Shown: positions 1-64,000 of the stretch, one piece after another
Numbering within the stretch: the first letter of the stretch is position 1
Layout: every line of letters begins with the position of its first letter
The notes under the pieces: generated by a model
Databases searched by the model: none
What the model saw: the letters and a program-made list of their open reading frames with translations, nothing else
Told to the model about the DNA's origin: nothing
Assembly (NCBI GenBank): GCA_037178675.1
Contig: JAYMGJ010000333.1
Location: 62,001 to 126,000 of the forward strand
Origin: Scleroderma bovista
Lineage: Eukaryota > Basidiomycota > Agaricomycetes > Boletales > Sclerodermataceae
Direction: 5' to 3'
Length of the DNA stretch: 64,000 nucleotides
Translations under genes and position numbers: made by a program

Positions 1-355
1 TTACGTAGAAAGTTTCGGAGTTGACTTCGCCTGTGGAGAACTGAATGTCAAGTTTGATGGCTTTGGTAATGAAGGTGTTCGTAGAACCGTCTAGGAGGCG
101 GAGTTCAAGCGGAGTGATTGCGTAGGTTTCAAGAGAGTGTTTATTAACAAATTTGCTATCTATGAAACAGTGGCTAGAGCCAGAGTCAACGAGAGCGGAA
201 ACAGGAGGAATAACGACAGTGGACGTAATCGTGACGGAGGGCATAAGGGAGTTGGGATCGGAGAGAGCGGACGCATTGAGGTGTAACTCCGTAGGTGCAC
301 AGTCGGAGTCAACGCAACCCCCAGCTTGTGCGGAGTTCTGGGAGCTGCTGTCTAA
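1..355 (-). CDS. pol: gypsy-1 pol, N-terminal fragment (aspartic protease)
   Basis: Minus-strand reading frame, open from the gag stop to the window edge, in the -1 frame relative to gag. It contains the retropepsin signature ALVDSGSSHCFID (near 150-195), the catalytic Asp of the polyprotein protease. There is no ATG near its beginning. It aligns residue for residue with the gypsy-2 pol start (cysteine/VDS region, then the SALSDPNSLMP block). This fits expression as a Gag-Pol fusion through frameshifting at the gag stop. RT, RNase H and integrase would lie beyond the left edge. Confidence 0.8.
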
Positions 356-1713
356 TTTTTTGACTCCGCAGCAGCGGGAGTCACAGCCTTGGCAGCGCGG
401 GCCTTGGCTTTAGAGCTCTTGGAGGTGGACTTTGGACAGTCCCTGGCCATATGGCCTGGCTGTCCGCAGAACATGCAGAGCTTATCTTTGATGCGCCGCT
501 GGCGCTCTTCCTCGGTCAACTTGCCATCCTTTCCAAGATGGGCAGGGGTTTCGGAGGAGGCGGGCTTGGCGCCGGAGGAGCTCTTCGACTTGTCGGAGCT
601 CTTGTTCTTGTTGTCCTTCTCCTTGGTTTTACCCTTGGAGTCGGACGAGGCGGAGGAGTTGCCTTTGGAGGCGGAGTTGGACGACGAGGAGGTGGAGGTC
701 TTGGTTTGGCACGCAACTTCAGATTTGCGCTCCCAGTACCTGGCGTCGATGGTCTGTGCGAGAGTGCGGTAACCATCAAGGGTGCGGGGCTTACCAACGC
801 GAGAGATTTCATCCTTGATGCGGTCGGGGAGACCGCTGTAGAAAATGTGGCGGAGGGCGCCATCGCCGTAGCCGCGGACTTGGCCAGCAAGGTGGTTGAA
901 CTCGACCACGTACTTGTTGATTTTCTGTCCTTCTTTCATGGACAGATTGTCCAACTGGTGTTCGGCGTCTCCGACGGGATCGTGCGGGCCGAAGTTGGAC
1001 TTCAGTTCGGAGACGAACTGGGTGTAGTTGTCCATCCATAGCGGACGGGCGTGTGGGTTGGCGGAGTTGAGTAGGTCCAGTTCGAACCACTCAAGGGCCA
1101 TGCCCTTTAGGTAAGACTGCGCGAAGGTGACCCTTGCGCGGTCGGAGGCGAAAGCCTTGGGGCGATCCTGAAAGTTCAGCTCGCACTGAACAAGGAATGC
1201 GCAGAGCTTGCGCGGATCGGTTCCATCGAACGTGTCAGGTTCGTGGACTTTGGTGCGACCGGAAGAGGAGTCGCGGTCGGCAGATGCCATAGCGACCTTG
1301 GTCAGTGCTTGGACCGCTTGTGCAAACAGCAGCAATGGGTCCGGGGTCGGAGTTGAAGCGGAAGGGGTAGGGTAGTCTGGTAGCGGGATGTCTGGCGGGT
1401 TGGGGGATGGCGGGTTACTACCTCCGCCATCACCGCCATCATTACCAGGGTAGCCGTCGCCGTAGATGTCCAAGACATTGTCGAAACGACGTGTGGAGTA
1501 AACTCCAGAGTCGTTGGGGCGGCAGGCAGCAGGGGTCGGAGTAGTTGGGTCGGGGGCGGGGCCCCCAGGCGGAGTATTGCGATTGGAGAAGGAGAGGAAC
1601 TCTCCTTCCTCGACCAAATCGTTGCGGGAAGTAGAGGGCACATTGAGCGCCTCTTGGCGCTCTTCAAGCGCACGAGACTGAGCACGGGTAGTGATTATTG
1701 ATCGACTAGTCAT
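352..1713 (-). CDS. gag: gypsy-1 Gag polyprotein
   Basis: An intact 453-residue ORF starting MTSRSIITTRAQ. Residues ~1-130 are acidic and Pro-rich. The middle (~150-330) is the retrotransposon gag/capsid domain (PDTFDGTDPRKL...ALEWFELDLL...). A Ser/Lys-rich linker follows, then one CCHC zinc knuckle CMFCGQPGHMARDC near the C-terminus for RNA binding. It would form the virus-like particle that packages element RNA. The ORF has no internal stop or frameshift, unlike its gypsy-2 homologue, so this copy may be younger. The ATG at 1711-1713 lies 46 bp inside the LTR boundary. Confidence 0.88.
   Translation of the reverse strand: MTSRSIITTRAQSRALEERQEALNVPSTSRNDLVEEGEFLSFSNRNTPPGGPAPDPTTPTPAACRPNDSGVYSTRRFDNVLDIYGDGYPGNDGGDGGGSNPPSPNPPDIPLPDYPTPSASTPTPDPLLLFAQAVQALTKVAMASADRDSSSGRTKVHEPDTFDGTDPRKLCAFLVQCELNFQDRPKAFASDRARVTFAQSYLKGMALEWFELDLLNSANPHARPLWMDNYTQFVSELKSNFGPHDPVGDAEHQLDNLSMKEGQKINKYVVEFNHLAGQVRGYGDGALRHIFYSGLPDRIKDEISRVGKPRTLDGYRTLAQTIDARYWERKSEVACQTKTSTSSSSNSASKGNSSASSDSKGKTKEKDNKNKSSDKSKSSSGAKPASSETPAHLGKDGKLTEEERQRRIKDKLCMFCGQPGHMARDCPKSTSKSSKAKARAAKAVTPAAAESKN
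355..361 (-). promoter_or_regulatory. putative -1 ribosomal frameshift heptamer
   Basis: The minus strand reads A AAA AAT in the gag frame (X XXY YYZ), immediately before the gag TAG stop. Slipping back one base enters the open pol frame with no stop. The homologous position in gypsy-2 has A AAA AAA, so a slippery heptamer is kept at the same place in two diverged copies. The family pattern (Gag-Pol fusion) is known; actual frameshifting is inferred. Confidence 0.6.
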
Positions 1714-1759
1714 GGTTGAGGAGTAATTAGCAGGTGTGCAAGAGTGAGTTCGAATATAC

Positions 1760-2395
1760 TGTTAGAACCATTTCCTCCGACGAACTCCGATGCAAGCGGA
1801 GTTAAGTACGAAGGGTTGACGACGACAGGCGGAGGAGATGTGGGAGGGTTTGAGGACTTGGCTTCAGCGTATGTGCTGCACCCTTGTGATACCTGCGTCC
1901 TCGTATTTTGGAGGACTAAGGGACAGAGAGACGGAGGTCCGACGAAGGTCGGAGTTGCCAGAAGGCAGAGGAGAACAGAGGAGAGTTCGCGGGAGGTATT
2001 CAAGCTGATATTCGAACTGAGGGACAATCCCCTCAGCGTGCGGAGTACTTATACTTTACATCGGGAATGTACAGTAACCGAGAAGCGGAGAGAGACATAG
2101 CGGAGACATAGGTAAGAGTCTGCGGATGACAAACGGATGAGTAACATACACGGAACGGAGATCAGTGATAAGCGCAACGGATCAAAAGGTTAACAGATCA
2201 CAGCTATGAGTAATCATATCTAATCTAAAACGGGAACAAAGGAAACAGGAACAGAGACGGAACGGAAGCATACGATAACCGGAGGCATAGGCGCGGAACT
2301 ATATACCAAAAGGAGACGGAGCGTCAATAGTCAGAGCGGAGATGGATACATAGTGTCGGAGGTGTGCGATTACGATCGGACTTGAGTTTACAACA
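1760..2395 (-). repeat. gypsy-1 LTR (5' LTR of a minus-strand element)
   Basis: A 636-bp stretch bounded by TGTTAGAACC at 1760 and ...TTTACAACA at 2395, giving TG...CA ends. Its length is close to the 640-bp LTRs of gypsy-2 and the edge next to gag is well placed. On the minus strand, the sequence just inside (GTATATTCGAACTCAC) resembles the corresponding gypsy-2 site (GTATTTCAGACTCGCAC), a candidate primer-binding region. The outer boundary rests on one copy only and could be a few bases off. Confidence 0.65.
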
Positions 2396-2424
2396 GACTA
2401 GAGGCCTTGCGGAGTCACGAGGCG

Positions 2425-4946
2425 TCACGCGGTCATGACACATAGTAAGTATTTGCTCATACAGAAATCAAATATTGACTCACAATCCTCAAGTACACAT
2501 TCATATCCAACTGGTCCATCATCTCCTTGATGATCCATCAGCTCCTCAAATAGATCATAGTGCACACAAAGCTGTTCCAGATATGCATGGTGCAGAACTG
2601 TCTTGTTTAGGTTGCTCCATGGATGACTACGTGAATGAAGGGCTTGGTGAAGCTTTCCACAGTAGCGCTCCATGTAGAAGGTCCATGAGGTCCAGACTGG
2701 CCCACAATCACGAATGCCCGTGCAATATGGAGTAACCCATGCACAGTAAGTGTGCAGGCTGGTAAGTGCTCAGCCTTGTATTGATAATAGTACCTTCAAA
2801 GATAAATCAGTCTTTGCTCTCTTACCAAATTGACAAATTTTACCACTCACTTCTCATACTTGTGAACCCATCGAATAAGCCATGCTTCAATGCCATCAAT
2901 TTCCCCTTCAGTAATATGAAACTGAAGCATGATCTTCATGATGCTAGCAAGTTCACACATGTGATCAAAATATTTTTCCCTCTTGAATCAACCTTTAAGC
3001 AGCTTTGGAGCAAGGTAAAGGAACCAGAAGCACCATGACTCTGCTGTAAAGGATGACCGATCAGTTGCAATGTTGCCAAGAACACAAACAAATGAAGTAG
3101 GGATGTGCTTCATTGCATTTGCTGTCTCCTCTCCAACTTGTTCCCATATATGTGAAGCAATTTCAAAGTCCTCATCTCCAGGTCCAAGTCCTTTAAACTG
3201 CCCTGACCAGAAGTCAACGAGGTTTGGGATGATGTTCTCCAGAAACAGATGGAACCATTCCCAAGGTGATGACTTGGCATAGTCAAGAGAGCCCACACGA
3301 TGCAGTGCAGGTAGGTGCTTGATACCACTCTCCTTGGCAATTCGATCCTGCTCTGTCTTTGTCCTTGCTGCTCCAATAGCTGCAGAAATTTGAAGGAAGT
3401 CCTGGTGTTCCCATAGCAGAAGGCAAGTACCCTCCCATGCTGTCATCCCCTAGAGGATGGTTCAAGAGGCACATAGTATGTGCATCCCAAACCACGAGTA
3501 GCCTTGATTTTGCATGAGCGACAAGGGAAGATACTATTATGACCCTTGAGACCAAGAAACTTCTGGATTGCAATGATATCCCCAAGTTTAAATAGGAAAT
3601 ATGCATGGAGGTCAAAGAGGGTTTTCTGTGCTGCATCAAATGTTGGTATTCCAAAGGCAAGGTCTGCACATTCTGCATCAAGGGGGGATAGGAAGGATTC
3701 CAGATCTTTTGGTTGGTGTGGCCCTGGTATGACTCCAACACAGAGGAGATTGTTGATATGTGTGCACACATTAGGAGGAAGGTTGTAGTTTTGGACAAGG
3801 ATGGGTGTGGCTGATGGACCCCCTCATTGCTGCTTGAAGAGCAGATAGCTGTCAGTACAGAGTCCCAAAGTAATATCCCTGGAGTCAGAGAAGTAGTGGT
3901 GGGCCAGTTTGTTGTCATCAACAACAACATGTTGGTTCAAGAGGCGACAGTAATGATTGCCATCAAAGACATCATTGACCTGACCTGGTAGAGAGTTATA
4001 TTGTGCTCGATAGGCCATGGCTTCAATCATCCTAGGACTCTGGAAGTAACCTTGGAGGCGGGGGATAAGAGGGATGTATACAAACTGGCGGCAAGGTTTG
4101 CCATGCTTGTTGAGCCAAGGGGCACTACAGAATGGACAATGCTGCAGGGAAGCATACTTTGCAGTGTAGGCCATGCATGAGTTTTTCAACAGTCAACTAA
4201 TTTGTATTTGACCCCTGACAGAATGGCCATCCGATGGAATATGACAAACTCGGAGTCAATAGACAGCTTGTGTCGGAATGAACGACGAAGTTGATTAAAG
4301 GCATGGCAGGAAATTTTGCTGGTCAAGATGAGGTGGAAGGCATGGATATTGTCATGATCATCCTCAGACAGTATATTGTCACCTAAATTTTTGTTATCAA
4401 GTCCATTGTGAGTGACAAACTTCAAATCTAGTAAATCAATAGAGGGGATTACATACAAATTTTGTTAAGCTCAAAGGCTCTTTCCTCCTCGGCATCCTGT
4501 TCAAGCTCCTCCAGAAGCTCATTGTGTGTAATGAGCTCATCTCCAAATGGGTCAGCAATATCTGCAACCCAAGTCCAATAATCATCAAACTTGCAGTCTT
4601 CCGACTCGGATGACTCATTGTCCAAGTCTGCAGATGTGCTGTCAGATTTGTTACCTGAGCTCATCACGACATCTGCCGACTCATCAGGAATAATATCCAA
4701 GGCTGATGGCCGTGGCCCATCTGTCTCCATTACATTAGATGCAGTGGAACCATTGTCAGATTCACTGTCACTGTCACTCGTCTCCCTGCTCGAATTTGTA
4801 GACTCAGATGTTGCCATTTCATTGGGGTCTCCATGGGATGCAGTGTATGCATAATGGCGCCTCCGCTGGGCATGACTGAGTAGCTTGCCACATGTTGGCT
4901 GGCACCAGCAGCGTTTCTTGCAGTCAGCGTGAGGCATGATGGTCAC
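2425..4946 (-). pseudogene. Plavaka/Tnp2-like (CACTA-type) DNA transposase, broken
   Basis: Read right to left, successive frames give the typical order of basidiomycete Plavaka transposases: an N-terminal Cys block (CWCQPTCGKLLSHAQRRRHY, 4946-4449), a segment with FVYIPLIPRLQGYF...DVFDGNHY...YFSDSRDITLGLCTD (4189-3824), LLCVGVIPGPHQPKDLESFL...LKGHNSIFPCRSCK (3769-3443), LPALHRVGSLDY...WEWFHLFLENIIPNLV (3446-2988), and MERYCGKLHQALH (2673-2425). The pieces lie in several frames with stops between them. Some junctions could be introns but others look like frameshifts. The C-terminal end is missing next to the gypsy-1 LTR. Non-functional as it stands. The family call is from remembered motifs and was not searched. 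Confidence 0.75.
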
Positions 4947-5110
4947 AACAATGGCCTTGCCAGTGGTGCAGTGTAAATTAGGCAGGCATTACATAATCAA
5001 ATATTGACGCGTCAAAATCTCTAAGTCCCTTCATACCTGGTACCCACTGCAGACTCACATCTCCATCGCTAAGTTCTGACATACAATTCAGCAGGCCGGT
5101 TATTCAGGTG

Positions 5111-5670
5111 ATGCCAAGATCAAGACCACATTCATCAAAAACCAAGGGGGGAAGTGCTAGAATTGAATCACTGGAAGCCTTGATAGCAACGCTTCAGCAT
5201 GAGCTAGAATCATATCAACGTAAGTCCTTACTTGATGATGATGGATAAGCTTGTTAACTGGTTTCTCATAGGAAAAGAGAAGGCGAAGAAAAGCCAGGCC
5301 AGACAGCAGCGGCTTGACAGCCACACCCACAAGCTAATACCAAAGCCCCCAGGATGAGCAGGACGACACAAAGGTGGCTATGAAATTATCACTGCAATGG
5401 GTCTTTCTGGCAAGAAGGATTTGTATAATCACTAGCTTGTAAGTTATCCGCCATCCTTTTGTTTTTATCATGCATATATGCTGACATCCTATGTCTACAG
5501 CGCCTTATTCGCAGACTTGTTATCAAATATTTGGATACTAGTTGTTCACTAAGCCACCAAAAGGACAAGTTACTCATTGAGAAGATCATACAAAAGGTAA
5601 GTGGCAGCGAATACTAGTCACATTCAAAGCTAACACTTTGCAGGCACAATCAGAGTCTGAAGTCCTCTAT
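5111..5670 (+). pseudogene. small coiled-coil protein gene remnant, TE-associated type
   Basis: An ATG at 5111 opens an exon (MPRSRPHSSK...LEALIATLQHELESYQ) ending at a GTAAGT donor at 5220. The acceptor at 5271 joins in frame to KEKAKKSQARQQRLDSH...KLIPKPPG, followed by an in-frame TGA. Reading on past the stop gives AGRHKGGYEIITAMGL, then a second stop. A further exon-like block RLIRRLVIKYLDTSCS lies near 5501-5600 between plausible splice sites. The LIPKPPG...GY...AMGL pattern resembles uncharacterised agaricomycete proteins I cannot name. It is divergent from the Plavaka remnant. No function is assigned. Confidence 0.5.
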
Positions 5671-6065
5671 TTGCACACAAAGAACTGTCTATTTAACCCA
5701 GGAGAAAGTCCCATTTATACCCACAGAAAGGCCAATTTAGCCCTGGAGAAAGTCCCATATGCACCCAAAGCAACACTCATATAACCCTGGAGAAGATCTC
5801 ATATTTACTCAATGAAAGGCCTATTTAGCCCTGGAGAAAGTCCCATTTACATCCAAAGAAAGGCCTGTTTAGCCTGGAGAAAGTCCCATATGCACTCAAA
5901 GTAAGGCCTATTTAGCCCTGGAGAAAGTCCCATATGCACCCAAAGTAAGACCTATTTAGCCCTGGAGAAAGTCCCATATGCACCCAAAGTAAGGCCTATT
6001 TAGCCTTGGAGAAAGTCCCATATGTACCCAAAGTAAGGCCCATTTAATCCTGGAGAAAGTCCAAT
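5670..6065 (+). repeat. 44-bp minisatellite, about 9 units
   Basis: Nine imperfect tandem units carry the phrase CCTGGAGAAAGTCCCATATG followed by CACCCAAAGTAAGGCCTATTTAG-like sequence with a period near 44 bp. The middle units (about 5875-6010) are nearly identical and the outer ones more diverged, as expected for unequal exchange. It begins inside the last exon-like block of the preceding gene remnant. No coding role is seen. Confidence 0.85.
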
Positions 6066-6310
6066 TTGGACCCCAGCCACCTGCTAAATAATTAATTAAA
6101 TATAATAATTATGGATAAATACATTTCTCCAATTGGGCTATGGAGAATCTCCAAGCATAGTGCTGGAGAATTATAATAGGGCTCTGGAGAATCCCCATGC
6201 ATGGTGCTGGAGAATGGAGAATCTCCATGGGCAGCTGGGAATTTCCAACCTGTCAGGACCTCATAGGTAGATACATCTGTAGAAATATACAAACCTAATA
6301 GGTCCTAAAT

Positions 6311-7577
6311 TGTCAAGACCGGTTCTCCTGGATGATCTTACTAGGAGGTCCAGGGTTGCAGGGAACTAATGTGGAGGTAAGTCCAGGCACTAGTAGGTGC
6401 TAGTTAGTGCGGAGAGTCAAGTCTGGGTCATACGAACAAAGTCCGGGCACTAGAGGAGCACTGGGAGTAAGTCCGGGTTTTTGCGGAGTAAGTCCGGACC
6501 GCAGGAAAGTGGTCCAGAGTTGAGCGCAGTTTGTCCGGAGCGAAGGACATCCCAGAGGTGGGATAAGTCCTAGAGGGTCTAGCATCAAGTCTGGGACAGA
6601 GGTGGCTTTTGCCCTTGTGCGAGTAGGAGACTTGCTAGGAGCGGACATAGGACCAAGGGGACGAGATAGGACGGAGGCCGGAGTTGGCCGGAGTTCAGGA
6701 GAACAAGATGGGATTAGGAGAGCATAGTGGGTAGTACAGAGTGAGGAGTATCTTAGTCGAGATTTGATCTAAGGATCTACTAGGCCGGAGTATGGTAGTT
6801 TATATAGTAAAGAGACTAGAGGTGAGTATATATGGTGACAAGTAAACACCCTAGTCGGGACAAGGGATGGAGCAGAAGCAGACAGGAAGATAAACCAGGG
6901 ACAGGAAAATAAACCGGAGCAGAAGCAGACACGGGTAACTAGAGTTACAGGGACGACAGAGGAAAAGCAGGGACAAGGGAACTAGGTCGGAAGAGGACAG
7001 GTAAGGGTCAGAGGTGGACTAGCGATGTCCAGGACCGGAGGAAGTGCATGACCGGAGGAAGTGCACGACCGGAGGAAGTGCACGACCGGAGGAAGTGCAA
7101 GAGCAGAGGGAGTGCAAGAGCGGAGGGAGTGTATGAGTGGAGGGAGTGTGCGAGTGGAGGAAGGGCGGAGTAGCCGGAGGAAGGTCCGGAGTTGGACATG
7201 GAAATGTCCTAAGCCTTTGGTGGACCTGACAGAGGAAGCGGAGCAGGAGCAGGAGCAGAACTGAGCCGGAGTTGGATGTACCAGCCGGAGTTGGGCTACG
7301 TCGCAGACAAGGCTAAGGGAGTGGCCGGACTGAAACCGGAGTAGCGACTAGTGGTAGGTACAGGTCCGACACGGAGGAGTTAGACTGCAGATCTGTCTGT
7401 AGGAAGACAGGGGTTAGTCCTGAGGCGGAGATGGACGTAGTGACCGGAGTTGAGCTGGAGTGCAGCTATAGGGCTGGAGATGGCCGGACTAGATCTGGAG
7501 TTGCATCTATGCCTAAGGAGAGGTCAGGTGGGCCATGGTTAGACTGGAGTTGCGACTGGAAAAGTATGGATATGACA
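6311..7577. repeat. solo LTR of a gypsy element (expanded)
   Basis: It starts TGTCAAGACCGG, matching the gypsy-2 LTR start TGTCAAGTCCGG. Inside (near 6830-6880) it shares GGTGACAAGTAAACA...GGACAAGGGATG with the gypsy-2 LTR, and it ends ...TATGACA at 7577. AAAT flanks both ends (6307-6310 and 7578-7581). A related sequence at 31170-31260 runs straight across the position of the insertion, acting as an empty-site relative. At 1267 bp it is twice the gypsy-2 LTR length, mainly from internal CCGGAG-type repeats. No internal genes adjoin it. Confidence 0.7.
7024..7200. repeat. short tandem repeats inside the solo LTR
   Basis: About nine copies of an 18-bp unit GGAGGAAGTGCACGACC and its variants (GGAGGGAGTGCAAGAGC and so on). 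They form a purine-rich run that explains part of the length excess over the 640-bp gypsy-2 LTR. ORFs here are by-products of the repeat. Confidence 0.75.
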
Positions 7578-7715
7578 AAATGGGGGTTGACTGAAGTGGA
7601 TCTATTACATAGCCATATTGCAGCACAGTTCAGTAAGGCTGCAGATGGTCAGGCTTGGAATGTATATCAGCATAGTACAGTGTAACTAACAGGTATTATT
7701 ACTATTATCATCAGA

Positions 7716-8304
7716 ATGTCAATGTCCTCACAGTTCATCTACACTCAACACGACATTCCCCAGGGCGATTTCGACAACCACTACGTCCCACTCGAACACT
7801 ATGCATGGGATCAACTTTTTGCTTGCTCAGATCCAGCAACCTCGTTGTGGATGCCAGATGGGACTTGTCCCAAAGTCCCCCAGACGTCTGAAGCGGCCGA
7901 TTTCACCAAGGTGCTGAATCAGCTGATTTCCCCCGGTATGTAGTAATTGTGGACTCAATATATTGTTAATCTTTCTAAATTTGCTGACAGACCTGGACGC
8001 CTCCAAACAGCTCCAAAGTTTGGGTGTGCCAGTCCCAGGTGCCACTCTCAGTGAGGACTGTAAGTGTGCAATCAATCCACCCTCCTGGACACGTCTTACT
8101 CAGACAAATTTGTCTGCAGATCCACATGTCAATTTCCTGGCCACTTCAGAAGGCACACCAGGATCATCCACAGCACCATTCCCAGAAAATTCGATTTCTA
8201 CATTTTTCCCTGTGGATACTGACACAATAAATGAGGGAACATGCGATGAGCCAGTGGTGCAGGTCCCCATGATCTATGCCATTATAGATATTACCATCAA
8301 CACC
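7716..8304 (+). CDS. hypothetical protein, 5' part of an intron-containing gene, cut by a foldback element
   Basis: I do not recognise the family. Exon 1 (7716-7935, MSMSSQFIYTQHDIPQGDF...) ends at GTATGT. A 55-nt intron ends at 7990 and the frame continues DLDASKQLQSLGVPVPG. A second intron is likely at 8057-8119 (GTAAGT...CTGCAG, 63 nt, frame-neutral). The frame then runs to about 8304, where the foldback palindrome begins. The tail encoded beyond that point belongs to the palindrome. The downstream exons from 9038 may be the continuation of the same gene. Confidence 0.45.
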
Positions 8305-9037
8305 ATGTTACACTGCAAGCATTTCCCAATGTTTCATGACAAAACATTGTAAAAAAATAGAAGAAAGAGATACTCTTTTATTTACAATTTTGTTCAACAA
8401 AAAAGCCAAATATCATATAGCATTATTTTTGTCATTTTTGTGTCAAGACATGATTTGAGATCATTTCTTATGTTGAGAGTATAAAATATTTAACCTTTTC
8501 TTTTGCCTGTCCCTTGCAAAACAAATAAAGAAATAACAATGTAAATTTTCTCACAGCAAGCATGTCCAATTTTCTGCAGTGAAAAATTGAATCAAAAGAT
8601 ACTCTATTCCACAAAAATAAATGTTTAGGAAATATGCTATATATTTTTGGTCATAACACTCTAGCCAGCCAATCAGTATCCAGGAACAATCATGTTTCTT
8701 GAAGAAAAATCTATTGTTTTCTTTCAACATGTTTTTAGAAATAATATGGTATTTTATTTCTAATGAAACATGCTGAAATTCTTGCTATGAGAAAAGTTAC
8801 ATTTTCTTTTCTTTATTTGTTTTTCAAGCAGCAGGCAGAAGAAAAAGGTTAAATTTTTTATAGTTCTAACATAAAAAATGATCTCAAATGATGTTTTGGC
8901 AAAGAAAATGACAAAATGATGCTGTATGACATTTGTGTTTTTTGTTAAACAAAATTGTAAATAAAAGAGTATCTCTTTCTTCTATCTTTTTATAATGTTT
9001 TGTCATAAAACATTGAGAAATGCTTGCAGTGTTACTT
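8305..9037. repeat. foldback (MITE-like) palindrome, ~0.73 kb
   Basis: The left arm starting GTTACACTGCAAGCATTTC (about 8305) is repeated as its reverse complement ending GAAATGCTTGCAGTGTTAC (about 9037). Similarity continues through nearly the whole ~360-bp arms, for example ATAGAAGAAAGAGATACTC near 8360 against GAGTATCTCTTTCTTCTAT near 8970. A short unique centre near 8650-8690 separates them. The arms are AT-rich, and no ORF or transposase was found. A target duplication is not clear. It interrupts a coding region. Confidence 0.8.
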
Positions 9038-9119
9038 GCCGATGTACCTTGTGAGTGTCAATTGAACTATTTAACCACCTAAGCTAATTTCACCCAAAGG
9101 CCACCTTGAATCCCTATGA

Positions 9120-10190
9120 GAACTCCTACCCCTGCCCGGCTGGCAGCAGCTCTACAAATTTTCAGTCATGTTCATGTGGTCGTACCAAGCATGCATAGAA
9201 CTATTACCCGACTTTAGTTCCATTGTTGGTATCGCGATAACTCATTTTCTAGCATTCCAATGCAAATTATTGCCAGATTGGGCCCCAGAAGACCACCCCA
9301 TCCAACTCCAGTCCTCAGAGGGTGAATTCATTGCAGTGCAAACGCAGTGGAATGAGGGTCCCTTTAGAAAGAAATTCTATGCCACAGTAAGGATCATTTT
9401 CCATTGTCTGCATGTGCTAATACATATTTCAATACAGGTCGCCACTGCCAGGGCCCATTTTCTTGAGCACGCGTTCAAGACAGCACAATACCTCGTGGTC
9501 GACCACCTGGAATTGAACCCACCCTGGAGAGGGATCCTTCGCTCTTGGGACCACCACGATGGGATAGAAGTCCACACTGCCCAAGTGCTAGTGAGGTGGG
9601 ACCCTCGTTATGGGCTCCCTCTGCTGCACAATTATATGTTCACATCAGACACCATCATAGTATGTTACTCTTTCTTTTTTCATGATTATATTATCTTATA
9701 CCTTGACTGGCAGGTGGGTTGGTTTGAGGGAGTTGATATTTTCGACTTCATCGTTCACACCATTGGGTGGACAACCTCGCCTGGTTGTATCATGACTCAA
9801 GAATACAGAGAGCAGGTAGATCTCAGTATCTGGTGTCCAATGATACCGAACAATGCATTTCTTGCAACTCTCATCAGTCTGGTGAGTTTCCACATCAGTA
9901 ACTAGTATACCATTCACATCCCCCCTTAGGTAGTGATTATGATTGAACAGTATTTGGGTTGGTTTACCAGGACAAATAACAACATTCTTGCCAAAGGTGC
10001 CCAGCTCAAGCGCATGAAGGCGATTCGTGCTCAACTACAAGACTTATTTGAGAGCATTGACAATTTTAACATTGTATCTGTAAGCTACGAGGACTGTGTC
10101 AAGGCACAGAAGGGCAAGGCAGCAATGATACAAAAAATCGAACAGTGTATCAGTGATTTTGCGTGCCATTCAAATATGTATGAATTATAA
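9120..10190 (+). CDS. hypothetical protein, 3' part of an intron-containing gene
   Basis: The open frame (LPGWQQLYKFSVMFMW... from about 9135) continues through introns at 9388-9437 (50 nt) and 9661-9714 (54 nt). Both are GT-AG and leave the frame open (ATVATARAHFLEHAFKTAQY; TSDTIIVGWFEGVDIFDF). A third near 9882-9929 leads into IEQYLGWFTRTNN...LKRMKAIRAQLQDLFESID and stops at 10190. Regular intron spacing supports a real gene. It may be the continuation of the exons at 7716-8304, split by the foldback element. Family not recognised; no domain named. Confidence 0.5.
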
Positions 10191-10310
10191 CACTTTTTAT
10201 TTCAACAACTATTCTACTGATGGACATATATGGCATCTACAAATACCAAACTTCTGTTGACATTCGAAGCTGCTTAGTCGCATCAGCGCTTTCAATGTAG
10301 CCAGTCAGTA

Positions 10311-10671
10311 CACTTTGAGAGGAGTCGAGATGGGACTTGAGCAAGTGTCATGCAGCCGACCGTTGGTGGAATGTCGCTGTCAGCTCCAGTCATCTTGTCT
10401 CGGATACACTCAGAACGTAGAAGGGCAGTCCCAGCACACTTTGAGAGGAGACAAGATGGGGGTTGAGCAAGCTCGACAACTGCCACTCTCGTTCCCCAAA
10501 AGTGTGGCATGCGGTCGACCGTTGATGAGATCTTGCCATCAGCTCTAATCATGTCTGATGCAGGTTAAAGGTTGTGGGTCAATCAAAGGGTACACTGCGA
10601 GAGGAGAACAAGATGGGGGTCGAGCAAGCTCGACAACCCCCACTCTCACTCCCTAAAAGTGTGGCATGCAG
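10311..10671. repeat. three degenerate tandem copies (~120-150 bp)
   Basis: Three copies start CACTTTGAGAGGAG-CGAGATGGG or close variants (near 10311, 10437 and 10590). Copies 2 and 3 share GTTGAGCAAGCTCGACAAC and an AAAAGTGTGGCATGC motif, and all end in GGCATGC/GTCATGC-like sequence. The third copy is cut by the LTR-like repeat starting at 10672. No gene is seen. Confidence 0.6.
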
Positions 10672-13011
10672 TGTCACACACCAAATGTGTTTGGTACTGT
10701 GGACATGGAGAAAGTTAGCCGATGAAATTAATGCCAAGAACACACCCAAGATCTGTTGAAAGATTGTCCCGACTTGAGGGATACAGACAGCCCTCGCTAT
10801 CCATATCACGCAAAGTCAAGACTATCCTTATGCGAAGAATGAATACAAGCTCGTTGTAGCCATCTATCGCACGAGAATGACTATCCTGATGCGAGAGATG
10901 AATGCCAATGCTGACAGTAATCTATCGCACAAGAACTGCCAAGAAGCAGAAGAATCCAAGGATTGATGATCATTTCAGTATGAGAGAGGAATGCAACCTA
11001 CTGCAGTCCAACTCCCATACCAGAACAACCAAAGAAGCAGAAGAAACAATAGAGAAACAAAGGAGAAAAGGAAGAATCATTTTTAGCGCCCAAATGTCAA
11101 ATTTAGGTGTGCAGTGCTGGCATTCTGATATTTTGAATAGCTCCGCCATTTTTGAAGCTATCAATCATGTGACTATACCATCATGGAGCCTAGACTGTGG
11201 TCTATCTGCCTGTCAAGTTCCGATGTAAATCTGTTTATTTCCCACAGAGATATTCCACCCACAATCCAGACACCTGCTTCATCACTCACTATGGAGTCCG
11301 CATTTTCTCTGGAACATTTCTCTGCTATTGCAGCAGACCTCAACTATGTCCTGCTCTTGGGACAGCCTCTCCCTGAGCTCCTGTGTACTGTCTGGTACAT
11401 ATCTTCCCAGCCTGCTCCCTCAGTCCCTCTCATTCTTGGTCAGTGCATTCTCCTCATCAGTCCTGCGTCACACACATACTTTGGTTGTCTCAAGTCTATC
11501 ATTAGACTTGAAAATTCATACCTGGTCGTCTCTGTGTCTCCTGAGTCCTCTGAATATGGTCCTTTCATCCCAGAGTCCTGTCACATCCATCTCCCTCTAT
11601 CATTCATCTTGCTTCCCTGGACATGTCAAATCCGCTATTCACGTTTCACTTCCCTGCTATCCCGCAACAAACACAAATGAAACAGTGCTCTAGAACCCTT
11701 CTTAAGAGCCCTAATAGAGTACAGAACCTTCCCCTTACTGCTCAAGGGAAGACTGCACTTCGGGAGCACCAAATTTCGCGTTTTTGCTCTACAGAAGCTC
11801 AATCCAAGGGATTTGTGACACTCTGTGACCAGCTGTGACTCTACTTGTCATTCCAGGCCCCCTGACACTGCTCTTCTGGTCGGATCAATTCTTTTATTAT
11901 CCCCCAGCCACTCCCATCAGTGGCACTGCTTCAGAAGCTCATCTCCAGATCTAAAGTTCAATCAATCACAGGTTGTGCTTCCCTTCTGTCTGAGTCACAC
12001 AGAGTCACTCTGGCTCACTCTGACTCAATCTGCTGCGCATTATTCATCCCCTCTTGGCATTACTAATCCCCATTACTCCCCTTACCAATCACTTACCAAT
12101 CATCCTTCAAATCATGCTTATCATGCTGCTTATCAATTCATGACTCATGCCCCTATGATTCATATGCATTATGTCATCTCATATGCTCATTTAGCTTCGA
12201 TCTACTCATCCCATGCTTTCCCCCCCTCTCTTTTGGGCCCCATGCAATGATTTTTCCATATTCTTGATTATGCACCCCTTTTTACCTATGTTTTTGCTCT
12301 TTCCCTTGGCTCAGCAGCTTGTCCAGGCTCTCCCCATCGATGACTCAGCCTGATTACACTGCTTATCAATCACTTACCAATTTCTTACCAATCTCTCACC
12401 AAGCACTTAGTCATTTGTGCTTACAGGGCCACAGCCCCTCCTGTATATAAACCAGCAGCCAAAGGCTGCAAGGAAGTGTCTGCTTCCCCCTCAATAAAGC
12501 GACCACATTCACTCTCCCTCACTGTCTATAAGCTCTATCTCTGTCTTTGGACTTGTAGGTCACCCAGTGCTGGCCTAAAGCTCCTATATTGCTGTTTATC
12601 AGATATATCTTGTATCTGATCATTTCTCTAGGCTGAAGCGCAGTCTAGCATCTCTGTCCACTCCATCCCATCACTGTCCATCGCATTCTTGAAGCAGGAA
12701 CTGTCCCCTTGCTTCCCTGTTGTCCCATCACTGCTGTTACACCCCTGTTGCTGTTCTATCATCGCTCTTCTATCCCAGGACTCTTCCTAACCACTGTGGT
12801 AGGCTGAAGAGGAGTCAATACCATCCCAAGTCGCATTCTATCCCCATCAGAAGCTCTTCCCTTCCCTCCTGCATCCTGCCTGAAGGTGTGCAGCACATTC
12901 CCCTGAGGAGATTAAATACCAGAAACACAAAGGAAGACCACCACTCGCATATTGCTGTCATTTGGTGTTGGTTGTTGGTTGTTCTGACCTCTTCCCTCAC
13001 TTAGGTGCACA
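10672..13011 (+). repeat. 2.34-kb LTR-like repeat, copy A
   Basis: 2340 bp from TGTCACACACC to ...CACTTAGGTGCACA (TGT...ACA ends). LTR-type signals are present: TATATAAA at 12444-12451 and AATAAA at 12493-12498, separated by a small GCAGCC/GGCTGC hairpin. This fits U3 of ~1.8 kb, a short R and a U5 of ~0.5 kb. Related copies are B, C (21056), D (45686) and E (53245). The predicted ORFs inside it recur in every copy because the DNA recurs, and I do not regard them as genes. Confidence 0.85.
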
Positions 13012-14860
13012 GCGCTTGGCGCTTAGACAGATTCTGCAACTTCATGAAGTAGGTTAAATTATGGTGGTCTGTATATATCTCAAAGACATAAGGAGTGGCC
13101 TCGAGATAATGGCACCAGGCCTCCATTGCTTTTATGATGGCCATCTCCTTATCATGAATAGGATAGTTTCTTTCAGGAGGTGTCATTGAGTGTGACATGT
13201 ATGCAATAGGTCTGAATTCGCTGTCTTTGCACTTCATGGATATCACTCCCCGACAGTGAACTCAGATGTGTCTGTTTCCAGGCAGAATTCACAGTCCTGG
13301 TTGGGGTACTGAAGTACCAGAGCATGAGTAAAGGCAGCTTTCAAAGCCTCAAATGCAGTGCGTTCCTTTTCTCCAAAGTTAAATACAGTGTCCTTACACA
13401 TAAGGTCTGTCATGGGCTGAGCCATGATTGCATAGTCTTTAATAAACCGTCTATAGAAGTTGCCAAGGCCTAAGAACGTGCGAACCTGCTTAACATTCGT
13501 CAGCTCAGGCCACTTCAAAATAGCATTAACCTTTTCAGGGTCCATTTTGATCCCATCACGTGAAACGATCATTCCGAGGAAATCGACTTTGGTGACTCTG
13601 AAGCAACACTTCTCAGGTTTGACATAAAGATCATTATTGTGTAATTGTTTCAAAACTTCCAGCATGATCCTATCATGCTCCTCCTGATCATCTGTGTTTG
13701 TAAATATCATGAGGTCATCTATGTACACCATGCAGACATCTGACATATCATGGAATATCTCATTCATCATTTTCTGGAATGTTGCAGGTGAATTACAGAG
13801 ACTGAAATACATAACTAATGGCTCGAAAGCCCCTTTGTGCATTACAAATGCAGCTTTCCACTTGTTACCTTCGTGAATCCTCACATTGTTGTAACCCCAG
13901 CAAAGATCCATCTTTGTGAAGAGTTTGCAACCTTTAAGCTTGTCAACAAGCTGAGAGATAAGTGGCAGTGGATAGTTATTCTTAATTGTCCAGTCGTTTA
14001 CATAGCAGTGATCCTGTATCATGCACTTTTTACCATCCTTTTTCAGGATAAAGAAGACTGGTGACATCTGTTGACTAATAGAAGGCTGAATATATCCTTT
14101 TGCAAGCTGGTCATCCAGGAAGGATTCAACTTCTTTTTGCTCATCAACAGAGAGCAGGATAAGCCTTCCCTTTTTGGGTGGGAAGTCTTCTTTCAGATCA
14201 ATTCCATGATCCCAAGGTTTCCTAAGTGGCATGCGCTCTGACAACTTTTTACTAAATACATCTAAGAACTCCCAGTATTCTTTAGGTACTTGCTTCTGGG
14301 CCTCTTCTAGGGTCGACTCATCAATAGTGACCTTTGATTCATGAGCCTTCAAAGCCTGAACCCAAGTTTCCTGAGATTCATTTTCTCATAATAACTTAGC
14401 AAAGTGTGTTTCCAAAAGTGACTTGCACTCCGGAGGACACCGAGTTAAATTAACTTTGCCGGTAACCCAATTTATATTGGGGTTGTGCTTCTGAAGCCAA
14501 GTGTGGCTGAGGATAAGGGGCACCTTTCCAAGGCAAGTGACAGCACACCACAGCTTTTCTGCATGTTTCCCAATACCAATGGTAAGCAATACATAATGTG
14601 TGATGTCACCCTCCTGCATCAGCAAAACAGCAATTTACTCTACAGGCCTGTACAGAGTAAGGTTTACTGCACAATGGGGGACCTACCTGTACAGTCATGT
14701 ACAGATGGTACAGAGCAATGCATATGTGTTCCAATTGGTCCATAGATGAATTTTTTTTGGTCTGTACAAGTCTGTATCTCTGTAGTGTCTGTGCAAAAAT
14801 GACTGTTTTGCTGATGTGGTTCCTGGTGCCATCTACATTAAGCACTGGGATGGGTTTCAA
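13012..14860 (-). pseudogene. gypsy pol fragment (protease-RT-RNase H), broken
   Basis: Minus-strand pieces read in order: protease-like C-terminal part (PLILSHTWLQKHNPNINW, 14625-14386, ending in a stop); RT (14352-13243) with FILKKDGKKCMIQDHCYVND, KMDLCWGYNNVRI and the catalytic VYIDDLMIF; RNase H start (LETDTSEF); then a frameshift near 13245 and EFRPIAYMSHSMTPPERNYP...TDHHNLTYF. It stops at RQA, exactly where repeat A begins at 13011. It is a different clade from gypsy-1/2 and from the gag-pro element at 48262. Integrase and gag are absent. Confidence 0.8.
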
Positions 14861-15430
14861 TGAGTATATGACTATTGTGTTGCATAGTGATATGTTCTAG
14901 ATGCTAGTTGAATATCCATATTACAATGTCATGTTACAAAGAGAGGTTGCATATACCATACTAGGCTGGAGGAATAATTCTGAATGCATAGATGTGCACC
15001 ATAACTCGCAACCATCATTTAATTGCTTTGGATGTGTGTTCCAGAGCCAGATACAATGTTCCAGTGGCTGGTGTAATGTTCCAGAGGCTGGTGTACTGTT
15101 CCAGGGACTGGTTGCATGTGCCAGGGACTGGTTACATATAGAAAGGTGGTGGTCTGCACAGGGAAGGTCTAGCCTAGACCACCATCATCTCGCCCTGGCA
15201 CCCCTAGACCAGCACCTACAGAAGCCTGGACACGGGATTATTGAGAGAAAACATGTTGAAGTCTCCTACCTTCTCCTTGTCCATCACAACAGTCTCCGCT
15301 GCTCAGCTTCCTCGCTGAACACTCCCTTTTGTCTCAACATCAGGACCCTGACCACCTAGTCCTTAGCAACACACTTCTGAACATTATGTTCACACCAGGA
15401 ATCACTGCACTGACAGCTGATGTGATCTGA
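14861..15430. other. unassigned sequence with short repeats
   Basis: No convincing gene. Near 15045-15135 a phrase like GTTCCAGNGGCTGGTGT recurs four to five times. The neighbouring 14640-14700 sequence (CACAATGGGGGACCTACCTGT) has a relative at 31550-31575, so part of this stretch belongs to a dispersed repeat. From about 15170 it probably forms the LINE 5' region. Confidence 0.4.
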
Positions 15431-16816
15431 TTGATAGCCATCATTATCGAGTTGCTCCCACAAGCATCTCCCTCTCCCCCAGCTGCTCCCCCCACAGATG
15501 TTACCCTCCAGTCCATACAGTCAGCCATCATGGACCAGATTCATCTCCTTGCCGACTGCACCAATGAACTCAGGACAATGATAGATACCAACAGGAACAT
15601 GGCAGAGTCTCTCACTCAAGTTGTAGACATCTCGAAGGAAGAGCTACAAGCAGCTGCCCAACTAGTCAGCGAAGCTGCTGATGCCATCACAGCCTCAGCC
15701 CCTGATCAAACCCAGTCACGACATCCTATGCCCCCCCCCACGGGTAAACTCATATGCTGAGATCGTCAGACAGACCTCCCACACCATAGCAGTAGCTCGT
15801 TGGGACTCACAAGCGAGAACTATATGCCTCACTCACCCATCAACATCTGACTCCGATGCCTCCCTTAACAGCCTCAGTGAAGATATCCTAGTAGAGAAAG
15901 CTAACTTCATGCTAGAGCTTGCCCAGAAGGAAAATGATGGGGCTCCTCCTCCACCAGAAGCCAAATTCCTCTCAGTTAGAAAGACTGCCCACAGAAGCCT
16001 AATGTACAAAGTTGACTCTGAAGAAACAGCCGCCTGGCTTAGGTCAACCAGAGGGCAGCAGACCTTCACTGCCAAGTTTGGCACTGAGGTGTCTCTAGCT
16101 TCCAAGCCTTTCTCCGTCATAATGGAATATGTCACAGTACGAGTGGCCGTCGATGACCCAAACACCCTCAGAGAAGTGGAGAGAGTGAATGACCTCCCAG
16201 TCAACACTGTATGATCCATCTGATGGATCAAGCCTCTTGAGAGGAGAGCCCCCAATCAACACACCGCCCATACAATCATTGACTTTTTCAGACCAGCAGA
16301 AGCCAACCTCACAATCAAAAACAGCCTCCTCATACTAGGAAAGAGATGTAGCTCATTAAAACTGTTGCCAGAACCAACAAGATGTATGAAATGCCAGTCT
16401 TTTGATGGCCACTATGCCAAGGACTGCAAGAGCCCACGGGACACATGTGGAACGTGCACTGGTGAACATAGCACCAAGGACTGCACAGTCACAACCTCAG
16501 ACAAGCATCACTGTGTGAACTGCAAGGCAGCTGGCCATGCAGCCTGGGGCTGTGAGTGCCTGACTTTTTTCAACCTTTCTAAGTGCTACCACTTGCACTT
16601 ACCAGACATTGCTTACAGATACTTCCCCAAAAGCGATGACCCAGCTACATGGATCTGGGAGAACAAAGCTGACCAGGTTTGGAATGAACCCCCATGCAAT
16701 GAAAATGGCCAAACCTACCTGCGGCCTCACCCTATGTTTGCAAATGAGGCAGATTGGAGAACAGTTGACCACCGTCACCACCCCCCACGCCCTCAACAGG
16801 TACCCCACCCCATCGC
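15431..16816 (+). pseudogene. LINE (non-LTR retrotransposon) ORF1 fragment
   Basis: A Gag-like ORF1 carrying three zinc knuckles in the 16380-16560 region: CMKCQSFDGHYAKDC, CGTCTGEHSTKDC and CVNCKAAGHAAWGC. This arrangement is typical of fungal Tad/LINE ORF1 proteins that bind element RNA. Upstream are a helical segment (15480-15740) and SYAEIVRQTSH. The frame changes at a C8 tract near 15730-15740, and two in-frame TGA codons sit at 16212-16223, so it is broken. The reading frame runs into repeat B at 16817. No ORF2 (endonuclease/RT) is present. Confidence 0.75.
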
Positions 16817-18586
16817 TGTGCACCTAAGTGAGGGAAGAGGTCAGAACAACCAACAACCAACACCAAATGACAGCAATATGCGAGTGGTGGTCTTCCTTTG
16901 TGTTTCTGGTATTTAATCTCCTCAGGGGAATGTGCTGCACACCTTCAGGCAGGATGCAGGAGGGAAGGGAAGAGCTTCTGATGGGGATAGAATGCGACTT
17001 GGGATGGTATTGACTCCTCTTCAGCCTACCACAGTGGTTAGGAAGAGTCCTGGGATAGAAGAGCGATGATAGAACAGCAACAGGGGTGTAACAGCAGTGA
17101 TGGGACAACAGGGAAGCAAGGGGACAGTTCCTGCTTCAAGAATGCGATGGACAGTGATGGGATGGAGTGGACAGAGATGCTAGACTGCGCTTCAGCCTAG
17201 AGAAATGATCAGATACAAGATATATCTGATAAACAGCAATATAGGAGCTTTAGGCCAGCACTGGGTGACCTACAAGTCCAAAGACAGAGATAGAGCTTAT
17301 AGACAGTGAGGGAGAGTGAATGTGGTCGCTTTATTGAGGGGGAAGCAGACACTTCCTTGCAGCCTTTGGCTGCTGGTTTATATACAGGAGGGGCTGTGGC
17401 CCTGTAAGCACAAATGACTAAGTGCTTGGTGAGAGATTGGTAAGAAATTGGTAAGTGATTGATAAGCAGTGTAATCAGGCTGAGTCATCGATGGGGAGAG
17501 CCTGGACAAGCTGCTGAGCCAAGGGAAAGAGCAAAAACATAGGTAAAAAGGGGTGCATAATCAAGAATATGGAAAAATCATTGCATGGGGCCCAAAAGAG
17601 AGGGGGGGAAAGCATGGGATGAGTAGATCGAAGCTAAATGAGCATATGAGATGACATAATGCATATGAATCATAGGGGCATGAGTCATGAATTGATAAGC
17701 AGCATGATAAGCATGATTTGAAGGATGATTGGTAAGTGATTGGTAAGGGGAGTAATGGGGATTAGTAATGCCAAGAGGGGATGAATAATGCGCAGCAGAT
17801 TGAGTCAGAGTGAGCCAGAGTGACTCTGTGTGACTCAGACAGAAGGGAAGCACAACCTGTGATTGATTGAACTTTAGATCTGGAGATGAGCTTCTGAAGC
17901 AGTGCCACTGATGGGAGTGGCTGGGGGATAATAAAAGAATTGATCCGACCAGAAGAGCAGTGTCAGGGGGCCTGGAATGACAAGTAGAGTCACAGCTGGT
18001 CACAGAGTGTCACAAATCCCTTGGATTGAGCTTCTGTAGAGCAAAAACGCGAAATTTGGTGCTCCCGAAGTGCAGTCTTCCCTTGAGCAGTAAGGGGAAG
18101 GTTCTGTACTCTATTAGGGCTCTTAAGAAGGGTTCTAGAGCACTGTTTCATTTGTGTTTGTTGCGGGATAGCAGGGAAGTGAAACGTGAATAGCGGATTT
18201 GACATGTCCAGGGAAGCAAGATGAATGATAGAGGGAGATGGATGTGACAGGACTCTGGGATGAAAGGACCATATTCAGAGGACTCAGGAGACACAGAGAC
18301 GACCAGGTATGAATTTTCAAGTCTAATGATAGACTTGAGACAACCAAAGTATGTGTGTGACGCAGGACTGATGAGGAGAATGCACTGACCAAGAATGAGA
18401 GGGACTGAGGGAGCAGGCTGGGAAGATATGTACCAGACAGTACACAGGAGCTCAGGGAGAGGCTGTCCCAAGAGCAGGACATAGTTGAGGTCTGCTGCAA
18501 TAGCAGAGAAATGTTCCAGAGAAAATGCGGACTCCATAGTGAGTGATGAAGCAGGTGTCTGGATTGTGGGTGGAATATCTCTGTGG
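16817..18586 (-). repeat. 2.34-kb LTR-like repeat, copy B (truncated, inverted)
   Basis: The reverse complement of copy A positions 13011 to 11242, without length change. It starts TGTGCACCTAAGTGAGGG, the complement of the U5 end, directly after LINE ORF1. It is truncated at 18586 (CTCTGTGG), losing about 570 bp of the U3 end, where a gypsy fragment begins. Contains the TATA and AATAAA signals on the minus strand. Confidence 0.85.
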
Positions 18587-18681
18587 CAGCTTTGCACCTG
18601 CAGTACTGATATGATGTAGCACATTTCCGCATTTTTCAAACCTTGAATGATTCTTACCCCCAACTTCCTGCCATCTCAAAC

Positions 18682-19726
18682 ATGTCTGCACCCACCAAGT
18701 CCACCAGCCCCATCGCCCCAGCTGCCACCGAGTCCAAGGACTGGACAAAGGCTTCCACACTGGAGTTGATATCCGGTAGTGAGGACGAGTCGAGCGTCCT
18801 TGATGCTAAGGCGAAGGAGCGTCATCATCGCAAGCAGGTGAGAAGAGAGGAGAGGCAGCACCGGGAGGCAGAGGAGAGGAGTGTACGCAAAGAGGTGGAA
18901 AGGCTGGCACGTGAGGAGGTGGAGCATAAGGCAAGAGAGCAGGCAGAGAAGGAGAGGGCAGAGTCGGAGCAAAGGAAGGTGGCGGAGCTAGCTGCCAAGC
19001 AGAGAGCAGTGGAGGTAGCCGCCAAGCAAAAAGTGACGGCGCAGGAGGTGTCGAAGAAGCGGGCGAGGGAGGAACCGGAGGCAGGTCTGGTTGGAGATGT
19101 CCAGTAGGTTTTTATTTTATTTCCTAATCCCATTTTCTTTATTGATTTTGTGTAGGTGCGTGCGTTGCGCCAAGCACCGTGCGGTATGCGAGCATGACCC
19201 GGAGAAGCCCAAGCAGCAGGCATGCATGAAGTGTGCTGGCTTGAAGGAGAAGTGCAAGTGGCTGGAGGTGGGGGGATCCAGTCCAGTGGTGGACAAAGGG
19301 AAGGGCAAGGAGAAGGAGAAGGAGGCGGCGACATCACCGCAAGGCGGTGAGAAGAGGAAGAAGAAGAAGATGGCGAAGGTTGTCAACGACGACGACGAGA
19401 TCACAGAGGTGGCAGGTTCATCTGGGTCAAGGTCTGGTCTCAACACCAGGCCTGTCTTGGAGCAGATGGACAGGCTGACGGCCGCAGTGGAGGCAATGAT
19501 GGGTCAGATGGCCAGGATCGTGGATTCCACATGGTCTGTATTGCAGTCCAATGACCAACTCAGCGCCAGCCTCGAAACATTTTTTGAGGAGTGCCAGTTT
19601 TTTACATTGGAGTTCGTCACACCGGAGGAAGAGAGTGAGGAGGAGGTTGATCCAGAAGAGATTGACCAGGAGCTGGAGGAACTCCAGAAGGACCTGGAGG
19701 AGCAAGAAGGTCCTGCACCAGAGTAG
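18682..19726 (+). CDS. antisense Zn(II)2Cys6 cluster protein carried by gypsy-3
   Basis: Exon 1 is 18682-19103 and exon 2 is 19156-19726. The 52-nt intron (GTAGGT...TGTAG) sits at the same codon as in the gypsy-2 copy, predicting ~330 residues. Order: Ser/Thr-rich N-terminus; a charged Glu/Arg/Lys/Ala helix of ~100 residues (likely coiled coil); then the cluster CVRCAKHRAVC...CMKCAGLKEKC (C-x2-C-x6-C-x11-C-x2-C-x6-C); a Lys-rich stretch; a helix (QMDRLTAAVEAMMGQM); and a Glu-rich C-terminus. Such clusters bind DNA in fungal regulators. A regulatory or integration-targeting role is inference. No stop or frameshift was found. Confidence 0.7.
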
Positions 19727-19878
19727 GTAGTCCGGTCCAGCGCTTGTAAATAGAAATGTAAATTAGTTTTTACTTTTTGTTTATAGAGGAAAAGTGATCT
19801 GAGTTTAGTGAGTGATATTACAAGATAAAATGAAACAGAGAGGAGAAACAGATAAAGAAAACAGAGGCGAGAGTAATA

Positions 19879-21055
19879 CTACATGGACACCAGTGGTCCA
19901 GGTTTGTCTGGGTACCGGACATGATAATCTTCTAGTAGTTCTGTAGCATTGCCTAGTTCAGTGGTGAGTAGCCAAGATGCCTCAGTCCCCTCGTAAATGG
20001 ACCAACGCACCAAGTACAACAGTTTGCACGATTTGCATCGACGGTCAACCTTGGAGTCGAGGATCTCAGTGATCTCGAACTCCAGTTCACCATCTACTTC
20101 GACTGGTGGTGGAGGCTGTATCTGGTCCAGTATGGTGTTGGGTATGGCTGGTTCGAGTTGGGAGATGTGGAAGACGGGTGAACTGCACACATGGAATCTG
20201 GAAGGCAGAGCATAAAAGAGAGAGAGCCTACTTGTGCGATGATATCGTAAGGCCCAAGGTTTTTCTCCAATAGCTTTTTGGATGATCAAGTGGACCAGAA
20301 GTATTTGGCTTTAACGTATACTTGATTGCCTATTTTGAAGTCCGGTGCCGGAGTATGTTTGGCATCAGCCGGACCTTGGTAGCGAAGTTGTGCATTGGCC
20401 ATTTCTTCTTGAAGGTATTGATGCAGCGACTCGAGGTCGACTGCATAGTCACGAGCCTGTGCAGAGGTCATATCGCGTTCCGGGTAGACGGAGATGTTAG
20501 GATGATAACCTTTGTTAGCAAAGAATGGAGAGACTCCGGTGGTAGCACTAGGTGCGTTATTATAAGCAAACTCTGCCAGAGGGAGTAGGTCTGCCCAGTT
20601 GTCCTGCTGGTAGTTGCAGTAGACACGGAGGTATTGTTTGAGTGTCTGGTTGGATCGCTCTGTCTGGCCATCGCCTTCTGGGTGGTAACCGGAGGTGAAG
20701 TGGAGGCACATGTTGAGGGCCTTTCCGAGTGACCAGAAGAAGTGGGGGGACAAACTTGGTACCATGATCTGAAGTGACGTGGGCGGGAACACCATGCTTG
20801 GAGAATACATGGAGTAGAAAGAGCTTTGCGAGCTCTGGGCTAGTGATGGTGTCGTGAGTAGGAATGAAGATGGCCTGTTTAGAGAGCCTATCTACTATGA
20901 CCAAGATAGCTGTGAATCCGGTAGAGGCAGGGAGCTGCTCTATAAAGTCCATGGATATGGAGTTCCAAGGTCTTTCTGGGACAGGGAGCTGTTTTAGTAA
21001 CCCATAGGGTTGATGGCGCGGTGTCTTAGCTCGAGTGCAGGAGGTGCATGACCGG
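19879..21055 (-). pseudogene. gypsy-3 integrase/chromodomain fragment, frameshifted
   Basis: Minus-strand frames 20952-20560, 20810-20286 and 20289-19879 together cover the integrase core (MDFIEQLPASTGF...VTSDHGTKFV...GDGQTERSNQTL) and the C-terminal chromodomain (FEITEILDSKVDRR...YLVRWSIYEGTEASW). Frameshifts near 20745 and 20290 break it. It ends just before repeat C on the 5' side. Confidence 0.8.
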
Positions 21056-21909
21056 TGTCATGCACCAAACAGGTTTGGTACAGTGAACATGGAAGATAAC
21101 ACCTATATCGAATGATCCTTATGTGAAGGATAAGCACGATGGACCCTCATCATAGCCATCTATTGCACAAGAAGACTATCCTGATGCGAGAGATGAATGC
21201 CAATGCAGACAGTCATCTATTGCACAAGAACCGCCAAGAAGAAGAAACTGAAGGAATAACATCAATTGTGGTATGAGAAAGGAATGCACACATCTGCAGT
21301 CCAACTCCCATACCAGAACAATCAAAGAAGCCGAAGAATTGATGGAGAAATGAAGGAGAAAGAGAAGAAATGATTTTTAGCACCCAAATGTCATTTTTAG
21401 GCGCCCAGTGCCGGCATTCTGATATTTTAAATAGCTCCATTGTTTCTAAAGCTATCAGGCATGTGACTATACTGTCAGAGAGCCTAGAACATGGTCTATC
21501 TGCCTATCAAGTTCCGACGCAAATCTGTTCATTTCCCACGGAGATATTTCCCCCACAATCCAGACGTTCGCTTCATCGCTCACTATGGAGTCCGTATTTT
21601 CTCTGGATCATTTCTCCGCTATTTCTGCAAATCTCCACTATGTCCTGCTCTTAGGACAGCCTCTCCCAGAGTTCCCGTGCACTGCCTGGCACATATCTTC
21701 CCAGCCTGCTCCCTCAGTCCCTCTCGTTCTCGGTCAGCGCGTTCTCCTCGTCAGTCCTGCGTCAAGGATGTACTTTGGTCATCTTAGGTCTATTGTCAAG
21801 CTTGAGAAGTCTTCTCTGGTCGTCTCTGTGTCCCCTGAGCCCTCAGCCTATGGTCCCTTCCTCCCAGATACTTGCCATGTCCATCTTCCTCTGTTGTTCG
21901 TCTCACTTC
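21056..21909 (+). repeat. 2.34-kb LTR-like repeat, copy C (5' part)
   Basis: It starts TGTCATGCACCAAAC and follows the U3 half of copies A and D with more divergence, up to the gypsy-2 insertion at 21909/21910. After gypsy-2 only CCTGGA (29791-29796) still matches before similarity is lost, so the rest of this copy is gone. Confidence 0.75.
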
Positions 21910-22549
21910 TGTCAAGTCCGGGTCTACTCCAGTAGGGGGTCCGGTCAAGTCCGGACGAGTGTGGACCAAGGAAGAGGGCAGAGGGCTGGACGAGGGAGTA
22001 GTCCAGCCAGAGTTGGTGACCACTTGGATTCAACGACAAGGACGACGTGCGTTGATCCCTTGCGTAGGTTCCGGTCAAGGTGATAGAGACAGAGACAGAG
22101 ACAGAGACAGGCAGAGACTGGAGTAGTGACTAAGTTGATTTCAGACTGAGGAGTACAGGATAAACTACAGGGTACTTATACTAAGTAGAAACTAGGGTCG
22201 AGTACATACGGTGACAAGTAAACAACCTAATAGCGGACAAGGGATGACCGGAGTTAGGACTAGGTCAGGTCTGGTGAAAATAAAGTCAGGTCCATGTAAA
22301 ATAAATCAGGTCCGGTGAAAATGCTACAAGGTATAGGATATATCGAGTTCACGGAGAACTCACGTCAAGGCAGGGTAGACGGCGAGGTGTAGTAAGAGCG
22401 AATGGAGTATAGACCAAGGGTCGTAGTTAGCGGAAGGTTATCTGCGTGACCGTTGACTGGAGTAACTGAGAACGACCGGAGTTGAGCTGTAGGCCTGCGA
22501 TGTGACCGGAGTAACCGGATATGATCCGGAGTTGGACATGGTCGTAACA
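21910..22549 (-). repeat. gypsy-2 3' LTR
   Basis: 640 bp, TGTCAAGTCC...GTCGTAACA. It differs from the other LTR at about 20 positions, and every one I compared is a transition at a CpG (CG against TG or CA). ACTTC precedes it. Confidence 0.9.
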
Positions 22550-22714
22550 GTATCCCCCTTTTAGAGGCCGAACCCATGAGGCCCCAATGAGGCTGTTGTG
22601 TGGTCGCCTAGAACAATGCGGAGTCCGGAGTAAATGTCTGAGTACGAATTCTGGATCTATAAAGATCAGACCAGTTCTTGTTTTTACCCCCAGTTTCCTG
22701 TCATCAATCTAAAC

Positions 22715-23742
22715 ATGTCGAACACTGCTAAGTCCACCAGCCCCATCGCCTCCGCTGCCACCGAGTCCAGGGATTGGACGAAGGCCCCAACACCGGAGCT
22801 TCAGTCCGGTAGCGAGGACGAGTCCGACGTCCTCGACGCCAAGGCGAAGGAACGTTGTCGTTGCAAGCAAGTGAAGAGGGAGGAGAAGCAGCGTAGGGAA
22901 GAGGCGGAGAGGCGAGCGCGCAAAGAGGCGGAGGCGGAGCAGAAGGCGAGAGAGGAGGTGGAGCGCCAGGCACGTGAGCAGGTGGAGAAGGACAGGGCGG
23001 AGGTGCAGCGAAGGGCTGCAGAGGTCGCAGCGAGGCAGAGGGCGTTGGCGCAGGAAGCGTCGAAGAAAAGAACGAGAGAAGAGCCGGAGGCGGGTCTGAG
23101 TGGTGACCAGAGTGACAACGTCCGGTAAGTACTTTTATTAATTTTCTTTGCTATTTTTAACTTCCTGGCAGGTGCGTTCGCTGTGCGAAGCACAAAGCCA
23201 AGTGCGAAAGGGACCCAGAGAAACCCAAGCAGCGCGCATGCATGAAGTGCGCCAGGCTCAAGGAGCGGTGCGAGTGGCCGGAGGCAGGGAACACCGGGTC
23301 TGGGTCCGGTGGCGACAAGGGCAAGGGGAAGGCAGTCGAGACGTCGCCACGAGGAGGGGAGAAGAGGAAGAAGAAGAAGACGGTTGCCAAGGTCGTCATC
23401 GACGACGACATCATCGAGGTGCCAGGGCCGTCTGGGCAGCGGTCCGGGTTTGACCCTGGACCGTTCCTGGAGCGGCTGGACAGGTTGACCAGGGCTGTTG
23501 AGGAGATGACTGGGCAGATGCACCGGGTCGCAGATGCCACTTGCTCAGTGGCGAGGGGAAATGAGCGGCTGATGGCCGGCCTCGAGACTTTTCTCGAGGA
23601 GTGTCGTTTCTTTACGGCACCCTGGGACGAGGACGAGGAGTCGGAGGACAGCGAGGCGAAGGTCGACCCGGAGGAGGTCAAACAAGAAGTCCAGGGGCTC
23701 CATGAGGAGCAGGAGAACCCTGGCAGCAGTGTGCCGGAGTAG
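22715..23742 (+). CDS. antisense Zn(II)2Cys6 cluster protein carried by gypsy-2
   Basis: Exon 1 is 22715-23124 and exon 2 is 23172-23742. The 47-nt intron (GTAAGT...GGCAG) predicts 326 residues. Splicing creates the cluster CVRCAKHKAKC...CMKCARLKERC, with spacing C-x2-C-x6-C-x11-C-x2-C-x6-C as in fungal Zn(II)2Cys6 proteins. It is preceded by a ~100-residue charged coiled-coil-like helix and followed by a Lys-rich patch (EEKRKKKKTVAKV), a helix (LERLDRLTRAVEEMTGQM) and an acidic tail. The start ATG (AAACATGTC) is conserved with gypsy-3. It lies convergent to pol and inside the element. Intact while gag and pol of the same copy are damaged. DNA binding is inferred from the motif. Confidence 0.75.
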
Positions 23743-23908
23743 GTGGTTCGGTCCAGACTCCTTGTAAATAGAAAATGATTAGTTTAACTTTTGTTTATAA
23801 AAGAAGTGGCTTTGACTTGGGAGTGAGTGATATTACAGAGACAGAGTGAAACGGATAGGGGAAACAGATAAAGGAAACGGATAAGAGAAACAGAGAGCGA
23901 GAGTATTA

Positions 23909-26900
23909 TTACATAGACGCGAGTGGTCCGGGTTTGTCCGGGTACCGGACATGGTAGTCTTCAAGTAATTCCGTAGCGTTGCCTAGCTCAGTGGCGAGTA
24001 GCCAAGAGGTTTCTTTGTCAGTTCCTTCGTAACCGGACCAACGTACCAAGTACAGCAGTTTGCATGATTTTCGTCGACGGTCAACCTTGGAGTCGAGGAT
24101 CTCAGAGATCTCGAACTCCGGTTCACCATCTACCTCGACTGGTGGCGGAGGAGGCTGTATCCGGTCCAGTATAGTGTTGGGTATGGCTGGTTCGAGTTGG
24201 GAGACGTGGAAGACGGGGTGAACGGCGCGCATGGAATCTGGAAGGCGTAGCGTAAAAGAGAGAGAGCCTACTTGTGCTATGATAGTGTAGGGCCCAAGAT
24301 TCTTTTCCGATAGCTTTTTGGATGGTCGAGTAGACCGGAAGTACTTGGCTTTCACATATACTTGATCACCTACTTTGAAGTCCGGTGCCGGAGTACGTTT
24401 GGCATCAGCCAGACCCTGGTAGCAAAGTTGCATGTGGGCCATTTCTTCTCGAAGGTATTGGTGCAGCGACTCAAGGTCGACTGCGTAGTCACGAGCCCGA
24501 GCTGAAGTCATGTCGCGTTCTGGGTAGACAGAGATGTTAGGGTGGTAGCCCTTGTTAGCAAAGAACGGAGAGACTCCGGTGGTAGCACTTGGTGCATTGT
24601 TGTATGCGAACTCCGCCAGTGGGAGTAAGTCCGCCCAGTTGTCCTGCTGGTAGTTGCAGTAGATCCGGAGGTACTGTTCCAGTGTCTGGTTAGACCGCTC
24701 TGTCTGGCCATCGCCCTCCAGGTGGTAACCGGAGGTGAAGTGGAGGCGCATGTCGAGGGCCTTTCCGAGTGACCGGAAGAAGTGAGAGACAAACTCTGTA
24801 CCGCGATCTGAGGTGACGTGGGCGGGAACACCGTGCTTGGAGAATACGTGGAGCAGGAAGAGTTTTGCAAGCTCTGGGCTAGTGATGGTGTTATGAGTAG
24901 GGATGAAAATGGCTTGTTTAGAAAGCCTGTCTACCACGACCAGGATGGCTGTAAAGCCAGTGGATGAAGGGAGTTGCTCTATGAAGTCCATCGAGATGGA
25001 ATTCCAGGGCTTCTCCAGTACGGGAAGCTGTTTCAGCAGCCCGTAGGGTCTATGGCGTGGTGTCTTAGCTCTTGCGCAAGAAGTACAGGACCGGACGTAG
25101 TCTTTGATGACGGTCCAGAGACCAGGCCAGGTATACTCACGCCAGATTAGCTCTAGAGTCCGGTTTTGCCCAAAGTGACCAGCGAGCGGGTGATCGTGTC
25201 AATACCGGAGTACCCGGAGACGGAGATCATCCAAGTCCGGTACGTATATGCGACCGTCTAGTTGAAGGAATCCAGCCTCGTCTGTGGACCAGCGAGAGTC
25301 CGGTGGATCTGCGAGGTGGACCTGGGCAATGGGATCAGAGGGTAGTGCGGAGAGGATGTCGCTATGGAGTGTTTCCACGTCCATGATTGCGACTGCACGG
25401 AGGACCGGAAACTCTAGATAAGTAGTGCGAAGAGAGTTAGAGAGCTGTTCTTGAGTGAACACCGGCCTAAGATTTTGGGGATTAACCCGGGCGTAGCCAC
25501 TATCCCCCTCTTTGGGGTAGATGTCCCATCGTCTAGTGAGAGCATCGGGCTTGGCACCGAGCTTACCAGGGCGGAAGCGAATGACAAGATTAAATTGTGA
25601 TAAAAACTCGGACCACCGGGCTTGCCGGCGGGAAAGTACCTTTGAGGTGGAGAAATACTCGAGGTTTTTGTGGTCCGTGACGACGTCTATAGGGGAGGTG
25701 GAGCCTTCGAGGTAATGGCGCCAGTTCTGGAAAGCTTCGAAAATAGCAAGTAGTTCCTTATTGTGGGTGTCGTAGTTTAACTCCGGAGCAGTTAAAGTCC
25801 AGGAGTAGTATGCGACCGGATGAATCTCTCCGTCGGCGCAAGTGATAGACAAGATGCCAGCGACAGCGTAGTCAGAGGTGTCAGTTTCCACAATAATAGG
25901 GGTGTCCGGAATGAAGTGGGTAAGGATGGGCGCGGTAGTGAAGGCGTGCTTGAGAGCATTGAAAGTGCGTCGACATTCCTCAGAGAAGTTCCAAGGAGCA
26001 TCCTTCCGGGTGAGCCGGGTGAGAGGGACCACGATGTCCGAGTAGTTGAATATAAACTGGCGGTAGAAATTGGCGAAGCCTAGGAAGGACTGGATGTCCT
26101 TTACCTTTCGAGGTTCAGGCCAGTCGGAGATGGTCTGGATTTTGTCCGGAGACATAGTTAGACTGTCAGGAGATAGGCGGTAGCCAAGATACTCTACCGA
26201 GTCCAAGTGGAACTCGCATTTCTCCGGTTTGGCGAAGAGGCCATGCAACTGGAGACGGCGGAGCACTTCCCGGACGTGCTGCTGGTGGGACTCCATATCC
26301 TTGGAGTAGATGAGGATGTCGTCGAGGTACACGACGACGCAGACATCCAGCATGTCAGCGAAGATGGTGTTGACAAAGCGCTGGAAGGCTGCAGGGGCGT
26401 TAGTGAGGCCAAAGGGCATTACTAACCACTCGTAAGACCCATAGCGCATACGGAAGGCGGTCTTCCACTCATCGCCCGGAGCAATCCGGACTAGATGGTA
26501 CGCGTGCCAGAGATCGATCTTTGAATATATTTTAGCACGGCTAGGTGAGTCCAAAAGATCAGAGATTAGGGGGAGTGGATAGCGATCCTTTTTGGTGATT
26601 TTGTTTAGGCCTCGGAAGTCAACGCAGAGGCAGAGTGAGCCATCCTTCTTTTTTACGAAGAGGACCGGAGCAGCGTGGGAGGAAGCGGTAGGACGGATGA
26701 AACCTGTATTGAGATTCTCGTCGATGAAGGTCCGGAGAGCAGAGAGCTCAACCGGAGACAGTGAGTAGAGAGTTCCCAGAGGAGGGGAGGTACCTTCTTC
26801 AAGGTCGATCTTCAAGTCATAGTCGTGATGCAGGGGAAGTTCAGAGGCCTTCGCCTTACTGAACACATCCGCATAATCGCGATACTCCAGAGGGACGATG

Positions 26901-27625
26901 TCCAAGTCTGGCGGAGTAGAGGCGGAGGAAGAACGAGCCTTTGCTGTGTCAGAAGGACGCAGCTGAAGTTGGTATTTGGTGGATCCTTCTAATTTGCACG
27001 CACGCACGAATGCGGCTGCGTTAATCAGAGAGATGTGGGGAGGGGTGCAAACCGGAGTGTCGACAGATGGCGCGAGGCCGGGGTCAGATTGGCCGGAGGG
27101 GCCGGAGACAGGGTTACCGGACTGAACCGGAGAGGGAGTCGACGGGGGCGCTAGCAAACTTGGTGCAGGGGTCCGGAAAGTTAAACTGCTCAGTACCCAG
27201 TCAATCAACGGATTGTAGCGGGTGAGCCAGTTATGTCCAAGGACAATCGAGCATTCAGAATCTAACGGAGCGAGGTAAAAAGTCATAGGGGTGACATCAC
27301 CGGATGCGGGGAATTTCACTGATAAATCGACAGCTTGAGTGATTACAAAGTTTGATGTACCGTCAAAGAGCCGGAGTGTAATCGGAGGAACGGAGTAGGT
27401 GGTAATATTGTTTTTGTGCGCAAATTGTATATCTACAAAGCAATGTGTGGACCCGGAGTCCACAAGAGCGTGGGTTTTAGGTAAGTCAAATGGTAAGAGG
27501 ATAACATGTGGCATAAGGGAATTAGGGTCATAAAGAGCGGACGCGTTGAGGCGGGCCTCCTTGGGTGCACTTCCGGAGTCAACGCAGCTCACCGGTTGTG
27601 CGGAGGGCCGGGAGCTGCTTACTCT
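23909..27625 (-). pseudogene. pol: gypsy-2 pol polyprotein with one in-frame stop
   Basis: One frame of 1239 codons entered from gag by a presumed -1 shift. Protease: ALVDSGSTHCFVD near residue 55 of the frame. RT: VKKKDGSLCLCVDFRGLN and the catalytic VYLDDILIYS (DNA 26315-26335). RNase H: VETDTSDYAVAGIL. Integrase: zinc-binding H-H-C-C (CTSC), catalytic Asp in MDFIEQ, Asp in TSDRGTEF, Glu in GQTERSNQTLE. Then a GPY-type segment (LGPYTII) and a C-terminal chromodomain (EISEILDSKVDRR...YLVRWSGYEG). A TGA at 25199-25201 interrupts the frame between RNase H and integrase; both sides are otherwise open. RT has Cys where the usual Arg precedes LCVD. Confidence 0.88.
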
Positions 27626-29075
27626 TTTTTTGACTCAGAGTTGGCACCCAAGTTTGAGTCTGTCTTACCGGACTCGGCAGCGTCAGTAGCCGCAGCGCGA
27701 GCTTTGGCCTTTTTGGTTTTCTTGGGACAGTTGTCCGCAAAGTGACCGGTACCTCTGCAGAACATGCAGAGGTTATTGTCTAGTCGCCACTTTCGCTCAT
27801 CGGCGGTGAGCTTTCCATCCTTACCAAGCTTGTTGGTGAGGTCCGGTCTGGTGGAACCGGAAGAGGATGGATTGCTGGTCGTTTTGGACGACCCAGCAGT
27901 GGCGGAGCTAGAGGCGTTGCCGGACTTGGATTTCTCCTTGCCGGACTTGGGTGAGTTGCCTCTGGAGTCGGAGGTCTTAGCTGGGGACGAGGTGGACTGA
28001 CTCTTTGTGGTACGAGCAATCTTGTCTTTGCGCTCCCAGTAGCGCATGTCAATCTCCTGGCATAGTGCCCGGAGTCCATGGAGAGTCAGGGGCTTGCCGA
28101 CTCGAGCAATCTCGTCTTTCAGACGATCCGGAAGTCCGGAGTAGAACAGGCGGCGAAGCGCGCCATCTCTGTAGTCCTGGACCTGGGAGGTGAGTCGGTT
28201 GAAGTCCACAATATACCGCGTAACACGGTGTGCGTCCTTCATCCAGAGGTGTTCGAGCTGGTGCTCAGCATCGGCGATGGGATCGTGAGGTCCGAATATA
28301 CTCTGTATTTCGGCGACGAAATGGACCCAGCTATCCATCCAGCGCGGACGGTCAGCTGGATCGCCGGAGTTCAGGAGATCCGGTTCGAACCATTCCAGGG
28401 TCATACCTTTTAAGTAGGACTGGGTGTCACCTTTGCCCTGTCCTGGCGGAAAGCCTTGGCACGGTCCTGAAAACAGAGCTCACACTGGACCAAGAAGGTC
28501 CAGAGCTTTTTGGGATCTGTGCCATCGAAGGTGTCTGGTTCACGGACTTTGGCACGGGAGGAGGAGGACTCGTTAGTCCGGCGGGAAGAGCGGGAGAGGC
28601 GGTTGACAGCGATGGCGAGGTTGTGGAAGACCGCTAGACTTGGGTCTAAGTCCTCCGTGGCGTCTAGGAAATCCTCGTCGTCGTCATCGTCATCTCTGGG
28701 GTCGTCCGGATCATCTCCAGGGTCGTCCGGATCATCTCCAGGAGCGTCCTCAGGACCGAACCATTGGTAACGGCCAGTGTTGGGGCGTTCTGGAGTAGAG
28801 TCGCGATGGTAGGGGAAGTCATCACCGGGAACGAATCCACGGCGACCAGGGTCTACAGAACCACGAAGGCTTTGAGACACAGTGTCGCGACGCGGAGTCA
28901 TCGACACTACTGGGCTTCGAGCTGTGAAGCTCCGGAATTGGCTTACAGAAGCCGGAGGTTGCCTGCGGTTAGACAGGGCTTGTTGGGCGGCAGAGAGGTG
29001 GAGGTCGTCTACTGCACCTGCTTCCTCAGCAAGTGCTGCAGTGGTACGAGCGCGGGAGCGCGTGGTCATAGTCAT
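27619..29075 (-). pseudogene. gag: gypsy-2 gag with frameshift
   Basis: The ATG at 29075 (MTMTTRSRART) opens the N-terminal part, ending prematurely at 28410. The rest continues in another frame (28404-27619). Compared with gypsy-1, about 4 nt are missing near 28425-28430, inside the VTFAQSYLKG region. Domains: acidic Asp/Pro-rich N-terminus, capsid domain (TFDGTDPKKLWTFL...LEWFEPDLL), Ser/Lys-rich linker and one CCHC knuckle CMFCRGTGHFADNC. Capsid protein of the element; not translatable in full from this copy. Confidence 0.85.
27625..27631 (-). promoter_or_regulatory. putative -1 ribosomal frameshift heptamer
   Basis: The minus strand reads A AAA AAA in the gag frame, one Glu codon before the TAA stop. 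Slipping -1 enters the pol frame (AGA GTA AGC AGC...), open onward, giving a Ser-rich run before VDSG that matches gypsy-1. No ATG occurs at the start of pol, consistent with this route. Confidence 0.65.
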
Positions 29076-29145
29076 AAGGAAACTGGACAGGATATGCATA
29101 CGAGGTTTGGGACAGTGAACCCACACAAGTGCGAGTCTGAAATAC

Positions 29146-29785
29146 TGTCAAGTCCGGGTCTACTCCGGTAGGGGGTCCGGTCAAGTCCGGACGAGCGCGG
29201 ACCAAGGAAGAGGGCAGAGGGCTGGATGAGGGAGTAGTCTGGCCGGAGTTGGTGACCGCTTGGATTCAACGACAAGGACGACGTGCGTTGATCCCTTGTG
29301 TAGGTTCCGGTCAAGGTGATAGAGACGGAGACAGAGACGGAGACAGGCAGAGACTGGAGTAGTGACTAAGTTGATTTCAGACTGAGGAGTACAGGATAAA
29401 CTACAGGGTACTTATACTAAGTAGAAACTAGGGTCGAGTACATACGGTGACAAGTAAACAACCTAATAGTGGACAAGGGATGACCGGAGTTAGGACTAGG
29501 TCAGGTCCAGTGAAAATAAAGTCAGGTCTGTGTAAAATAAATCAGGTCTGGTGAAAATGCTACAAGGTATAGGATATATCGAGTTCACGGAGAACTCACG
29601 TCAAGGCAGGGTAGACGGCGAGGTGTAGTAAGAGCGAATGGAGTATAGACCAAGGGTCGTAGTTAGCGGAAGGTTATCTGCGCGACCGTTGACCGGAGTA
29701 ACTGAGAATGACCGGAGTTGAGCTGTAGGCCTGCAATGTGACCGGAGTAACCGGATATGATCCGGAGTTGGACATGGTTGTAACA
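29146..29785 (-). repeat. gypsy-2 5' LTR
   Basis: 640 bp, TGTCAAGTCCGGG...GGTTGTAACA, followed by the target duplication ACTTC at 29786. The inner edge, read on the minus strand as GTATTTCAGACTCGCAC, is the candidate primer-binding region shared with gypsy-1. Confidence 0.9.
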
Positions 29786-29790
29786 ACTTC

Positions 29791-31855
29791 CCTGGATGCA
29801 TTGAAAGGTTTGGCATTCAAGACATTGTCTCTAATTGAGAGAACGGTCATGGTGTGGTCACAGTTGTCATGGTTGGGTGTGGTGGTGGCCATCTTTGCTG
29901 TTGTTTGGCATGGTGGAGAGCGTCGTGGTCATGGTTTGTGTTGTGTTGGTGGTGGTATCATTGTCACTGGTGTGGTGTGGCTGTTGTCAATGGCATTTTG
30001 TGAAGGTCATGTGGTTGTGGTGGTCGGCATTGTGGTAATGGTGGTGGTGTTGTCGTCATTGCATTGTGGTGGTTGGTGTGTGGGTGCACATACAGAGGAC
30101 CTGTAATATTAATGCTTAGTAAATGGAATAAAAAAGAAAACATACCTCATACTAGTAGAGGCAATCACACTCTGCAGGCATACATACATGCAGGTGGAGG
30201 AGCCTGTAAAAATAGTTAGAACAAAAAAAAGAAAACACACCTGTGCATGTGACTGCACTGTGGTGGTGTGTTCAATGCTGCTGCTGGTTGATGCTGGTCA
30301 GGGAAATGGAGGTGGTGCTGGTGTGGGAGTGGCGGCATGCATGAACATTTGACAGTGTGATTACAGAGGGAGTGGATGGGGGTGGGGGTGGGGATGGGGT
30401 AAGCAATGGGACTTGAAGAAATTTTGTCAAGTTACCTTATGTAACCTGTACTGTAAAGGTGCTGTGTCAGCACTGTGTTCCCATGGAACTGGGACCCTGT
30501 TGCAATATATGCTGTAAGCACTGTCAAATACTGTACTATTATGGTAATTACTGTAGGCACTGTCCTGAAATAAGGGATTTGCTGATGTGGAGCTAAGGCT
30601 ATGATATCATGAACAGCCATGTGGTAGATTAGATGCCTAGATAAGATACTATGCTACAATAAGAAAAGATAAAAGTTATGGTCTGTTACACATGCACCCA
30701 GCATAAACCATTGATGAAGTGTGCACAAGACTGCAGGAACTTTGACCCATATTAGTGTAGACTTAGTAATAGTCCTCTTTAGAGTAGATGTTACATGTCA
30801 CAGTCAACATCACACTATTTGTTGTATATAAACAGCAGACATCACTGACATAATATAACAGCTCTTAACCAGCTATTGCTATCATCTCCACTTGTGCACT
30901 CCTCCCAACAGGTGAGTTGGAGTAGCAGTTCCACTATGTATTTAGGGTATTGCTTCAACATAGGCCCCATTAAGGACCATTTTCAGCTAGTGAAAATCCA
31001 GCACAATCCATATTTAGTTTCATTTGAGAAACTCCAGGAGAAACCCCAGCCACTATCTTACATTGCAAAAATTATTATTATTGTAAACATAATTCATTTT
31101 GCCAACCTCACAATTTGATAGTACTGGTGAAATGCCAATGGTATGCTGGCAACAACCCAGCAAGCACCAGAGGCTGGGAATTCCCAACATGTGAAGACCT
31201 ATTAGGTGGATATATCTGTAGAAGGATATGTACCTAATAGGTCTACTTAGGGGGTTGACTGAAGTAGGTTTGTACAGCACCTGAGGTTGGTGATGAACAG
31301 GAGTATTAAAGTGAGTATATGACTTGCATGGTTGCACCCCATGTAGTCACCTTCCTTTTTCAGTAGCACACATGTTCACCACTGTGCAGCCACTGGGAGG
31401 TTCTTCATCCTTTCATTGAATCTCCCAGGTGTGTATTAGACACAAAGTGTTATAAGTAGTAACTAATACATTGTCCTTTCATTGAATCTCCCTGTGTCTG
31501 CTGTGAGTTGGGTAATGGTCTGTATCACACTGAGAAGTAACTGTGACATGACTGCACAGTGGGGGACCTACCTGTGGTGCTGTACTAAGCATTTTCCTCA
31601 CTGTTAGAGGCCTGTATAGTTAGTTACTAAATTGTTGATGCTAGAGGGCCATATGGGTGAGATTCAGATAAAATGGGACTAAATAACATGTACTAGAAGA
31701 GGATGTCACAACATAGACATGTAATGTAACAAATAGCAAATTCTTCAGACAAACAGAATTGATATGGTTAGAGAAAACCTTCAAATATGATTAGGGTTAA
31801 AGGAGCTTCTTTGCTGGCAGACATCATTAGACACTTTATGTAGTCCTGAAAAGGA
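29791..31855. other. gene-free stretch with low-complexity and dispersed repeats
   Basis: 29860-30100 is a TGG/GTT-rich low-complexity run. 31130-31290 is related to the sequence flanking the solo LTR at 6230-6310 and 7578-7620, so it belongs to a dispersed repeat. 31545-31620 is related to 14640-14700. A phrase CCTTTCATTGAATCTCCC occurs twice, near 31408 and 31474. I see no supportable gene. Confidence 0.5.
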
Positions 31856-34800
31856 TCACTTACACATACAGTTGTTTATAATGATATCAACAGTGACCTG
31901 CATCAATGCATCATAGGTATTATTGCTATGTTCCTTAATGGCATGCTGAAGAGCATTGAGAACAGTGGCTTGGGTTCCAGAGGTTTGATATTCCTTCACA
32001 GCAAGATCAAGAATGTTGCTTGCATCTCCATTTTGCTGCAGAAGAAAGTAGGAGTATTCAAAAATGAGAATGCATCCTTTGAATGGTTTAGAGAGTACAT
32101 GTGAGAATGAAAGATTCCTCACCAGCTCCATGAATGATTGACTTGTGCATAGGGGAAACCATAAACAAAGGATGCATTAAGGGTAATGCACCAGATCTAA
32201 GATCAACATCAGAATCTTTCTGTTAAATCACAAAACACATCAGTCAAATTCTAATGAAAGAAATGGTGCCTCACAAACTGAGGGACAGACATATTGGTAT
32301 ATTAAAATGAATACATATAAATAATATACCAAATTCTGGAAGAACATCATAGGAAACATGAATAACTGACAAATTGAATGGCTTACATGCTAAGTGTTCA
32401 AAAGTTATGAAAGGTGCAAATAAATAAGTGTGGATGAGAACAAAAGAATGTGCTCACATCCTGAAGGCATTTGTGTAAGGTTCATCACACTATATTTGCA
32501 TCAGAGAGCTGTACTGATGGTGAACTTACTTGCTAATAACAGAAAAGATGTAAGTATGGCATGGAAATGTAATTAGAATTACATCAGGATCTAGAATAAA
32601 AATTACACACATTCTAGGAAGCCAACAGGACCAAAGTCAGGGAGAGCAGAGTGAGAAGGGACACAGCTGGACCTGGCATGAAATCACTCACTGCCTGTCA
32701 AGCCAACAGCACCAGAGTGGGAGTGAGGTCAGTGAGAAGGGACCCAGCTGGACCTGGCATGAAATCACTCACCAACTGTCAAGCCAACAGCACCAGAGTG
32801 GGAGTGAGGTCAGTGAGAAGGGACCCAGCTGGACCTGGCATGAAATCACTCACTCGCTGTCAAGCCAACAACACCAGAGTGGGAGTGAGGTCAGTGAGAA
32901 GGGACCCAGCTGGACCTGGCATGAAATCACTCACTGCCTGTCAAGCCAACAGCACCAGAGTGGGAGTGAGGTCAGTGAGAAGGGACCCAGCTGGACCTGG
33001 CATGAAATCACTCACATCCTGTCAAGCCAACAGCACCAGAGTGGGAGTGAGGTCAGTGAGAAGGGACCCAGCTGGACCTGGCATGAAATCACTCACATAC
33101 TGTCAAGCCAACAGCACCAGAGTGGGAGTGAGGTCAGTGAGAAGGGACACAGCTGGACCTGGCATGAAATCACTCACATACTGTCAAGCCAACAGCACCA
33201 GAGTGGGAGTGAGGTCAGTGAGAAGGGACCCAGCTGGACCTGGCATGAAATCACTCACTGCCTGTCAAGCCAACAGCACCAGAGTGGGAGTGAGGTCAGT
33301 GAGAAGGGACCCAGCTGGACCTGGCATGAAATCACTCACTTCCTGTCAAGCCAACAGCACCAGAGTGGGAGTGAGGTCAGTGAGAAGGGACCCAGCTGGA
33401 CCTGGCATGAAATCACTCACTACCTGTCAAGCCAACAGCACCAGAGTGGGAGTGAGGTCAGTGAGAAGGGACCCAGCTGGACCTGGCATGAAATCACTCA
33501 CTCCCTGTCAAGCCAACAGCACCAGAGTGGGAGTGAGGTCAGTGAGAAGGGACCCAGCTGGACCTGGCATGAAATCACTCACTCCTGTCAAGCCAACAGC
33601 ACCAGAGTGGGAGTGAGGTCAGTGAGAAGGGACCCAGCTGGACCTGGCATGAAATCACTCACTCCTGTCAAGCCAACAGCACCAGAGTGGGAGTGAGGTC
33701 AGTGAGAAGGGACCCAGCTGGACCTGGCATGAAATCACTCACTACCTGTCAAGCCAACAGCACCAGAGTGGGAGTGAGGTCAGTGAGAAGGGACCCAGCT
33801 GGACCTGGCATGAAATCACTCACTTCCTGTCAAGCCAACAGCACCAGAGTGGGAGTGAGGTCAGTGAGAAGGGACCCAGCTGGACCTGGCATGAAATCAC
33901 TCACATACTGTCAAGCCAACAGCACCAGAGTGGGAGTGAGGTCAGTGAGAAGGGACCCAGCTGGACCTGGCATGAAATCACTCACCAACTGTCAAGCCAA
34001 CAGCACCAGAGTGGGAGTGAGGTCAGTGAGAAGGGACCCAGCTGGACCTGGCATGAAATCACTCACTCCCTGTCAAGCCAACAGCACCAGAGTGGGAGTG
34101 AGGTCAGTGAGAAGGGACCCAGCTGGACCTGGCATGAAATCACTCACTTGCTGTCAAGCCAACAGCACCAGAGTGGGAGTGAGGTCAGTGAGAAGGGACC
34201 CAGCTGGACCTGGCATGAAATCACTCACTGCCTGTCAAGCCAACAGCACCAGAGTGGGAGTGAGGTCAGTGAGAAGGGACCCAGCTGGACCTGGCATGAA
34301 ATCACTCACATACTGTCAAGCCAACAGCACCAGAGTGGGAGTGAGGTCAGTGAGAAGGGACCCAGCTGGACCTGGCATGAAATCACTCACCCACTGTCAA
34401 GCCAACAGCACCAGAGTGGGAGTGAGGTCAGTGAGAAGGGACCCAGCTGGACCTGGCATGAAATCACTCACATACTGTCAAGCCAACAGCACCAGAGTGG
34501 GAGTGAGGTCAGTGAGAAGGGACCCAGCTGGACCTGGCATGAAATCACTCACTGCCTGTCAAGCCAACAGCACCAGAGTGGGAGTGAGGTCAGTGAGAAG
34601 GGACCCAGCTGGACCTGGCATGAAATCACTCACTGCCTGTCAAGCCAACAGCACCAGAGTGGGAGTGAGGTCAGTGAGAAGGGACCCAGCTGGACCTGGC
34701 ATGAAATCACTCACTCCCTGTCAAGCCAACAGCACCAGAGTGGGAGTGAGGTCAGTGAGAAGGGACCCAGCTGGACCTGGCATGAAATCACTCACTCCCT

Positions 34801-36544
34801 GTCAAGCCAACAGCACCAGAGTGGGAGTGAGGTCAGTGAGAAGGGACCCAGCTGGACCTGGCATGAAATCACTCACTTGCTGTCAAGCCAACAGCACCAG
34901 AGTGGGAGTGAGGTCAGTGAGAAGGGACCCAGCTGGACCTGGCATGAAATCACTCACTGCCTGTCAAGCCAACAGCACCAGAGTGGGAGTGAGGTCAGTG
35001 AGAAGGGACCCAGCTCGACCTGGCACAACATCACTCACATACTAGCATCATGCCAACCCAGCAATAATCATAGTTAGAGCTCATTCATTACTTTGATGAA
35101 TTTGGAAACCTAATCACCTATTGCAACAATTTTATCATATCAAACACAAGGTAAACATTTCCCCAACCTTAGATGGCATCCAGCTCATTATGCACATTTC
35201 CAAGCCTATCTTGTCAAATTTGTTGTTCACCACAAAGTATTTCAGTCCTCTGCCCAGTAGCTGAGTGTCAGCACCAGATCATATCCCAATGTCACTCTCC
35301 TACCTTTTAACTGAGTATTCAATGTTCAGAACAATGTTAGCTTGCTGGGTTGAAACCACCAGCTTTTGCAGTTCCACCTCATTAAGAGCCTCTATTGTGC
35401 ATCTTAGGAGTGAACTACAATCTGCATCCTCTTGGTTCATTCCTACATTTGTATGTCCACATTAGCATCACCATAACATTAATTCAATCCATAACTCACT
35501 GGCCACTGACAAATAGGCCTTTGGGGGATACTTGCGGCCACTCAACTGGCTCTCAATTTTTGCCCTCAGTGTGCTTAACATTTTTGCTTCAAACTCTCCA
35601 ACCCTTGGCTTTACTTCTTTCATTGGTAAACCACTTTCTCGCATGAGTTGATTGAGAGCAGGCACCCTTAAAGTGTCAGCCTTTGTCAACACAGCAATTA
35701 CAGGCACTCCCCAACAATCATATCAGAATCATAATGATACCACTCAGAATGAAGTACCTTACCATTTCCTGTATTGCATTCATCGAAGAACTTCTCTTCT
35801 GCAGCCAAAATTGGCCTCTCGTAATCAGCCATTGAGATGCAAAACCTAGGTCACCATCAAATTTATATGATATATCCCTCAACTGTAGTTGTGATCTTAC
35901 CAGATGGCATGGATACGCCTTTCCAACTTCAATGTGCGTGCTCGATCAGTGACAAAGTCTTTCATCAGGTTCAGCTCCTTCACAGAGCCAGTCTCGAATC
36001 CTCGTGAGTCATGAAATATAAAACCTGGGTTGCTCCGAAAAATCAGTTCATCTTCAATGTTATGATACCCCCTCTGAATAGAGTTAGTCTAGTTCATGTC
36101 ACCGAACAAGCTCTCGTCGTAGGCTGACTCGCCTCCAATGACCCCTGCACGATCGCAAGATCAATCTGCGAAATGCCATGCATCAGTTAGTCGAAGGGAC
36201 ATATGATACGGTAGCATGAGGTACTTGACCTTTTCGCCTTTGGCATTGAAGATCTCCGGGAGCTCTGTTGTGTTGCAAACACGCTGCAAGAGCGTCGTTT
36301 TACCTGCATTTGACCTGCCGAGGACGAGGATTCTGAAGTAACCAATGCGATCGAAGTGCTTTTTGACTTCCGCAGGATCCATCCTGACAGTGTCTACCGC
36401 CATATCATTGAATAACGTACAAACAGTCATGGTGACTAGACCTGGAAGTTACTACTCACTCGCTTCGTCGGAACCTGCAGCACGCTGCCCAGATTTCCTG
36501 AATGGTAGAGCCGACCGAAACTTGCTCAAGAGTCCAGAAGCCAT
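31856..36544 (-). CDS. P-loop GTPase-like gene with a single-codon microexon array
   Basis: Proposed exons on the minus strand: 36544-36460 (MASGLLSKFRSALPF...), 36393-36225 (Walker A/G1 LVLGRSNAGKTTLLQ), a junction I could not fix, ~36073-35901 (G3 FHDSRGFE), 35845-35763, 35706-35500 (G4 AVLTKADT, possible G5 YLSVA), 35442-35304, 35249-35168 and 35109-35092. Ordinary introns are 50-66 nt and keep phase. After exon 35109-35092 (VSKFIK, phase 0) come 30 slots of 3 nt (two of 2 nt) at 35041-32692, then six tiny exons. Larger exons follow (32219-32123; terminal ~32025-31856, ending ...NNCMCK then TGA). About 440 residues are predicted. The upper part strongly resembles fungal G-domain proteins; the microexon part is inferred from splice sites and phase and needs RNA evidence. 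Confidence 0.7.
32275..32613 (-). other. six further tiny exons downstream of the array
   Basis: In mostly unique sequence, minus-strand AG/NNN/GT sites give AAT (32613-32611, donor GTGTGT), CAA (32532-32530, GTAAGT), GAT (32460-32458, GTGAGC), CAT (32389-32387, GTAAGC), AATTTG (32335-32330, GTATAT) and TTT (32277-32275, GTGAGG). The introns between them are 78, 69, 68, 51 and 52 nt, and the one leading to the next exon (32219) is 55 nt. All are GT-AG and phase 0. Joined, they read NQDHNLF and continue in frame into KDSDVDLRSGALPLMH. Four strong AG-3 nt-GTRAG sites in ~260 nt are far more than chance would give. Confidence 0.65.
32614..35041 (-). repeat. 81-bp tandem array: 78-nt intron-like unit plus variable 3-nt slot
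   Basis: On the minus strand each unit is donor GTGAGTGATTTCATGCC ... TGTTGGCTTGACAG acceptor (78 nt) followed by 3 variable nt. Slots start at plus positions 32692, 32773, 32854 and so on every 81 bp. Slots 12-13 (33583-33584, 33663-33664) have only 2 nt, shifting later positions by 2; the last is 35039-35041. Across about 29 units I saw only a few substitutions in the 78 nt (for example GGGACACAGC in two units, AACAACACC in one, and changes in the outermost unit). The slot takes ten different trinucleotides. A branch-site-like CTGAC lies ~35 nt before the acceptor. The unit next to 32614 is degenerate but still 78 nt. Confidence 0.9.
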
Positions 36545-36794
36545 TCTCGCAGAAATTCGTTTGCTGTGAGGTCGTATCACGGGAGAGCTGTGTAAAGAGG
36601 CGAACGGAGAGTGGTGGTCAGAGTACAAGCCGCAAGGCCAACATGAGGCGCATTGATATCGGGGCGCTTATCGTGGGACTTTTAGAGGGCGTTGTGCTCG
36701 TAGCGCCGCCGCGATAAGTCCCGATCATGCCAATATACCGCTCTCCGTTTCCCCTCCTACGGGGCCTATACACAGGTCATCACCACCAGTTCCC
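36545..36794. other. upstream region of the GTPase-like gene
   Basis: 250 bp between the proposed ATG (36544, minus) and the plus-strand remnant at 36795. It is GC-rich and probably holds the promoter. No TATA-like box or other defined element stands out. Confidence 0.3.
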
Positions 36795-37730
36795 TTGGTA
36801 CCGACAGTCCCAAACTCACCAGTCTTCTCAAACCCAGATTTGATGCCATGGTACGGACAGGGTCGGAATTTTAACGTTTTGCACGATAGACAGTTTCCCG
36901 TTGGGTATGCTCCACCGAGCATAAGTGCGGGTAGCGCTCCCTCAGGGGGTCCACAGGATCCGGTGATTCCTTCGAATCTACGCCCAGGTTCTCAGCGCTA
37001 CTCGCCATACTATGCGCCTCGACAGTCGCAGCCTCATCCTGTCGCCGAACGTGAATGGAGAGGGACATGGATAGGGATAGAGACAGGAGGAGCCAGCATG
37101 GCGAACGCCAGAAGGAACGATCCTCACGTGGGCGGAAGATGAGTCTTACATATCCAACATCACCAACACCCGCTGGCCTGATGTACCCTGCGCCGCCGAT
37201 CTCTCGTGATCCCACTTTATGACCTTCAAGTCCCTCGCAGTCAACGCTGGACGAGCGCCGCCGCAGTGCAGCGGGTATGACACCAGCAATGCGTACGCAA
37301 ACGCCAGTGGATCTCGCTTCCTCTACCCAGTGGTACAGTATTCCTCTCGAAGCTGTTGGCCACTGCGGGGTCGGCGAGTACGCGGTACAACACCCAGACT
37401 GAAGTGCCGGGTGCTGCTGGGTCTAACCCACGATACGGTGTGCCGGGACGCACATCGACGGCTTCGTCGCATGGGTCGAATCCGCGGTACAGTGTGCCTG
37501 GCCGTACTTCGTCCCAGGACTCGCAATCGCGAGGTGGTGGTGGGTACGTTCGGTACGATCCGCAGGACAATGATCCAGCATGGATGTCGAGTCGGGAATC
37601 GCTCGATGCTGTTACGGACGCGAATACGGCTGCGAAAGCGGGGGCGGGGCGGGGCGGGAAAGGATGCGCCGTGGATCTCCGGGTCATGGTTATGACAGGT
37701 TGCGTTGAACAGGAGAGCGTATGTGCGGCA
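36795..37730 (+). pseudogene. degenerate Pro/Ser/Tyr-rich (disordered) protein gene
   Basis: The frame at 36795-37142 reads PTVPNSPVFSNPDLMPWYGQ...SQRYSPYYAPRQSQ. A second frame (37140-37221) reads MSLTYPTSPTPAGLMYPAPP, and a third (37356-37680) reads NTQTEVPGAAGSNPRYGVPGRT with a near repeat SNPRYSVPGRTSS. All are rich in Pro, Ser, Tyr and Gly, suggesting one low-complexity protein broken by frameshifts, or exons with unseen introns. No domain is recognised. An alternative is that some of these frames are chance ORFs in GC-rich DNA. Confidence 0.3.
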
Positions 37731-37919
37731 TTTACGCGTTGTGACTTCATCTTTACTAGGTTGAATCAGGCCCTCGCCCGCTACGGAAGAAGCGCCGTTT
37801 GGTCGTCTGACTGTAGAAGAATCAACAACAGCTGTGATCGGCACCCAGCTACCCATTCGTATCTCGCGTCCCCGCCGTCCGGGCGCAGTGACTGCCAGCG
37901 TTATCAGTGGAGATCTTGA

Positions 37920-39440
37920 AGCACCGCCGTCTACCGAGCAATTATCAGGACTCGTAAAAGCGCAGGAGAAATCATGAAACCACTCCGGAGCAATCATCAA
38001 CTAGTTGGTGCCACCAGGACATTGACATTGTGCACTTGAGAGTCAGAGAGCGGCGTCCGCTCCAAACCCAGTGGTGGGTGCAAGCATAACACTCCGGGGA
38101 CGGCGCCCTTGCCCAATCGTCTTTTCTTTTGCCTACTTTGTGCTCGGGGCCGTGAGCTCAGGTTCCTGGAGACAGTACTTACTGTGAGGGTCTGAAGTCG
38201 AGTCGTGACGTGGAAATAGTAGAGGGAAAAAAACTATGCATGTAGTGGCAGCACATACGGTATTAGGTGTGTACATAGATTCATGACTGGCGAGAGTAAG
38301 TGTACCACTCGAGAGATGCAAAATACTGTGCCAGTCATGAATCTACATAGCGAGGCTCTTTGGGGGGGGGGAGGGAGGAACAAAACAAAATGTTTCGCAT
38401 CGTCACGCCGTGGTCCCGTTTACATAGTAACCCACCCGGTAAGAACGAGCAGTGAGCTCTTTTCGGTAACCTAGATACTAAATCACGGAAACACCGTGGA
38501 ACTCTGATAAGGTGTTCGAGAACACGGGTTGTGGCTGTGGAAACGTGCAAAATTAGTGGTTTACATCGAAGGTCTACACAGCAACTGGCCAGCAGTGCGC
38601 GCGGCACGCTTCGAAAGAAGCTTTCTCCGATACACACCAATTATTCGTATTTCCATCGAAACCGACCCGTAGTACCATGATACAAAAGCACGAATTCTAC
38701 AGTACCTGTGTCCTAAATCCGAGTCCGAAAAATGAATGGGAGTTATTATACTAGTATTTATACAGAAAAATGTACGTCGCTCCGAACTTCCACGGGTGTC
38801 CACGGTTCGCTCAGCGTGAAACGGGTATCTACAGATCCGCCAATCTGTATGTACAGCAGCCCAAGTCGTTCAGCGATATATACGCACCACCCCTCAACGG
38901 GAAGAACGCGACTTACCAGTACTGCAAAAAAGAACGTCCGTCCGTTAATTTACGCGCGGTACAGGAGATGCACCACACACACACGTACCTCTCGTCTTCG
39001 GATCTCGTATGTTGAGCATCAATCTCGAGATCAATGCCGCACACAGCCTTCCATGCGAATGAGGATCCGTGAGCGAATATCAGGAAACAAGGAACCCTCA
39101 CATATTAGTAGGGCTAGACAGCACCGATTTGAAGTATGGCTGCATATGTACATAGGAGAGGAGCGGTATCAGAATCACCACCACCCATCTGGGAATTGCA
39201 AAAAAGAAGCACACGCACTGTTGCTAACTAACAAAAGGGGGACGGGGCGTTGAGACGCGCGCGCGTGGAGGAGTATGCGAAGGTCACCTACCAGAAAGGT
39301 AATTATATTTGCGATGTTGATAACGGACATGGTTCTGTTGCATTTTTTTTCGGCCGCATCAGACCAACCATAAACAGTTAAGTAACCAGGGATACGAACG
39401 CAAAGTAGAGGGTGCCTGGTCGACGGCGATCAGCGCTTCA
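37920..39440. other. no supportable gene; one short hairpin
   Basis: Only chance-sized ORFs. A near-perfect inverted repeat, TAGATTCATGACTGGC (about 38277-38292) against GCCAGTCATGAATCTA (about 38330-38345), surrounds a ~37-nt loop and could fold as a hairpin. It lacks a T-run, and I cannot assign it a role. Confidence 0.4.
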
Positions 39441-39444
39441 GAAG

Positions 39445-40492
39445 GACTAGGGGGAGAAAAACTGCAACGCACCGTCGCGAATCAGCTGGTCTATGAATGT
39501 GCGTCCTCCTATTGAGCCGATGCGGAGTAGTTTGGAAAGGGTCAGTCCGAAAACGAGGGCGTCGAATAAGAGTTGTCCGCCCCATACCGCCGCGTAGCCT
39601 ATGGATAGATAAGTGGATCAGAAAAGCACGAGAACCGGGGCATACGCGAGGCTCTATGGATAGGATGAGTAACAGGTCAGGACAGGTGACAAAACGCAAG
39701 CGTACTGTGCTGGAAGAACTGGTTTAAGACACCCGATCACCTTTGTCTGGATTGGATATAGCATCTGTGAGGGTGGTTCGAGTAGAAACGCCCACTATAC
39801 GCGAATCAGCTGGAAGCGACTAAAGTCACGCAGCTAATGCACGTACACAGCAGATGCCTATGGAAATTAATCCCACGAAGACGAGCACGCTTAGGATCCA
39901 TCGGTTTTCGTCATAGAAGGCATAGACGCGCACGATCATGATGACTGTGATGCGGTTCATGGAATGCATGTAGCTGTTGTGGAATGCTCACCTCCTCCGA
40001 TAAGCTGGAGTGCTGCCATAACGATCTCGTTACCGAGGTGCAGACGCTGACACCTACAAGCGCATCAGATAGTGACATACGACCTGTCGAGTGAAACGCA
40101 CCACTAAAAGCAGGCGCGCGCAAGTCAGTACAAGACGAATTCATGATGTGTGTGTACACGCACGGGACTGTCAGCACCGCCGCTATCTGGAAGGAAGTTG
40201 TCGAGGAATGCGGGGATGCGGCCGAAAAGGGCGATGTAGCGGTTGGCGATGAAGAGCGCGAATGCCCAAGTGCGACGGGGCTGGTTCCAGAAGAGATCGA
40301 TCTCCCTTGCAAAGGTGAGCATGCAATCGTACATGAACATGGCTGCGCGTGATGAGGGTGAGGTCGACGGGTGGTAAGGTATTCCTCACTGTATGCTATG
40401 ACATTGAATGCGGCAGCGGTGTCGCTGGTTCGCGTCGTGGTCAGTCGAGATTGGCAGACGCGTAGACACGGCACGTACAATGATGCAGCCAT
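39445..40492 (-). CDS. DUF6533-family multi-pass membrane protein (gene 1)
   Basis: The start ATG is at 40492 (MAAS..., probably with an early intron). The exon near 40470-40400 reads AAFNVIAYSEEYLTT. The next (~40350-40200) reads MYDCMLTFAREIDLFWN...FALFIANRYIALFG, the conserved first part of the DUF6533 domain with membrane helices. Further exons on the minus strand read NEIVMAALQLIGG (~40040-40000), MIVRVYAFYDENRWILSVLVFVGLI (~39940-39865) and QLLFDALVFGLTLSKLLRIG...FIDQLIRDGAL (~39580-39450). These blocks in this order match the basidiomycete family (predicted receptor-like, function unknown). Exon borders are approximate and one or two joints may be damaged. Confidence 0.65.
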
Positions 40493-41086
40493 GGGATGGC
40501 CTGCGAACTGAGAGAGCGAAGGTGGACAAGCGAGGGACGGTTCATATAAGGGCCACCGAGTACTAATTGGGACTAGGTTGATTAGGAAAGGGGGTGAACA
40601 AGGTTTCAAAGTCCGATTGGTATCGGGCCCGACCCTTGCTGTGACTGGCATCCGCGGTTGCGCCACCACGGTTGCCACGAATCCCCAGCATGGGCGATGC
40701 GACTTCCCCGAGCGAGGACGGCGTCGAGAGGTCCCCCACTGCACACATCCGCAGAGCTCTCGCGGGCTGCTGAGACGCGCCGCGGGAACATGTGTCGCGG
40801 CAGACGAAATGAACCAGAGGACCTTCCGGATATGGAACAGGAGTCGAGCGAGCGATGGCTTCCAGCGAGGACCAGCGGTGCTTGGAAAGACGTCCCATTT
40901 CCGATCTCGATGGGCCTCTGGCCCGTGCGCCCCTGCGACTCTATAAGCCCTGCGAGTCCCTCTCTGCTCGCTCTCATGTTCCCCCCCCTCGCCCGTCGCT
41001 GCGTCCTCTCCCCCCGCTGTGCCATCCCGGTCCTGTGTCTCTCTACCACCCGCGTGACTTAATTATTGCGCTTCTCCCCCCACCCA
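40493..41086. promoter_or_regulatory. shared upstream region of two divergent genes
   Basis: 594 bp separate the divergent starts of the DUF6533 gene (40492, minus) and the RRM gene (41087, plus). It is GC-rich with C-runs just upstream of the RRM start (CCCCCCACCCAATG). Chance ORFs on both strands reflect composition. A bidirectional promoter is inferred from position only. Confidence 0.4.
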
Positions 41087-43927
41087 ATGTCTTCACCATC
41101 CAAGTCGCTAACACCAACAGAAACGTCTACTCAACCATCCACCCTACTCCGTGCACCCGCGTCTCCAGACCCGTTTGGCACACCGATGCCCTTTTTCCAC
41201 TCTGATCATCAGCCTACATCGCGCTTCCACTGTACGTTTCGCCCCTCCTTCTTCCATGGCCGCTGATCTTCACACGCCCCAGGGAATACAAACCACGCTT
41301 CCCTCCTAGACCAGTCTGGACCAAGAGCGGTCGACTCCGCTGCCGTCCACACACGTACAACAGGCAGGTACTGTTCGCGTGTGGATGATACCCATACCTA
41401 TTCATTCGTTCCCAGCCTCCTACAGCTTGGAGGATGCAGAGAGTACGACATCCCCCCCTATCAGCGACTCAGATCAACCTACATCGACTCCCCCCGCTCC
41501 CAACATCTATATCAACGGCCTGCCGCCACACTTTTCAGAGCAGGAGCTGTTTGCTCTCGCACGCCAGTTTGGCCAAGTCAAGAGCGTCAGAACATTCACC
41601 AGACACGTTAGCGAAAAGCCCACGTAAGTAGTTCTCGTTCACGGTATTTGCCTTCTCACCGACGGACTCTGCAGTGGCTATGGTTTCGTTCTGTGAGCCC
41701 TGCCCGTGCCCCCCATCCAACGCCTGAATTTTGATCCACACCAGGTTCAATGATATCGAGTCCGCAGAGAAATGCATAGAAGGTCTTCGCAAGTATCGTA
41801 ACCTTCACCCTTCCTTTTCCAAGGTGTGTGCATCCGCTGTCAAGACACCGTTGACGCACATTCACCCCCTCTTTCTAGCAAGTACACCGTATCCCGGGAA
41901 CTATATATGCACAGCAAAGTATCGCACAGCCCACAGAGCAAGATCCTGCCTCCTTCAAGGCCAGAATGGAGAAACTAAAGGACGAGCACTCGACAAATCT
42001 ATATATCGAAGGGTGAGGTTGAATGGCTTGCGTCTCGTGTGCGGTTGGCCTCACGCTAATCCCTTAGTCTTCCGCTTTCAATCGATGACGAGGTGATCCC
42101 ATTACCGTCTTCGTTATCCGTCCGTTGGACTGACAGTCATCTAGAGCTTGGCTACGCTGGTCGCCCCGTATAAGATCAAAAGCAGCCGATTTTTCAAGAC
42201 CAAACTGAGCGATCCCCCTCGCATAATCGCATTTGTCCGGTACGTCGCCTCGCGCACACGAGTCCCCTTTCCCTCACCGATGTATCTAGTTTGGAAACAC
42301 GCACCGCAGCAGAAGACACCATCGAGCGTCTGCATGGCCAGATGGTCAGGGGTTGGAACGACCCCGGATGCCGCATCTCCGTGCGTTTCGCAGACAGCGC
42401 CGAACAGCGAGAGCTCCGAGTGCGTTGGATCTCCAGTCCTTTTTTCGGATTCGCAAATCTAACGCTTCCACTCCCCCTCCCCCCCAGCGCACCGAACGGA
42501 TGTCAAAGGGAGAAGACCAGTCACCCTCGCGATTAACGATCGCACAAGCTGCCCTGCTCAATCTCCGTGGCCAGGACCTCCACGCTCACGCTGGCCCACC
42601 GCACAAAGCAGCATCCAGGCTCTCCTCCCAGCACGACGTCGATGTCCCTCTCGTCGGTAGTCGACGAGGTGGCACGCCACTGTGTCAGACGTCGTCCCTT
42701 GATTATGTACCTGCATCGCGATCGCTGCCTGCCAATTTGGCCCACTGTGACCAGTACAGCTCACCCGCCCAAGATCTACATACCAGTCCTGATATGGACG
42801 CTCTCATGCAGTCTATTAAAAGTGTCGGCATCGGCGGGGACGGCGGGATATTCGATAGTATCTTGGGTGAATATCACACGGCGCCACGGACACGGACACT
42901 TGCCAATGCGAGGGTATTATCGGCGGGTGCGACACCTCAGATCGCGCTGACGCAGACGCAGGCTCGGAACGGGTTCACACCTACGGAGGAAATGATTCTC
43001 CAGGCGCACGCTCGACGACTCCAGTTGCAGGCCCAGTTTTCGACCTCGAACGGCGGTTCCGGGTCCGTGCACGCAGCAGCGTTCGAGCGGGATATCCTGC
43101 GGCGCGCGGATGCGTCGTCTGCGTCTCCTGTGGGACAATCACTCACGAGGAATATGAATCTTCATCAGGTTGTGGATCCCCCACCTGACCATGGGCCCGC
43201 TGCTGCCGCCGCATCATCATCATCATCGGGTCAGCTCCAGTTATTGCCGGGTCGGCTCGTACGCACGGCCAAGTCTTCCCCGGAATTTCAGTTTCTGCCG
43301 ACGATATCCGAGGACGACGCCTCCGCTGTCGTGGGCGAGCGGCGGCGGCCCGCCGGGTGGACCGGCGAGACGGGGGGGTATCTTCCAGCACTCGTCACCA
43401 GGCCAACTGCTCGCGGCGGCGGGACTGGTGGTACTCCGTTATTGGCATGCACGGATGAGAAAGCGAGGAGCGGGGTAACTGAGCGGCGTGTGTTGGTGCG
43501 GCCTCAGGCTTCGGTGACGGTGCCGCCTTGTGTGCGTTTGCCAGTGCCGGTGATATCTCGACCATCATTGTCGCCATCACTCTCGTCGCCGTCACCCTCG
43601 TCGCCGTCATTGTCGTTATCGTCGTCTCGCGGCGGCGGCGGAAGCAGCAGCGGATTCGGTTCACGGATCGCTGTGCATACTACGGGCGTGGGGATGTCGC
43701 CCTCCCAGCTGGAGGACCCGCCGATGTCGGCGTCGACGGTCGTGTCGCCGGCACTGACTACCTGTTCGTCAAGGACACCGTCTACGCTCAGTCCGGCTAC
43801 GCCGTTCGTCGGATCGTTTGGGTGTGCGCCACATGATGCGTTTGATTCGGTGGGGATCGCTGGTAGTGGTGGTGAGTGTCATGAGGATGACGGGGTGCTG
43901 GCGGATGAGGATATTAAATCAAAGTAA
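41087..43927 (+). CDS. RNA-binding protein with two RRM domains (MSSP/RBMS-like)
   Basis: Ten exons keep one open frame of 770 codons: 41087-41231, 41283-41367, 41426-41623, 41675-41692 (18 nt), 41745-41823, 41915-42012, 42068-42092, 42145-42239, 42290-42419 and 42488-43927. Introns are 50-91 nt, all GT-AG. RRM1 (~residues 103-175) has RNP2 IYINGLPP and RNP1 TGYGFVLF, the latter mostly within the 18-nt exon. RRM2 (~207-290) has RNP2 LYIEGLPLS and RNP1 RIIAFVRL. The long C-terminal exon is Ser/Pro/Gly-rich and disordered, typical of mRNA-binding regulators. It looks intact and is one of the few ordinary host genes here. Confidence 0.88.
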
Positions 43928-44388
43928 GGTGATGGCCCCATGATGGGCGATTCGATAAGTTGGTTGTTTTAATCACTTGGGGTCGTGTCTTTGGGGGGGT
44001 TCAGCGCTAATAACTTTTGACGATTTCTTTTTTTGCTATCCCTGGTGTTTGTTTTCTTAGTAAGTACCACAATGTTTTGAATCACTAGTAGCAGCACAAT
44101 TATTTGGACGATGTTATACGGCGTACACTTACTGTGTTCTTTTTTTATATGTATTCGGTTTACTGTCTGTCTGTACCGGCACTATGTGTCGTAGCTGTTC
44201 TTGGACATGCATATTATTGAATTGCGATGAGCGTTGCCAGTGACTGAGTCGTTTTCCATTTGGGAAGTGCGCTGCCATACGAGAGTTTGAAATTTGAATG
44301 ACTGAAAGTATGCTGCAGCGGACTTGTCGAAGACGAACGGGATGCAGGAGGCCCGGCCCAATTGGGTTACACATGGACACAGATGTAC
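43928..44388. other. downstream region of the RRM gene
   Basis: AT-richer sequence with T-runs after the stop, likely the 3' UTR and spacer up to the Harbinger-type terminal repeat at 44389. No further gene is seen. Confidence 0.5.
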
Positions 44389-44494
44389 TACGAGTCTGGC
44401 CGGGAGGGTTGCTACTAGACTCTACGTCGCTTACTATTTCGCATAGCTTCGGCTAGAGTTGGGGCAGTGCCAATTAAGTTGAACTTCCGACTTT
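44389..44494 (+). repeat. Harbinger-type terminal inverted repeat, left
   Basis: TACGAGTCTGGCCGGGAGGG onward matches the reverse complement of 60005-60114 with about one mismatch over the first ~95 bp (GACTC against GGCTC), then weakens at ACTTTGAATTTGAACCTCCG. Confidence 0.8.
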
Positions 44495-44722
44495 GAATTT
44501 GAACCTCCGACCAGTCAGATGAGCAAAGACCCCAGGACTCACGGAGAGTCTGGGCCTTCACATAAGGGATATTGCGGAGTTCCAAATATTCACTTTCCAC
44601 CATGACTTGTAGCATCCAACATGCCCTCAAACCACCACACGCATCTCAATCATCCTACTCTTCCCAATTTCTTGCTTGGTTTCTCTTCATTCGTTGTTCT
44701 GTGCAGTATCAAAGCCCTACAA

Positions 44723-45685
44723 ATGATGCAACATCAACAACCATCGCAGCCTGGTCGACCACCTAGGATCCCACGGCAAAATTTCTCAAACGACAAAGTC
44801 TTCAACATGCTTAATATTCTTATCGAGCAAAAGTCGAAGATGGGCCAATCCTCCAGTTTCACGCTCACGACATTCAACCTGGTGGCCAGACAACTGGGTA
44901 CTGGTAGGCCAGCTTCGTCTTACCAAACCAAATACAATTCAGTATGTTGCTTTGTTTGACCTAGACCGTCCACTGACCAATATATTTATTTGTGTAGCTC
45001 AAGTCAGCTTACAGGGCTATAGAAAGGTATATCAATAGTTCTGGAGGAGGTAGCTGGAGTATGACCCATGGTGCAAATATCAATAACGAGTTGCAGGATG
45101 AAGATTTGAGATGGACACAATATCTTGCAATGCTTTCTGGTAGTGATGTACGTGGCACTAATGTCCAACGTGCTCTTATACTCATTCAAATTCAGAGGAC
45201 AGAGATGTCTTGTTTTCGTACCAAGGGATTCCCGTTCTACTTAAAGATGAAGGAGATCTGTGCAGGTGAACCAGCTGGCGCTGAGGGCCGTGGGTCATAC
45301 ACTGCGGGGTCACGACACGATCTGGAGCAGGCTGGGACAGAGGTGGCAACATCGACTTCGTCTGTGTATGAAGATGCAGGTGAAGACATCTTGGCAGGGC
45401 TGACTGATGACGCTGGACTTTATGGCCCCCAATCGATTCTCGGGAACGCTCTGCAGTTTGGTAATGAGTTGGATTTGACTGGGCTACTTGAACTCGGTGG
45501 TCACATTACGTCACCCGACCCTCTGACCAGGATGACAGCAACTTCCAATGCTATGTCAACTATCTCGCAATTGAATCAGGTGTTGCCTCCCTCGCTCACG
45601 CATTCCCCTGACTTTACGTCAGGAAGTGGAAGTCGCACACTTTTTTCTGACATAATGCTGCCTCGCTCGTCCTCTACTCACACGA
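44723..45685 (+). CDS. Myb/SANT-like DNA-binding protein (Harbinger partner), 3' end disrupted
   Basis: Exons 44723-44941 and 44998-45685 flank a 56-nt intron (GTATGT...TGTAG). Residues ~20-140 form a Myb/SANT-like domain: NMLNILIEQKSKMG...FTLTTFNLVARQLG...YQTKYNSLKSAYRAIERYIN...W, with the spaced aromatic/hydrophobic pattern of Myb_DNA-bind_3-type proteins that accompany PIF/Harbinger transposases. An acidic, Ser/Thr-rich C-terminal part follows. The frame hits the inverted-repeat retroelement at 45686. After removing 45686-55587 the frame would continue ~12 codons to a stop near 55623, so the insertion probably hit the last codons. The start is tentative; upstream frame is open from 44621. 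Confidence 0.6.
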
Positions 45686-48028
45686 TGTCACGCACCAAAC
45701 GTGTTTGGTACTGTGGACATGGAGAAAGTTAGCCGATGAAACTAATGCAAAGAACGCACACCCAAGATCTGTTGAAAGATTGTCCCGACTTGAGGGATAC
45801 AGACAGCCCTCGCTATCCATATCACGCAAAGTCATGACTATCCTTATGTGAAGGATGAATACAAGCTTGTCATAGCCATCTATCGCACAAGAATGACTAT
45901 CCTGGAGCAAGAGATGAATGCCATCATCTGGCAGTCATCCCTCGCACAAGAACCGCCAAGAAGCAGAAGAATCCAAGGATTGGTGATCATTTCAGTATGA
46001 GAGAGGAATGCAACCTACTGCAGTCCAACTCCCATACCAGAACAACCAAAGAAGCAGAAGAAACGAAGGAGAAACGAAGGAGAAAAGGAAGAATCATTTT
46101 TAGCACCCAAATGTCAAATTTAGGCGCCCAGTGCCGGCATTCCGATATTTTGAATAGCTCCACCATTTTTGAAGCTATCAATCATGCGACTATACCATCA
46201 TGGAGCCTAGACCATGGTCTATCTGCCTGTCAAGTTCCGACGTAAATCCGTTCATTTCCCACGGAGATATTCCACCCGCAATCCAGACACCCACTTCATC
46301 ACTCACTATGGAGTCCACATTTTCTCTGGAATGTTTCTCCGCTATTGCAGCAGACCTCAACTATGTCCTGCTCTTGGGACAGCCTCTCCCTGAGCTCCTG
46401 TGTACTGTCTGGTACATATCTTCCCAGCCTTCTCCCTCAGTCCCTCTCATTCTCGGTCAGCGCGTTCTCCTTGTCAGTCCTGTGTCGCGCACATACTTTG
46501 GTCGTCTCAAGTCTATCGTTAGACTTGAAAATTCATACCTGGTCGTCTCTGTGTCTCCTGAGTCCTCTGCATATGGTCCTTTCATCCCAGAGTCCTGTCA
46601 CATCCATCTCCCTCTATCATTCATCTCGCTTCCCTGGACACGTCGAATCCGCTACTTGCGATTCTCTTCCCTGCTATCCCGCAACAAACACAAATGAAAC
46701 AGTGCTCTAGAACCCTTCTTAGGAGCCCTAATAGAGTACAGAACCTTCCCCTTACTGCTCAAGGGAAGACTGCACTTCGGGAGCACCAAATTTCGCGTTT
46801 TTGCTCTACAGAAGCTCAATCCAAGGGATTTGTGACACTCTGTGACCAGCTGTGACTCTACTTGTCATTCCAGGCCCCCTGACACTGCTCTTCTGGTCGG
46901 ATCAATTCTTTTATTATCCCCCAGCCACTCCCATCAGTGGCACTGCTTCAGAAGCTCATCTCCAGATCTAAAGTTCAATAAATCATAGGTTGTGCTTCCC
47001 TTCTTTCTGAGTCACACAGAGTCACTCTGGCTCACTCTGACTCACTCTGCTGCACATTATTCATCCCCTCTTGGCGTTACTAATCCCCATTACTCCCCTT
47101 ACCAATCACTTACCAATCATCCTTCAAATCATGCTTATCATGCTGCTTATCAATTCATGACTCATGCCCCTATGATTCATATGCATTATGTCATCGCATA
47201 TGCTCATTTAGCTTCGATCTACTCATCCCATGCTTTCCCCCCCTCTCTTTTGGGCCCCATGCAATGATCTTTCCATATTCTTGGTTATACACCCCTTTTT
47301 ACCTATGTTTTTGCTCTTTCCCTTGGCTCAGCAGCTTGTTCAGGCTCTCCCCATCGATGACTCAGCCTGATTACACTGCTTATCAATCGCTTACCAATTT
47401 CTTACCAATCTCTTACCAAGCACTTAGTCATTTGTGCTTACAGGGCCACAGCCCCTCCTGTATATAAAGCAGCAGCCAAAGGCTGCAAGGAAGTGTCTGC
47501 TTCCCCCTCAATAAAGCGACCACATTCACTCTCCCTCTCTGTCTATAAGCTCTATCTCTGTCTTTGGACTTGTAGGTCACCCAGTGCTGGCCTAAAGCTC
47601 CTATATTGCTGTTTATCAGATATATCTTGTATCTGATCATTTCTCTAGGCTCAAGTGCAGTCTAGCATCACTGTCCACTCTATCTCATCACTGTCCATCG
47701 CATTCTTGAAGCAGGAACTGTCCCCTTGCTTCCCTGTTGCTCCATCACTGCTATTACCCCCCTATCATCAATCTATCATCACTCTTCAATCCCAGGACTC
47801 TTCCTAACCACTGTGGTAGGCTGAAGAGGAGTCAATACCATCCCCAGTCGCATCTATTCCCCATCAGAAGCCCTTCCCTTCCCTCCTGCATCCTGCCTGA
47901 AGGCGTGCAGCACATCCCCCTGAGGAGATTAAATACCAGAAACGCAAAGGAAGACCACCACTCGCATATTGCTGTCATTTGGTGTTGGTTGTTGGTTGTT
48001 CTGACCTCTTCCCTCACTTAGGCGCACA
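45686..48028 (+). repeat. 2343-bp LTR-like repeat, copy D
   Basis: TGTCACGCACC...CACTTAGGCGCACA. It begins with a palindrome ACCAAAC-GT-GTTTGGT. Directly inside (48031) follows TGGAGCCCACCGCGAGG, which begins with TGG and is a candidate tRNA primer-binding site. This supports D being a true 5' LTR of the gag-pro element. Confidence 0.85.
47461..47515 (+). promoter_or_regulatory. TATA box and polyadenylation signal of copy D
   Basis: TATATAAA at 47461-47468 and AATAAA at 47510-47515 lie 42 nt apart, with the GCAGCC-AAA-GGCTGC hairpin between. This order (TATA then AATAAA) places the LTR R region here, so transcription would run rightward into gag. The same arrangement is present in A, B and E. 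Confidence 0.6.
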
Positions 48029-48261
48029 TCTGGAGCCCACCGCGAGGGGTGGTAGTTTCTGGATTTGATATCCCGCTTTCATCAATTCTGTCAACATCCT
48101 CATCTCCGTTGACCTCTCCATCTCCCACAACTCTATCTACCCCATCTACACTGTCCTATTGGACTCCTACATCGACTCATAACACTCCACAACTTGCTCT
48201 ACCTCCTACATCGACAACACTTTCCTCCTCTACCCCTATCGCTATCAACATATCATCACCC

Positions 48262-51200
48262 ATGGCTACTGTCACACCCTCTGTGCTTACTCTACCAATC
48301 ATTGGGACTAAGTCAGCCCCAGAGAAGTTCACTGGAGAGCACTCTTATGTCAAGCCCTTCATTACCCACTATGAACGCCTTTGCGCTCTTCATCATGTCA
48401 CCACTGACACTGAGAAGGTGCAATCTATCCTTCAATACTGTTCCATCCATGTACAAGAGATCATCCAAGGCATGCCACACTACCATACTCCCAACTGGGA
48501 TGCCTTCAAGAAGGATCTCTTGAAGCACTTTGATGCTGATTTCTCCGATCAGCGCTTCCAAGAGACAGATCTCAAGCGATTTGTCCTTGAATCCTTGGAC
48601 ACTCCAATCAACTCCCTTCATGACTTCAGAGCATACAACAGAGACTTCATTCGCATTGGAGGATGGCTGATGAATAAAGGAAAGATATCAGAAGGAGACT
48701 ATAATTGCTATTTCTGGATTGGACTACCCCGCTCATTCCGATCTGATGTGGATGCTCGTCTTCTTCTCAAGGATCCCAAGCTGGATGTTTCTGTACCCTA
48801 TCCCTATGCAGATGTCTGCAAGGTAGCAGAAGAACTCCTCCGCCGCGACAGGTTTGACCTGGAAGAAAAGGAGTTTCTTGGAATGAAGTCACCCTTGGAA
48901 CCTTGGAAAAATGCCTCTATCTCTGATCACCGTGACCCCAGAGATGATCCCATTCGTCCACTACTCTCTTCTCCCGATGCCAGGGCCAATCTCAGAGCTT
49001 TGGATCAGGAGAGAGTAATCGCAAAGGAGAAAGATGATGTTGAGACACTTGTTCACAAGCTGTCCCACATGACCCTCTCTGATCCAAACTATGCCATCTA
49101 CTACTTCCGTGCCATAAAGCTTGACCCTGATATCAGCAAAGTCTTCCCTCGTCCTGTCATTCCTACTAAAGCCCCTACTCCCGCACCAACTACTGTGACC
49201 ACTCCTACTCATCCCACTCGTCCTCCTGTTCGTCCTCCCATCACCTGCTATGGATGTGGTGTGGAGGGACATGGTCTCAACAGATGTGAAGTCATCAATG
49301 ATCTTGTATCAAAAGGATCACTTGCCAGAGATGAAACACGCAGAATTACTCTCCCAAATGGTCAAAGACTTCTCAGGAATGGAGAAGAGACTATGCTGCA
49401 AGCATATGAGCGTCATGCTGCTGCTGCTAGAGCTGCTAACAATGTGCGCTTCATTACCCATGATGAAGAAGACCTTCAAGCCAGAATCTATGAGCTTGAA
49501 GAAGAAGAACCTCACATTGCCACTGTCGATCGTGTTCCTAAAGTTACCAAGGAGAAAAGGAAAGCTGCATTTGAAGGTGTCATGATCCCTCCTTATGGAA
49601 AAGGCAAGGGAAAGGAGAATAAAGCCCCTGCTGCCACTCCCATACCCCTGCCAAAGCCAATCCCCACATCTATTCCTGTGCCAGTGCCCATCGAGGTTCA
49701 TCCCTATGTCTTTGATGGTGCAAATGATGATGCTATCATGCAAGATGATACTCTTCCTGTCAAATCTTCGAACCCTGTTGTTGAGTCTACTGAGAAGAAG
49801 AAGACTAGGCCTCCTGCTGCCATGTCCTCCTCCCTCTCTCAGAACACCAGCATTAAGGGTCTTGTGGATCGCATCTTGGCTACTCCTCTCACCATGTCTG
49901 TTGGAGAAGCTATTGGATCATCAAAGGAAATCTCCCAATACTTCCAGGACATTATCAAGACTAAGAGACAAGCCATTCCCTATGTCAGGACAGTTGAAGG
50001 AATCCCCCCTGCTGCTTCCTACATTTGTCTCACTACCAGTCCTCTCATCACCATCAATCTTCTCTGCAATAAGATTCCAGTCAAGGCAGTCATCGACTCA
50101 GGATCTACTCTTAATGTTGTCAAGGCCAGCATCGCTAAATCTGTCATCAAGATGCCCATTGATACCTCCCAGACTTTGCGCATGAGAGATGCTAATGGTG
50201 GTCTCTCTCAGCTCACTGGTCTTATCGAGAATGTTCCTTTATTCTGTGGTGCTGCCCAGACCTGGACCAATCTCTATGTCTCTCCTGACAATGACTCTGG
50301 ATTTGATCTTCTACTTGGTCGTCCCTGGGCCCATGGAAATGCTGTCAGCATTGTTGAGAAAGACTCTGGTACATATATTGTCTTTGGAGCCAACACTGAT
50401 CATCCCTTGGAGATGTGTGCAATGGATGCGCACTCTGCCAATCATTCTGGAACTGGACTATTGGCTATGCATGAGCCAGATGGAAAGGCTGAAGAAGAAA
50501 AGGCATCCTCTGTCTCACCTCATTCATCACCTCCTGGTTTGCCAGCTTGCAATGCTTCACCTCCCTCATCAGTTCTTGGCCCACTGTCATCACATCCTAT
50601 TGCATCTTCAATCAATTCTCCGCCTGTGCCTGCCAGCACTTCTTCCAACAATCCACAACCAACTCTAGATGAAGCTCTTCAGGTTGTTGCTGAGCATATT
50701 CATGCTGTTGGAGATAGTGTCATGGAACCACTTCACCCTGCCATTGCTTTTCTCTGTGCTCAGATTCGTGAAGAAGAGCGACGCTCTATGCTTAGCCTTC
50801 TGATCCTTCTGAATGCACAATTTGACAACTCTGACACTGAAGATCCTGCCAATCAAGCACAAGACTCCTCTATTCCAGCCAGCGATGAAGAACCCCCTCC
50901 TTATCCCAACCCCTCTTCATCTGTGAATTTTGCATCTATGGTGCCTATGATTCCCAATCTCCAAGTCTCTCCTCCAAGTCCTACTCTTCTGTCACCTCCT
51001 CAATTGCTGGCTCACAATGCTGAATCTCCCCCATTCATCCCCAATCCACCATCACCACCACCTATTCCTTCTGAAGCTGCTGTCACTTCCCCCAATCCTA
51101 GTCCCACCCCAGATGAAGTCCTTCAAAGCATTATTGAAGAGATTGAATTTTCTGGTGGTACTTCTGCAGCTGTTGAAGAGCACCCTGTCATTGCCCGCAT

Positions 51201-51891
51201 TTGTGCCAGAATCCATGAGCAAGAACATCTCCCCATTGATGATCGATCAATGTTATCTGTTTGTCAAATTGTGGATCTTTCAGGCCCTTGTCTTGAGAGC
51301 TGCTATGCTCTTCCTTCTCAAGATGGTGTTGATACATTGGGAAATTGTTATCAGGACTATCTCATTCTGCATACTTCCTTGGCCGTCTCCAAAGATGAAA
51401 CTACCGACACCCACTCTGGTTGTGTCACTCAGATTGGAACTGCCTTTACCCGATTTTACCCCCTCTCAACTCCCGCTGCTATGACTCCTGATCCAGCTGA
51501 TGAGATCAGTGATGATCCTGATTCTCCTCTGTTGTCCTTCACACCCATTCCATTCTGGAAGTCAAATGCAAATGTCAACTGCTCATTTGCTTCTGACTCT
51601 GCTATTCCCACTCCTCCTCCTACTCCCATGTCCTCTGTGGACGATGAAGAACAGACTACTCCTTCATCACTCCCTCCATCCTTAGAATCTCCCGATCCCC
51701 CTGTCTCTGGTCTTCAGCTACTTGCATCAGCTGTTACCCATGCTACTCAAGACCCTTATCCTGCCCCGTTCAAGACTATCACCTGTATCAGTGGTGAACC
51801 CTTGTCCCCTGAAGCTACATCCTTTCAGACACTCCCTTCTGGTATTGATCCAGAGCGGGATCTATCCTTTCTTGAAGATTTGTTTCTTTGA
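48262..51891 (+). CDS. gag: Gag-protease polyprotein of the inverted-LTR retroelement
   Basis: The first ATG in the long frame is 48262 (MATVTPSVLTLPIIG), giving ~1209 residues; the frame is open upstream to the LTR. The capsid region (~residues 20-230) has EKFTGEHSYVKPFITHYERL and WDAFKKDLLKHFDADF. A zinc knuckle CYGCGVEGHGLNRC lies near residue 330. The aspartic protease has AVIDSGSTLNVV near residue 610. The long Ser/Pro-rich linker contains two related segments (LDEALQVVAEHIHAVG...HPAIAFLCAQIREEE and PDEVLQSIIEEIEFSG...HPVIARICARIHEQE). It ends at a TGA near the RT frame, which is +1 relative to it. No internal stops. Confidence 0.85.
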   Translation: MATVTPSVLTLPIIGTKSAPEKFTGEHSYVKPFITHYERLCALHHVTTDTEKVQSILQYCSIHVQEIIQGMPHYHTPNWDAFKKDLLKHFDADFSDQRFQETDLKRFVLESLDTPINSLHDFRAYNRDFIRIGGWLMNKGKISEGDYNCYFWIGLPRSFRSDVDARLLLKDPKLDVSVPYPYADVCKVAEELLRRDRFDLEEKEFLGMKSPLEPWKNASISDHRDPRDDPIRPLLSSPDARANLRALDQERVIAKEKDDVETLVHKLSHMTLSDPNYAIYYFRAIKLDPDISKVFPRPVIPTKAPTPAPTTVTTPTHPTRPPVRPPITCYGCGVEGHGLNRCEVINDLVSKGSLARDETRRITLPNGQRLLRNGEETMLQAYERHAAAARAANNVRFITHDEEDLQARIYELEEEEPHIATVDRVPKVTKEKRKAAFEGVMIPPYGKGKGKENKAPAATPIPLPKPIPTSIPVPVPIEVHPYVFDGANDDAIMQDDTLPVKSSNPVVESTEKKKTRPPAAMSSSLSQNTSIKGLVDRILATPLTMSVGEAIGSSKEISQYFQDIIKTKRQAIPYVRTVEGIPPAASYICLTTSPLITINLLCNKIPVKAVIDSGSTLNVVKASIAKSVIKMPIDTSQTLRMRDANGGLSQLTGLIENVPLFCGAAQTWTNLYVSPDNDSGFDLLLGRPWAHGNAVSIVEKDSGTYIVFGANTDHPLEMCAMDAHSANHSGTGLLAMHEPDGKAEEEKASSVSPHSSPPGLPACNASPPSSVLGPLSSHPIASSINSPPVPASTSSNNPQPTLDEALQVVAEHIHAVGDSVMEPLHPAIAFLCAQIREEERRSMLSLLILLNAQFDNSDTEDPANQAQDSSIPASDEEPPPYPNPSSSVNFASMVPMIPNLQVSPPSPTLLSPPQLLAHNAESPPFIPNPPSPPPIPSEAAVTSPNPSPTPDEVLQSIIEEIEFSGGTSAAVEEHPVIARICARIHEQEHLPIDDRSMLSVCQIVDLSGPCLESCYALPSQDGVDTLGNCYQDYLILHTSLAVSKDETTDTHSGCVTQIGTAFTRFYPLSTPAAMTPDPADEISDDPDSPLLSFTPIPFWKSNANVNCSFASDSAIPTPPPTPMSSVDDEEQTTPSSLPPSLESPDPPVSGLQLLASAVTHATQDPYPAPFKTITCISGEPLSPEATSFQTLPSGIDPERDLSFLEDLFL

Positions 51892-53244
51892 TCAAGAAGA
51901 TCTGCATTCAGTTCCACAAATGTTTCCTTTGTCTATGCCCAGCCTTCTTGGCTATTCCTGTACTTCTATTGCTGCATTGTTTACTCACTTGGACCGAGAA
52001 GTCGTAAAACTCCTATCTCCCCAGATTTTGTCTACTAGTACAATGCCTGTACTACCATCTATGCTGACTGATACTTCTCCGCTTTTGTCTACTGATGTCC
52101 TCTATGTACAGAATTTGCCCCTTTCCTCTCCATTGAATCTCCCAACCTTGCCCTATCCCATTCCAGCCCGAGATGACTCAAATATACCCCAGCTCTACTA
52201 CTCTCTTGAAGATTTTTGTTACATGTTACACTTTAAACATGTATTCTATGTAAATTCTGAGGACTCTGATGATGAACTAGGCCAATGGTGCCTTGGTGCT
52301 TACAAATGTGTGGATCGGAAAGTCAAACCGGTTCCCAGTCGCTATCCAGAAGACGCCCATGTTCATCGTCAATTCCCCAAAAATCCCCTCGACTCACTCA
52401 CACCACTCACTCCCCTGCCACCCGACTTCATTCCCACGAAGAAGCTTACCAAGGAGCGCCTGGCTTTAATGAAACTAAACCCTGATGGTTTCCTCTGGCC
52501 AGAAGAAGAAAAACTTTTTGCACATGTCATGAAGCTTAATGAAGTGGCGCTAGCGTTCGACGAATCAGAACGCGGCAATTTTCACTCAGACTACTTCTCC
52601 CCTTACATCATCCCAGTCCTGCCCCATGAACCATGGGAGTACCGCAACATACCCATCCCTCCTGGCATTCGTGAACGTGTTATCCAGCTGCTCAGAGACA
52701 AGATCACAGCCGGACTCTATGAACCTGCGCAATCATCATATCGCTCCAAGTGGTTCTGTGTTATGAAGAAGAATGGAAAGATCCGGATTGTCCATGATCT
52801 GCAACCTCTCAATAAGGTTACAATCAGAGATGCCAGAGTTCCACCCATTTTGGATGACTTTGTTGAGCCATTCGCCGGTCGGCAATGTTACACCGTCTTT
52901 GATCTCTTTTCTGGATTTGATGCCCGCCAACTGCATCCAGATAGCCGAGATCTCACCTCATTCATGACTCCCCTCGGTCTCTTACGGCATACCGCCATGC
53001 CACAAGGCTACACCAATTCGCCTTCCGAATTCCAAAACTGTACTAGTTTCATCTTACAAGATGAGATCCCCCATACTGCCAACGTATTCATCGACGATCT
53101 TCCCATCAAAGGCCCTGCAACACGCTATGACGACGCCAATGGCAATGCCGAAACCCTGCCAGCCAACCCAGGGATTCGTCGCTTCATTTGGGAACATGCT
53201 GTAGATGTGCACCGGATTATGCATCGCTTTGCGCATGCAGGCGG
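51890..53244 (+). pseudogene. pol: reverse transcriptase, truncated at the inverted repeat
   Basis: This frame overlaps the end of gag-pro (open from 51722) and has no required ATG, so a frameshift near 51880 is likely. It has a tether region, then RT: SSYRSKWFCVMKKNGKIRIV, HDLQPLNKVTIRD, VFDLFSGFDARQLH, TAMPQGYTNSPSEFQN and the catalytic VFIDDLPIKGP. It stops at MHRFAHAGG in the palm/thumb region, exactly where copy E begins. Translation would continue 33 codons into E before a stop. Not a functional polymerase. Confidence 0.85.
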
Positions 53245-55587
53245 TGTGTGCCTAAGTGAGGGAAGAGGTCAGAACAACCAACAACCAACACCAAATGACA
53301 GCAATATGCGAGTGGTGGTCTTCCTTTGCATTTCTGGTATTTAATCTCCTCAGGGGGATGTGCTGCACGCCTTCAGGCAGGATGCAGGAGGGAAGGGAAG
53401 GGCTTCTGATGGGGATGGAATGCGACTGGGGATGGTATTGACTCCTCTTCAGCCTACCACAGTGGTTAGGAAGAGTCCTGGGATAGAAAAGCGATGATAG
53501 ATTGATGACAGGGGTGTAACAGCAGTGATGGAGCAGAGGGGAAGCAAGGGGACAGTTCCTGCTTCAAGAATGCGATGGACAGTGATGGGATAGAGTGGAC
53601 AGAGATGCTAGACTGCGCTTGAGCCTAGAGAAATGATCAGATACAAGATATATCTGATAAACAGCAATATAGGAGCTTTAGGCCAGCACTGGGTGACCTA
53701 CAAGTCCAAAGACAGAGATAGAGCTTATAGACAGTGAGGGAGAGTGAATGTGGTCGCTTTATTGAGGGGGAAGCAGACACTTCCTTGCAGCCTTTGGCTG
53801 CTGCTTTATATACAGGAGGGGCTGTGGCCCTGTAAGCACAAATGACTAAGTGCTTGGTAAGAGATTGGTAAGAAATTGGTAAGCGATTGATAAGCAGTGT
53901 AATCAGGCTGAGTCATCGATGGGGAGAGCCTGAACAAGCTGCTGAGCCAAGGGAAAGAGCAAAAACATAGGTAAAAAGGGGTGTATAACCAAGAATATGG
54001 AAAGATCATTGCATGGGGCCCAAAAGAGAGGGGGGGAAAGCATGGGATGAGTAGATCGAAGCTAAATGAGCATATGCGATGACATAATGCATATGAATCA
54101 TAGGGGCATGAGTCATGAATTGATAAGCAGCATGATAAGCATGATTTGAAGGATGATTGGTAAGTGATTGGTAAGGGGAGTAATGGGGATTAGTAACGCC
54201 AAGAGGGGATGAATAATGTGCAGCAGAGTGAGTCAAAGTGAGCCAGAGTGACTCTGTGTGACTCAGAAAGAAGGGAAGCACAACCTATGATTTATTGAAC
54301 TTTAGATCTGGAGATGAGCTTCTGAAGCAGTGCCACTGATGGGAGTGGCTGGGGGATAATAAAAGAATTGATCCGACCAGAAGAGCAGTGTCAGGGGGCC
54401 TGGAATGACAAGTAGAGTCACAGCTGGTCACAGAGTGTCACAAATCCCTTGGATTGAGCTTCTGTAGAGCAAAAACGCGAAATTTGGTGCTCCCGAAGTG
54501 CAGTCTTCCCTTGAGCAGTAAGGGGAAGGTTCTGTACTCTATTAGGGCTCCTAAGAAGGGTTCTAGAGCACTGTTTCATTCGTGTTTGTTGCGGGATAGC
54601 AGGGAAGAGAATCGCAAGTAGCAGATTTGACATGTCCAGGGAAGCGAGATGAATGATAGAGGGAGATGGATGTGACAGGACTCTGGGATGAAAGGACCAT
54701 ATGCAGAGGACTCAGGAGACACAGAGACGACCAGGTATGAATTTTCAAGTCTAACGATAGACTTGAGACGACCAAAGTATGTGCGCGACGCAGGACTGAC
54801 AAGGAGAATGCGCTGACCGAGAACAAGAGGGACTGAGGGAGCAGGCTGGGAAGATATGTACCAGACAGTAAACAGGAGCTCAGGGAGAGGCTGTCCCAAG
54901 AGCAGGACATAATTGAGGTCTGCTGCAATAGCGGAGAAACGTTCCAGAGAAAATGCGGACTCCATAGTGAGTGATGAAGTGGGTGTCTAGATTGCGGGTG
55001 GAATATCTCCGTGGGAAATGAACAGATTTACGTCGGAACTTGACAGGCAGATAGACCATGGTCTAGGCTCCATGAAGGTATAGTCACATGATTGATAGCT
55101 TCAAAAATGGCGGAGCTATTCAAAATATCGGAATGCCGGCACTGGGCACCTAAATTTGACATTTGGGCGCTAAAAATGATTCTTCCTTTTCTCCTTTGTT
55201 TCTCTATCGTTTCTTCTGCTTCTTTGGTTGTTCTGGTATGGGAGTTGGACTGCAGTAGGTTGCATTCCTCTCTCATACTGAAATGATCATCAATCCTTGG
55301 ATTCTTCTGCTTCTTGGCGGTTCTTGTGCGAGGGATGACTGCCAGACAATGGCATTCATCTCTTGCTCCAGGATAGTCATTCTTGTGCGATAGATGGCTA
55401 CAACGAGGTTGTATTCATTCTTCGCATAAGGATAGTCTTGACTTTGTGTGATATGGATAGCGAGGGCTGTCTGTATCCCTCAAGTCGGGGCAATCTTTCA
55501 ACAGATCTTGGGTGTGCGTTCTTCGCATTAGTTTCATCGGCTAACTTTCTCCATGTCCACAGTACCAAACACGTTTGGTGCGTGACA
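53245..55587 (-). repeat. 2343-bp LTR-like repeat, copy E (inverted)
   Basis: TGTGTGCCTAAGTGAGGG (complement of the U5 end) to ...GGTGCGTGACA. Same length as D. Two inner ORFs (91 and 67 residues) are identical with D, while a 121-residue one differs at five positions, so the pair is similar but not identical. Confidence 0.85.
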
Positions 55588-55659
55588 TCGCGCTCATTCA
55601 TTGGCCTATACCACAATTAGATTAGTGCAGGTGTTTCCAAAATGATGACAAGCGTACCT

Positions 55660-56591
55660 AGTTCTCCCTTGCCACCATTCCCTTAAATGGTAGCGCACAC
55701 CACGGTATGGAACCAAAGTGTGTCGCAGGAAGCGAATCCGGCGTCCCCAAGGAGGTACCTATCAGGAGGTACCTCAAGGTCATTGGCCACAGCATCCCTC
55801 CACAGCGCGCTGTCAGCGACCGATCCATCCCACCCACACAATGAATAGATAACATCAAAATTAAAATCACAGGCAAACAAACAATTTTGAGAAAGAAACC
55901 CTTTTCGGTTGCGCATGAAAGCATGATCGTCAACCGAAGCAAAGACCCGGATGTGTGAACCGTCCACAGCCCCGATGCACTTGTCAAAAAACTTGAAACG
56001 GCGATCCCCAAGAACCTTCTGTGATATTGGCGTGTGCAACGTAGGGAAGTGCACTTGGGCACGGTAGAATTTCGGGGAAGAAAAGAAGCCTACAAGCTCC
56101 TTGAAGTATCTACTGATAGAATAAGCGACAGCAGATGGAACGGTAAAGTTTACTTACCTTGTAATGGTGTCCGTTGAACGTTGGAACCGCTCGGCGACAA
56201 GGCGAGAAGAGAGTCCAGTGACGCATGTGTACAGGAATATCCCCAGCTGCTCTTCCACAGTTACACCATGCCGTGAATCCCCAACACCGTTCTCCCTCAG
56301 GATACGCGTGAGCACAGAAAAGATTTCAAGAGGCACACCAAAATTGATCTTGATGCACTCGGGATGTCCTGTCAACAACTCTAGCACCCATGCACGGCCG
56401 GTAAGAATAGATGTGTGGTGGGGAATGCGTATTGATGGAATAAAGAGGAGTTGGTAGAAGACTTGGGTGATCTGCGTAAGAATGATGGTTAACAAGTCAA
56501 GTAAGCGTTTACGGCAAGTGACGAATTCTAGGATTACAGCCTCTAGCTGACCAGGCTCGAGCTGCATTTCAAGATCGATGTCGATGTCCAT
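55660..56591 (-). pseudogene. PIF/Harbinger DDE transposase, frameshifted and C-terminally truncated
   Basis: Exon 1 (56591-~56157) reads ...GVPLEIFSVLTRILRENG...VTVEEQLGIFLYTCVTG...VAERFQRSTDTITR, the N-terminal helical/HTH part of Harbinger transposases, ending at GTAAGT. Exon 2 (~56110-55660) has YFKELVGFFSSPKFY and the DDE core: first Asp in CIGAVDGSHIRVF, second in GWDGSVADSALW, then LLGDAGFASCDT. An extra base near 55715 shifts the frame; the other frame continues LVPYRGVRYHLREWW, carrying the expected Glu. The usual C-terminal block is missing. Inactive as it stands. Confidence 0.75.
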
Positions 56592-56644
56592 AGTTGCAGT
56601 TTATTGATGAATCACCGCTGGCTGAGTGCTCACTGTTTGTCATG

Positions 56645-57298
56645 TCACGTGCATAGATCATGTGACTGTTGAATATTTGATTTCTGAATTTTGAATGAAG
56701 CGTTCACGGTGTCCAAACTGACCCTTAGCAACTCATTGATCTTGGTTTGGCCAAGGTTTTTCATCATAAATTGTGCAAGTTCCCATTCGTCCTCATCACA
56801 GAAAGGTGCCCATTCGCTATCGCCCCTCTCAACCTCCGCGGCTTCGAGGTGCTCAAAGACCGTCTTTTGCTTGCCTAAGATTGTGGCGGCGACTCCCGGG
56901 TACTGTTCTGTGAAGCGTCCAGAGGATGGCCAACAAGGTGAGTCTCCATTGTCTTCCTCCACTCGCGCACACTTTGATGGCGGCTCGCAGAGTTCAGGTG
57001 GCCCAGGATCAGCATCAATGTGAGACTGATGGACCAGGTGGCCATCTGGAACATCAAGAGGAATGTCAGGAGGATCCATACCATCAAATGCGTTCTCCCA
57101 CTCGTAGGGATAGTCCGGTGCGCCGTCAATTGTCCACTCTGGAAGCTCATTGTCTGCGTCGTTCGATACAGTATATTTCATCTGATCAAGGAGCCTCGTC
57201 CGTTGATCGCGACACGCGGGTGACTGGGCAATATGCCGCCTGATTCCTGCCTCAGTGGCTATGGGCTTCAAGCAATAACTGCAGCGTTGGGGGGGCAT
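56645..57298 (-). pseudogene. Plavaka-like transposase N-terminal fragment
   Basis: A 217-residue ORF beginning MPPQRCSYCLKPIATEAG with a Cys/His finger (C-x2-C-x12-H-x6-C). An acidic, Pro-rich stretch follows, then WAPFCDEDEWELAQFMMKNLGQTKINELL, which I associate with the N-terminal part of basidiomycete Plavaka proteins. The rest of such a protein is absent. It lies just upstream of the Harbinger-type transposase on the same strand. It may be a captured fragment or a small accessory protein. Confidence 0.5.
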
Positions 57299-57626
57299 GG
57301 TGTGGTAGGTCTGTCGCCTCTGTCGTCTCTGTCCCAGTGTCTCACTGATTTATCTTTTTGACAGCTGGCAATACACCGGGCCATTGCACGCAGTCTACGG
57401 ACCGATAGGTGGGGCTCCATGTCAACCAAAATATGTCTTTTATTTTTCAGATCATCCCGTGACCATGTCGCGATGCGCATTCGTGGCGCAACTGATTGTT
57501 GATTTCTACAAACAAGCCATATGCAAACAGCAGGTATAAGTGGGTAGTTTGGGTCCTGCCATTGATCGTGCCAACCCCACCTCATCCATTCTTAGTTCCA
57601 GCCGCCCGCTCCCAGCTCTAATTCAC

Positions 57627-59497
57627 ATGCAAACCTCAACCAATGCACTCTATCGCAACGCTGACAAAGAGAACTTTAGAGGTCAGTCCAGCCAAACAAC
57701 ATCGCAGATCGCCACTGACAGTGCTCCAAACAAAAAAAAAAAAGATTCTGGTGGTCGGGTGCGCCAACCATCAGAAAAAGTTAGGCATGCTGTGCATGAA
57801 CATGAAGAAACGGCCCAACGGCGCAATGCCAAGGCCCAGAAGGAACGTGAACGTTGTCGCCGTCGCCACTTAATGGAGGAAGGGAGCGAGAACGAAGACA
57901 AGGAGAACAGCGAAGAAGGGCGGGACATCGACGATGATGAAGAAGAAGAAGAAGAAGGCACTCAGGTACCTCCCATCTTTTTTTTTTTGTGCGCCGTACC
58001 AACAGAATATCACGTTAAGTTTAGTAGCCATCCCGTTCCTTCTAAGCTTAGTGCGGTGCCTAGGCAGCACCCCCTCACATACAGCAACAGCAAAGTACCT
58101 AAGGTGGCCGGCGGCAGCAATCCTGAAGTAAGTATTGTCTAGTATTGTAGTCAAGAAGTATTCTCATCAGGAGCAGGGAAACTTCTTTCTCTCGGACGGT
58201 GAAGACGCAGGACTGACTCCGCAGGACTCTTTGTCGGAACGACAGACTGTCCAACACAAAAAGAACAGGCATGTTGAACACGCGAGCTCTGAAGGCACGG
58301 TGACAGACACCACGAATCGGTGAGACCATCTTGCCTTCATCCATACAAAACCCTCACTGGTCATACTAGCAGCGATGTGCGTGCCAAGAGGCGACGGGAA
58401 CCCATTGAAGAAGACAATCCAGAGACAACCATTGTCAAGGCACAAAAGCTCACCGAACACGAAGGTCGTCCACGCGCCCGGGACTATGACGATGTTACCC
58501 AAGAGTTTGTCAATGCAGCCATTGCAGACTACCGGGCACGCCTGTGTGCCGAGAGTCCCATGCCTGACCATGCACAGGAGATGGTCCTTCTGAATGCGTC
58601 TTGGGCCAAGGCGGTTCAGACCACAGGCGTTAACCTTGTGCGAACGCCCCAGCTCGCTAAACTCGTAAGTGCTGTACCCGCTGTGTCAATACTGTACTTC
58701 TGATTTGATATAGATCACCATCCGTGGCTCGCAAGTTTGCGGCGAGCTCAAGGGCAAGCTCCGCCCTCTTGTGGAAGTAATGTTCAATTTCCACAGTAGC
58801 CAGACCAAATCGGCGATCAAGAAGAATCGCACGTTAGCGGAGGAGTTAAAAGAAGGTGCCAACTTCGCATTTAAGGTATGCTGGTCCTGCAGTGTGTGCT
58901 GGGCTTAGTAGTTACTGATGTGTGGGTGGACAGCATAGGGCACTGGTACAAGATGAGCGCCGTGGTTTTCTCAAGGCACCGATCATTCAAAAAATCATCA
59001 ATACCATGTGGTTTGCCAACAAGAACGATGAAGGCATTAAACAACACTCATCGTTCAAGCCGTTCCCGCTACCTGCTCTGGCATTAGTTCTGATGGCGGT
59101 AAGTGTTGTGCTCCACCACTGAGTTGGTTGTCACTCATAAAGTTGCTTAGATCGAATGCTGTGTAGACGAGTGGACGACTGGCACACGTACGGATATCTC
59201 TTTCACGGTTCAAGACTACCGCACCGGATATGAGTCCCACCTCAAGTGCCTGCAAAATTTTGACGAAGCAACAAAAGAGTTTGGTGTTCTCAAGGGCATT
59301 TGTGCCCGGATTTACGAGGATGGACGGTGAGTACACAATCTACGTTAACTGCAGTGACTGACTGTCTAGCTACTAGTATCCATTCCGGTGCACCTGCGCT
59401 CACCACGCAGCCACAAAATGTGGTGTCCACACAAATCATTGCAGCTGCCATCAAAGAACATCAGGAGGGATCAACCACGGAGGACGAGTTGGATTGA
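57627..59497 (+). CDS. DUF6532-domain protein
   Basis: ATG at 57627 (MQTSTNALYRNADKENF). Exon 1 runs to 57965 and is basic/acidic low complexity. Further exons lie near 58150-58320, 58371-58664 (KRRREPIEEDN...FVNAAIADYRARL), 58714-58875 (ITIRGSQVCGELKGKLRPLVEVMF), 58935-59097 (RRGFLKAPIIQKIINTMWFANKNDEG...PLPALALVLMA), 59152-59327 (IECCVDEWTTGTRTDISF...YESHLKCL) and a last one to 59497. The domain blocks are typical of DUF6532, common in Agaricomycetes and of unknown function. The domain appears complete. It lies inside the Harbinger-type element, so it may be cargo. Exon ends are approximate. Confidence 0.7.
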
Positions 59498-60004
59498 GTT
59501 CGAGTAGCTAGCTATGTGTGAAGTACAATTTGGGCTATATGTTTTAATTCTATTCTGAGGTGGATTGTACTGCATATGCCTGATTGAGAAATGGAGACTA
59601 TGGTGTGCTATACTGCAGTGATGGCAAGTGGCAATGGAAGTATACCAATGCCATGATAGAAGGTGAGGGGTCTATGTCACAATATGTAGTCTTGATAGCA
59701 TACATAGTAGCCCTGCTACATTGGAGACATATTTACATGCCATACTATGGCTACTATGGAGTACTATAGATTTCATACATGGTGCTATATTGCCTTTATA
59801 TTGGGGACTTGTCAATGGAGCTTTGAGCACTATAGAGGCTATATAGTACTATATTGCCAAGTATCTTTTTCCTGATGTGATGATGCTGAGAAGTAATGAC
59901 ATGTACTGGATGAGGCGTAGTCGCTGCTCTGGCCATAAGACCAGCATGGGAGGCAAGAATGGCAGTCAGATTCAGACACCATAGCCTGCCAGCCTGAGGT
60001 TTGG
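59498..60004. other. right inner part of the Harbinger-type element
   Basis: AT-rich, with imperfect repeats of GCTACTATGGAGTACTATAG-like sequence (59690-59860). No gene is seen; the terminal repeat follows. Confidence 0.5.
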
Positions 60005-60114
60005 TCGGAGATTCGGAAGTTCAACTTAATTGGCACTGCCCCAACTCTAGCCGAAGCTATGCGAAATAGTAAGCGACGTAGAGCCTAGTAGCAACCCTCC
60101 CGGCCAGACTCGTA
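60005..60114 (-). repeat. Harbinger-type terminal inverted repeat, right
   Basis: The reverse complement of 44389-44494, ending ...CCCGGCCAGACTCGTA. Flanked on the right by CACACG. Confidence 0.8.
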
Positions 60115-61640
60115 CACACGCATGGTTGAACCGCCACCGCATCATCCCTCACGCCGTGTCCACTGATGGCGGCCCAGTCCATCGATGAGTCCATGGCTAT
60201 AACAGCCCCGGCCGTCTTCGCATGACAAAGTGACGGCGACTATCAAAAGTTGCTATTGGTTTTCACCGTTACTTTACCATGCAATCCGACAAGCCAAGTG
60301 GCAGCGCACGAAATTCTCGAGAAAAACGTGAACAACCTGAGGTGACTGGGCGGTCTCTCGGCTCATGATGGAGCTGAGGTCGCCTAGTACATACGATTAT
60401 TTACTACCTGTTTTCTCGCCGCGCCGACCTCGTAACGTCGAGTCCGGGAGGGTCGTTCAGGTGGGTGGGATTTTTGAAAGCATGCGCTGGCCAGTGATCT
60501 ATTGGCACACCTCGAGTCAGCAGAGCACCTTCCCTTCCCACTTTTGCATCATACGCGACCCTGGGCGACGCCCGCCGTACACGTACATATTCCTAATAGG
60601 ACAGTGGTCTCGTGAGTGTCGTCCGTTTGTGGCTTATCTGCCCTTCTCAACGCATATAACAAAGACATCCGGCTAAAGGGACGTCATCGCATCAACCACG
60701 CACGCCTACACGTATACATACATATGATTTCTTTCAAGCGCTTGCCAATCTGATCTTTAGTGGCCACCCAACTTGTTTCGACGCCAGGGTATAGATGCCG
60801 CATCACACAGTTGTTGATGCGCTGAGAGACGTGCCGGGAACCGACAACGAACACAAAGGGATCAGTCGATCGTCGGATCAAGGTCCTCGAGTTCGCCGCC
60901 GTATGATGAAACCACCGAGTACTGCGCAATCTTATGGCATCGGTAGATCGACTCCACAGAGAAAAGATGACGGCCAATCTCGTAAAGATGGATGGGGAGG
61001 AAGCGCCTCGGCTACAGGAAGATCCTGGATAGCTATGAGCAGGCTAAGAGGGACGGGTACGCGAAGTCGTGGGTACACACCTGCTAGCATCGACAAGCGA
61101 AGCAGTGCAAACTCGCTATCTGGCCAAAACGCCATGTGCCGGTGGTATGCACACTCGACGGTGTGCTATGCTTACCTCCACGATGTTTAAGGCTCATCCT
61201 TCCTCATAGGCTGGTCTCGCAATTCCCCGGACTGGCCGAAGTGGTCGTCGCGTGCATGTACACTACAGGGGATGATCGCACCTAGGGATGTCCAGTTTTT
61301 CGACAAAAATTTGCAACCCATCGGTGACGAGAGGACGCTTGCGGGTGCCTTATCATACCGACCATCCGGTAGTTGTGGGCCACAGCCTCCACTGATCACA
61401 TTATTTTAGGTTTAGTCAAGTGCACTCGAACAGCACCAGGGCCGCCGACATGATGGATTTAGGACAGCTCAGCGCTCAGTGATGTGCTTGAGCTTTATGA
61501 AGCAGTTGAACGATGCGGCGGTGTGGAAAGATGGTGCATATAAGTCTTGCTGCATGGTTGTCGTACGGTGTCTCCCCTCCTTTGTCCTCCGAGAAATTGT
61601 CTCTACTGATAGATTGCATTCTTATTTCGTGTACTGACAA
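60115..61640. other. no supportable gene
   Basis: GC-rich DNA with only chance-sized ORFs on both strands. None shows a conserved motif or a consistent exon series. Near 61420-61640 the sequence leads into the DUF6533 gene and may contain its promoter and 5' exon. Confidence 0.4.
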
Positions 61641-63262
61641 ATTAGTTATGCATTTCCAGTTGTGAGTATTTTCGTCCTACATTGTTGTGCTATTTCTAAC
61701 TCTCCGATTGTCCTGTCAGAGACATCGGTACATCTATTGACAATATTCAACTCAGTGAGTGCTCTCGCTCTCAAGATAGCACGATACTGATACGTATTAG
61801 CGATTGCATTACTTGACTACATGCTTACAATCGGACAAGAGGTTGATCTATTTTGGCAAGGGTCCTGGAAATCAATCCCCTTCATCCTCTTTATTGCCAA
61901 CCGATATCTCGTCGTCCTCACCTGTGTTTTTCCATCAATGTACTCATTTTGGCCATCCGACATCGATGCAGGCCACAATGTAGGTGAAATTAGCCTGTTG
62001 AATCGGATAACATTGCACTCATGCGTTACTCTGCTTGTCCATCGTCATCTATTGAAGTGGTGAGGTTATTACTACATTGGAGACTTCAGTGATCTCACCC
62101 CAAATAGGAGCAGGTTCTGGAGACTATATAACGAGGTAACAATCATTACAATCCAGACAATTGGTGGAGGTGTGTTCTCAAATTCATCTGTTGACTTTTG
62201 TATCAATGATGCGGAAGTTCTCATTACTATCCGTGTTTATGCCCTCTATAACAATAGTCGACTTATCCTAACATTGTTGATTGCACTGGAGCTTGGCATA
62301 CTCATCTTTGGCAGTGTATGGTCTTCCTTGCTCCCTGCAATTGCTGATTAAAGCTGATCTGGTGATTAGTGGTCTATCTTTGCTTTCCCTGGATCTGTGG
62401 TATCAAGCTCTCCAGACACAAGTCAACCTCATCTTTATCTAACAACTGCCCAGTAAGTCAGGCTTTTTTCGATATCACATGAGAGATAAATGCTAATGGA
62501 ACCTTTGTGGGACACTGGTAGAGGCATCCGTATGTGACCAAAACATTGCAAATGACACTGTATATTTACTATACACTGCATATGAACAGATACAGCCACA
62601 GCATGGATCGGACCTCTAATATTTGACCTTGTTGTCTTCCTTCTAACATTGTGGAGAACACTGCACACCTACAAGTTACAACATGGAAGCCTTGTAGATA
62701 TCTTCTTGAGGGATGGTGAGCTTACATCTTCAAATCCTTCATTGTGAATCTAATGGATTTACTGTTCTTTCCAGGCTGTATGTATTTTGGGTGTGTCCAA
62801 ACTTGATGATTTCTGGGAGTGATGGTTATTGAGGAAATGATGATTTTCAGAGTAATTTCAGTAGTCTATACTGGGAATATCATAACACTACTGGTGAGTT
62901 TATGAAATATTTTATCATTTAATATTGATATGGCATTGCTAGGTGGCACCTGTGGGTAGACAATGCTTGATACTGAGTTGATGTTTTACAACATTTCTGA
63001 GATGCTATCAGGGTTCTTTAAAGACTGCAGCTACAGGGTTAACAAATATGTGTGTTTGCAATTTATCTTGTACTACATCATCTTCTGACTGCATTCCATC
63101 CTCCATGTCGTGGCTTAGCATTTATGGAATCATGGTCACTCGAATAATGATTAATCTCCGTGACCAGAGTACAACTGAACCTAGAATATCATCAGCTCAA
63201 ACATTGTCTCGTACCATCATATTTGCGCCACCTGTAGATGGCATTGGCGGCGAACATCTTTA
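61641..63262 (+). CDS. DUF6533-family multi-pass membrane protein (gene 2)
   Basis: The start is uncertain (after ~61641). Exon pieces in order: DIGTSIDNIQL (~61720-61755), IALLDYMLTIGQEVDLFWQG...FILFIANRYLVVLT (61801-~61930), LYNEVTIITIQTIGGG (~62128-62170), VLITIRVYALYNNSRLILTLLIALELGILIFG (~62215-62320), TAWIGPLIFDLVVFLLTLWRTLHTY...LVDIFLRD (~62590-62715), VISVVYTGNIITLL (~62850-62895) and WLSIYGIMVTRIMINLRDQ (~63108-63170), ending at a stop at 63261-63263. This is the family's usual domain order with membrane helices. It is a paralogue of the gene at 39445-40492 and not a close copy. Confidence 0.65.
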
Positions 63263-63599
63263 GGCAATCTCTCAGTGGCAGTCAAACACTCCACAGACTC
63301 TGGGTGACACTATCTCTTATTCATGTGAGTCCATATCCACCCAACTATTTTGTGCCTCGGGTTTGACTGGCAAATTAGTCACTGCCAATGGCTCCACATG
63401 CAAAGCCATTCATTTAGAACCCAAATAGACATGAGTAGCAGGTTCGAGGGTGAATCTATACCTTACTACTTCAATTGCAGTTATAGCTTATTTAAGTTGG
63501 TGTTATACCATCACTCATTATGTTCCTTCCCCCTCTCATAAATCTACTCCACTTAGAGCAGTGATGCATTGAGATCTCGCTCATACTAGCTATGTTGTG
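63263..63599. other. spacer
   Basis: No gene is seen; chance ORFs only. Confidence 0.4.
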
Positions 63600-64000
63600 T
63601 GCACGACCAGGATCTCCAGGCTAACACGCACAACGCATCCAGGTTCTCCTAGCACGAAGATGTCCCTCTCGTCGGTAGACGGGGCACCGCGCCGCAGCGG
63701 CCGTGTCAGACGACCCTTGATTATTTACCCGCATCGCGATCGCTGCCTGCCAATTTGACCCACTGTGACCACTGGTACAGCTCACCTAGTATTCAGCCCG
63801 TCCGAGATCTACATACCAGTCTTGATATGGACACTCTCATGCAATCTATCAAAAGTGTCGGCATTGGGGATGGCAGGATATTCGATATTATCTTGGGCGA
63901 TTACCACGCGGCGCCACGGACACTTGCCAATGCAAGGGTACTATCGGCAGGTGCGACACCCCAGATCGCTCTGACGCAGACGCGCACGGGGTAGACGCAG
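63600..64000 (+). pseudogene. partial copy of the RRM gene's last exon
   Basis: Related to 42570-42970 of the RRM gene. Shared sequence includes GATGTCCCTCTCGTCGGTAG and, in one frame, DALMQSIKSVGIG-like and ARVLSAGATPQIALTQT segments, with indels and a shifted frame at the start. Only the middle of the disordered C-terminal exon is represented before the window ends, and no RRM coding precedes it. A truncated duplicate, possibly continuing to the right. Confidence 0.75.

Follow-up and report, generated by a model that had tools for sequence, protein, structure and literature searches.

The question raised by this locus is whether a tandem repeat within a predicted GTPase gene of Scleroderma bovista is a run of exons of a single codon each, or a repeat to be read in another way. 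The stretch of DNA analysed, here called the window, is 64,000 nt long, and the gene is located on its minus strand.

The window array and its gene

A first-pass annotation had described 30 slots separated by near-identical 78-nt introns on the minus strand. This description was confirmed, with the same slot order, 28 slots of 3 nt and two of 2 nt, and identical 78-mers in 26 of the 30 introns. The first array intron differs from the common 78-mer at 4 positions, two others carry a single change, one at position 29 and one at 64, and the last is a more diverged copy. Slots start once per 81 nt from 35041 down to 32694, and 80 nt after each 2-nt slot; Tandem Repeats Finder reported a period of 81, 29.5 copies and 97% matches. 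The revised gene model comprises the following predicted features:

36460..36544, minus strand: exon 1 of the GTPase gene, start codon at 36544 (gene model; open frame into exon 2)
36230..36393, minus strand: exon 2, G domain with P-loop GRSNAGKTT (gene model and Pfam)
36133..36165, minus strand: exon 3, followed by a GC donor, GAG/GCGAGT (gene model; resembles the GSLE segment of relatives, by eye)
35901..36073, minus strand: exon 4, G domain (gene model and family comparison)
35763..35845, minus strand: exon 5, G domain (gene model)
35500..35706, minus strand: exon 6, G domain (gene model and family comparison)
35304..35442, minus strand: exon 7, end of the G domain (gene model and family comparison)
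35168..35249, minus strand: exon 8, last ordinary exon before the array, ending SWMPSK in phase 0 (gene model; aligned in 12 loci)
32692..35041, minus strand: slot array of 30 exons (28 of one codon, 2 of 2 nt) with 78-nt introns between them
33663..33664, minus strand: 2-nt slot (GA); frame broken if both GA slots are included
33583..33584, minus strand: 2-nt slot (GA); frame broken if both GA slots are included
32614..32691, minus strand: last, diverged 78-nt intron copy (13 differences)
32611..32613, minus strand: tail one-codon exon AAT (N), adjoining the diverged final copy of the repeat
32530..32532, minus strand: tail one-codon exon CAA (Q), conserved
32458..32460, minus strand: tail one-codon exon GAT (D), conserved
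32387..32389, minus strand: tail one-codon exon CAT (H)
32330..32335, minus strand: tail 6-nt exon AATTTG (NL)
32275..32277, minus strand: tail one-codon exon TTT (F)
32123..32219, minus strand: ordinary C-terminal exon, KDSDVDL...HGAG (gene model; similar stretch in L027, by eye)
31856..32076, minus strand: last exon to the stop codon, CILIFEYSYFLLQ...NCMCK (gene model; similar stretches in L027, by eye, and in P0149)

The whole window model scored 21.6 bits with Pfam MMR_HSR1 (PF01926), just below the cut-off of 21.9, which was passed by the proteins P0008 (28.4 bits) and P0034 (22.1 bits). The Pfam matches of all three were to P-loop GTPase families, with MMR_HSR1 the best for two of them, and none of the three matched NACHT or ANK at E<=0.1.

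In the revised model exon 8 is joined to the array in phase 0 through a 126-nt intron. An exon placed at 35109-35092 by the first-pass annotation was dropped, as GT was found at its donor in only 4 of the 12 aligned loci (by eye, window copy included) and the stretch is absent from L018. The triplets can be read as codons, as had been claimed, but in the gene model the shifted reading frame runs into a stop if the two GA slots are kept. Past the repeat, the one-codon exons of the model continue with AAT, CAA, GAT and CAT, the 6-nt AATTTG and TTT. Slight likeness to the array intron was seen in the intron after AAT (score reached by 3 of 200 shuffles) and none in the introns after CAA, GAT, CAT, AATTTG and TTT, where, with the last intron included, the score was reached by 51 to 185 of 200 shuffles. 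Introns measure 78 nt in live arrays and 46-126 nt elsewhere in the modelled genes. Judged from the sequence, the window array is very probably a run of one-codon exons of the GTPase gene.

Arrays across the gene family

By our own reading of the search output, about 48 loci related to the window gene are present in the S. bovista genome. Arrays were found in 30 of the 31 family loci fetched, the exception being L014, and in all 30 the chain of slots follows the GTPase exons on the same strand; the distant GTPases L032 and L033 contained no array, the parser giving just 1 and 2 spurious exons. The array pattern gave 1,079 and 1,215 matches in the genome versus 0 and 0 for the reversed pattern; thus, the motif is not due to chance. 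When slots of 0 and of 2 to 6 nt were counted genome-wide at equal stringency (<=3 mismatches), there were 1,215 matches for 3 nt, compared to 0, 9, 5, 4 and 0 for 0, 2, 4, 5 and 6 nt, respectively. Likewise, 652 of 681 slots were of 3 nt when independent intron anchors were applied to the 23 family loci that had been fetched first. A free splice-site chain in which slots of 1-12 nt were equally allowed (20 whole loci) gave 826 exons of 3 nt among 1,723, and its controls were not clean: 442 of 1,417 exons were of 7 nt on the opposite strand and 411 of 1,661 of 3 nt in reversed sequence. Because the repeat structure survives reversal, this result was set aside and the intron anchors and pattern counts were used instead.

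Introner elements place one intron in numerous unrelated genes; here, all fetched copies of the array intron among the matches listed belong to one gene family (two motifs at C127:129628-129733 left out). One-codon exons number 28 in the window array and up to 79 in L027, where 79 of 80 exons are of 3 nt. The introns of L027 are 50-85 nt long and show 73% median pairwise identity; its codons, with GT and AG imposed by the parser, read FEQEQPQNQKEQILQRLRELHELDDDQEILDDLVEFIEKRQEHL... with no stop. Of the 31 loci fetched, 24 were examined for the tail CAA GAT x (6 nt), which was conserved in all 24. Slots of 2 or 4 nt occur in L021, L036, L037, L038 and L039 as well as in the window copy, so some copies may be dead.

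Two states of the array are seen in these sequences. In one, the introns are nearly identical and close copies have unrelated codons; in the other, the introns are diverged, and one pair of such arrays has conserved codons. In that pair, L034/L028, 28 exons pair one to one (one extra leading L028 exon dropped), and the slots are identical at 80 of 87 nt (92%) compared to 994 of 1409 (70.5%), plus 255 gap positions, for the intron interiors (Fisher p 3e-6). The opposite trend was shown by L035/L026, with 114 of 159 (72%) for slots versus 1887 of 2337 (81%) for introns, and the changed slots comprised 27 non-synonymous and 2 synonymous cases.

Codon content, public proteins and other readings of the repeat

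Third-base C was found in 1 of 1,139 slot triplets, compared to 70 of 322 codons of the GTPase exons in the window, and internal AG was avoided, with an NAG:NAA ratio of 13:321 versus 30:29 in the same exons; the 1,139 triplets include spurious exons in the L018 and L026 chains. Codons wedged between splice sites might show such a shortage. Two TGA slots were found, in L022 and L023, which sets stops at 2 of 652 slots. The two strands were not separated by stop triplets (TAA/TAG/TGA 0/0/4 versus TTA/CTA/TCA 3/2/1 among the 1,139 triplets), and two of the four TGA triplets were parser shifts, judged by the flanking letters.

The public protein P0008 (453 aa, from a 2,346-nt contig) contains the G domain, DWMPYLQ and then 78 residues rich in Lys, Glu, Ser, Leu and Trp, and its end, VSDFMAGPAGC...LPLWSCCLDR, is a translated array intron (score 61, against a maximum of 36 for 200 shuffled queries over 182 proteins). 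It shows one retained array intron after a slot-like peptide. Its source label, 'lgn', we take to denote assembled sequencing runs. Compared exon by exon with its nearest locus, C206, rather than with the DNA of its own gene, P0008 is 72-81% identical. No transcript of the window gene or species was found among the matches listed, up to 120 per list, and a protein search with the array and C-terminus only gave nothing at E<=0.01 among 109 candidates. Many of the public family models examined here end with the last exon ahead of the array or pass over the array.

If the array were a non-coding minisatellite in one long intron, the flanking phase-0 exons would be joined directly and the slots would be meaningless. 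Exon 8 and the C-terminal exon are indeed in frame without the array, and in Pisolithus microcarpus several public genome models go directly from the WFPY exon to the C-terminus. Against this, slots are of 3 nt genome-wide, also in L027 with its diverged introns, the slots of L034/L028 are better conserved than their introns, stops are nearly absent, and P0008 combines a slot-like peptide with a retained array intron, which makes a minisatellite very unlikely. Alternatively, the plus strand could encode a protein of 27-residue repeats, each with one variable residue, the minus-strand splice signals being coincidental. A plus-strand frame is open at 33687-35045 in the window (452 aa), 8 of the 23 arrays given have an open antisense frame that spans at least 80% of the array, reaching 1,898 aa in L013, and the stop triplets do not tell the strands apart. 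However, an open 81-nt unit repeats automatically, and in the diverged-intron arrays of L027, L028 and L034 the longest antisense frame covers 9-14% of the array while the slots are still triplets. In addition, slots read antisense would almost never start with G, and the resulting ban on Ala, Val, Asp, Glu and Gly would lack an explanation, whereas on the sense strand it is simply the third-base rule; and in the 30 array loci the chain follows the GTPase exons on the strand that encodes them. The repeat protein was rejected as the main reading on antisense frame lengths and the G-start ban and is scarcely credible, even though the open frames in young arrays stand. The core of the first-pass reading, a minus-strand gene in which every unit pairs an intron with a single-codon exon, is supported by slot length, L034/L028 conservation, the tail, codon choice and P0008.

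For one-codon exons, the origin of new codons has to be explained. Young arrays have near-identical introns and unrelated codons even in copies with flanks 96-98% identical, such as C127/C298, which have the intron in common and slot orders no more alike than shuffles; none of 8 array pairs had slot order in common beyond shuffles at p<0.05. Slot diversity exceeded intron diversity up to 703-fold within one array (L036), and intron variation did not rise next to the slot. The C127/C298 copies, the L036 ratio and the lack of a rise next to the slot speak for mutation directed at the exon junction as the writer of new codons, in place of selection among ordinary mutations. On the other hand, the few slot types per array and the repeated blocks in L011, L013, L020 and L041 fit duplication of a few founder units, and strong diversifying selection with rapid intron homogenisation could also account for the pattern; codon diversity beside identical introns is not settled between the two, and we regard directed mutation as a tentative, rather doubtful explanation. 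The slot was weakly linked to the following intron variant in 4 of 15 arrays (p<0.05; L013, L020, L021 and L031), adjacent identical slots were not in excess over shuffles in any of 14 arrays, and three consensus introns folded no better than shuffles (z-scores 0.99, 0.44 and -0.72).

Proposed function and relation to known systems

In the one-codon exon reading, the ordinary exons would encode the G domain and the C-terminal segment, with a peptide of variable length and composition between them, one residue per exon. Each slot codon has an AG acceptor on one side and, in most cases, a GTGAG-type donor on the other, both belonging to short introns, which would be removed one by one through intron definition, probably in order, so that each codon would be joined to a growing upstream exon. 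Every 3-nt slot is in phase 0, so that the frame would be kept when units are skipped, or when unequal recombination inside the introns adds, removes or reorders them, and the array may thus be a frame-safe device that alters a protein segment one residue at a time. Since close copies with common introns can spell unrelated peptides, the family arrays look like a device to diversify a protein. Less firmly, and by analogy, the variable segment may give each GTPase member a different interaction surface, perhaps in nonself recognition as in the NACHT-ANK genes of Tuber.

The first-pass annotation knew of no such system, which does not hold for Tuber melanosporum, where the nank (NACHT-ANK) family (Iotti et al., 2012, as described in PMC4986451, PMC3689799 and PMC10197012) is reported in the passages available to contain tens of 3-bp microexons, discussed as a route to receptor diversification. 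Both it and the window family are expanded, belong to an ectomycorrhizal fungus and have tens of codon-sized exons per gene, but the nank members are ascomycete NACHT-ANK proteins, whereas those described here are GTPases of Boletales. Compared by description alone with the nank passages, our family adds near-identical introns, up to 79 one-codon exons per locus and unrelated codons between close copies. In the passages of PMC10526429, the micro-exon genes (MEGs) of Schistosoma mansoni likewise consist for the most part of very short exons, with lengths mostly divisible by three (3-81 bp in the abstract; 6-81 bp and mostly 15 bp in the text), and are hard for automatic annotation, but they have long introns (0.1-5 kb), encode secreted proteins and show no 78-nt repeat introns there. 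The modelled genes of the window family lack such long introns.

The exons of the SNORD115/SNORD116 host gene SNHG14 are, to our knowledge, not single codons. As described in part of PMC11608373, SNHG14 resembles our arrays in having many introns in a row within a single host gene, 29 consecutive and 48 tandem, and differs in that these carry products, the snoRNAs. The WD, ANK and TPR repeats of Podospora NLRs, according to passages of PMC4986451, share highly conserved repeats in which a few positions are hypervariable, as well as concerted evolution and shuffling of repeats; in those NLRs the conserved repeat is coding, whereas in the window family it is the intron and a 3-nt exon varies. 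Among the matches listed, titles and abstract openings of the open-licence literature did not describe arrays of this kind for this GTPase family, and the term 'single-codon exon' gave no match. The principle is thus known from the 3-bp microexons of truffles; new are the gene family, the lineage, the scale and the hypervariability at DNA level.

If this reading is true, codon-sized exons, already reported from an NLR family of a truffle, also arose in a distant fungal lineage, there in a family of GTPases, on a scale of more than a thousand in one genome. For splicing research, the 79 consecutive 3-nt exons of L027 would be a natural extreme, and for evolution research the close copies offer a clean contrast between identical introns and codons changed beyond recognition. 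Because annotation tends to drop array segments, the variable and possibly recognition-related part of these proteomes would be absent from databases. It is conceivable, although we consider it improbable, that codons carried in an identical, mobile or self-homogenising intron are rewritten or reshuffled between generations by a dedicated process, so that sister nuclei would carry different receptors with the frame kept; such a process, if true, would be a DNA-level generator of diversity with one-residue resolution.

The array of the window gene

The genome holding the window comprises 51.8 Mb in 850 contigs. The GTPase gene and its array of slots (short, mostly 3-nt candidate exons) were modelled as follows:

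36544, minus strand: start of the GTPase gene (gene model), with eight ordinary exons preceding the array
35041–32692, minus strand: array of 30 slots, 28 of 3 nt and two of 2 nt
3′ of the array, minus strand: tail exons N, Q, D, H, NL, and F, of one codon each except NL (two codons)
Downstream of the tail and ending at the stop, 31856, minus strand: two ordinary C-terminal exons (gene model)

The first-pass annotation had described one-codon exons separated by near-identical 78-nt introns, and this was supported for the 28 triplet slots; the array introns were of 78 nt and 26 of the 30 were identical. Without both 2-nt slots the model gave one open frame of 462 residues, but the frame was lost when both were included, so the window copy either skips these slots or is damaged. 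The intron following N resembled the array intron slightly beyond shuffled sequences, whereas the introns following Q, D, H, NL, and F showed likeness at shuffle level. A GC donor (GAG/GCGAGT) was present after exon 3 of the GTPase model (36132–36127, minus strand).

Other repeats were also found in the window. Two elements containing CTTACCAATC-type short repeats were bounded by inverted repeats of 1,520 nt (100% identity; 11500–18328) and 1,256 nt (98%; 46773–54500), which touch the edge of the searched region and may be longer; the latter element encloses ORFs of 1,280 and 540 aa. Similar 20- to 21-bp repeats (GTCAGGTC..GTGAAAATAAA) lie in the same orientation about 7.2 kb apart (22264–22322 and 29500–29558), and a 44-bp unit is tandemly repeated 8.8 times (83% matches) at 5689–6073.

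Array genes in the genome and among public proteins

A protein search of the same genome with the G domain as query gave 154 matches, which we interpreted as roughly 48 related loci, probably with some haplotype copies among them. Thirty-one loci were fetched, and a run of one-codon exons downstream of the GTPase exons and on the same strand was found in all except L014, which had two candidate slots only. The distant GTPases L032 and L033 (41% and 34% identity) contained no array, only 1 and 2 spurious exons, respectively. Genome-wide, the motif with a 3-nt slot was matched 1,215 times, compared to 0, 9, 5, 4, and 0 times with slots of 0, 2, 4, 5, and 6 nt; reversed-pattern controls gave 0 matches for the 3-nt slot and 0, 0, 1, 0, and 0 for the others. 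Triplets made up 1,139 of 1,238 chain exons in 30 parsed loci, including spurious stretches in the chains of L018 and L026.

In L041 (C708:40200–44700), about 2 kb of unrelated sequence, apparently an insertion, separates the GTPase exons from the array. Two array-type motifs were located at G000:C127:129628–129733, where the G-domain match list contains no GTPase exon. By eye, near-repeated N-terminal exons 5′ of the G domain in L027 (40–335) resemble repeated N-terminal segments of the public protein P0001.

Two full-length searches of public proteins (best 120 of 188 and best 120 of 329 matches used) listed relatives from Scleroderma, Pisolithus, Astraeus, Rhizopogon, Suillus, and Boletus. 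Of the named matches listed for the window gene, the best came from S. yunnanense (71% over 70%) and from S. citrinum (82% over 57%). Many of the proteins listed in the first search (best 120 of 188) stop at or before the pre-array exon, and several listed Pisolithus microcarpus proteins jump directly to the C-terminus. P0008, from a 2,346-nt contig (source "lgn"), has an uninterrupted G domain where the S. bovista loci have introns, followed by DWMPYLQ, a 78-residue stretch and VSDFMAGPAGC...LPLWSCCLDR. By eye, this last segment begins in frame 0 and continues in frame 1 of the consensus array intron from C60-type loci; the frame-0 match scored 61, whereas none of 200 shuffled queries run against 182 proteins exceeded 36. 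In P0153, a genome model from P. microcarpus, two apparent array-intron copies are read through (score 54). Extra middle segments, which may or may not stem from one-codon exons, were seen at the protein level in P0034, P0041, P0066, P0069, and P0142. The low-complexity middles of P0112 and P0110 (source jgi, Suillus-like; e.g., VLDDLDYLYDLDLDVYLDDVRYEV) may, as protein sequences, hint at one-codon exons beyond Sclerodermatineae.

Slots as probable codons and sameness of the introns

The reading of the slots as codons was supported by several comparisons and opposed by one. L027 contained a single 6-nt exon besides its 79 one-codon exons; its introns measured 50–85 nt (median identity 73%), and its slot codons resemble a coiled coil by eye. 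L034 and L028 had 28 exons in common in the same order, with slots 92% identical vs. 70.5% for intron interiors (255 gap positions), and 17 paired slots of L019 and L018 were identical at 51/51 nt (introns 1040/1089). The tail Q-D-x-(6 nt) was found in all 24 loci compared, this comparison leaving out L014, L016, L018, L026, L035, L037, and L041. Compared to the GTPase exons of the window gene, third-base C was nearly absent from slot triplets and NAG was avoided, which suits codons wedged between AG and GT; CpG loss and cryptic acceptors may lie behind this bias. In contrast, L035 and L026 showed the opposite trend (slots 72%, introns 81% identical), and 27 of the slot changes were non-synonymous against 2 that were synonymous; thus, some arrays evolve fast. 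After the 17 identical slots, L018 (C127:105700–115500) lacks the remaining array of L019 (C298:41000–50500).

In L036, 27 of the 28 78-nt introns were identical, with slots filled by nine codon types. Nucleotide diversity was 0.0009 in introns and 0.668 in slots, a ratio of 703; the ratio was 86 in L025 and 51 in L021, and it ranged from 2 to 18 across the remaining 12 arrays, counting only units whose intron is 78 nt long. The counterpart of L036 (C127) on C298, L037, carried the L036-type intron in 26 of 32 copies, and its slot order was no closer to that of L036 than shuffles (p 0.24). The 5′ flanks shared 96.5% identity over 4.0 kb, with 98.4% in a stretch of 1.9 kb farther out, and the 3′ flanks 96.4% over 576 bases, the remainder of the 2.1 kb compared being without alignment; the two copies may be alleles or recent duplicates. 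The C127-type majority intron was also found in two loci with genes sharing 93% identity with that of C127, L040 and L041. Consensus introns were equal in L017 and L025 (genes 80% identical) and differed at 1 of 78 sites between L027 and L036 (genes 83% identical). In 463 live units, the introns were no more variable close to the slot than elsewhere. The sameness of the introns together with the diversity of the slots therefore indicates diversification of the slots alongside homogenisation of, or constraint on, the introns.

Comparison with Tuber and a possible splicing order

The first-pass annotation knew of no described system of this kind; however, codon-sized 3-bp microexons with alternative splicing are on record for the NACHT-ANK family of Tuber melanosporum, as described in PMC4986451, PMC3689799, and PMC10197012. 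The Scleroderma GTPase array appears to work like the Tuber microexons, but the array genes fall outside the NACHT-ANK gene family.

Intron definition is the usual mode of recognition for short introns of this type. If introns were removed in order, each codon would become part of the lengthening upstream exon before splicing reached the next donor, and the problem posed by a 3-nt exon would thereby be removed. Because every 3-nt slot is in phase 0, the reading frame would be kept upon skipping of slots or upon recombination within introns.
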